Assembly (NCBI GenBank): GCA_020351835.1
Contig: CP070669.1
Location: 2,015,096-2,050,885 of the forward strand
DNA length: 35,790 bases
Direction: 5' to 3'
Source: Nitrospirota bacterium
GTDB taxonomy: Bacteria; Nitrospirota; Thermodesulfovibrionia; Thermodesulfovibrionales; BMS3Bbin05
Shown: piece by piece, positions 1 through 35,790 of the stretch
How positions within the stretch are numbered: the first letter of the stretch is position 1
Layout of the letters: each line of letters begins with the position of its first letter
Notes under the pieces: generated by a model
The model's database searches: none
Seen by the model: the letters and a program-made list of their open reading frames with translations, nothing else
What the model was told of the DNA's origin: nothing
Program-made: the position numbers and the translations under genes

Positions 1-282
1 AAGTAATTTCCCAAATAATAGCACGAAATTTATCGATATTCAAGGTTTAGTAAAAAATCAGCAAATATTTTATAAAAATACTACTCTGACAATTTAATGT
101 GACCCTATTTATCTGTTATTCTATACACGGAAGGAAGACACCCTTTATAAGGACTACCTGTACAATTTATGCATATTAGCATGCTAGATTTGCATATATA
201 AGACCTCCACCCAAATCGATTAAATTGTCATGATCTTATAAATATTCCATTAAATCAACAATATAAGCTACCATAGAGCGAG
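1..282. other. AT-rich non-coding region with palindromic boxes
   Basis: No gene is seen. A cluster of related palindromic boxes occurs at 168-197: TATGCATA (168-175), TAGCATGCTA (177-186) and TTGCATAT (190-197), centred near -130 of the sigma-54 start site. They could be an activator site or a bendable DNA stretch. Confidence 0.4.
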
Positions 283-297
283 TGGCATGCTAAATGC
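283..297 (+). promoter_or_regulatory. sigma-54 (-24/-12) promoter upstream of activase-like gene
   Basis: TGGCATGCTAAATGC matches the sigma-54 consensus TGGCAYR-N4-TTGC, with GG at 284-285 and GC at 296-297 exactly 10 nt apart; only one T of the TTGC part differs. The inferred start site is near 309, which leaves a leader of about 245 nt before the gene at 554. A half palindrome (TTGTC at 225-229) lies at about -76, where the other sigma-54 promoters of this window carry an operator, but its second half is not conserved. The promoter is a sequence match and not proven. Confidence 0.6.
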
Positions 298-356
298 ATT
301 ATGCGTGATCATGAGACACGAAATACCGAGATCGGTCAAAAAGGAGAATTAATGTT

Positions 357-422
357 ATGAGACCATCCGGCACTAATTATCTTATGCATTTATTTGATCA
401 CAGCACTAAGGGAAGCAGATAG
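357..422 (+). CDS. possible 21-aa leader peptide
   Basis: A short ORF, MRPSGTNYLMHLFDHSTKGSR, lies between the sigma-54 element and the large activase-like gene. An AAGGAG Shine-Dalgarno sequence at 341-346 sits 5 nt before an ATG at 352 that gives only a two-codon ORF (Met-Leu-stop). The 21-codon frame opens at the overlapping ATG at 357. I do not recognise the peptide, and it has no run of one amino acid typical of an attenuator. It could be a regulatory upstream ORF or chance; the unusually good ribosome site is the main support. Confidence 0.3.
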   Translation: MRPSGTNYLMHLFDHSTKGSR

Positions 423-553
423 CGAACCGGTGGATTCAATTAAATAAATAGAGTGCCTTTTTTATAATGATTTTCTGTAATATATGCACAATAAGGACTT
501 ACAGATAGAACAAAGGCGACATTCAGGCCAGACAGGAGGGTAGATCCGCGATC

Positions 554-3500
554 ATGAGAACAGTTCTTGATAAAGTCAATTCCGAGACTCACCCTAAACC
601 AGACAACAAAGCGATGCCGGTATTTATAGATGCGGGGGTCGAAAACATTCGTTTGCATATACATGAGGTTGCAACCACACCGAGCAGCGGTCAAGTAGAT
701 TCATTTTTCAAAGAACATGGTGTCACAGATAGAACCCGTACCGGTAAGGATGAAATACTCATAACCGGCAAGCTTGCCGAGATCGTCCAGGAAAAGACAG
801 GAGGAAAGATACTCCTTCCGGGAGCAGTGCTCTGGGCACGTGCCAAAAAACTTGCTAGAGAACATCAGTGTTCAGTGGGGATCATTGAACTGTCTGCCTC
901 CGGCTACGCCGTAATATGCGTAGATAAAGAAGGCGATCTTCTTAATGACCGGCTTGTTGTAAATCCAAAGTGCGGCGCAGGTTGCGGAATAAATCTGAAG
1001 CGAATACTGGAAAAACTCGACGTAAGGCTCGAAGATGCAGACATCATTCTAAAGGATTATCTCGGCCTTCAGGGAAAGAACAAAAGGGGTGAGGTCACAG
1101 TTAGGGCTGACCGTTGCGGCGTATTCAGCAGCTCAGCCACCATATCAGACAAGAACCAGGGCATCCCTCTGGATCACGCTCTTGCCACAACCATGAAATC
1201 GGAGGTAATGAAGGCTTGTACCCGTATGCTCAAGGTGGAAAAGGTATTTCTGACTGGAGGGGTCTTCAAATGGGAGTACATGAGGGATTGCGCCTGTGAC
1301 TACCTCAAAGGCAAGGGGATGAGTGACATTGAATACATCCACAACATTATGCTGGATGGAATGAAAGACCTTTGGAGGTCAGTAGACGGCAATCTGAACG
1401 AACAGGGCAAGAGGATCTCCAGGGTCAGAAAACTTCATGAGCTCCCGTCCTTTTCCAATCTTAAGAACAGGTATCAGGGATCGGGGATCTATTTGCGGCT
1501 TCCGGAAGAAGAGATACCTGACATAGGAAAGGACATCGAGACAATACCGGTCAATATGGCACTCGATGTAGGCTCTACAATGGCCAAGATAGTTATAGCT
1601 GATACGGACAATAATATTCTCTTTTCCGGATCATACTCTAACCATGGGGATACGGTGCAGACCATTAAGCATATATTCAGGGAGCTGACCGGGAACGGCA
1701 TCGAGGAACTTAATATTCAACATATAGGCATAACCGGCAGCGGACGATATCAGGTTCAGAAGGTCCTGAAAAATATATATCCAAAGCTGGACGAAAGGGT
1801 ATTTGTTCTAGTTGAGAACTACGCACACGCTCATGGGAGCATACAGTATGCGAAAGACCACCTGGCACAACTTGGGGATAACGTTAACAAGGATTTCTAT
1901 GTCCTCGTAGACATCGGTGGAGAGGACACCAAGGTTTCGATCATATCACTTAAGAAAGAAGAGCTTTTCGATAATGTCATGAACATCAAGTGTTCAGCAG
2001 GAACCGGAAGCCTGATGGACACCCTCATGGCGCTGTTCGATATCTCCGACATTAATACCGCATGCAGCTCGGCATATAATTCGCCAAGGGCATATGAGAT
2101 AAACGCTACATGCGCTGTCTTCCTGATGGAGAACGCAAAGAAGATGCAAGCAGGTGGTTACAGTAATGACGAGATCCTGGCCTCATGTAACTATGCGATA
2201 GTCGAGAACATGGCCAGGACCCTCTGGGACCAGATAGAGTTCCCGGAGAATTCGGTCGTGCTGCTGCATGGCCAGACAATGCTCAGCGATCCACTACCTC
2301 TTGCAGTGACACATCGTATCCAGGAGTTCTCGAAGATGCACTGCCTCGTTCCTCCGATGCCGGGTCACAGGGCATGTATAGGCCTTCTAAGATCTATAAA
2401 GGATGACGGAATTATTGATAACCCTTGCAGGCTGAAGGATTTCATAGATGTTGAGTTCGAAAAGAAGATATTTTACTGTCGCGGAGCCGCATGCGGTGAC
2501 AAGAGCAGCTGCTGCGCCCGTACGATGCTTAAGACCACGGTCGGAGACAGCAAAATATCACTATCGCTTGGTGGATGTACGGCAGTTAATGAGATGACAG
2601 ACAGAAAACGCGAGAAGATACCGAACTCCTACCGCGAGATATGGTCTTTGTTCGATTCGAGGCTGCCAAGAAGCAGCAGTAAGGACCGCCTTGTCATTCC
2701 AAGGAGCTTTTCGGTCTCGGAGCAGTCCTTCCTGTTCGCGTCCATATTCAAAGAACTGGGACTGCCGGTGCATGTGGACAATGTCACGGAAGAGGATGTG
2801 CTTACAGGACAACCGCAGTTTGATATAGACATATGCGCTCCGCTTATTGGGTCTACGGGACAGTTCCAGAGGCTCGCTAATGAAGACCATGGGATAATAC
2901 TTGTAGCACAGATAGACCTCCTTCCCACAAATATGAAGAGCCTTGGGAAGACCTGTACCGTCAACCAGGGCGGACCGTTAATAGCAACGCATTATGCAAA
3001 GATAAAGCACCCTGAAGCCAGGTTCATGGACTTCTCCGTTAACATGGAGACAATGGATCCGGTACTGATAGGCAGCCAGCTCCATATGCAGCTCGGGAAG
3101 TTGTTCACGCACTATAACATCACACCAAGCAGGGAAGAACTGGTCAACGCAGTCAGAAAGGCTATTAAGGCAAACCTTGAGCTACGTAAAGAGATAGGAG
3201 AAATGGCCGCTGAATTCATAGAATACGCCATTGAGAACAGGCTGAACGTCTCGATAGTATGCGCAAGGGAATATATACTTAACCCGGGGATATACGATAG
3301 TCACGTCGGACGTCTGCTCAAGGATAAAGGTGTAATTGCCCTTCCATCGTATGCATTTGATATAGAGCTTGACGATGACTTCTCCCACATTTACTGGAGA
3401 AATCCCCACGCGATAATATCCCTGGTTAGTGGGGTAGCGGGGAAAAAACTGCATAGAGCGTTAAATAACGAGCGTCTAAGGGATGCCGTCTTAAAACTGG

Positions 3501-5149
3501 AAAATGGCGGATCAGGATCGCTGATGTCTACGGTACAGGTGTCTACTTTCAGGTGCGGCCCAGACACTGTCACGATGCCTACCATCAATGAGATAACGAA
3601 GTCCATACCCACACTATTTATTCAGAGCGACGCCATGATAAAGGAGCTTGCTCATCTGGAGAACAGGGTCAATACCCACCTCAACCAGCTGACGAAGAGG
3701 CTCAACGAGGGTATGGAGAGGCATGACTTCGACATTAAGGTCATTAATGATCTCGGCCTCGAGGACCTGGATATCGAGAAGGACGTGTTATACCTGCCTA
3801 CTCTGCATGACAACAGGACGGTCGCCGCGGGGATGAGGGCTTCCGGGATAACTGTCATCGATAATTACGATGACAAAACTTACGACATAGAGGCCCTGAT
3901 AAGGCTCGGCAGAAAATACTGCGGGGATGCGGTATGCGCTCCAATGGCCGGCGTGTTCGCTGACATTATCCTTGCCTTAGAGGATTTTGAGCGCAGGAAG
4001 GAAGCGGGAGACCCACTCGTAAATGGCAAAAAGAGGGTTGTAGTATTCGACAACAAGGGTTCCGGACCCTGCAGGCAGGGACAGTACTATGAGCAACACA
4101 AGTTGATCTGCCATAAGATGTACGGCAATAACGGAAAAGGCCAACAGCTTAAGCTCCTCATCAGCAGAGAATCAAAAGGCTTCAACATCGGGCTTGACGA
4201 ATGGGCACTGATACAGTGCTACCATGGATTTATCCTCCAGGGGCTCCTGCATCAGATTCTCATGAAAGGGGCCAATTGCAGGGACAGTGAGGAGTACAGT
4301 AAGTTCTACGATGATTACCTTAGAATGAAGCAGGACGTGATCACCGCTCTGGAGAGCTCTCGACCGCATCCCACGAAGCTCAGAATAGCGAAGTTGAGCT
4401 CAAAGCTGGGCCTGGGCGCTTTGGCTAAGTACTGGGCCTATGGCCTGTACAACAATAATGGAATAAGAAAGATACTGAGCGATTTTTCATCCCGATGGAA
4501 CCGCAATGGCAAGAAGAAAATAAGCATATTTGTAGAGGGCGAAGCCTACATGCGCGTGGCACAGATAGAGGATGTTTTCAACAATATAGTGGACTCCATC
4601 GGCTTCGGCTCGTTCGAGATGAACTACTCACCCCTCTGGCTGTACCTGGAGCTTATCTCAGAATTTGCGATACTTGACACGGAAGAGGCAATAGACAGGA
4701 TGAGATGGAAGGACCCCTACGACCCTGGCATAAAGAAAGGTATAAGGACCATAAGAACCATGAAAAGGCTGATCAAGTACTTCAGGAAGATAATGGTCAA
4801 ACCTCTTTACAAAGCCGCCGGCATAAAAGTACCCGATCCTGTAACTGAAGTACTTAATAATGCCAGAAAGTTGATCCCCAGCATAAAACCCCGCGGAGAG
4901 CTTTCGGCATATGTTGGCGAGGCCATACATAAAGTAGATCATGATGTTGATCTTTTTCTTAATATCGCACCGGAAGGATGCCTGGTCAGTTGCATGGGTG
5001 AAGCTATGGGACTGCCGATCAAGGATCTCACTAAGACTAACTCTCAGATCCAGGGACTCTTCTCACTTAACGGCGAAGTTAATGAGGACTCCCTGAGGCT
5101 CGCCCTCCTTAAGACCCTCGGCCCTGAGAAATATTACTCGTCTGTCTGA
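554..5149 (+). CDS. 2-hydroxyacyl-CoA dehydratase activator-like protein (BadF/HgdC family, tandem activase domains)
   Basis: Large cytoplasmic protein of 1531 aa. Residues about 20-270 and 335-615 are two ASKHA-fold activase modules of the BadF/BadG/BcrA/HgdC type, which in known enzymes drive ATP-dependent one-electron activation of 2-hydroxyacyl-CoA dehydratases or benzoyl-CoA reductases. The second module has the phosphate loop DVGSTMAK (from D338) and both cysteines that ligate the shared [4Fe-4S] cluster in HgdC homodimers: C480 in KCSAGTG and C520 in CAVFLMEN. The first module keeps a matching pair, C140 (KCGAGCG) and C188 (RCGVF), but its nucleotide loop (FIDAG) is weak. A Cys-rich stretch (CRGAACGDKSSCC, near 645) and a long region resembling the DUF2229 and dehydratase-like parts of fused activases follow. 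An AGGAGG ribosome site lies 14 nt before the ATG, a long gap, but no other in-frame start exists. No dehydratase partner is encoded nearby, so the substrate is unknown. Confidence 0.8.
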   Translation: MRTVLDKVNSETHPKPDNKAMPVFIDAGVENIRLHIHEVATTPSSGQVDSFFKEHGVTDRTRTGKDEILITGKLAEIVQEKTGGKILLPGAVLWARAKKLAREHQCSVGIIELSASGYAVICVDKEGDLLNDRLVVNPKCGAGCGINLKRILEKLDVRLEDADIILKDYLGLQGKNKRGEVTVRADRCGVFSSSATISDKNQGIPLDHALATTMKSEVMKACTRMLKVEKVFLTGGVFKWEYMRDCACDYLKGKGMSDIEYIHNIMLDGMKDLWRSVDGNLNEQGKRISRVRKLHELPSFSNLKNRYQGSGIYLRLPEEEIPDIGKDIETIPVNMALDVGSTMAKIVIADTDNNILFSGSYSNHGDTVQTIKHIFRELTGNGIEELNIQHIGITGSGRYQVQKVLKNIYPKLDERVFVLVENYAHAHGSIQYAKDHLAQLGDNVNKDFYVLVDIGGEDTKVSIISLKKEELFDNVMNIKCSAGTGSLMDTLMALFDISDINTACSSAYNSPRAYEINATCAVFLMENAKKMQAGGYSNDEILASCNYAIVENMARTLWDQIEFPENSVVLLHGQTMLSDPLPLAVTHRIQEFSKMHCLVPPMPGHRACIGLLRSIKDDGIIDNPCRLKDFIDVEFEKKIFYCRGAACGDKSSCCARTMLKTTVGDSKISLSLGGCTAVNEMTDRKREKIPNSYREIWSLFDSRLPRSSSKDRLVIPRSFSVSEQSFLFASIFKELGLPVHVDNVTEEDVLTGQPQFDIDICAPLIGSTGQFQRLANEDHGIILVAQIDLLPTNMKSLGKTCTVNQGGPLIATHYAKIKHPEARFMDFSVNMETMDPVLIGSQLHMQLGKLFTHYNITPSREELVNAVRKAIKANLELRKEIGEMAAEFIEYAIENRLNVSIVCAREYILNPGIYDSHVGRLLKDKGVIALPSYAFDIELDDDFSHIYWRNPHAIISLVSGVAGKKLHRALNNERLRDAVLKLENGGSGSLMSTVQVSTFRCGPDTVTMPTINEITKSIPTLFIQSDAMIKELAHLENRVNTHLNQLTKRLNEGMERHDFDIKVINDLGLEDLDIEKDVLYLPTLHDNRTVAAGMRASGITVIDNYDDKTYDIEALIRLGRKYCGDAVCAPMAGVFADIILALEDFERRKEAGDPLVNGKKRVVVFDNKGSGPCRQGQYYEQHKLICHKMYGNNGKGQQLKLLISRESKGFNIGLDEWALIQCYHGFILQGLLHQILMKGANCRDSEEYSKFYDDYLRMKQDVITALESSRPHPTKLRIAKLSSKLGLGALAKYWAYGLYNNNGIRKILSDFSSRWNRNGKKKISIFVEGEAYMRVAQIEDVFNNIVDSIGFGSFEMNYSPLWLYLELISEFAILDTEEAIDRMRWKDPYDPGIKKGIRTIRTMKRLIKYFRKIMVKPLYKAAGIKVPDPVTEVLNNARKLIPSIKPRGELSAYVGEAIHKVDHDVDLFLNIAPEGCLVSCMGEAMGLPIKDLTKTNSQIQGLFSLNGEVNEDSLRLALLKTLGPEKYYSSV

Positions 5150-5215
5150 CAATAACATCATTACAAAACACTTGGTATCGCATCAGAGCTGCTCCTGGCG
5201 CATGATAGAGCACTG

Positions 5216-5938
5216 TTATTTCCCGATCCCGGTCCACCAGTTCAGCCATTTTGCGTGATCCTCGCCGAAGTTAAGGCTTGTTATGGTCCTTAGAGCCTCT
5301 GCCGCTTCGCTGCAGCATGGTGTCTTCAAGGCCTGGATCAGGGGCTCAACAGCATGAGAAGAGCGCATCATCCCCAGTGCCCTTGCTGCATTTATCTGCA
5401 AGCTAACTTGATCGCTAGAAAGGGCATCGATGAGAGATGGCTCGGCACGCGGATCACTGATCATTCCGAGTGCCCATGCAGCACTGGAAGACAGATCTCC
5501 TTCTTTTTTATCCAATATCTCGATAAGAGGAGCCACAGCTTCCGGATCACCTATCTCGCCAAGTGCCTCAATTGCATAGGCCCGTACGAACGCATCGTCA
5601 GTATAGATCATAATAAGAAGATGCTCTATAGCAGATGCCTCCTTTATCTTTCCGAGGGCCTCAGCTGCGTAAGCACGCACATAATTATTATCATCTTTCA
5701 ATGACCTGATAAGCGGGTCTACGATCACGGGATCCGCTATTTCACTTAGTCTTCTTACCGCATCGGCACGTACGAAAGGATCATTGTCCTTGAGCTGAAA
5801 AAGTAACAGATCAGTTTCGGTCATTACTATATCAGCATTACGAGTATTATTAGTGGAAGGTGACGGACTGGAAGCAAACGACTTAAATGACATAAATATC
5901 AAAATAAAGGCTAAGCTAAGCAGTGATACATTCTTCAT
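5216..5938 (-). CDS. exported HEAT-repeat protein
   Basis: 240 aa. An N-terminal signal peptide (Lys-containing start, hydrophobic core LSLAFILIFMSF, Ser/Ala-rich cleavage region near residue 22) is followed by about five PBS-lyase type HEAT repeats. Each carries the pattern D-x-x-VRA-x-A-x-x-LG-x-I, for example DPFVRADAVRRL, NNYVRAYAAEALG and DAFVRAYAIEALG. Such repeats form a curved helical scaffold for protein-protein contacts; no catalytic motif is visible. A GAAGGAG ribosome site precedes the ATG. The gene converges with the activase-like gene upstream and is separated from the rhodanese gene by a terminator, so it is probably its own unit. The partner is unknown; a periplasmic scaffold role is inferred. 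Confidence 0.85.
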   Translation of the reverse strand: MKNVSLLSLAFILIFMSFKSFASSPSPSTNNTRNADIVMTETDLLLFQLKDNDPFVRADAVRRLSEIADPVIVDPLIRSLKDDNNYVRAYAAEALGKIKEASAIEHLLIMIYTDDAFVRAYAIEALGEIGDPEAVAPLIEILDKKEGDLSSSAAWALGMISDPRAEPSLIDALSSDQVSLQINAARALGMMRSSHAVEPLIQALKTPCCSEAAEALRTITSLNFGEDHAKWLNWWTGIGK

Positions 5939-6007
5939 TAAGAATTTCTCCTTCTCGGCATAATTATTATGTTACTTTGCCGATCTGTATTCTGCCTCGC
6001 CGCCTAT

Positions 6008-6036
6008 ATTATATCTTATTTAATGTATACCATGAA
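6008..6036 (-). promoter_or_regulatory. possible sigma-70 promoter of HEAT-repeat gene
   Basis: On the minus strand a perfect -10 hexamer TATAAT (6013-6008) is preceded after 17 nt by a poor -35 (TTCATG, 6036-6031). It lies about 70 nt before the ATG at 5938. No -24/-12 element was seen here, in contrast to the sulfur genes. Confidence 0.35.
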
Positions 6037-6078
6037 TATGCGCTTCATTTCAAGCACTGGTACAGGCAGTGTTCATGC

Positions 6079-6112
6079 AAAAAAAAACGACCCTGATAAA
6101 CAGGGTCGTTTT
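6079..6112 (-). terminator. rho-independent terminator after rhodanese gene
   Basis: A perfect 12-bp stem (6084-6095 pairing with 6101-6112, core ACGACCCTG) with a 5-nt loop is followed on the minus strand by a run of nine U residues (the A run at 6079-6087). It lies about 50 nt past the stop codon of the minus-strand rhodanese gene. The A/T flanks make it potentially bidirectional, but the long U run favours the minus strand. Confidence 0.9.
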
Positions 6113-6164
6113 ACCCGGGCAATATTTGAGACAGGGAGAGAGGGCTTAAGCCCTCTGAATTTCT

Positions 6165-7196
6165 TTACTTCTTTTTAGCTAAAGCTTCTTCAAGCTTCTT
6201 TACTTTTTTCTCAAGATCTGTAATAGATTTGTTGGTCTTGGCAAAATTATACCACTGTTCCCCGTTAGGTGCTTCAACAGGATAGTCGGCATAATGTGAT
6301 CCCCAGACCCTCCATGACTCATCCCAGTTAGCGGCGTTCTTGAACCCCATAAGACGAAGCTCAAGGTACGTAAGGGTAGAGCGCGTTCCTGTCTGGCAAT
6401 ATCCTATCGTCCTCTTGTTCCTGTCCAGCTTACCGAACTTTGCCTCAAGAACATCAGGAGAAAGATATCCGGTAGGATTATTCTTCTTAGTCTTCGGATC
6501 TGCCTGCTGTACCACTGTATCCTTATGAGATACGTTCATCGTAACGTTAGGTATATGACCACATCTCACGGCCCTGCAATCCTTGCCGTCAAATTCCTTA
6601 TCTGTTCTTGAGTCTATGAGCTGAACACCTTTTTTCTTGTTGGTTGCGATCTGCAATATCTCTGCAGTCGATGCGTAAGCATCGTTATTCATCTTCTTCG
6701 CTACGAACTTCGAAGGTGCCTTCTTTGACGGCTTCTTGTCCAAGCGATTACCTGCCTTTCTCCACGCATCTACACCTCCGTTAAGCAAATGTACCTTATC
6801 GTGTCCGAGGTATTCCATTACCCAGAACCCTACCGTAGCATCGGGCAGGTCCTTGAAATCACCATGGTAAAATACGACATGGGTATCATTGCCTATACCT
6901 ACCTTGCTTAACATCTTCTCGTATTTCCCCGTATCACGGTAAACACGAGCTGTCGCATCCCTGAAGACCTTCTTGCATCTGTCCCCAAGACTTATTGCGC
7001 CGGGGATGTGCCCCTCAGCATATTTCTTGAGTTCCCTGCAGTCAACCACGACCCAGTCAGACTTCGAGATGTTCTTCGCTACCGTTTCGGCATCAACAAG
7101 CAGGTCCGGGTTTGCAAACTGAGCTGCCGATGAAAGGCCAGCTGCAGACAGCAAGAACATGCTTACAGCCAAGATAATTAGAAACTTACGCGCCAT
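6165..7196 (-). CDS. exported tandem-domain rhodanese-like sulfurtransferase
   Basis: 343 aa. A signal peptide (MARKFLIILAVSMFLLSAAG, likely cleavage after SSAA near residue 25) predicts export. Two rhodanese domains follow. In the N-terminal one (about 30-155) the active-site loop reads FYHGDFKDLPDA and lacks cysteine; in the C-terminal one (about 175-310) the loop is YCQTGTRS with the catalytic Cys that carries persulfide. This active-C/inactive-N layout is usual for thiosulfate:cyanide sulfurtransferases and mercaptopyruvate sulfurtransferases. The last 25 residues (ITDLEKKVKKLEEALAKKK) form a short charged coiled coil, which is not typical and could mediate oligomerisation. A GAGGAGG ribosome site precedes the ATG. 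The gene has its own sigma-54 promoter with two palindromic operators, which ties it to the yedE, tusA and yeiH units. It probably moves sulfane sulfur in the periplasm. Confidence 0.88.
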   Translation of the reverse strand: MARKFLIILAVSMFLLSAAGLSSAAQFANPDLLVDAETVAKNISKSDWVVVDCRELKKYAEGHIPGAISLGDRCKKVFRDATARVYRDTGKYEKMLSKVGIGNDTHVVFYHGDFKDLPDATVGFWVMEYLGHDKVHLLNGGVDAWRKAGNRLDKKPSKKAPSKFVAKKMNNDAYASTAEILQIATNKKKGVQLIDSRTDKEFDGKDCRAVRCGHIPNVTMNVSHKDTVVQQADPKTKKNNPTGYLSPDVLEAKFGKLDRNKRTIGYCQTGTRSTLTYLELRLMGFKNAANWDESWRVWGSHYADYPVEAPNGEQWYNFAKTNKSITDLEKKVKKLEEALAKKK

Positions 7197-7269
7197 CGTT
7201 ACCTCCTCTTTGTTTTTTTAGGGTTAATAAAGCGCCTTGTTACTTCCCTCATATTTACCAGAGAATAGA

Positions 7270-7284
7270 GCAAGTTGTGTGCCA
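7270..7284 (-). promoter_or_regulatory. sigma-54 (-24/-12) promoter of rhodanese gene
   Basis: Read on the minus strand, TGGCACACAACTTGC (7284 to 7270) is a perfect match to TGGCAYR-N4-TTGC with 10 nt between GG and GC. The expected start site is near 7258, about 62 nt before the ATG. Two copies of the TTGTCC-N6-GGACAA palindrome lie upstream at about -74 and -106. Confidence 0.85.
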
Positions 7285-7302
7285 GAAAAAAATCCAATAA
7301 TA

Positions 7303-8490
7303 TCAACTATCTAATTCAGCAATTGTCCTGTTTGGAACAATCCCTCGTAAGCCTTTGTCCTTCTGGGGACAAAGACTCCTCTCATCTCCGTCGGGGCCGG
7401 TACGACCCGTCCCTGAACGAATATATTCATACAGAACTGCCGGTATCATCCGGGGGTTAAAAAAGATGTTCGTCATCATATAGCACTCATTAGTACAGTA
7501 ACAGGTCCCCTTTGAAACCTCTCTGATCGAATCGGACGCTGATATCGATGATAAAAGGTCTTTCATGTCATAACTGTGCTCACGTATGTTCCCTAGTTTA
7601 TTCCGGAGCGACTCGCATGGATAAACATCTCCGTTCTCAGTAAGCACTATGTTCAGTCTTCCCGCATAACATCTCATAACCCTTTTCTTCTCGACCATCG
7701 TTCTATAGATAGCCCTGCTCTGCAATCTATCCTGGGCAGATTTTAGCCCTGCACCAAGGAACCTGTAATTGCCGGTATTTTCCCATGTACTCCCGGGAAC
7801 AGTACCATTTGTCACCCTGTAATACATCTCTATCTCATCACTGCTCAGGCCGTTAGACCCCGAACTATTCCTCAGCACCGATACAGTGTGCGTACCTACC
7901 CCATCAAGCTTGCTAACTATTCTCTTTGTTGCTTCCATATAGTCTTTGTTATCGGGACAGAACACCGTATTAATACCAAGCTCGAAGTTCGGATACCGGT
8001 CAATATATTTAGAAAGTGCTTTATAGGTATTAAGCACCTTATTAAAAGCCCCTTTAACGCCTCTTAACTGATCATGGATACTTTCAGGTCCGTCCAGCGA
8101 CAGTTTCACTACAACCGTACTTTTCCTGCACGTCCTGAGTATCTCCTCTACCTGGTCCCTAATAGTATTTATAAGCAATCCGTTCGTAGATAAAAGAATT
8201 ATGGAAGGTTTATTGTTACGGTAAAAGACCCCTGCTAAGTCATGGATATCCTGCCTAAGGAAAACTTCACCGCCTGAGAAAGCCAGCCACATTAAGTTCC
8301 CCATTGATCTGGACACCTTCTCTATCTCTTGGAGCGACAGTTCTTCATAAACCTGCTGTCTCTTTATGTTCGATCCATAAAAACAGAAACTGCACCGGGC
8401 ATTGCATCTCGATGTCACAAAACAAGTAAGATGGACAGGACTCCTTTTCCAGAAAACAGAGCTTAAATGTCTGAACGGTGAATATGACAT
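7303..8490 (-). CDS. radical SAM protein with C-terminal SPASM-like Cys region
   Basis: About 395 aa from the ATG at 8490, three nt after the stop of the upstream GT2 gene; a longer reading from 8574 would overlap that gene by 80 nt and has no support. The radical SAM motif is CNARCSFC (C29, C33, C36), followed by the glycine-rich FSGGEVF SAM motif. The C-terminal part holds several cysteines (CYAG, YPCESLRNKLGN, CYCTNEC), the pattern of SPASM or twitch auxiliary [4Fe-4S] sites in enzymes modifying peptides, alcohols or sugars. It is the last gene of the yedE operon and follows a glycosyltransferase and a B12-radical SAM enzyme. A role in glycan or lipid modification is inferred; the substrate is unknown. 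Its 3' end holds the operators of the next gene. Confidence 0.85.
   Translation of the reverse strand: MSYSPFRHLSSVFWKRSPVHLTCFVTSRCNARCSFCFYGSNIKRQQVYEELSLQEIEKVSRSMGNLMWLAFSGGEVFLRQDIHDLAGVFYRNNKPSIILLSTNGLLINTIRDQVEEILRTCRKSTVVVKLSLDGPESIHDQLRGVKGAFNKVLNTYKALSKYIDRYPNFELGINTVFCPDNKDYMEATKRIVSKLDGVGTHTVSVLRNSSGSNGLSSDEIEMYYRVTNGTVPGSTWENTGNYRFLGAGLKSAQDRLQSRAIYRTMVEKKRVMRCYAGRLNIVLTENGDVYPCESLRNKLGNIREHSYDMKDLLSSISASDSIREVSKGTCYCTNECYMMTNIFFNPRMIPAVLYEYIRSGTGRTGPDGDERSLCPQKDKGLRGIVPNRTIAELDS
7323..7372 (-). promoter_or_regulatory. paired palindromic operator (UAS) for rhodanese promoter
   Basis: Two 18-bp sites with centres 32 bp apart. 7323-7340 is TTGTCC-TGTTTG-GAACAA (one mismatch between arms). 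7355-7372 is TTGTCC-TTCTGG-GGACAA (perfect, extendable to 8-bp arms at 7353-7374). Both sit inside the 3' end of the neighbouring radical SAM coding sequence, at about -74 and -106 from the sigma-54 start site. The same motif occurs at three other promoters in the window. It is presumably bound by the NtrC-type regulator at 21354-22712. Confidence 0.75.
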
Positions 8491-8494
8491 GGCA

Positions 8495-9487
8495 TCAACC
8501 GAACTGTATGCTTTTATTAAAATGCATGAAGTTGCCGAATATGGCACCAGCCCCGACCGGTATCGGATATACAAAAAAATAATATACTACCGACTTAAGG
8601 GTAAAGATGATACCCCTAGCACGGTACATCGCATTTATTAACCTGATATTTACTAAAACATTCAGAACGAAAGCCGCAGCTATAACCGGATATAATGAAG
8701 TGCTAGTCACAATGCCTGTAATGAGAATGAAGTAAAGCGACCACGTAAGGATCACATTGGCCTTAAGACCCAAAGATGCCGTCCCTGAGTCGTCAAATAT
8801 GTTCTTGCTCTTCAAGATGTATGCAGTCCAGTACATCGACTTCATAAAGGCATTTCTTACCGATCTCAGGAAGTTAAAATTGAATTTGTGCCTGACGACC
8901 AGTCCGTCTATCATGGACAGTTCCATTCCGCCCCTTTTTGCCCTGTGACTGAACTCAACATCCTCGATCATCGGCAGGAATGTCTCGTTGAACCCTCCCA
9001 ATGCTCTGAACTTATCAGCATTGATGATCATTGCATGAGTCGCTACATAATCCGGTGAGCCAATATCCCTGAGCTCATTATGGTTTATGAAGACAGACTG
9101 GAACGTGCTATAAAAATCTTTATCATACGGCAATGATGTATATGAGCCGCCAAGGATCCTATTCTCGCCGTTTCTATCATAGGCAAGTGCAACTTTCTCA
9201 AGTGTATTCACGCTGACAATGCAATCTGCGTCAGTAAAGAACAGGATCTCTCCTGAAGCGTGTCCAGCCCCCACATTACGCGCCGCGGCAGCCCCGCTAT
9301 GTTCGTCAAGTTCTATAAGTGTGCAGGGGTATCTCTTTATTATCATCCGGGACGCGTCCTCGGATGCGTCATCTACTACTATTACTTCATAATCGTCATA
9401 TAAAGAGCCGCACAATGCTTCAAGACATATGCCTATCGTATCGGCTCCGTTCCTGTTCGGGACGATAACAGATATCCTTCTACTCAT
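8495..9487 (-). CDS. family 2 glycosyltransferase with C-terminal membrane segments
   Basis: 330 aa. The N-terminal GT-A domain begins ISVIVPNRNGADTIGICLEAL and has VVDDASED and the metal-binding FFTDADC (DxD-like), then an acceptor motif with ED (MIEDVEFSHRAKRGG). The last 110 residues contain two or three hydrophobic helices, so the enzyme is membrane-bound with the catalytic domain in the cytosol. Its start overlaps the preceding B12-radical SAM gene by 4 nt (ATGA), showing translational coupling. It probably transfers a sugar to a lipid carrier or surface glycan; donor and acceptor cannot be read from sequence. Confidence 0.9.
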   Translation of the reverse strand: MSRRISVIVPNRNGADTIGICLEALCGSLYDDYEVIVVDDASEDASRMIIKRYPCTLIELDEHSGAAAARNVGAGHASGEILFFTDADCIVSVNTLEKVALAYDRNGENRILGGSYTSLPYDKDFYSTFQSVFINHNELRDIGSPDYVATHAMIINADKFRALGGFNETFLPMIEDVEFSHRAKRGGMELSMIDGLVVRHKFNFNFLRSVRNAFMKSMYWTAYILKSKNIFDDSGTASLGLKANVILTWSLYFILITGIVTSTSLYPVIAAAFVLNVLVNIRLINAMYRARGIIFTLKSVVYYFFVYPIPVGAGAIFGNFMHFNKSIQFG

Positions 9488-10935
9488 AAGTTCGTACCTT
9501 CCGGCTCGGGCCTTTTAAACAATCCCTTCTTTACCATTATCCAGAAGAGGCTTTTAATACCCCTGTACGCGGCTATCAGGTCATTCAGCGACCTCAAGCC
9601 AATAACCCGCCTCAGGAGAAATCGCGGACGGGAATAGAACCTTCTGAAAGCTACCTGCCTGAGGTCACTTATCTGTTTTCTCGACATCGTGTAGGGTACA
9701 AATGCTGACCCCTGATACGTAAGATCAGCCAGGTTATCGGACATCCATCCGTAATCATCGACCTTGTCGTAAAGCTCGGTGCCCGGGAAAGGTGTTAATG
9801 CATGGAAGTTCGCTACGTCAGGGTCTATCTCGCACGCAAAGTCAATGCTTCTGAGCCCATCTTCATATGTCTGCCCGGGTATCCCGAACAGGAACGGGGT
9901 GAAGACCCTGAGCCCTGCTTGCTTTGCAACAGTTACCGCTTTCCTTATCTGTTCGACCGTGATGCCCTTTTTCAAGGTGTTAAGGTCCTTCTGGACACCG
10001 GACTCGGCACCCATCAATATTGCCCAACATCCTGCATCTTTGAATTCGCTCAGCATCTCGAGATCTACATGATGAACACAGGCAGACGCAAACCATGTGA
10101 AGTCCAGACCTTGCTTCTTTATCTCCCTGGCTATATTTCTGGCCCTTTGTCTATCGGCCGCAAAATTATCATCGATGAACTTTATCTCACGATATCCCTG
10201 AGCAAGACATAGCTCGATCTCCTTCATGACATTCTCTACACTCCTGAACCTTATTCCGCTTTTTCTTTCCCTGTCCATCTGAAAGCAGAAAATACATCGT
10301 CTGTTGCACCCTCGCGATGTCATTATCACAGCAACCGGCTTTCTCTTATATGTCGCAGGGGGTGGTATATACTCATCATGGCCGAGAAGCTCACGGGCGG
10401 GGAACGGAAGAGAGTCAAGGTCCGCAATAAGGTCCCTTTCAGGGTTCCGCCAGATAACATCTCTTTGGGACCTGAAAGCAACACCCTTCACCCCGTGCAA
10501 AGACCTCTCTTCAGATAATCTCTCGATCATTTCAATGACCGTAAACTCCCCCTCCCCCGTTACCACAGCATCTATGGCATCAGTGTCCTTTAAACACTTA
10601 TCCTTCATCGCGATCGGATACGGCCCCCCGACAGCCAGGAACGCCCCGGGGATCAGCTTTTTGATATCTTCCGCAGTCTTAACGGCCTTATACCATCCAA
10701 AGGCCGTAGAGTACAGACCAACAAACTCAGGCGCATAACGCTCGATCTCATCAAGTATGCCAGCATGATCAAGAAAAGCACCGTTAAGGAACTTAACATC
10801 GTGGCCAGCTTCTAATAGCGAAGATGCTACCGAAAGTGTTCCCAATGGTTGCCAATAATTTATCTGAGAGGCAGCGGTCTTCGTAGGGAATATCTCCTCA
10901 GGCTCCCACGATGGTATGACAAGTACGCACTTCAT
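9484..10935 (-). CDS. B12-binding-domain radical SAM protein
   Basis: 483 aa. Residues 1 to about 150 form a Rossmann-like cobalamin-binding domain without an obvious DxHxxG motif, as in many class B radical SAM proteins. The radical SAM core follows with CNRRCIFC (C210, C214, C217) and a TIM-barrel region up to about 420. Related enzymes methylate or rearrange unactivated carbons in lipids, hopanoids, bacteriochlorophylls and natural products. It overlaps the flavoprotein gene upstream and the GT2 gene downstream by 4 nt each. The substrate is unknown; the neighbours suggest a membrane or surface glycolipid. Confidence 0.88.
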   Translation of the reverse strand: MKCVLVIPSWEPEEIFPTKTAASQINYWQPLGTLSVASSLLEAGHDVKFLNGAFLDHAGILDEIERYAPEFVGLYSTAFGWYKAVKTAEDIKKLIPGAFLAVGGPYPIAMKDKCLKDTDAIDAVVTGEGEFTVIEMIERLSEERSLHGVKGVAFRSQRDVIWRNPERDLIADLDSLPFPARELLGHDEYIPPPATYKRKPVAVIMTSRGCNRRCIFCFQMDRERKSGIRFRSVENVMKEIELCLAQGYREIKFIDDNFAADRQRARNIAREIKKQGLDFTWFASACVHHVDLEMLSEFKDAGCWAILMGAESGVQKDLNTLKKGITVEQIRKAVTVAKQAGLRVFTPFLFGIPGQTYEDGLRSIDFACEIDPDVANFHALTPFPGTELYDKVDDYGWMSDNLADLTYQGSAFVPYTMSRKQISDLRQVAFRRFYSRPRFLLRRVIGLRSLNDLIAAYRGIKSLFWIMVKKGLFKRPEPEGTNL

Positions 10936-12323
10936 CGTAGACCCTCTTTGGCAGCAATTACATTATTGCACCGCATATGATCTGCGCTGCGGGACCTTCT
11001 GGCAGCCTCTAACCCTGACCTTATCGCATGGTCCATATTAAGGTACTGGAACGTACCGCCTCTTCCGGCGATCTCCAGATTGTCGAATTTACTGATATAG
11101 CCGAGTACAAGCTCATAGTATTTACGATATGTGGTATCAAGAAGAGGGTAAGCTCTGGGGACCCGAACCACACAGCTGTCCATATAATCTCCTTTACCGA
11201 TAAAGTTCAGCTTTTCCAAGGTATCAAGAGTAATTCCGGTAAGAATTTCATCCCCGGAGTTCCATGTCGGATCATTCCTGAAACAAAAATATTCTGCAAC
11301 TATATGGGTCTTATCTTCCGGTGCCATGAGACCGCTCCAGTTCTTAGGCTCATGAATGCGTCCTACGGGGATCTTACTTTCAGGCAGATAGAGCCAATTT
11401 AGGTCTGTAACACTGCTTCGGTCCAGCATTAATGCAACTACTATAAGGTCCCTGTAGTGAAGATGTGAGATTGCATGCAATATATCATCGGGTGGAGCAG
11501 GATCAAGGGCCCTTATCATGCAGTCCAGAGGAATTGTAGATATTACTGAATCGGCATGTTCCTCTATCAGGTCAGGACCTTCGCGAAATACCACCGACTC
11601 TATTCGCCATGAACTGTGACGGACCTTTAATACCTCAGCATTCGTTAATATCTCTCCAGTTCTCAGAACTCTGCTTTTCAGACGCTCGGATATCTCACCA
11701 ATGCCCGTCCTCGGGTATATGAACCTGTCTGCCAGAGTATCTATGCCTTTACCGCTGAACCTGAACAATGCCTTTTTAGCAGCCTGCCATAGAGATAACC
11801 CGCTTATTCTTTGCGAGACCCATTCCTGACTTATATCGCTGCAATCTATTCCCCACACCTTCTCACTATATTTCTTGAAGTAAAGTTCGAACATCTTCCT
11901 GCCGAACCTTCCAACTACCCAGTCCTCAAGAGACACTATATCTGAAGGTGAGACAACGTTCTTAACCCTCTCATAAAGATAATCTTTGATGATCTTCAAG
12001 GTAGTGCTCAGACCCAGTCCAAACACAGCATTGCCCGGCTTCAGGGGATAATCGAAGAACCTGTCCTTAAAGTATATGGCGCTCTTTCGCGGGACATCAA
12101 GACATTCTTCGGCAAGCAGCTCCTTTACCAGTGTCTCAACCTCTTCATCCCTGGTTATGAACCTATGCCCTCCGAGGTCGAACCTGAACCCGTTGTAAGA
12201 ATGGGTCCTTGCCAATCCACCGACATCTCCCCCTTTCTCAAGGATCAATGTGCTTTCATTATGATCTGTCAGATCAAATCCTGCTGAAAGCCCGGCTAGA
12301 CCGGCACCCAGAATTATCTTCAT
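10932..12323 (-). CDS. FAD-dependent oxidoreductase (protoporphyrinogen oxidase/amine oxidase-like)
   Basis: 463 aa. The N-terminus has a dinucleotide fold GAGLAGLSAG and ILEKGGDVGGLARTH, followed by FDLGGHRF, the hallmark of the flavin amine oxidase, protoporphyrinogen oxidase and UDP-galactopyranose mutase-like superfamily. A C-terminal FAD contact region is seen around GRGGTFQYLNMDHAI. Proteins of this subtype often sit in polysaccharide or isoprenoid clusters rather than haem clusters, and no haem gene is near. It overlaps the UspA gene by 4 nt and the next gene by 4 nt. The reaction is not assignable; a sugar or polyprenyl oxidation is one possibility. Confidence 0.82.
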   Translation of the reverse strand: MKIILGAGLAGLSAGFDLTDHNESTLILEKGGDVGGLARTHSYNGFRFDLGGHRFITRDEEVETLVKELLAEECLDVPRKSAIYFKDRFFDYPLKPGNAVFGLGLSTTLKIIKDYLYERVKNVVSPSDIVSLEDWVVGRFGRKMFELYFKKYSEKVWGIDCSDISQEWVSQRISGLSLWQAAKKALFRFSGKGIDTLADRFIYPRTGIGEISERLKSRVLRTGEILTNAEVLKVRHSSWRIESVVFREGPDLIEEHADSVISTIPLDCMIRALDPAPPDDILHAISHLHYRDLIVVALMLDRSSVTDLNWLYLPESKIPVGRIHEPKNWSGLMAPEDKTHIVAEYFCFRNDPTWNSGDEILTGITLDTLEKLNFIGKGDYMDSCVVRVPRAYPLLDTTYRKYYELVLGYISKFDNLEIAGRGGTFQYLNMDHAIRSGLEAARRSRSADHMRCNNVIAAKEGLR

Positions 12324-12781
12324 TTTGCTATGAGTACTGGTATCTCGGACCTGTTGACGACCTCTCTGCTTATACTTCCCATCAGAAGGCCGTGGCGACT
12401 GCTGTCACGAGCCCCCAGAACGATAAGTTCCACCCCGTCCGAAGCGGTCTCCAGTATCTCATCTGCAGGATGTCCCTGCTTGACAACCGGTTGCACACCC
12501 GAGATGCCATTTTCTTTAAGAAAACCTACGAAATGGTCCGTTACCTTTTTGGCTTTCTCGTCCAGTTTTGATTGATAATCGGTACCTTTAAGAGATTCTT
12601 TAAGTTCGTTCATTTCTGAAACGCTTAGCAGCGCATCGTCCATCAACGAGAATCCCTCAAGCTTCTCAACATATAGAACAATTACGGTCTCCGGCTTTAC
12701 ACAAGGGAAAAGGCGGACCAGTGTTTCAGCAGCCTTAAGTGATCCCTGAGTGTTGTCTATGGCCAGTAGAACTTTCTTCAT
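12320..12781 (-). CDS. universal stress protein (UspA family)
   Basis: About 153 aa from the ATG at 12781, chosen because GGAGGAGAG lies just before it and the protein then starts MKKVLLAIDNTQGS, the normal beta-1 strand of the family; a longer reading from 12820 adds 13 residues without a ribosome site. The ATP-binding signature G-x2-G-x9-G(S/T) is present as GARDSSRHGLLMGSIS followed by VV. Single-domain UspA proteins bind ATP or AMP and act under starvation or stress. Its position in the yedE operon suggests co-expression with sulfur uptake. Confidence 0.9.
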   Translation of the reverse strand: MKKVLLAIDNTQGSLKAAETLVRLFPCVKPETVIVLYVEKLEGFSLMDDALLSVSEMNELKESLKGTDYQSKLDEKAKKVTDHFVGFLKENGISGVQPVVKQGHPADEILETASDGVELIVLGARDSSRHGLLMGSISREVVNRSEIPVLIAK

Positions 12782-12836
12782 TAAACTCTCCTCCGCAGCT
12801 AAGGCATTCGCCGTCACCACTGCAAATGGATTTCTA

Positions 12837-13037
12837 TTATTCTGTCAGGCTTTTATAATAATCCTGCATATCTTCACTTATACCCTCTATCAGCTCCGAA
12901 CCGCCCCCGTAACCGGCAGCCTCAACAGCACCAAAGTATCCGGGTTCGGTCCCCGTTCGGCTGGATATTGAATATCCTCCGAGGAAACCGAGCAGCCATG
13001 CAGCCACCGCAATGATCAGCCATATGTTCTTACTCAT
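12837..13037 (-). CDS. small single-span membrane protein A
   Basis: 66 aa with a strong ribosome site (GGGGGAAAGATA before ATG). One N-terminal transmembrane helix (IWLIIAVAAWLLGFLGGYSI) is followed by a Gly/Tyr-rich linker and an acidic C-terminus (GISEDMQDYYKSLTE). It is clearly similar in plan to the adjacent upstream 62-aa protein: MxxNxWxI start, GF-x2-GY at the helix end, glycine-rich middle, acidic tail with a conserved Tyr/Lys end. The family is not recognised. Its place between tusA/yedE and uspA suggests a partner of the transporter or of TusA. Confidence 0.75.
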   Translation of the reverse strand: MSKNIWLIIAVAAWLLGFLGGYSISSRTGTEPGYFGAVEAAGYGGGSELIEGISEDMQDYYKSLTE

Positions 13038-13049
13038 TATCTTTCCCCC

Positions 13050-13238
13050 TTACTCATCAGACTCTTCCTTGTACAGGTTCTCATACATCTGTTTAAGTTC
13101 CTCATCGCTCATCTCTTCTACAGACGCCTGTCCTCCTTTTCCAAAACCCACTTCCATAAAAGGCGGAACCGCGTATCCCATCATGAACCCGAGGAATATC
13201 ACGACTATGATTATTATTACCCAAAGATTGGTTTTCAT
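13050..13238 (-). CDS. small single-span membrane protein B
   Basis: 62 aa, preceded by GGGAG 8 nt before the ATG. The helix LWVIIIIVVIFLGFMMGYAV is followed by PPFMEVGFGKGGQ and an acidic tail EEMSDEELKQMYENLYKEESDE. It is a likely paralogue of the next gene downstream, from which it is separated by 12 nt. It is unrecognised as a family. It lies 27 nt after tusA, so it is co-transcribed with the sulfur-transport genes. Confidence 0.75.
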   Translation of the reverse strand: MKTNLWVIIIIVVIFLGFMMGYAVPPFMEVGFGKGGQASVEEMSDEELKQMYENLYKEESDE

Positions 13239-13265
13239 AGCATTATCTCCCTTAGAGAACTATCT

Positions 13266-13517
13266 CTAGTCCTTTTCTATCTTGAAAGTGAATATGCCGC
13301 CTTCCATCGCCTTATCGACTATCTTGTTGCCGTTTGAATCGCACATAGCAGAGATAGATTCAGATGATGAAGGGTTATCAAAAACCACCTCTAGCATCTC
13401 ACCTCCGCTCAGCTTCTCAAGGGCTTTCTTGGTATAGATCTGCGGATGCGGGCAAACATATCCGGTCACATCCAGCAGATAATGTCCATCTTCCTTTTTT
13501 TCAAATTTCATTGCCAT
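13266..13517 (-). CDS. tusA: TusA-family sulfur carrier protein
   Basis: 83 aa of the TusA/SirA/YedF fold. The active Cys is present in the classic motif CPHP (YVCPHPQIYTKKALEKL), which carries sulfur as a persulfide. The second half EMLEVVFDNPSSSESI matches the family's beta strand and helix. AGGAGG lies 8 nt before the chosen ATG. It follows yedE by 17 nt. In other organisms TusA beside YedE/YeeE receives or delivers sulfur for the membrane transporter, so it probably links thiosulfate or sulfane-sulfur import to cytoplasmic sulfur relays. Confidence 0.92.
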   Translation of the reverse strand: MAMKFEKKEDGHYLLDVTGYVCPHPQIYTKKALEKLSGGEMLEVVFDNPSSSESISAMCDSNGNKIVDKAMEGGIFTFKIEKD

Positions 13518-13534
13518 GTCAAAATCCTCCTTTT

Positions 13535-14965
13535 TTATAGGTCAAATGCTGCCATTTCTTTTGCCATTTTTCGCTCTGTCCACCAATTAAAGAACTTCAC
13601 CCCTATAAACGCTCCGCCGATCATTCCGATCCCGAATAGCCATCCCGAAGGATCTCCGTTGGCCGCTCTCACAAAGAAACCTCCAACATTGCAGCCTAAT
13701 GCCAGTCGTGACCCTATGCCCATCAGCGCGCCGCCGATGAGGGCCCAGATCGCTAACTCCTTTGTCGGAGCTTTCCATTTGAACTCACCATGAAGTAGCG
13801 CCATTACTGCTGCACCGCCTATGAGAGCAACGGACATCCAGTCGGCAGGATTGAATGCAGGGTTCGGAATCCCGTTCACCCAGCCAAAGAATATGTTATC
13901 CATATTGTTCCAGCCAAGCTTCTGCATTAACCATCCCACCCACTGGGCCTCCTGGGTGGTAACATACCAGTACCCGGGATCGAACACAGTCCCTTTTGCA
14001 GAAAGACCGAAATCATAACCCAGCCTCTCAAGGATGGTACCTGCATTCTTGACCCCGAACTTCATCCTCAATCCCTCGATAACGAACATCTGAAGACCGC
14101 ATGCGACACCAAGAAAAAGGCCGGCTATAGATGTTCTCTTCGATGCAGTTATCATGCTCCAGAACCCTCTGAAGTGATCCCCGAACGTAAAAACTCCCTT
14201 TTCCTGCACGACCTTCTTTTTATAGTTCCTCTTTACCCAAACATAGTAGACCCATAAGAGGATAAGCATGGCCGGCAGACCGACTCCGGTAAGCAGGTTT
14301 CCAAGGAAAGCTCCTGATATCGAATCAGTTTTCATGCCCATAAGCTCGGCTACCCTCAGGACCGGCTGATCCCAGACATAACCTGCAAGATACTGGTCAA
14401 CCCACCCGTCGGAAACGTTGATAGTGTCAGGCAATCCTTTTGTAGCCGCCGATGCCGCCCATGACTTCGGGACAAGCTTATTGAACCAGCCACCGATATC
14501 AACGAATGACGACTGAGTAACACTTATAGAAAGAACTACGAGCATGGCAACCCCGTTACCTTCACCGCTCTTATAAAGCGACCCAGAAGCACATCCACCG
14601 GCAAATACCATCCCTACACCGAATATCAGACCCGCGATAGCGGCATGGATACTGGTAGGTGCAGGATGGAAGGTGCTCCACCCTGTTGCATTAACAAATG
14701 CAGAGGTAAAACCGAACAGGATAGTTGCTATCATGATACCTACCGCCATCCTGGGCACTCCCACAGCGAAAAGGTCCCTGAAAGCAGAAGCAAAACAGAA
14801 CCTGCCGTACTGAAGACACATGCCGTAAATGAAACCAAACCACAGATAGGCCTGCAAATACACATAATATTCATGTGCTGCAAAAGTACCAACGCTTATA
14901 ATTACAAAGAACGCGACGATCCCCAAGGCCCAGAGCTTGTTTTTTCTCGGAACTTCTATTTCCAC
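13535..14965 (-). CDS. yedE: YeeE/YedE-family sulfur transporter (TsuA-like)
   Basis: 476 aa polytopic inner-membrane protein with roughly ten or more hydrophobic helices. The conserved cysteine sites of the YeeE/TsuA family are all visible: GRFCFASAFRD near the N-terminus, FAGGCASGSLYKSGEGN in the first half and LALGCNVGGFF in the second half, reflecting the internal duplication. In characterised members these cysteines pass thiosulfate through the membrane. An extra loop of about 45 residues (SWAASAATKG onward) and an aromatic-rich segment (about 335-385) enlarge it relative to short YeeE proteins. It is the first gene of a long operon, directly behind a sigma-54 promoter with two operators, and is followed by tusA. 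The substrate (thiosulfate or another sulfane sulfur) is inferred. Confidence 0.93.
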   Translation of the reverse strand: MEIEVPRKNKLWALGIVAFFVIISVGTFAAHEYYVYLQAYLWFGFIYGMCLQYGRFCFASAFRDLFAVGVPRMAVGIMIATILFGFTSAFVNATGWSTFHPAPTSIHAAIAGLIFGVGMVFAGGCASGSLYKSGEGNGVAMLVVLSISVTQSSFVDIGGWFNKLVPKSWAASAATKGLPDTINVSDGWVDQYLAGYVWDQPVLRVAELMGMKTDSISGAFLGNLLTGVGLPAMLILLWVYYVWVKRNYKKKVVQEKGVFTFGDHFRGFWSMITASKRTSIAGLFLGVACGLQMFVIEGLRMKFGVKNAGTILERLGYDFGLSAKGTVFDPGYWYVTTQEAQWVGWLMQKLGWNNMDNIFFGWVNGIPNPAFNPADWMSVALIGGAAVMALLHGEFKWKAPTKELAIWALIGGALMGIGSRLALGCNVGGFFVRAANGDPSGWLFGIGMIGGAFIGVKFFNWWTERKMAKEMAAFDL

Positions 14966-15035
14966 CTCGTTACCTCCTTATGATTTATTTATCTGAATCG
15001 TATGAGCATCACTATTTTCTGTAATTCAACTAAGA

Positions 15036-15050
15036 GCAAAGACTATGCCA
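15036..15050 (-). promoter_or_regulatory. sigma-54 (-24/-12) promoter of yedE operon
   Basis: On the minus strand TGGCATAGTCTTTGC (15050 to 15036) fits TGGCAYR-N4-TTGC perfectly with correct spacing. The start site is inferred near 15024, about 58 nt before the yedE ATG. It is preceded by two operator palindromes at about -86 and -117. Confidence 0.85.
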
Positions 15051-15100
15051 CAAGGATAGCTTTGAAAATTAAAGAAAAATTGAAAGAAAACGATAACTTT

Positions 15101-15149
15101 CTGTCCATATTGGGACAGTGGCTCGCAAAAGCTGTCCTGATCAGGACAT
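15101..15149 (-). promoter_or_regulatory. paired palindromic operator (UAS) for yedE operon
   Basis: Two 18-bp sites with centres 31 bp apart. 15101-15118 is CTGTCC-ATATTG-GGACAG (perfect 6-bp arms). 15132-15149 is CTGTCC-TGATCA-GGACAT, whose inner 16 bp form a perfect palindrome. The second site contains the stop codon of the glycosyltransferase gene ending at 15141. The motif is the same as at the rhodanese, tusA-like and yeiH promoters. Confidence 0.78.
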
Positions 15150-16859
15150 ATCCTTTAATTCGTAAACATAAATAAATGAATTGAACCTGAACACACCGGA
15201 ACTCTTTTCAAAGCTGCGAAGAAGTCTTGCTCTTTTACCTATAAAAGGAGAGAGTGAGCCATCCGGCTCGAGCAGCTTTTCTCCTGTTATCAAGGCTACG
15301 ATCCCCCGTTGAACAGAATTCCCCACATATGGTTCTGTCATATCAAGCTCCCAGGTAAACCTTAATGGTGTACTTTCAATACCCTCCGGCATCTGTGCAG
15401 GCTGTTCAGGGCCAACATACCGCAGCTCCTTATCAGTATAGAGGTCAAGTATAGGAAGGACAGCTGCGGTATTTCCTGTTGACACAGGCTGTGGCATAAC
15501 AGTAATACTTACAGGTCCATGCTCTAATGAATCAATATATTCACCTGCGTCCCTGATATTTACCATACTTGTTCCTGTTACAAACGGTAAGTATCCCGCA
15601 AATAAGATGAACATGCTGAACGCCAGCATGCCAAACGCAACATATCTCTTTACATAACTGTATCTGACGGTACTCATTCCGTATGAAGCAGCAACAGATA
15701 GTAGAGGAAATAGAGGCATGAGATAGCGCATGCGTTCTATCCTGAATACGATGATAAAAACAAAGGCCCATAAAGGAATAAGAGCGGTAAGATCCCTGTT
15801 CTTCAATGAGAACCATGCACAAATTACGGTAAGTACAATGATATACGGGTGTGACTGGAATAAGAACATTGATATAAATGATTCCTTCCAGCGGCCAAGT
15901 GCAGGGAGTTGATAAGATCTCAAAGTACCTATCTGGGCTGATATAACATCATATTTGAGTATCAGGAATGCACACATTACTAACATTACCGGGAGCCCCA
16001 CATAAACCACTTTTCTCCATAAGCCATTTGCATCACCTTTTTTAAATACCAGTGGGATAATAGCGAGACCGATAAGCATCGGCCATGTTGAATATTTGCT
16101 CAGAGCTGCACATATAATGCTGGCGCAACAAAGGACTATATTAGAAACACCTCCAAACTTAATGACTCGCACCGCCAACCAGTACGACAGTGTCAGGAAA
16201 CACATCGCGGCAACATCGACCATCATAAAAGGGACCTGAATAAATATATAAGGCACGGACATTAGTATTAGTGAAGCATAGAAACCTGTTTCCCTTTCAA
16301 ACAGATCGCTGCCCATGCGGTATGCAGCATAGACCGTGATGGAGAACATGCCGGCATTAAAGATTTGGATAATCTCCCTTGACTCTCCAAAGACACTGAA
16401 AAGGAGCCCATACACAAACGGAACAAGCGGCATATCTGTCCATGCAGGCACTGCCCCGCCCCACTCTTTCATAAAATAGAAAGACCCTTCTAGCATCAAC
16501 GCTTTGGCCTGAATGACATATCTGGATGTATCAAGATATAGCTCCGGCATACCCCTCAATACCAGAACTATAAAGAAGGGGGTCAGAAAGGAGATAGATC
16601 CATATGATCTTACAGGGATGTCCACCCGCGTCAAAACGAGAGATACAACGATACTCAGCACATGCATCATATAAAGCGTTCGAAGCCTTGTGCCATCGAA
16701 CACCCACTGCCAGCTTGATAAAGTATTGTTATCAAGAAAGCGAAATATATAAAGGATCGGGAATAAAATAAGATTAATAAAGACAACTAACAGGATGATC
16801 TCTTTTCCCCGGACCTCTGATACAGGCGGCCCCGTTATTGTCAGAGCATCGCCCTTCAT
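15141..16859 (-). CDS. polytopic membrane glycosyltransferase (GT39/ArnT-like)
   Basis: 572 aa with around eleven hydrophobic helices. The first periplasmic loop after a hydrophobic segment has LDTSRYVIQAKALMLEGSFYF and then WTDMPLVPFVYGLLFSVFG, matching the PMT/ArnT family where an acidic residue in this loop is catalytic and the sugar comes from a polyprenyl-phosphate donor. The C-terminal 140 residues form a soluble, probably periplasmic domain. The ATG follows the stop of the DsrE-like gene by one nt, so it is translationally coupled to the sulfur-carrier genes. A surface glycosylation role is inferred; why it is co-expressed with sulfur relays is unclear. Confidence 0.82.
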   Translation of the reverse strand: MKGDALTITGPPVSEVRGKEIILLVVFINLILFPILYIFRFLDNNTLSSWQWVFDGTRLRTLYMMHVLSIVVSLVLTRVDIPVRSYGSISFLTPFFIVLVLRGMPELYLDTSRYVIQAKALMLEGSFYFMKEWGGAVPAWTDMPLVPFVYGLLFSVFGESREIIQIFNAGMFSITVYAAYRMGSDLFERETGFYASLILMSVPYIFIQVPFMMVDVAAMCFLTLSYWLAVRVIKFGGVSNIVLCCASIICAALSKYSTWPMLIGLAIIPLVFKKGDANGLWRKVVYVGLPVMLVMCAFLILKYDVISAQIGTLRSYQLPALGRWKESFISMFLFQSHPYIIVLTVICAWFSLKNRDLTALIPLWAFVFIIVFRIERMRYLMPLFPLLSVAASYGMSTVRYSYVKRYVAFGMLAFSMFILFAGYLPFVTGTSMVNIRDAGEYIDSLEHGPVSITVMPQPVSTGNTAAVLPILDLYTDKELRYVGPEQPAQMPEGIESTPLRFTWELDMTEPYVGNSVQRGIVALITGEKLLEPDGSLSPFIGKRARLLRSFEKSSGVFRFNSFIYVYELKDMS

Positions 16860-16860
16860 T

Positions 16861-17163
16861 TTATAGCACTATCAAGCGGTCTGATTCATTGGCCATCACG
16901 GCGTTGTTATATTGACTGCCGGACACTATCTCTCCCGGCAGGCCGCTCTTATCCAGCTTAAGCTGTTGCGCGTTATGATCACAGTAACTTACCGAAACAC
17001 CCTTTGATCCTGTCAGTTCAAGCAATGAAGGATCATGCATAATATTGATACCCTCATCCATAACGAAGATAATGACCTCATGACCGGCAGCCAGAGCCGC
17101 TTTAGCTATTCCGTTAACATCCCCTGCATATTTATCTGAATTGATGAGCATTCCGATCTTCAT
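16861..17163 (-). CDS. DsrE-family sulfur relay protein
   Basis: 100 aa with a DsrE/DsrF-like Rossmann-type fold: MKIGMLINSDKYAGD start, GHEVIIFVMDEG, and a single central cysteine C61 in YCDHNA, then SGSQYNNAVMANESDRLIVL. In DsrE proteins a cysteine in this region accepts sulfane sulfur from TusA. It lies fourth in the tusA-like operon and is coupled to the membrane glycosyltransferase downstream. A cytoplasmic sulfur-acceptor role is likely by family. Confidence 0.82.
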   Translation of the reverse strand: MKIGMLINSDKYAGDVNGIAKAALAAGHEVIIFVMDEGINIMHDPSLLELTGSKGVSVSYCDHNAQQLKLDKSGLPGEIVSGSQYNNAVMANESDRLIVL

Positions 17164-17191
17164 AATATCAAACCCCCTTCATATCGATAAT

Positions 17192-17359
17192 CTACCAGGA
17201 TATTACCTTGTCGCTTGTAACGATCAGATAAACAAGGTCCTCATAATCTTTAGACTCCCTCAGGTCGTATATCTCAACTTCGTTCTGTTCCCTGTGTCTC
17301 TTTATTATGTCTTTCAGGGTCGGATCAGGATCTTGTTTCAATATATAAAGTATCCTCAT
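17192..17359 (-). CDS. DsrH/TusB-like small protein (55 aa)
   Basis: This 55-codon gene fills the gap between the two DsrE-like genes. It starts MRILYILKQDPDPTL and ends LVYLIVTSDKVISW. The start has an excellent ribosome site (GGAGG, 9 nt before ATG). The opening strand, the middle EVEIYDLRES and the terminal aromatic residue recall DsrH/TusB proteins, but it is about 40 aa shorter than usual and has no cysteine. Coding character is supported by tight operon packing (20 nt after the upstream gene, 28 nt before the next). The assignment to DsrH/TusB is tentative. Confidence 0.72.
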   Translation of the reverse strand: MRILYILKQDPDPTLKDIIKRHREQNEVEIYDLRESKDYEDLVYLIVTSDKVISW

Positions 17360-17379
17360 GTTCTTATTCCTCCTTCATC

Positions 17380-17652
17380 TCAGTAAGGTATTATATGGTC
17401 GTAATCGAGAAGCTTATCGGCAATTTCTGTGTCAGACAGATATTCTCCCGTCCCGCCATCTTTGACGTTCGTGTAGACATTTATATCCATCATCTCCGCT
17501 GTCTCGAGATTAAGGTCGTTCTCATCTGAAGGCTCTACAGGCCTGTCCATGATGAACATATTGATGACATCGTCAAGCAGGGTGATACCTACAGCCATCC
17601 TCAGCGCCTCTCGTTGTCTTTCTCTGACAACAACTGCAATCTTTTTAGCCAT
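17380..17652 (-). CDS. DsrE-like small protein without cysteine
   Basis: 90 aa beginning MAKKIAVVVRERQREALRMA and containing VINMFIMDRPVEPSDENDL. The first strand followed by an ALRMAVG helix and a VxMFIMDR strand looks like a DsrE/DsrF-type fold, but no cysteine is present, so it cannot itself carry a persulfide. AGGAGG lies 5 nt before the ATG. It sits between the Cys-less TusA-like gene and the DsrH-like gene and may be a structural subunit of a DsrEFH-like complex. Confidence 0.7.
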   Translation of the reverse strand: MAKKIAVVVRERQREALRMAVGITLLDDVINMFIMDRPVEPSDENDLNLETAEMMDINVYTNVKDGGTGEYLSDTEIADKLLDYDHIIPY

Positions 17653-17672
17653 ATTTCCTCCTGGAATTGACC

Positions 17673-17921
17673 TTAGAACTCAGTTTCGACCTTCTTTATA
17701 GCGTAGAGGAGCATCCCTTTGTCCTCTTGACTTTCGATCAGCAGGTGCCCTTTATCACTGCAAATATCGGATATAACGGACCTGGTCGATGGATCATCAG
17801 CAACTATCTTAAGGACCTGACCCGCACACATATTACCGAGTGCTGTTTTGGCCAGCGCACCTATTCTTTCTGATCCAACACCCTTAACATCGAGTGTCTT
17901 GTCGACCTTAATACTGTCCAT
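17673..17921 (-). CDS. TusA-like protein lacking the catalytic cysteine
   Basis: About 82 aa from the ATG at 17921, chosen because AAGGAG stands just before it; the reading from 17939 adds six residues that contain this ribosome site. The sequence LDVKGVGSERIGALAKTAL aligns without gaps to the TusA signature LDVRGLxCPxPxxxxKxAL, but the active Cys is replaced by Ser17 and both prolines are lost (E18, I20). The second half, GQVLKIVADDPSTRSVISDI, is typical TusA. It is the first gene after a sigma-54 promoter. It may be a regulatory or scaffolding form of TusA; cysteines at CAGQ and DICSD remain but are not in the carrier position. Confidence 0.8.
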   Translation of the reverse strand: MDSIKVDKTLDVKGVGSERIGALAKTALGNMCAGQVLKIVADDPSTRSVISDICSDKGHLLIESQEDKGMLLYAIKKVETEF

Positions 17922-17963
17922 ATTGCTCCTTAACATCAATTAATCTCTGTCAGTATTGCAAAA

Positions 17964-17978
17964 GCAAGTTAAATGCCA
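17964..17978 (-). promoter_or_regulatory. sigma-54 (-24/-12) promoter of tusA-like/dsrE operon
   Basis: On the minus strand TGGCATTTAACTTGC (17978 to 17964) matches the consensus fully outside one variable base. The inferred start site near 17952 leaves a leader of about 30 nt before the ATG at 17921, enough for the ribosome site. One operator is seen at about -87. Confidence 0.82.
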
Positions 17979-18029
17979 GCGGTTAAACCACTGAATTTAT
18001 GATGTTTTTAACCGAGACGCTTTTTAACA

Positions 18030-18047
18030 ATGTTCCATTTGGAACAA
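18030..18047 (-). promoter_or_regulatory. palindromic operator in divergent tusA-like / sensor operon region
   Basis: ATGTTC-CATTTG-GAACAA fits TTGTCC-N6-GGACAA with symmetric C-to-T changes; the inner 16 bp TGTTCC-ATTT-GGAACA are a perfect palindrome. It lies at about -87 of the tusA-like promoter and 59 nt before the start codon of the divergent binding-protein gene, so it could serve both directions (activation of one, autoregulation of the other). No clear second copy was found 31-32 bp away. Confidence 0.65.
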
Positions 18048-18105
18048 GCCCTGGGCCTTAATGGTCATCTTGATAAATTGAAGCCGTATAAAAAATAATA
18101 AAAGT

Positions 18106-19752
18106 ATGAGGCGCTTATTTAAGGGAGACCTTCTGCGATGCATATTATTGTCATTCGTAACATTGTTTTATACGGTTATATCCGGACAAGCTACGGCAAC
18201 GGGCAGTGATACCGCCCCTCTGACCTTCATCTCACTTCCCGTTGAGAACGTAAGCATTATGTACGAAAAGTTCCTACCTCTTAAAGAGTATCTTGAGCGG
18301 GCCGTTAACAGGAAGATAATCTTCAAGGTTGCCCAGAACTATCAGGATGCAATACAGCAGGTCGGAACGGGAAATGCCCAACTCGCATATCTTGATCCTT
18401 CTTCATATTGCGAAACGCGTTCACTTTATGAGGTCATCCCGGTCGCTCGAGCAATTAATTCGGGCTTACCCACCTATAAGAGTGTTATTGTTGCTCGACA
18501 TGATTCTAAGATTGAAAAGATTGTAGATGGGAAAGGTAGCAGGCTCGCTTTGGGAAACAAAAGCTCTTCTTCGTCATATCTTATACCAGCGGTGATGTTC
18601 AAGGAGGTCGGCATCGAGCTTAAAGATTTCAGTTCGGTTGACTACCTCGAGGAAGAGGACAGGATAGCATTGTCAATTATGGTCGGCAGACATGACCTGG
18701 GTGGCATGAGCCTGGCTGTTGCCAATAAATATCTGAAAGACGGGATCAAGATAATCAAGACATCCGAATCGATACCGCAGTTCTCCATAGTTGCACATAG
18801 AAGCCTGCCCGATAATATGATAGATAAAATCAGGGCAGCCCTGACATCTATCGATAAAGAAAAGGATGTCGAGCTTGTCAAAGCAATGGGTGACATCGAG
18901 GGTTTTGCTGAAGTGGTTGACAGGGACTTTGATGTTGTAAGGGTTATGATAAGGAACTTATCAGGCACCAATTATCTCAAATACGACAAAGACACCAACA
19001 AGGTAGCTATCCTGCCACTTTATTCTGCTATTACTCTGTATGACAGGTTCGACCCTCTAATGAGATACCTGAGCGACAAGACAGGACGTGAGTTCAAACT
19101 TGTGATACCTAAGGATTTCGAGACCTTTTTCGATACTATAGCAAGCAGAAAGGTAGAGTATTCCTACTCCAATCCGTATATATATACACTGCTTGCTGAC
19201 AAACGATATTTAAGCGCTTTTACAAATACGATTAAGCCTCCAACCGGTGATATATTCCGCGGAGTTATAATTACCCACAAGGACAGTAAAATAAATAAGA
19301 TATCTGATCTGAAAGGCAAACAGGTAATGATCGTATCCCCTTTGTCCGCCGCCGGGTTCCTTGCACAGAACCTGTTCCTGCTTGAGAACGGCATTGATGT
19401 AATGAAGGACATGAAGGTTATCGACGGGAAGAGACAGGAGGAGGTCATTCTTAATGTGTACAGAAAGGACGTGGATGTAGGGTTTGTAAGAGAGACTGCA
19501 CCTATAGTCCTGAAAGAAGAGATTGATCTGGACGAGATCCGTATACTGGCCAGCACACCTTATATACCTAACTGGCCATTTGCAGCAACTCCCAAGGCAG
19601 ATAAGAACATAACGGAGATTGTGCAAAAACATCTTATTGCTCTGAAGGACCCCTATGTTCTTGAATCAGCTAAGATATCTGGATTCAAGGCAGCGAGCGA
19701 CAGGGACTTCGACGTATTGCGCGAATGGATAAAGAGACATGATAATAAATAA
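18106..19752 (+). CDS. tandem PhnD-like periplasmic binding protein, likely sensor component
   Basis: 548 aa. A signal peptide (hydrophobic LLRCILLSFVTLFYTVIS) is followed by two PhnD/TctC-type substrate-binding modules, about 38-290 and 300-545, each ending in near-identical FAEVVDRDFDVVRVMIRN / FKAASDRDFDVLREWIKR. Each has the phosphonate-family pattern of a YSNPYIYTLL/YLDPSSYCE loop and an IVSPLSAAGF/LGNKSSSSSYL anion-binding Ser-rich stretch. No ABC permease or ATPase is encoded nearby; instead the gene overlaps a histidine kinase by 14 nt. It probably captures an oxyanion such as a phosphonate-, phosphate- or sulfur-oxyanion-like ligand and informs the kinase. The ATG lacks a good ribosome site. 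Confidence 0.85.
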   Translation: MRRLFKGDLLRCILLSFVTLFYTVISGQATATGSDTAPLTFISLPVENVSIMYEKFLPLKEYLERAVNRKIIFKVAQNYQDAIQQVGTGNAQLAYLDPSSYCETRSLYEVIPVARAINSGLPTYKSVIVARHDSKIEKIVDGKGSRLALGNKSSSSSYLIPAVMFKEVGIELKDFSSVDYLEEEDRIALSIMVGRHDLGGMSLAVANKYLKDGIKIIKTSESIPQFSIVAHRSLPDNMIDKIRAALTSIDKEKDVELVKAMGDIEGFAEVVDRDFDVVRVMIRNLSGTNYLKYDKDTNKVAILPLYSAITLYDRFDPLMRYLSDKTGREFKLVIPKDFETFFDTIASRKVEYSYSNPYIYTLLADKRYLSAFTNTIKPPTGDIFRGVIITHKDSKINKISDLKGKQVMIVSPLSAAGFLAQNLFLLENGIDVMKDMKVIDGKRQEEVILNVYRKDVDVGFVRETAPIVLKEEIDLDEIRILASTPYIPNWPFAATPKADKNITEIVQKHLIALKDPYVLESAKISGFKAASDRDFDVLREWIKRHDNK

Positions 19753-21373
19753 GCTAAAGACCCTCAGTCTTGGTTCGAAGTTCTCTATTGCGGTAACACT
19801 ACTGATAATCCTGTCCATGGTCGGCATAGCTTCACTAATAATCAACTATCAAAAAGAATCGCTGAGACAAAGCACCTTTGAGAACAACCTGTCCATGACC
19901 AGGAACCTGGCCAAAGACTCTGTTGAGCCTCTTATCACTTTCGATCCCTTGAGACTTGATGAACTGGTAAAAACGACACTCGAAGCGACATCATCATGTA
20001 TTTATTCCATGATCATTGACAGCGAAGGTCAACTGGTAGCTCACACGAACAGGTCTTTACTGGGAACTGACCTTAGTTCAGAACATTATCCGCAGATAGG
20101 AACTGTGCTCGATGAAGGCGATGAGCTTATTCGCGAATATTCTTATAACGGCGTTCAGGTCAAAGAGTTCAACGTTCCTATTAAGATACGGAGCAACGTA
20201 TTTGGAGTTGCCACTATAGCTTATTCACTTAAGAACATAGACCTTATAATAGAAGAAAGGCTCTGGCGTCTCAAAAAGTATATTTACCTTATAACTGCGA
20301 TCATGGTGTTTACAGGTATCGCGGGAGCTTTATTTGTCTCAAATTACTTGACCACACCACTTAAGAAATTAAAAAGCAAAATGCTTAATATCCAGTCGGG
20401 TGAGCTTGACGTTGAGGTAGAGAATGAAAAGCTTGTTAAATGCTGGGAACGGCTTGATTGCGACAAAAAGGACTGCCCCTCTTATGGGAAACTACGCTGC
20501 TGGGCTACGGCAGGTACGTTCTGCCACGGGGAAGTTCAGGGTGAGTTCGCACAGAAGATAGGTGATTGCAGGAAATGCGTCGTTTATAAAGAATCATGTG
20601 GCGATGAGATCACTGAGCTCGTTGAGGTCTTTAACCAAATGGTAAAGGACCTTAACTACAACCTTAAAGAACTGGAAAAAGCCAACGATGAGAGATCAAG
20701 GATGGAAAGGCTCTCGGCTCTCGGGGAGATGGCTACAACAGTTGCTCACGAGACCAAGAATCCGCTCAATGCCATACGGATCGCTGCGTCATACCTTAAG
20801 AACAACTTTGAGGGTGAGATACTAAGTGAGTTCCTGTCCATTATAGAGGAGGAGGTGAAACGCCTTAATGACATCTCATCTAATTTTCTCAGCTTCTCAC
20901 GACCTGCACCGCTTAAAATGAAAACATGCGACCTGAATGCCATAGTAAGGCCGACCGTCGAACTTATTCGTCAGGAAGCTACGGAAAAGAACGTCGAGAT
21001 CGTGATGTTAACCGACGAGAACCTTCCCGTTGTGAACTGTGATCTTGCAAGGATCAAGCAGGCCATATTAAACCTCCTTATAAATGCTCTGGACATTTCC
21101 CGTGAAGGGGATACCATAACAGTTACTACAGAATATGAAGGACCGGATGTGACGATCTCAATTAAAGATACGGGGCCAGGAATGGCGGCGGATGAGGTTG
21201 AAAAGATATTTAAACCCTTCTATACTACAAAAACCAGAGGCTCAGGGCTTGGCCTTGCTATAGTTGAAAGGATAATCAAGGAGCATAATGGGGAAATAGA
21301 CGTGCGAACAGCTTCCAATGAAGGAGCGGAGTTCATTATAACCCTACCTGTATATGACCATGCAAAAGTATAG
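19739..21373 (+). CDS. membrane sensor histidine kinase with Cys-rich HAMP insert
   Basis: 544 aa. Helix 1 (about 14-34), a periplasmic sensor of roughly 145 aa, and helix 2 (about 178-202) precede a HAMP domain. The HAMP is split by a Cys-rich insert of about 55 aa (CWERLDCDKKDCP, RCWATAGTFC, CRKCVVYKESCG), a motif known from HAMP-containing receptors of sulfate reducers and related anaerobes and suspected to bind metal or sense redox. The DHp domain follows with phospho-acceptor H337 in VAHETKNPLNAI, then a HATPase domain with N-box NLLINALD and G-boxes DTGPGMA and GSGLGLAI. Its stop overlaps the response-regulator gene by 20 nt. It should phosphorylate D56 of that regulator. Confidence 0.92.
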   Translation: MIINKLKTLSLGSKFSIAVTLLIILSMVGIASLIINYQKESLRQSTFENNLSMTRNLAKDSVEPLITFDPLRLDELVKTTLEATSSCIYSMIIDSEGQLVAHTNRSLLGTDLSSEHYPQIGTVLDEGDELIREYSYNGVQVKEFNVPIKIRSNVFGVATIAYSLKNIDLIIEERLWRLKKYIYLITAIMVFTGIAGALFVSNYLTTPLKKLKSKMLNIQSGELDVEVENEKLVKCWERLDCDKKDCPSYGKLRCWATAGTFCHGEVQGEFAQKIGDCRKCVVYKESCGDEITELVEVFNQMVKDLNYNLKELEKANDERSRMERLSALGEMATTVAHETKNPLNAIRIAASYLKNNFEGEILSEFLSIIEEEVKRLNDISSNFLSFSRPAPLKMKTCDLNAIVRPTVELIRQEATEKNVEIVMLTDENLPVVNCDLARIKQAILNLLINALDISREGDTITVTTEYEGPDVTISIKDTGPGMAADEVEKIFKPFYTTKTRGSGLGLAIVERIIKEHNGEIDVRTASNEGAEFIITLPVYDHAKV

Positions 21374-22712
21374 GATCCTGATAGTCGATGACGAGAAGAA
21401 TATAATCAAAGGGGTATCCGCTACCCTGAGGGATAATAATTACGATGTTGAGTCAGCGTTGTCAGCAGAAGAAGCGATAGAGAAGTTCAGCAACGGTTCT
21501 TTCCATCTTGTCATTACAGACCTTAAGTTGCCAGGAAAGAGCGGGGTAGAGCTGCTTGAATTCACTAAGGCAAAGGACCCTGACATCCCTGTAATAATGA
21601 TAACCGCTTTCGGCACGATAGAGAACGCTGTCGAGGCCATGAAAAAAGGTGCCTTTAATTATCTCGCAAAGCCAATAAATCCGGATGAGCTCGTTACACT
21701 TACATCTGAGGCGATAGAAAAATATGAGCTGCGCAAGGAGAATACCACATTAAGAACAGAGCTTAAAGAAAAATATTCCTTCGGCAACATAATAGGAAAG
21801 AGCTCATCAATGAAGAAGATCTACGATGTAATGCAGATGGTCGCTAATACTCAGTCAAGCGTTCTGATCACAGGTGAGAGCGGAACCGGAAAGGAGCTTG
21901 TAGCAAGAGCAATTCATTATGATTCTGACCGCGCAAAAAGATCTTTTGTGACCATAGACTGCGCATCGATCCCCTCCGAGATCATGGAAAGCGAGCTGTT
22001 TGGCCACGAAAAGGGATCTTTTACAGGCGCTCATGAGAGAAAAACAGGGTTGCTGGAGCTTGCTGAAGAAGGAACTGTGTTCCTGGATGAGATCGGTGAA
22101 CTTGACCAGAACCTCCAGAAGAAGCTGCTGCGGTTCCTTCAGGAAAGAGAGATCCTCCGCGTGGGAGGAACGAAAAGGATAAAGCTTAATGTCAGGATAA
22201 TCGCTGCTACAAACAAGGACCTGGAGGCAGAGGTAAAAGAGAACCGCTTCCGCGAGGACCTTTACTACCGTCTTAATGTCATTTCGCTTTCTATCCCGCC
22301 ATTAAGGGACCGGAAGGATGATATACCTTTACTTGCCAATCACTTCCTTGACAAACTCAACCAGTTAGAGGGAAAACAGATCCAGGGATTTGATGATGAG
22401 GTCATACAGATATTTACTAAATATGACTGGCCCGGCAATGTCAGGGAACTGGAGAACATTGTAGAACGGGCCTATGTCCTCTGCCCCGGGGTAAATATAA
22501 GCATCAAATACCTCAGCTCCAAGCTCAGGGACCTGATGAAGGACCGCTCGGAAGAGTTCGATGAGCTTAACCTTGTAGAGACCGAAAAACAGCTGATAGT
22601 CAGGGCTCTCAATAAGACATCATGGAACCAGAGCAAATCCGCCGAGATACTCGGCATCTCCCGCAAGCAGTTAAGGACCAAGATGAAGAACCACGGTCTA
22701 CTTCCCGCCTGA
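21354..22712 (+). CDS. sigma-54-dependent response regulator (NtrC/AtoC family)
   Basis: 452 aa. The receiver domain (7-120) has the acidic pocket D12/D13 and phospho-acceptor D56 in VITDLKLPG. The AAA+ domain (about 145-380) has Walker A GESGTGKE, the sigma-54 contact loop as GSFTGA instead of GAFTGA, Walker B VFLDEIGEL and the arginine-finger region FREDLYYRLNV. A Fis-type helix-turn-helix (NQSKSAEILGISRKQLRTKM) closes the protein. Start: ATG at 21354 or the second ATG two codons later. It is the only sigma-54 activator in the window and is flanked by sigma-54 promoters of sulfur genes sharing one palindrome, so it is the likely regulator of all of them. Confidence 0.95.
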   Translation: MTMQKYRILIVDDEKNIIKGVSATLRDNNYDVESALSAEEAIEKFSNGSFHLVITDLKLPGKSGVELLEFTKAKDPDIPVIMITAFGTIENAVEAMKKGAFNYLAKPINPDELVTLTSEAIEKYELRKENTTLRTELKEKYSFGNIIGKSSSMKKIYDVMQMVANTQSSVLITGESGTGKELVARAIHYDSDRAKRSFVTIDCASIPSEIMESELFGHEKGSFTGAHERKTGLLELAEEGTVFLDEIGELDQNLQKKLLRFLQEREILRVGGTKRIKLNVRIIAATNKDLEAEVKENRFREDLYYRLNVISLSIPPLRDRKDDIPLLANHFLDKLNQLEGKQIQGFDDEVIQIFTKYDWPGNVRELENIVERAYVLCPGVNISIKYLSSKLRDLMKDRSEEFDELNLVETEKQLIVRALNKTSWNQSKSAEILGISRKQLRTKMKNHGLLPA

Positions 22713-22733
22713 CCCATTTTGGGTTGCTTTTTA
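22712..22733 (+). terminator. weak terminator after response regulator
   Basis: ACCCA-TTT-TGGGT forms a 5-bp stem directly at the stop codon and is followed by TGCTTTTTAT. The stem is short, so termination may be partial. Confidence 0.4.
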
Positions 22734-22864
22734 TAATCAATTAAAAAAGTCCTTGTCAGAGTAGATTTTTTGAGATATAATTTCTTCAGACAAAATGCTT
22801 TTCCGGCTGTTCGGGGTCTATAAAAAAACATTAAACTTTTTGAGTTTGACTTCTTTTTGGGGGT

Positions 22865-22914
22865 GTGTACCGATTGGGACAGTACTGACAAAGGATTTGG
22901 CCTGAAAAGCACAA
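22865..22914 (+). promoter_or_regulatory. paired palindromic operator (UAS) for yeiH
   Basis: 22865-22882 is GTGTAC-CGATTG-GGACAG (one arm mismatch). 22897-22914 is TTGGCC-TGAAAA-GCACAA, which keeps the outer TTG/CAA and inner C/G of the motif with one change per arm. Their centres are 32 bp apart and lie at about -107 and -75 of the yeiH promoter, the same distances as at the rhodanese promoter. This positional agreement supports the weaker second copy. Confidence 0.62.
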
Positions 22915-22953
22915 TAGTTCAATATAAATCCATATAAAATAACGCTTTTATTC

Positions 22954-22968
22954 AGGCACTCTTATTGC
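22954..22968 (+). promoter_or_regulatory. sigma-54 (-24/-12) promoter of yeiH
   Basis: AGGCACTCTTATTGC has GG (22955-22956) and GC (22967-22968) at the correct distance and matches TGGCAC-N5-TTGC except for the first base. The start site is inferred near 22980, giving a leader of about 143 nt. Apart from this promoter and the operators, the 395-nt gap between the response regulator and yeiH holds no gene that I can see. Confidence 0.78.
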
Positions 22969-23123
22969 TTTTAATACTCTTTAAAATATAGAGCAACGGT
23001 CACAATAAAAGACCGCAATAAGAGGGGGAGGTGATACCACGATAATATTATGGCCATTATCAGAAGTCTGCAGTAAAAACCCTTACGATGTGAGGGTATT
23101 GTCCTGTCATGGAGGAATATATT

Positions 23124-24893
23124 ATGGCAGATGAAGAAACTCCGGTTGGTTCAAGCAGTCAGGAGAGTCCGGATGTTGTCATGGACAGCGGAAAGGGACA
23201 GCTTTCGGATCTTTGGAAGAAAGAGGATTACTGGGCAATATGGCTCGGATTCCTGATCCTGATAGTCGGAATGGTCATATTTTTCCCGAGGGCTCCTGAA
23301 GGAGCAAAAGAGACGATAGCCAAGCAGAACGAGATAATAAAAGCTGAGACAGAAAGAGCCCCCTTCAAAACGGTAGCATGGCATAAGGCAACCGATGCAA
23401 AGAAGAAGCTCAAGGCCAGTGATTCACCGATAGGAAAGAGCATAAAGAAATGGACAACTAAACCACACAGCTGGAAGAGCAATTTCATGCAGACATTCGT
23501 TATGTCCAAAGAGGCTGCCGACGCAAAGAACGAAAAGGGGAAGGAAAAGTACGAAAAAGCAAAGGAAGCTGAAGCCGCCGCATTTGCCGATGCACAAAGC
23601 GCTGAGGCAGCAGCAGCAGAAGCAGGATTTCAGGATGCCGCACTTAACGAGACCGCAAAGGACTCTATAGAGCAATGGCGTTCGTCAAAAAGAAAGGCGT
23701 CCAGTGCAAAAAAGAAGGTCTCTGCCAAACCCTATAACCAGATACCATACCTGATCGGATTAATGATTTTCTTAATGATATTTTTCGGGATAGGAAAACA
23801 GGTTATGACAGGTGACGGCGGAAAGTTCATGGTGGGTTTTGTTTTCGTCTTCGCCGTAGCGGTGCTCGCATATATCTTCGCTGCGCAGGCGACGATGAAG
23901 CAATACGGTATCGGTTATGCCGCATGGGCCATACTTTTCGGGTTAATAATAAGTAACACGGTGGGAACTCCAAAGTGGGTAATGCCGGCCGTACAGGTAG
24001 AATACTATATCAAGACCGGTCTCGTGCTTCTTGGCGCAGAGATACTTTTCGGCAAGATACTTTCGATCGGTGTGCCGGGTATTTTTGTTGCCTGGGTCGT
24101 CACCCCGATAGTACTGATCTCCACGTTCATATTCGGACAGAAGGTATTAAAAATGCCGTCAAAGACATTAAATATAACGATCTCTGCCGACATGTCCGTC
24201 TGTGGTGTCTCGGCTGCTATTGCTACGGCCGCTGCATGCAGGGCAAAGAAGGAAGAGCTCACGCTTGCTGTCGGACTGTCACTTGTCTTCACATCTATCA
24301 TGATGATCGTTATGCCGGCATTCATTAAGGCTGTAGGTATGCCGCATGTCCTAGGCGGTGCCTGGATGGGTGGTACGATCGATGCCACGGGTGCCGTTGC
24401 AGCTGCAGGAGCATTTTTAAGTGAAAAGGCTCTCTACGTGGCAGCCACGGTCAAGATGATCCAGAACGTCCTGATAGGCGTTATAGCGTTCGGTGTTGCG
24501 GTGTACTGGTGTGCCAAGGTTGAATGCGCTCCCGGCCAGAAGGTCAGCTCTATGGAGATCTGGTATCGTTTCCCCAAGTTCGTTATCGGTTTCATAGTCG
24601 CATCGATCATTTTCTCACTGATGGCCGAGTCCTTTGGCAGCGGTATGGCCTATACAGTTATCGACCATGGCGTGCTTCGCGGTTTTTCCCGTATATTCAG
24701 GGGCTGGTTCTTCTGCCTCGCATTTGCAAGCATAGGGCTCGCAACAAATTTCCGCGAACTGGGTCATTATTTCAAAGGAGGCAAGCCTCTTATACTCTAT
24801 ATATGCGGTCAGTCTTTCAACCTTGCACTTACGTTATTAATGGCTTACATCATGTTCTACAAGGTATTCCCGCATATTACGGCAGGTATTTAA
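23124..24893 (+). CDS. yeiH: YeiH/UPF0324-family putative sulfate or sulfite exporter
   Basis: About 589 aa from the ATG at 23124; GGAGGA lies 7 nt before it, and the reading from 23109 would begin inside that ribosome site. A first helix (about 38-56) is followed by a hydrophilic stretch of some 150 aa, rich in Ala, Lys and Glu and coiled-coil-like ([22 protein letters not shown]), then about ten helices that form the YeiH core: [48 protein letters not shown] and [13 protein letters not shown]. Standard YeiH proteins are about 340-350 aa, so the N-terminal extension is an addition. The family is annotated as putative sulfate exporters, with little biochemical proof. Control by the shared operator fits export of an oxidised sulfur product. 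Confidence 0.88.
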
Positions 24894-24900
24894 CAGGCTA

Positions 24901-25176
24901 ATGAGCATTAACAAAGAACAATTGAGCAACTCGGGTGGGCCGCAAGGCCCACCCAATATTCTCCTTAGATGGGCTATGATGCTGTTCTGCCTTGCCATCG
25001 TTTGGCTATTTATATTCGTGGCAGCGCCGGCAATGCAATCCTCGCCAATGGTTGAGCCGCTTGCAGTGTATATAAACGAAAGCGGCATAGACGCCGGTGC
25101 TCTTTATTACACTGAGATAGAGGAGACCTCAGAAGCAGAAGTGTATCTGAGAAGTGTGCTAAAAAGAACGGATTAA
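24901..25176 (+). CDS. small single-span membrane protein downstream of yeiH
   Basis: 91 aa. A Gly/Pro-rich N-terminus precedes one helix (WAMMLFCLAIVWLFIFVAAPAM), followed by a short domain rich in acidic residues (YINESGIDAGALYYTEIEETSEAE). It begins 7 nt after the yeiH stop with only a weak ribosome site, suggesting coupled translation. I do not recognise the family; its position suggests an accessory subunit of the transporter. A strong GC-rich hairpin lies within its first codons. The 158 nt after it, up to the converging electron-transfer operon, hold nothing I can identify. Confidence 0.72.
   Translation: MSINKEQLSNSGGPQGPPNILLRWAMMLFCLAIVWLFIFVAAPAMQSSPMVEPLAVYINESGIDAGALYYTEIEETSEAEVYLRSVLKRTD
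24933..24954 (+). other. GC-rich hairpin with GCAA tetraloop inside coding start
   Basis: GGGTGGGCC and GGCCCACCC form a perfect 9-bp stem closed by a GCAA (GNRA) loop, 32 nt after the start codon of the small membrane protein. No U run follows, so it is not a standard terminator. It could slow ribosomes, stabilise the upstream yeiH mRNA against 3' decay or set the ratio of the two proteins. Confidence 0.6.
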
Positions 25177-25334
25177 AGCTCTTCAGATGTAAAGTTCCTG
25201 GGTCAAATGTTTATCACGCTAACCATCAGAGTCGGAATACCGGCCTTAAAGCGACCTTATTAATTCAGCGTCAAATCTATTTTTCAGACCATTACCCAAG
25301 ACTTTAAAATGTATTCATTAATTAATATTGGAAA

Positions 25335-26048
25335 TCAATGTGATGAGTATTTATTGCGAAATTCTGCAAAAACCCTTTTAACTGTGGTCATGAATTCCTT
25401 ATCCACATCACATGTTTCACACTCATAGTTGTCTTGGCACGGATCGATGGATATGTTTCCCATTTCCATCCTCATTCCTGTCTTCTCACCGTCCACTACC
25501 ATCTCGATACAGCCGGTGGGACAGATATAGGTGCAAGATCCGCAACCGATACACGTTCCCGACAGGACCTTAAACGGTGTCGTTACCTCGCGCTCGATAC
25601 CTCTATTGGACAGTCCTATCGCGTTTGCGCCGACAACTTCATCGCAGAAACGCACGCACAGGCCACAGAGTATACACTCCTTCTCATCTTTTTGTTTCAG
25701 CTTAATATCTTCGATACCCATACTTTGTGCAAGTTTTTTCAGGATTGGGACGTCAGGGCAACGAGCAAGCAGCAGCCTGATGACCATTCTTCTTATCTCC
25801 CTAACCTTCGCAGTATCCGTATGTACTTCCATACCCGCTTCAGTCGGAAAATTACAGGCTGTGACTACTCTCCGCTGTTTTTGGTAGATGACTTCCACCA
25901 TACAAATGCGGCAGGCCCCATATGGTTTAAGTGCATCATGGTAGCATAGAGTAGGTATCGTGATACCGGCAATTCCAGCAGCCTTTATCACCGAAGTGCC
26001 CTTCTCTACCTTCACAAGCTGCCCGTCAATGATAACAGGGATCTTCAA
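25335..26048 (-). CDS. HoxU/NuoG-N-like iron-sulfur subunit (BamI-like)
   Basis: 237 aa. An N-terminal [2Fe-2S] ferredoxin domain has C35, C46, C49 and C65 (TLCYHDALKPYGACRICMVEV; TACNFP). A linker with ARCPDVP follows, then two [4Fe-4S] motifs, CILCGLCVRFC and CIGCGSCTYICPTGC, and a further Cys group CQDNYECETC near the end. This is the HoxU or NuoG N-terminal arrangement without the molybdopterin domain. The start is TTG at 26048, with a poor ribosome site 19 nt after the NuoF-like gene. It is the last gene of the operon and should wire electrons between the NuoF-like flavoprotein and the Hdr part. Confidence 0.88.
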   Translation of the reverse strand: MKIPVIIDGQLVKVEKGTSVIKAAGIAGITIPTLCYHDALKPYGACRICMVEVIYQKQRRVVTACNFPTEAGMEVHTDTAKVREIRRMVIRLLLARCPDVPILKKLAQSMGIEDIKLKQKDEKECILCGLCVRFCDEVVGANAIGLSNRGIEREVTTPFKVLSGTCIGCGSCTYICPTGCIEMVVDGEKTGMRMEMGNISIDPCQDNYECETCDVDKEFMTTVKRVFAEFRNKYSSH

Positions 26049-26067
26049 TTTTCTACACTCATATCTA

Positions 26068-27921
26068 TCATGTTATAAGTATCGCACCGTATTTGCACGA
26101 ATTAAAACAAATACTGCACTTGATACATTTTGCCTTATCAAGCACGTGAGGTTCTTTCTTTTTCCCCTCAATTGCCTTCTCCGGGCACTTAATACGGCAA
26201 AGTGAACAGCCCGTGCACAGTTTATCATCAATATAATAATCAAACAGGTTCTTGCATACGCCCGCCGTGCATTTCTTTTCGAATATATGAGACTCGTACT
26301 CACTTTTAAAATGTCTTAAAGTGCTGAGAACCGGATTTGAGGCGGTACCTCCAAGCCCACATAAGGACGTGGTCTTCATAAACTGCCCGACCTCCAAAAG
26401 AGCATCAATATCTCCTTCCTCACCATTGCCTTCAGAAATATTTTCTAATATGCGGTACATCTGCTGGAGGCCCTCTCGGCACGGCACACACTTTCCACAG
26501 GACTCGCCCATAAGGAAACCTACAAAATAACGCGCAACGTCTACCATGCAGGACGTCTCATCCATCACTATAATGCCCCCGGATCCCATGATCGCCCCGG
26601 CCTCCCTCAGGCTATCGTAATCGACCGGCATATCGATCCTGCTCATGGGTATACATCCTCCCGACGGACCTCCCGTCTGAACTGCCTTGAAACTCCTGTC
26701 CCGCCTGATCCCTCCTCCGATATCGAAGACTATCTCACGAAGTGTCGTCCCCATCTCGACCTCTACCAGGCCCGTATTCCTCACCTTCCCTACAAGGGAG
26801 AAGACCTTGGTCCCCTTACTGTTCTTTGTCCCCGTATCCGCGTACCACTCTCTACCTCTTGAGATGATCAGCGGAACATTGCCGAAGGTTTCAACATTAT
26901 TGATAACCGTTGGTTTTCCCCATAGTCCCTCAACGGCAGGGTATGGCGGCCTTGAGCGCGGCATGCCGCTCCTGCCTTCAATTGAGATTATGAGAGCTGT
27001 CTCCTCGCCACATACAAAAGCACCGGCCCCTCTTTTTATCTTCAATGACAGGCTAAAGCCGCTATCCAATATATTATTCCCAAGAAATCCGTATTCCTCT
27101 GCGTCCGTAATAGCTCCTGAAAGATGATCTATAGCAATGGGATATTCATCCCTTACATATATGAATCCCTGAACAGCTCCTATGGCATAGGCACCGATAA
27201 TCATGCCTTCAATAATACTGTGAGGATCCCCCTCCATAAGGCTTCGGTCCATAAATGCACCGGGATCACCTTCATCACCGTTTGCAATAATATACTTAAT
27301 GTCTCCGGGAGATTCACTGCAGATCTTCCACTTCACACCGGTCGGGAACCCTCCTCCTCCTCGCCCCCTCAGTCCCGATGCTATTATTTCATCGATCACC
27401 TCATCCGGTGTCATTGTGCTGATCACTTTGATAAGCGCTTCGTAGCCACCGGCAGCAATATAGTCTCTTATGTCTTTGGGATCTATCCGTCCGCTCTTAT
27501 ATGTTACGTTCTTCTTCTGGTTCTTGTATAAAGGCAGTTCCCTTTCGCACTTAACGGTCTCCTTAGTGACAGGGTCCTTCCATAGCAGCCTGTCAATTAC
27601 CCCTCCTCCGTTAGCAGCCATTTCAATTATCTCATCGGTATCATCCGGGGTGACCTTCTTGTAGAATATGTTCTGTGGTTCCACGACCATGATGGGTCCC
27701 ATCTCGCAAAAACCATGGCAGCCTGTCTGTTTTATCTCTATCTTGTCCTGTAGGCCCTTCTTCTCTATGGAACTCCACAGAGCCTCACTAACTGCAACAG
27801 ACTTTTGTGAACGACATCCTGTGCTTAAGCAGGTCCTTAGGACTATGGTCCTTCCGCTGCTCTTTTTAAGATATTCCTGTTTAATCCGCTCAAAGTCAGA
27901 ATGTGTCCTGATCTTCTTCAA
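26068..27921 (-). CDS. NuoF-like NADH-binding flavoprotein with extra Fe-S domains (BamH-like)
   Basis: 617 aa. An N-terminal thioredoxin-like [2Fe-2S] domain (CLSTGCRSQ; GCHGFCEMGP) precedes the NuoF core. The core has the NADH/FMN glycine motif GLRGRGGGGFPTG, ANGDEGDPGAFMDR and the N3-type [4Fe-4S] site (ESCGKCVPCREG with TSLCGLGG). A C-terminal double-cluster ferredoxin (CTGCSLCRIKCPEKA; CIKCSICFNSC) follows. This layout is the same as in HydB/HndC and BamH-type bifurcating or NADP-reducing enzymes. The start is TTG at 27921, overlapping the NuoE stop by 4 nt with GGGGAG upstream. It should exchange electrons with NAD(H). Confidence 0.93.
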   Translation of the reverse strand: MKKIRTHSDFERIKQEYLKKSSGRTIVLRTCLSTGCRSQKSVAVSEALWSSIEKKGLQDKIEIKQTGCHGFCEMGPIMVVEPQNIFYKKVTPDDTDEIIEMAANGGGVIDRLLWKDPVTKETVKCERELPLYKNQKKNVTYKSGRIDPKDIRDYIAAGGYEALIKVISTMTPDEVIDEIIASGLRGRGGGGFPTGVKWKICSESPGDIKYIIANGDEGDPGAFMDRSLMEGDPHSIIEGMIIGAYAIGAVQGFIYVRDEYPIAIDHLSGAITDAEEYGFLGNNILDSGFSLSLKIKRGAGAFVCGEETALIISIEGRSGMPRSRPPYPAVEGLWGKPTVINNVETFGNVPLIISRGREWYADTGTKNSKGTKVFSLVGKVRNTGLVEVEMGTTLREIVFDIGGGIRRDRSFKAVQTGGPSGGCIPMSRIDMPVDYDSLREAGAIMGSGGIIVMDETSCMVDVARYFVGFLMGESCGKCVPCREGLQQMYRILENISEGNGEEGDIDALLEVGQFMKTTSLCGLGGTASNPVLSTLRHFKSEYESHIFEKKCTAGVCKNLFDYYIDDKLCTGCSLCRIKCPEKAIEGKKKEPHVLDKAKCIKCSICFNSCKYGAILIT

Positions 27922-28391
27922 TCGGTACTCTCCCCATTTACCTTATATCCGGACAATAACTTATCTATCTTATTTGCATCGGCCGAGTCGTGGTATTCCG
28001 CACCTATTACTACGACCGGTGCCAGGGCACATGCCCCCAGACAGTTTACCGTCTCAAGAGAGAACATGCGGTCCTCCGTCGTCTCCCCTTCCTCTATACC
28101 AAGCTGCCTCGTGATCTGGTCAAGGCTCTGTGATGCCCCGCTCAGATGGCACGCCGTCCCGCAGCAAACCTTGATTACATGTTTACCCCTTGGCTTCAGA
28201 CTAAACGCTTTATAAAACGTAGCAATATCGTAGATCCGCGCAAGGTTAAGCTCTAATCTTTCCGAAATGTAACTCAGGCTCTCCATTGGTAAATAGTTCT
28301 CGATCCTCTGCACATCCTGCATTATCTCGATAATATCTGAATGCCTGTACGCATATTTATCCAGTATCCGATCAAGCACCTGAGCATCCAT
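27918..28391 (-). CDS. NuoE-like [2Fe-2S] subunit (BamG-like)
   Basis: 157 aa. It has the thioredoxin-fold [2Fe-2S] ligands CCGTACHLSGA and CLGACALAPVVVI in the order typical of NuoE/HoxE, and a helical N-terminus (YLPMESLSYISERL). It pairs with the NuoF-like protein downstream, with which its stop codon overlaps. The 3-nt gap to the HdrC-like gene upstream shows tight co-translation. Confidence 0.93.
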   Translation of the reverse strand: MDAQVLDRILDKYAYRHSDIIEIMQDVQRIENYLPMESLSYISERLELNLARIYDIATFYKAFSLKPRGKHVIKVCCGTACHLSGASQSLDQITRQLGIEEGETTEDRMFSLETVNCLGACALAPVVVIGAEYHDSADANKIDKLLSGYKVNGESTD

Positions 28392-28394
28392 CGT

Positions 28395-28862
28395 TCACAC
28401 CTTCTTTTTAGTATGTTTTTGCCAGCATGGCATCTTGTGAGATCCGTAAAAACCTGCCCTAACCTTATTGAACATCGTTCTTCTGCACAGGTCCTTAAGA
28501 TAACCGTTAATCTTCACAAACTCATCTAGAAAGTCCTGCTTAACATATCCCTCATCAACCGCCAGCTTCTGCAACTCCGCAGCTATTCTGCTGAACCTGA
28601 TCCCCTGGGGACAGACAGCGTAACATGAATTACACAGACAGCAGAACCATATGAGGTCCGAAGACAGCACTTCTTGTCTCATACCCAGCACGACCATATG
28701 GATCAATCTTCGCGGATCAAAATCTTCTACCACCTCACGAACGGGACAAACACCTGTACATGAACCGCATTGATAACACGGATCTATCTTTTCAAGTCCT
28801 ATCTTTTGGGCGATATCCTTTCTGAACTCAGGATTCGCTGTGCTGAGATCAATATCTTTCAC
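28395..28862 (-). CDS. hdrC: HdrC-like double [4Fe-4S] protein
   Basis: 155 aa starting with GTG; AAAGGAG lies upstream. Two cluster motifs, CYQCGSCTGVCP and CCLCNSCYAVCP, are separated by about 50 aa, with a helical region after them, as in heterodisulfide reductase subunit C. No HdrB (CCG-domain) gene follows, so the classical heterodisulfide-reducing site is absent from this operon. It probably carries electrons from HdrA to another partner. Confidence 0.9.
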   Translation of the reverse strand: MKDIDLSTANPEFRKDIAQKIGLEKIDPCYQCGSCTGVCPVREVVEDFDPRRLIHMVVLGMRQEVLSSDLIWFCCLCNSCYAVCPQGIRFSRIAAELQKLAVDEGYVKQDFLDEFVKINGYLKDLCRRTMFNKVRAGFYGSHKMPCWQKHTKKKV

Positions 28863-28884
28863 GTATCTTACACTCCTTTACAAT

Positions 28885-29616
28885 CTACCCATCATGAAGT
28901 ACACCATCCCACATCCCTTTCTTCCTGAGCTTGTCCACTAACAATATCACTTGCTCCTTCTGAACTCCCAGCAGTCCGGAAAGTTCTGACACCGAACGTT
29001 CCCTCTCTTTGACATATAGAAGGGTTTCATAAAGATCCTTTTCTTTCATGAAGGTCTCAAGAACTTTTTCCCTGGATGGAATCGTACCGTATGATGACTC
29101 TTCCTTTATCTGCTTTGCCTGCTTGGCGAACACCATCCTCAGCATCTTTCCATCAACAGCCATACCGGAAGCCATTAGCTTATACTTCAGAGACTCAAGT
29201 TCAAGCCCTTCTTTCTTGCCCAGCGGACCTAGCTTCTTTATTTGACTATCGAACTCGGTTATTACCTGTACATACTTTATCCCTTCAGCAGCCGAGATCC
29301 ACTTTACCGAAAAACGTTCCTGATCTATTCCGAGCGAACCCATGATGATCCTAATAAGTTCAAATCTGTTTATTGCCTCGTAATTACCTGACCGGTAATG
29401 GCATTCTTCAAGGTGTCACCCACCGACAAATATCCCATCAGCTCCGTTAAGAAAGCCACTCAGAATATATCCAGGTTCTATCCTGCCTGTACACATCACC
29501 CTGATCACCCTTATATGTGGAGGATACTGCATCCTTGCGACCCCGGCCGCATCGGCTGCTGCATAGCAACACCAGTGGCACATGAAACCCAGTATCTTTG
29601 GTATGGGATCGCTCAT
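28885..29616 (-). CDS. mvhD: MvhD-like selenoprotein (HdrA-partner electron transfer subunit, BamF-like)
   Basis: About 243 aa when the in-frame TGA at 29418-29416 is read as selenocysteine 67. The N-terminal half (FMCHWCCYAAADAAG, VMCTGRIEPGYIL, GADGIFVGG) runs straight into U-HLEECHYRSGNYEA, then MGSLGIDQERFSVKWISAAEG, which is continuous MvhD; the family has Cys or Sec at exactly this GG-[CU]-H site of a [2Fe-2S] cluster. The frame stays open on both sides without a shift. A hairpin with GGUC in its loop follows the TGA. About 95 extra residues at the C-terminus carry a winged-helix-like segment (SVSELSGLLGVQKEQVILLVDKL), longer than typical MvhD (about 140 aa). It lies 6 nt after hdrA and should pass electrons to or from HdrA. 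Confidence 0.9.
29383..29418 (-). promoter_or_regulatory. bacterial SECIS-like hairpin in mvhD
   Basis: On the mRNA, AUUACC-GGUCA-GGUAAU (29399 to 29383) forms a perfect 6-bp stem with a 5-nt loop starting 23 nt after the UGA at 29418-29416. The loop contains GGUC, as in the E. coli fdhF SECIS, where loop G and U contact SelB. A second short stem (GCC/GGC) can extend it across a bulge. Confidence 0.72.
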
Positions 29617-29622
29617 ATGTTT

Positions 29623-32600
29623 TTACTTTTCTCCTTGTCCGAATGCCTCGATCTGAGCATATATCTGTTCATCGGTGAACCTTCCCATTGATAGCGCCTT
29701 TGTGGGACAATACGTAGCGCATACACCGCATCCTTTGCAAGCCGCAGCAACGATCTCTGCTTTTTTGGTCTTCTCCGACTTGACCATCCTTATGGCACCA
29801 TACGGGCAAAAATACTCACATAATGAACATCCGATACAGGTATCAACATCGCATGATGAAATAATGGGTTCGGCCTTCACATATCCCTTAGAAAGAAGTA
29901 TAACAGCCCTGGAAGCAGCCGCTTTTGCCTGGGCTATCGACTCATCCACAGGTTTGGGAAAATGCGCCATACCGCAAATGAATATACCATCTACATATGA
30001 ATCCACAGGTTTCAGCTGTACATGGGATTCAAGATAAAAACCATCTGATGAACAGGGCACGGAGAGCGTTCTCTCCATAGCCTCGTCCTTATTCGGCACT
30101 ATAGCTGTGCTCAACACCAGCAGGTCGGCATCAATGATTATATTGCCGCCGAGTATATGATCTCTCAATTTCACCACCACCTTTCCACCTGCATCAGATA
30201 CCTCTGGTTTATGAAGAATATCATACCGGATGAAGATGACCCCCTTCTTCCTTGCAAGGTCATAATAATCCTCATTGAATCCGTATGTCGTCATATCCCT
30301 GTACAATATATATACGGTTGCAGTTGGTTCCATCTCTTTTATTATCAGTGCGTTCTTGACCGCCATGCCGCAACAGATACTGCTGCAATAGGGTCTATCC
30401 TCATCCCGTGACCCCACGCATTGAATCATAACCACGGAGCTAGCTTTTGAAATACCATGATCACCCTCTGCCAGGCGCACCTCCAACTCATGCTGCAAGA
30501 GCACCTTATCGTTCTTGCGGTAGAGATACTCATCAGGTTCGAACGACCTTGCACCGGTTGCGAGAATAAGCGCACCGTGCTGCAACTCAATATTTTCACT
30601 CCCGTTATTCTGTCCGCTCGACACAACTGTTCTGAAGTTACCAACAAATCCATCGATGCTCTCAACGCCTGCATTGGTAAATACATGAATCATTTCGTTG
30701 TCTGTTATTCGAGCAATGATATCATCCAGATATGACTGAGGGTTCTCTCCCCTGAGCGTGTAACGCAGTTTCCTCATATTGCCACCGAGTTCCGTTGCTC
30801 TTTCGACAAGAAAGCATTCGAAACCCTGATCTGCAACAGAAAGTGCTGCAGTCATACCGGCAAGCCCTCCGCCGATCACCAGAACTTTCTGTATGACCTC
30901 GATTACTGGTTCATCAAGAGATTCGACCAGCCGAGCTTTGGCAACGGCCATACGGACCAGGTCTTTAGCTTTTCTGGTCGCTTCATCTTTCTCATGCGAA
31001 TGCACCCAGGAGCATTGGTCTCTGATATTGGCCATTTCCACCAGACATTTGTTAAGACCGGCCTCCCTTAGGGTCTCCTGAAAGAGGGGCTCATGCGTCC
31101 TAGGTGTGCATGCTGCAATGACCACCCTGTTCAACTTTTCCTTTACTATCATCTCGCTGATGAGAGTTTGAGCATCATCAGAACACGAATAGAGATTCTC
31201 TCTTGTCATGACAACGTCAGGAAGTTCCGCAGCGTATTTCGCGACGTGAGGGACATCCACGACCCCGCCGATGTTCTTTCCGCAGTGACAGACAAAGACC
31301 CCGATCCTCAGTTCATCAGAACCCACAGCGACCTCACCGGGAAACTTCTTTTGTTTCACCATTGAATTCCGAGCATTGGAAAGAAGCTCAGACACACAGG
31401 CCGAAGCCCCACTTGCCTGAATAACGCTGTCCGGAAGTGCCGTGGGTTCGCGAAATCCTCCCGATACATAGATACCATCCCTGCTGGCGGACATCGGAGT
31501 AAAAAGTCCGCTGCTGCAAAACCCATACTTGTTCAATGCTATACCTGTGCTCTTTGCCAGTGAATAATTACCTGCAGGTGGGACAAGGCCTGTGGGAAGC
31601 ACAACAAGCTCGAATACCTCTTCATGAACTTCACCATTTTCGTCAACATATCTGACCTTCAGGTCTTCGCTAACCAGGTCTCGCTTGACCTCAGATACCC
31701 TCGAACGAACAAAACGAACTCCAGAACTTACTGCTCTTATATAGAACTCCTCAAGTCCCTTACCAAACATCCTCATATCCATGAAGAATATAGTTATCTC
31801 GAGGTCCGGTTCATGCTCAAGTGCCACTATGGCATCCTTTACGGCATACTTGCAACAAACGGATGAACAGTAACTGTTGCCTGATTCAGAAGAACGCGAA
31901 CCGGCGCATTGAATGAAAGCAATATTCTTCGGCTTTTTAAGGTCTGAGGGACGTGAGATCTTACCAAGATACGGTCCTGAAGCACTCGAAATACGTTCAA
32001 ACTCGACACCGGTAACGACATTAGCTGATTCGGAATAACTGTAATCCCCAAGAATGGAAGGATCGATATCCTTGAAACCCGGTGATAATATGATAGCTCC
32101 GACATTATAGACTTCTGTCTCGGGCTTCTGGTTAAAGTCAATTGCACCGCTTTGACATGCCTTCGTACACTGTTTACACTCCTGCTTGTTCAGAAAAAGA
32201 CAGTGCTCTGGATCTACATAGTATGTCGAAGGTATTGCCTGGGTATATAGAATATCTATCGCCTTTTTCTGGTTTAGATACTGATTGTACGGATCCGGTA
32301 TTGTCACGGGACAGTAAGGTGAACAAAAACCGCATCCTGTGCATTTTGAGCTGTCCACATAACGGGGATTTTTTTTCAATTGAACAGTGAAATTCCCGGC
32401 TTGACCCTTTACACCCTCCACCTCGGCGTTGGTTATGATCTCTATGTTCGGCGACCGACCGGCCTCCACAAGTTTAGGAGCCAGTATTCATATAGAACAG
32501 TCATTCGTAGGGAAGGTCTTGTCGAGGCCGGCCATTAGCCCGCCTATAGCAGACGACTTCTCAACAAGATACACATAGAAACCACTTTCGGCCAGGTCCA

Positions 32601-32682
32601 TAGAGGCCTGTATCCCTGATATTCCACCTCCGACAACCATTACAGAGCCAACGTTGTTAGCGGTACTTCCGGTCTTGTTCAT
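29623..32682 (-). CDS. hdrA: HdrA-like selenoprotein, long two-flavin form (BamE-like)
   Basis: About 1019 aa when the in-frame TGA at 32490-32488 is decoded as selenocysteine 65. The N-terminus [18 protein letters not shown] and [10 protein letters not shown] continues directly as [17 protein letters not shown]; HdrA proteins have Cys or Sec here. A ferredoxin pair ([23 protein letters not shown]) follows. A second FAD domain starts near residue 600 ([16 protein letters not shown]), and a C-terminal double [4Fe-4S] domain ([24 protein letters not shown]) ends it. HdrA flavins perform electron bifurcation in methanogens and acetogens. Start is uncertain: ATG at 32682 with AAGG close by, or ATG at 32700. 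It is central to the AOR-Hdr-Nuo operon. Confidence 0.9.
32458..32490 (-). promoter_or_regulatory. candidate SECIS hairpin in hdrA
   Basis: Just after the UGA (32490-32488), bases 32485-32477 can pair with 32467-32458 in a stem of about ten pairs with one bulged G, closing a 9-nt loop that ends in GU. The fold is less clear than in mvhD and needs computed folding. Confidence 0.4.
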
Positions 32683-32784
32683 ATCCTTTTCTTCTTTCAT
32701 ATTTTTTATCAATAAAGACGACCTAATATGGCTGTAAATGAACCAATTAATGACCAGACTTAATATCAAAACTCATGGATCAGA

Positions 32785-33159
32785 TCAATCCTCAACCAGT
32801 TCAAGTGCCCCTGAGTTACACCACCTGACGCAGGAGGGGTTTGGCGGTATACCGCAAAAGTCACATTTCAGAGGAATCCCTGTCTCGGCCTCTATGAAGT
32901 AAGGCTTTTCCGGGCAAGAGGCTCTGCAAAAGGCACACATATCGTACTCAAGTCCGTTTATCTCTATGAAATGTTTCGAGGTGCATGCAGCATCAACAAA
33001 GGGACCGGAGATCACGGGGTAATACCGCTCATTATCCTTCATTATCCTGATCCTTGACCGCCTGGGGTTCGATGTGTTCTCAACATGGTTCAAAGAGCAG
33101 GCTATCTCGCAATGCCTGCAACCCGTACATTTTAGATGATTGATCTTTATACGTGGCAT
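32785..33159 (-). CDS. ferredoxin-type protein, AOR partner (BamC-like)
   Basis: 124 aa with four groups of cysteines: CTGCRHCEIACS at the N-terminus, CTSKH, CAFCRASCPEK and CDFCGIPPNPSCVRWC. This resembles the HycB/CooF-like ferredoxin subunits that accompany AOR-type tungsten enzymes (AorA, BamC), holding up to four [4Fe-4S] clusters. Its ATG overlaps the AOR stop (TAATG), so the two are made together. It should pass electrons from the AOR active-site subunit to HdrA. Confidence 0.87.
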   Translation of the reverse strand: MPRIKINHLKCTGCRHCEIACSLNHVENTSNPRRSRIRIMKDNERYYPVISGPFVDAACTSKHFIEINGLEYDMCAFCRASCPEKPYFIEAETGIPLKCDFCGIPPNPSCVRWCNSGALELVED

Positions 33160-34979
33160 TAGACCTCTCCAGTTCCAGGGGCTCCTGATGCCTCTTCTTT
33201 AGGCTCCCCTTTATCGCTCCAGCCTCTTAGCCGGTAATATTCAGGGATCATCTCGCTCACACGGCTTACCTGTCCTTTGGCAGGGCCATCAGGGATCGGC
33301 TCTTTCATTAATCGCTCCGGCAGGATATCGTGCGATCCATTGATCCCAGCCCTTATATTGAACATACGTTCAGCATTCCATATCCTTTCGCCGATCTTTA
33401 GAAGGTCATCTTCATTATGACTTATCCCGAGACAACTGTTGACAAGAGGCACAAAGTTCTTGAATTTTAGACCCATGAGAGGCCAGCAACATAACCCAAG
33501 TGAGTCCAAAACTGCCGTAGCATCCTGATAGAACTTTACGAGAGCAGGTTTCCCTTCTGTCTCGTATGGCTCAATTTTGTCATTTACGTTCAGGACCTCA
33601 TCTATGAACGTATAGGCATATAGATGGTGTGCTCCGTAATTGCTCGTTGCAAAATGTAGTCCCATACCCTGTATTGCCCGTGGATCAAAAGGAGACATTG
33701 GCATGCCCTTCACACCCATGAAAAGATCCGGCCTCTCGAACGACTCGGCCAGCTTTCTTGCCCCTTGTCCCAGTTTCTTAGCATAACCTTTTTTTGTGGA
33801 GATAAGAGTTAATGCTTCCAGTATCCCGTTGCCGTTACCAAATTGAAGGTCGATCTTGATCTCATCGACTGTTACTACCTTCTTTTCTACGAGTTCCATA
33901 GCCGTTGCTAATGTGCCACCAATTGCAACAGGGTCAAGACCCATCTCGGCACAGAGCATACTTGCCGTACCTATCGTTGATAGATCGCTAACCCCACAAT
34001 TCGTCCCTAGTGTTCCGATAGACAGGTAGGTAGGCACCATTCCTCTGCCTTCATATGATTGCTGCTTCATATCCGTTTTCTTGATACATGCCACAGGACA
34101 ACCAAAGCACCCCTGGCTCCTAAGGGCAAATGCCTTCTCTAAAGACTCAGCGCCTATGTTACCCAATGATATAGGCACCTCCTGAAAATTGTTCCGTGGA
34201 AGTATGCCATTTTGATTGCAGAGGCCAACAAGGAATGCCGTACCCCATTGTGGCATAGACTGGGCAGTTAAAGTCGCACTGTTCAATTTGTTCATCAGCG
34301 TATTAACGACCTGAACGAACTTATTCCCGTCAGCCACCTTTAAGGACTGCTGGCCCTTTACGGCAATGGCCTTCAGGTTCTTTGATCCCATAACGGCACC
34401 TATCCCCGCTCCTCCTACCGGAAGGAAACGGCCATTTACTACATTTGCATCAGGCAAGAGCCTTTCTCCGGCCGGTCCTATGCTAAGAACAAATGTCTCC
34501 CTCGCTGTCCACTGGTTACCAAGAGAGCCTTTGAACAGCGACTCTGTTTCGGATGTCGACCTGCCCCAGTATTCAAGCGCCGGAACAAGTCTTACTTTCC
34601 CATCTACAACTGAGAGAATGACGGGGGATTCAGCCCTCCCCTCAACTATGATCATGTCAAAGCCGGCAAATTTCATTTCGGCACCGAAATGGCCTCTTGT
34701 TTTGGCGCATGCAAGTGTATCAGTTAATGCAGACCTTGTGACTATACTGCATGACGCACCGGTAACGGCACCGGTTCCTACTAACGGGCCTGATGAGAAG
34801 ACCAGCTTATTATCGGCTGAAAGAGGGTCCACATTTGGGGATACCTCGTCGGAGAATACCTTTACAGCAAGACCGCGTCCGCCAAGAAATCTTTCGGCTT
34901 GACTTGTATCCAGTTCTTCAACACTATGTTTACCCTCTGTAAGGTTTACCCTGAGACAACGGCCAACCCAACCATTCAT
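33159..34979 (-). CDS. aldehyde:ferredoxin oxidoreductase-family tungsten enzyme (BamB/AOR-like)
   Basis: 606 aa. Domain 1 starts GWVGRCLRVNLTEGK with the FLGGRGLAVK pterin contact and continues GPLVGTGAVTGAS and RGHFGAEMKFAGFD. The [4Fe-4S] ligands are CFGCPVAC in the middle and the distal Cys in DSLGLCCW. Pterin contacts in domains 2 and 3 include FATSNYGAHHLYAYT. The family oxidises aldehydes to acids with a tungsten bis-pterin, or in BamB form reduces benzoyl-CoA. GAGGAG lies 9 nt before the ATG. It is the first gene of the electron-transfer operon, whose partners match the Bam set better than a lone AOR. Whether it acts on an aldehyde or an aromatic acyl-CoA cannot be told from sequence. 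No -24/-12 element was found in the 160 nt upstream. Confidence 0.9.
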   Translation of the reverse strand: MNGWVGRCLRVNLTEGKHSVEELDTSQAERFLGGRGLAVKVFSDEVSPNVDPLSADNKLVFSSGPLVGTGAVTGASCSIVTRSALTDTLACAKTRGHFGAEMKFAGFDMIIVEGRAESPVILSVVDGKVRLVPALEYWGRSTSETESLFKGSLGNQWTARETFVLSIGPAGERLLPDANVVNGRFLPVGGAGIGAVMGSKNLKAIAVKGQQSLKVADGNKFVQVVNTLMNKLNSATLTAQSMPQWGTAFLVGLCNQNGILPRNNFQEVPISLGNIGAESLEKAFALRSQGCFGCPVACIKKTDMKQQSYEGRGMVPTYLSIGTLGTNCGVSDLSTIGTASMLCAEMGLDPVAIGGTLATAMELVEKKVVTVDEIKIDLQFGNGNGILEALTLISTKKGYAKKLGQGARKLAESFERPDLFMGVKGMPMSPFDPRAIQGMGLHFATSNYGAHHLYAYTFIDEVLNVNDKIEPYETEGKPALVKFYQDATAVLDSLGLCCWPLMGLKFKNFVPLVNSCLGISHNEDDLLKIGERIWNAERMFNIRAGINGSHDILPERLMKEPIPDGPAKGQVSRVSEMIPEYYRLRGWSDKGEPKEEASGAPGTGEV

Positions 34980-35139
34980 ATCGCATATCTCCTCTTTTCA
35001 ATAAAAACCAAGGCTATGCACACCGTTAAAATATCCAGGCAATAACATAGAAGCGTCTTGCCGTGACCCTTCGTCTAGACAACGCCGCTATCATAAAATT
35101 ATCTATTTGCAGCAATGCCTGTTAATTCTGAAAGCAGCT

Positions 35140-35349
35140 CTAGCCTACTCCTTTTAACCACTCTACAGTCTTATCCTTGAGCGCCTTATCATAGCTAAAT
35201 TCCATGCATGAGGTCCTGCAGCAACCGCATCCAATACATTCTTCTGTCTCAACATAGATCGATCCCTGCTGATCCTTTATCGCATGCACAGCACAGACCA
35301 AAAGCGCATAACAATCTTTGCAATTATGCTTGCATATTGTATTTAACAT
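35140..35349 (-). CDS. small ferredoxin-like protein
   Basis: 69 aa with a very good ribosome site (AAGGAGG). Two cysteine groups, CKHNCKDCYALLVC and CIGCGCCRTSC, indicate two [4Fe-4S] clusters, though the first has unusual spacing (x3, x2, x5) and the second has an additional Cys. The C-terminal DKTVEWLKGVG is short. It is 26 nt downstream of the glutamate-synthase-like gene and likely its electron donor. Confidence 0.82.
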   Translation of the reverse strand: MLNTICKHNCKDCYALLVCAVHAIKDQQGSIYVETEECIGCGCCRTSCMEFSYDKALKDKTVEWLKGVG

Positions 35350-35375
35350 CGATACTCCTCCTTTTAATATAAGTT

Positions 35376-35790
35376 TCAGCCAAGGATCTCATCAACTTCT
35401 TTAGCATCCGCGTCCATGACATACGAAATGCCAGTGATCTCAGCTGCCTCTCTTGTGAGGGCCATGAGATCATCTCTCGTAATATACTCAAGGGCAAATT
35501 TCCTGGCCCCTGCCATTAATTGCTGAAGACCCTGCTTCATCCTATCAATGTACGAGTACATACCTATTGCACCTGCGGGAAGCTTAGCGAAATCTTTGCC
35601 GAACCTCTCCTTAAGCTCTGCTCCTACAGCAAAAAGAGTCAGGTAACCTTCCTCAGCATCCTCTCCCTCTAGCTCCATCTTTTCGGCCATCAATTTTCCG
35701 TGCGTTTTTCCTACCATTGCAGCAGTGAATATCGACCTGCCAAGACATACCGCTTTAACAAATGGCGCGCCTAATGCAATAGCCTTGAAT
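35376..35790 (-). CDS. FMN-binding glutamate synthase-like protein, C-terminal part (truncated by window)
   Basis: The frame remains open to the window edge, so only the last 138 aa are seen; the ATG at 35717 is internal. ALGAPFVKAVCLGRSIFTAAMVGKT matches the end of the FMN-binding TIM barrel, and the tail KLPAGAIGMYSYIDRMKQGLQQLMAGARKFALEY and ISYVMDADAKEVDEIL is typical of stand-alone FMN-binding glutamate synthase family proteins. With the ferredoxin downstream it may reduce a 2-oxo acid or act as an unknown FMN oxidoreductase. Confidence 0.75.
   Translation of the reverse strand, partial: FKAIALGAPFVKAVCLGRSIFTAAMVGKTHGKLMAEKMELEGEDAEEGYLTLFAVGAELKERFGKDFAKLPAGAIGMYSYIDRMKQGLQQLMAGARKFALEYITRDDLMALTREAAEITGISYVMDADAKEVDEILG

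Follow-up and report, generated by a model that had tools for sequence, protein, structure and literature searches.

The window analysed here is a stretch of 35,790 bp from contig CP070669.1 of a Nitrospirota bacterium (GCA_020351835.1, positions 2,015,096 to 2,050,885). Between positions 6165 and 17939, its minus strand encodes a TusA-like protein, three DsrEFH-like subunits, a PMT/GT39 glycosyltransferase, YedE, and TusA, followed by two small membrane proteins, a Usp protein, an FAD enzyme, a B12-radical SAM protein, a GT2 glycosyltransferase, a radical SAM/SPASM protein, and an exported rhodanese (Table 1). The genes named in an earlier note on this DNA (YedE, TusA, DsrE-like and small proteins, rhodanese, and YeiH) are real and were all found at or near the places assigned to them; the YeiH gene itself (23109-24893) lies beyond the 6165-17921 interval. 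That list overlooked the third DsrEFH-like subunit, a conserved 55-aa ORF between the 90-aa protein and DsrE.

Table 1. Genes and predicted promoters of the locus and its flanks. Neighbourhood counts are out of 33 well-covered loci; the adjacency of sm62 and YedE was counted in 77 loci and the promoter before YedE in 78 loci.
Feature	Position	Strand	Evidence
Sigma-54 (-24/-12) promoter before TusA2	17963..17978	-	TGGCATTTAACTTGCT; 1 mismatch; 41 bp from ATG at 17921; 18/2000 shuffles
TusA2, TusA-like	17673..17939	-	Pfam TusA E 1.4e-6, just under cut-off; NCBIfam TusA 44 bits
CHP90 (90 aa), inferred DsrF-like subunit of DsrEFH type II-like trimer	17380..17652	-	28/33 loci
CHP55, DsrH-like small subunit, 55-aa ORF	17192..17359	-	27/33 loci
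DsrE-like sulfurtransferase	16861..17163	-	Pfam DsrE E 4e-5, above Pfam cut-off
GT39/PMT_2-like membrane glycosyltransferase	15141..16859	-	Pfam PMT_2 E 6.9e-12; 32/33 loci
Sigma-54 promoter before YedE	15035..15050	-	TGGCATAGTCTTTGCT; 69 bp from start; 3/2000 shuffles
YedE, 476-aa Sulf_transp membrane protein	13535..14965	-	Pfam Sulf_transp E 9.5e-37
TusA1 sulfur carrier, CPHP motif	13266..13517	-	Pfam TusA E 9.1e-21; 33/33 loci
sm62, single-span small membrane protein	13050..13238	-	33/33 loci; hydrophobic peak 2.7
sm66, sm62 paralogue	12837..13037	-	33/33 loci; sm66 profile also matches sm62
Universal stress protein family (Usp)	12320..12820	-	Pfam Usp; 20/33 loci
FAD-dependent amine oxidase/UDP-Galp mutase-like, PRK07208 group	10932..12323	-	Family match
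B12-binding radical SAM, HpnJ/BchE-like	9484..10935	-	Pfam B12-binding and Radical_SAM; 28/33 loci
GT2 glycosyltransferase, hydrophobic C-terminal part	8495..9487	-	Pfam Glycos_transf_2 E 1e-26; 28/33 loci
Radical SAM/SPASM protein	7303..8574	-	Pfam Radical_SAM, SPASM; 27/33 loci
Sigma-54 promoter before rhodanese	7269..7284	-	TGGCACACAACTTGCT; 0 mismatch; 72 bp from start
Exported two-domain rhodanese, active loop CQTGTR	6165..7196	-	Pfam Rhodanese E 1.5e-28; hydrophobic signal-peptide-like N-terminus
PhnD-like double binding protein, histidine kinase, sigma-54 response regulator (three genes)	18106..22712	+	Family matches
Sigma-54 promoter before YeiH	22954..22969	+	AGGCACTCTTATTGCT; 1 mismatch; 9/2000 shuffles
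YeiH-family transporter with long N-terminal extension, and 91-aa partner (two genes)	23109..25176	+	Pfam PF03601; TIGR00698 65 bits, under cut-off

The dsrE, dsrF-like, and dsrH-like genes are syntenic and the DsrE cysteine is conserved (Cys61, invariant across 20 aligned rows), the combination by which DsrEFH type II is recognized. Profiles of the three proteins matched their counterparts in the YTD trimer, with E values of 2e-18 for the DsrE-like protein, 8e-11 for CHP90 against the second protein of the Desulfobulbales trimer, and 1e-16 for CHP55 against the DsrH-like protein. The predicted model of the DsrE-like protein (pLDDT 94.6) had the DsrE chain of the canonical A. vinosum DsrEFH as its top PDB match (2hy5_A, TM 0.86); the locus differs from that complex in the low identity of DsrE (21%) and in CHP90, for which a Foldseek search returned no match below 0.001 and no significant DsrF match. 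PDB profile searches with CHP90 and CHP55 found nothing useful. In the window genome, TusA2 is devoid of the catalytic CPxP cysteine kept by its relatives in other loci, a feature that counts against the uptake model set out below. The same applies to two further features of this genome, a second complete trimer and a second transporter with greater similarity to TsuA (L149), since these could take on the same role.

In YedE, the residues Cys57, Cys125, and Cys425 are invariant and were aligned with the cysteines of StYeeE (6leo). The order of the cysteine motifs is GRxC-GGC-GCN, whereas the YTD-type YedE of L126 has GCN-GRxC-GGC, and local matches between the two types cross the halves. Judged by sequence, the window YedE is a member of a subfamily other than YTD YedE, with the half-order found in TsuA. 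Along with this half-order, it shares the aligned GRxCF, GGCxSG, and GCN(V/I)G motifs with TsuA (YeeE) of the Spirochaeta thermophila TsuA/TsuB system (6leo and 8j4c), but differs in length (476 versus 339 aa), partner genes, and an NCBIfam TsuA score of 102, where 400 is needed. Two further YedE candidates in L125/L126 were dismissed as antisense ORFs, the true YedE of L126 being on the opposite strand. The sm62/sm66 genes stand behind YedE/TusA in 77/77 loci.

The locus gene order, including the glycan and radical-SAM genes, is repeated in Nitrospirota, Desulfobacterota, Alpha-, Beta-, and Gammaproteobacteria, and Rokubacteria. The latter genes keep a conserved order in 27-32 of the 33 well-covered loci, which come from several phyla. 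These sugar- and radical-chemistry genes belong to the conserved locus in at least four bacterial phyla, ordinary sulfur oxidisers among them. The B12-radical SAM protein resembles HpnJ/BchE-like proteins at the family level and is far under the HpnJ equivalog cut-off (best NCBIfam match HpnJ, 224 bits against 577.6); no hopanoid genes were found within the locus. The true start of the radical SAM/SPASM gene is probably downstream of its overlap with the GT2 gene.

Four sigma-54 sites, before TusA2, YedE, rhodanese, and YeiH, have 0-1 mismatch and were matched in just 3-18 of 2000 dinucleotide shuffles of each gene's own upstream region. The site before YedE is present in 32/78 loci, against a control rate of 1%; all this goes far beyond chance. 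Sites before the other genes are mostly not kept elsewhere, so co-regulation of rhodanese and TusA2 is supported in this genome only. The two co-regulated operons proposed in the earlier note are therefore borne out with regard to co-regulation by the sigma-54 sites; the split between them is not, since the intervening and following genes (GT39, FAD, radical-SAM, and GT2) are conserved locus members and not a gap of unrelated genes. The rhodanese was correctly described as exported; it has a signal-peptide-like start, two rhodanese domains, and its own sigma-54 site in this genome, and a CQTG[TSI]R loop occurs in 50 of 52 relatives. The plus-strand PhnD-like/histidine kinase/response regulator trio is a probable regulator of the locus. 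Its binding protein is weakly similar to the TtrS sensor (E 1e-14), and relatives of the response regulator in 20 loci all belong to Nitrospirota, Desulfobacterota, or one Rokubacterium. YeiH and its 91-aa partner have close pairs (72-80% identity) in L006, L014, and L024. The proposal that YeiH is the sulfate-export end of the pathway draws on the family name, and YeiH is linked in only 10/33 well-covered loci.

As surveyed by family searches and individual stretches, the genome of the window contains sat-aprBA-qmoABC (L087), dsrABD, dsrC, and dsrMK (L083), DsrO/P-like proteins, and a cbb3 oxidase. The genes dsrA, aprA, aprB, dsrC, and dsrM were called above cut-off, and sat, qmoABC, dsrB, and dsrD by sequence and synteny. 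The enzymes handling sulfite and APS (dsrAB, aprAB, and sat), on whose presence the earlier note had made its reading depend, are thus encoded, and they support its link between sulfane-sulfur handling and Dsr/APS metabolism. Among Nitrospirota, dsrA was found in 39/43 YedE-positive versus 70/203 YedE-negative genomes (37/37 versus 64/171 when good genomes are taken), and in one gammaproteobacterial order in all seven carriers versus 57/102 genomes without the locus. The aprA gene was above cut-off in 41/51 carriers, and dsrABD or aprBA share a contig stretch with the locus in L004, L058, and L078. Since almost all members of the window's own order possess Dsr, the co-occurrence with dsrA is in part phylogenetic. 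Proteobacterial and rokubacterial carriers encode a canonical DsrEFH in their dsr operons in addition to the locus trimer.

The YTD cluster (Umezawa et al. 2020, as described in PMC8780430, PMC9751629, and PMC12998232) comprises YedE, TusA, and DsrE families and two small conserved proteins. The window locus likewise has genes of these three families (with CPxP in TusA1). It differs in the opposite order of the YedE halves, in the added GT39, glycan/radical-SAM, and extra TusA-like genes, and in that the five genes are not contiguous, GT39 and a sigma-54 promoter standing between DsrE and YedE. Moreover, Desulfobulbales genomes possess both a classical YTD cluster and a window-type locus as separate loci, which, with the swapped YedE halves, rules out that the two are the same. 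The earlier note's equation of the locus with the YTD cluster that sulfur disproportionators share is not supported, for these reasons and because the locus also occurs in Proteobacteria and Rokubacteria with canonical DsrEFH. DsrEFH type II of cable bacteria (PMC13293266) is similar in having three small proteins syntenic with tusA and yeeE/yedE and a DsrE with one invariant cysteine and the DsrE fold; the locus DsrE of non-Desulfobulbales carriers is only ~24-47% identical to the Desulfobulbales type. The locus trimer may correspond to that study's subtype 1 (Nitrospirota and Pseudomonadota). Neither radical SAM nor glycosyl genes come up in the main text of the paper. No description of the extended locus (YedE/YeeE with radical SAM or glycosyltransferase) was found in openly accessible literature. 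The sulfur part of the locus is a variant of the known YTD/DsrEFH type II, and the linked glycan/radical-SAM module is not mentioned in that literature.

Taken together, the locus probably brings sulfur atoms into the cell and passes them to sulfite-handling enzymes. With a probability of about 60%, we consider it a sigma-54-controlled locus for sulfane-sulfur uptake feeding the Dsr pathway, perhaps with an envelope glycoconjugate made by the glycan/radical-SAM genes. This reading is based on gene content, order, promoters, co-occurrence with dsrA and aprA, conserved cysteines, and the DsrE fold; activity, substrate, and direction are predictions. The exported rhodanese would act outside the inner membrane, loading or releasing sulfane sulfur that stems from thiosulfate, polysulfide, or sulfur. 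YedE and the two small membrane proteins would pass it through the membrane via the three conserved cysteines, by analogy with TsuA, and TusA1 and the DsrE/CHP90/CHP55 trimer would carry the persulfide to DsrC, as suggested by DsrEFH type II biochemistry (PMC13293266). DsrAB, AprAB, and Sat could then oxidize the sulfur to sulfite and sulfate, with electrons passing through DsrMK/Qmo and then either reaching oxygen via the cbb3 oxidase or, where the cell disproportionates, returning to sulfur. GT39, GT2, the FAD enzyme, and the two radical-SAM proteins might, more speculatively, produce an envelope glycoconjugate needed for uptake, for example by letting the cell contact or handle insoluble sulfur. 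Only tentatively can this be extended to a previously unrecognised sulfur-acquisition locus spanning phyla and serving Dsr bacteria of both the reductive and the oxidative type. In that case, solid or polymeric sulfur would reach the YedE channel only with the help of a dedicated envelope molecule built by the radical-SAM/glycosyltransferase pathway, or of the two small membrane proteins after modification by it. The additional conserved glycan, radical-SAM, and small membrane-protein genes are concrete targets for studying how insoluble or polymeric sulfur crosses the envelope to Dsr.

YTD/DsrEFH type II genes have been used as markers, at first of sulfur disproportionation and since 2026 of sulfur oxidation by sulfate reducers. 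The organism may be capable of disproportionation. That the locus is a disproportionation locus proper, taking up elemental sulfur or thiosulfate, of which part goes to sulfate via reverse Dsr/Apr/Sat and the rest is reduced without an external acceptor, is nevertheless unlikely. The reductive-type dsr with DsrD, the homology of the trimer to that of YTD, and the higher abundance of the YTD cluster during thiosulfate disproportionation in Desulfolithobacter (PMC9751629) are in its favour. As to a MOLY cluster or a thiosulfate/tetrathionate reductase, PF00384 matches six places in the genome: those examined were NuoG-like or a fusion protein, and two lacked a family-model identification. That no PhsA, TtrA, Nar, or Nap was recognised among the Mo enzymes examined also favours this reading. 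However, the cbb3 oxidase makes an external acceptor available, and in a review of isolates the distribution of YTD/DsrEFH type II did not follow that of disproportionation (PMC13293266); recent studies also hold these genes, taken alone, to be a poor marker of it (PMC13293266, PMC12998232). That the related locus described here occurs in reductive-type Dsr bacteria as well as in bacteria with oxidative-looking dsr operons speaks against inferring the trait from such genes. Since YTD is separate, the YedE halves are swapped, and proteobacterial and rokubacterial carriers have dsr operons with canonical DsrEFH, the locus is better seen as marking sulfane-sulfur uptake into Dsr metabolism than disproportionation as such.

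As proteobacterial and rokubacterial carriers already own a canonical DsrEFH, the trimer may have a target other than DsrC. The relay could donate sulfur to the radical-SAM/glycosyltransferase pathway instead of Dsr, giving an envelope molecule that contains or binds sulfur, or modified small membrane proteins; the constant adjacency of sm62/sm66 to YedE fits this, as do the canonical DsrEFH that proteobacterial carriers possess for DsrC and the trimer and GT2-radical SAM genes, which stay adjacent even where split from YedE (L016, L123, L124, and L131). We regard it as quite improbable, since radical-SAM genes near YedE are absent in 5/33 loci, paralogues of the B12-radical SAM and FAD proteins occur elsewhere without sulfur genes (L085), no sulfur-insertion enzyme was recognised, and the tight link to dsrA would require another explanation. 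Ordinary assimilation, tRNA thiolation, or selenium metabolism (YedE/YedF and TusABCDE type) with chance neighbours is very improbable. TusA1 and YedE are distantly similar to YedF and YedE/FdhT, but membership of the selenium YedE/YedF families was rejected on scores far under the curated cut-offs (49 of 79 and 120 of 350), and the co-occurrence with dsrA and the conservation of neighbours across phyla also argue against it.

The extended locus is read on the minus strand from 17939 to 6165 in the order TusA2, CHP90, CHP55, DsrE, a GT39/PMT_2 membrane glycosyltransferase, YedE, TusA1, sm62, sm66, universal stress protein (Usp), FAD enzyme, B12-binding radical SAM, GT2, radical SAM/SPASM, and rhodanese. 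The genes named in the earlier note (YedE, TusA, DsrE-like, exported rhodanese, and YeiH) were all found. One scan of named genomes for YedE yielded 80 loci, and gene counts were taken from the 33 loci flanked by 8 kb or more on each side. YedE, TusA, sm62, and sm66 were present in all 33, followed by GT39 (32), rhodanese (31), DsrE (29), CHP90, GT2, and B12-radical SAM (28 each), CHP55 and radical SAM/SPASM (27 each), FAD (24), Usp (20), and YeiH (10). TusA and/or the small proteins lay at most 1.1 kb behind YedE in 77 of 77 loci. Because presence and order are conserved, the genes separating the "two operons" described previously belong to the locus; the operon genes themselves are real. The pattern was seen in Nitrospirota, Desulfobacterota, Alpha-, Beta-, and Gammaproteobacteria, and Rokubacteria, with one partial, rearranged locus in Acidobacteriota. 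Nitrospirota and Desulfobulbia were intermixed in starred sets of the YedE tree, which suggests horizontal transfer, unproven because MAG bins can be contaminated. The sulfur relay is of a known kind; the novelty lies in the conserved extended locus.

Features of the window and its genome (L-numbers in this table, stretches of that genome; C1, its contig)
Feature	Description	Position	Strand
TusA2		17673-17939	minus
CHP90	90 aa	between TusA2 and CHP55	minus
CHP55	55 aa; overlooked in the earlier note	17192-17359	minus
sm62, sm66	two small single-span membrane proteins	after TusA1	minus
Rhodanese	exported, double	last gene, locus end at 6165	minus
Three-gene regulator	PhnD-like binding protein, histidine kinase, sigma-54 response regulator	divergent from locus	
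YeiH	with 91-aa partner	beyond three-gene regulator	
Hdr-like run	HdrA-like, HdrC-like, FlpD-domain, NuoE/NuoF-like, ferredoxin, aldehyde:ferredoxin oxidoreductase-like	25335-34979	minus
Second trimer	complete CHP90-CHP55-DsrE, no YedE; entry also covers the DsrP/DsrO-like and tetrahaem genes	L129:5273-6053 and 12532-15286 (~C1:442-452 kb)	
Second Sulf_transp protein	352 aa	L149:4663-5721 (~C1:1.916 Mb)	
Fusion protein	1126 aa	L138:4730-8110 (C1:851730-855110)	
Paralogous trio	GT39-like membrane protein (by eye), FAD enzyme (PRK07208 group), HpnJ/BchE-like B12-radical SAM	L085:3633-8304, downstream of window	

The proposed co-regulation was supported by sites matching the sigma-54 promoter pattern TGGCACNNNNNTTGCW with 0-1 mismatch upstream of rhodanese (perfect), YedE, TusA2, and YeiH. 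Equal site quality was reached in 5, 3, 18, and 9, respectively, of 2000 dinucleotide shuffles per upstream region. Two more one-mismatch sites elsewhere in the window were more poorly placed. The pre-YedE site recurred in 32/78 loci (control rate 1%), all with Nitrospirota or delta-type (Desulfobacterota) titles except one Rokubacterium, and response-regulator relatives were confined to the same groups. Sites before the other genes were mostly unconserved. In TusA2, the catalytic CPxP cysteine is lost here and in several Nitrospirota relatives, a second conserved cysteine being kept; other relatives retain CPxP.

Equating the locus with the clusters of sulfur disproportionators was not supported. 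The cysteine motifs of the window YedE follow the TsuA order (GRxCF, GGCxSG, GCNVG), unlike the YedE-TusA-DsrE (YTD) order (GCNVG, GRxC, GGCxTG), and local matches between the two YedE proteins cross halves; by sequence, they are assigned to different subfamilies. Desulfobulbales carriers (G017-G024) also have a second trimer, with DsrE 69-75% identical to that of stretch L016. In L126 its neighbours are TusA and a divergent 416-aa YedE, as in the YTD arrangement; in L016, L123, L124, and L131 it adjoins GT2 and radical SAM genes. Profile matches of the three window proteins to these (E 2e-18, 8e-11, and 1e-16) indicate that both trimers are homologous. A classical YTD cluster was rejected, since these carriers hold a second trimer too and the YedE subfamily differs. 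The window trimer may represent DsrEFH type II subtype 1, reported from Nitrospirota and Pseudomonadota (PMC13293266). The main text of the YTD and DsrEFH type II papers searched makes no mention of radical-SAM or glycosyltransferase genes.

Sulfane-sulfur uptake for Dsr metabolism is the likely function of the locus (probability about 0.6). In the straightforward reading, periplasmic sulfane sulfur would pass through YedE to TusA1, the trimer, and DsrC, and from there to DsrAB/AprAB/Sat. YedE keeps the three TsuA cysteines, the CQTG[TSI]R loop occurs in 50/52 rhodanese relatives, and DsrE Cys61 is invariant; the DsrE model (pLDDT 94.6) best matched DsrE of DsrEFH (2hy5_A, TM 0.86). The genome (single 2.29-Mb contig, 96.9% complete) contains the sulfite- and APS-handling genes whose absence would have refuted the earlier interpretation, dsrAB, aprAB, and sat, as sat-aprBA-qmoABC (L087), dsrABD with a cobyrinate-synthase-like gene, and dsrC and dsrMK (L083). 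In L129, DsrP/DsrO-like genes adjoin one for a tetrahaem cytochrome, an arrangement similar to the dsrOhPh-tetrahaem locus found in cable bacteria (PMC13047784). Such content alone appears compatible with sulfur oxidation, disproportionation, or sulfate reduction and cannot discriminate among them. Disproportionation as the specific function, the other half of the earlier interpretation, is one option among several and an improbable one. The genome also has a cbb3 oxidase operon, which gives it access to an external electron acceptor, and a further COX1-family gene accompanied by a cytochrome, perhaps, by eye, a NO reductase.

The second trimer of the same genome lies ~7 kb from the DsrP/DsrO-like and tetrahaem genes. 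The second Sulf_transp protein is nearer TsuA (275 bits), with no tusA alongside among the ORFs listed. In the fusion protein, aa 1-707 are a molybdopterin oxidoreductase resembling formate dehydrogenase/thiosulfate reductase, and aa 745-1120 a cysteine desulfurase of the NifS/IscS type. The Hdr-like run, assigned by eye except for the FlpD domain, suggests an electron-bifurcating complex. The paralogous trio has no sulfur genes nearby.

Among 51 genomes (the window's own and 50 carriers), dsrA matched in 46 (40 above the cut-off) and aprA exceeded it in 41. In 246 Nitrospirota genomes, dsrA occurred in 39/43 YedE-positive versus 70/203 others (37/37 versus 64/171 in good genomes), and in one gammaproteobacterial order in 7/7 carriers versus 57/102 non-carriers (p 0.04); none of these comparisons corrects for shared ancestry, and nearly all members of the order to which the window belongs have dsrA. 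The four YedE-positive Nitrospirota without dsrA were 70-85% complete. Physical proximity was seen in carrier stretches L004 (dsrABD ~8 kb or less from YedE), L058, and L078 (aprBA on the YedE stretch, with dsr genes also in L058). The dsr operons of proteobacterial and rokubacterial carriers, whose content points to an oxidative-type layout, already include canonical DsrEFH; therefore, the locus trimer is an addition there, either a second entry route or serving the radical-SAM/glycan pathway, which GT39 and GT2 suggest is tied to the cell envelope. In gammaproteobacterial carriers L141, L142, and L143, a second, divergent dsrAB (~477 bits) adjoins a dsrC-like gene; this second dsrA was found in 4/7 locus carriers of the gammaproteobacterial order versus 2/102 non-carriers.
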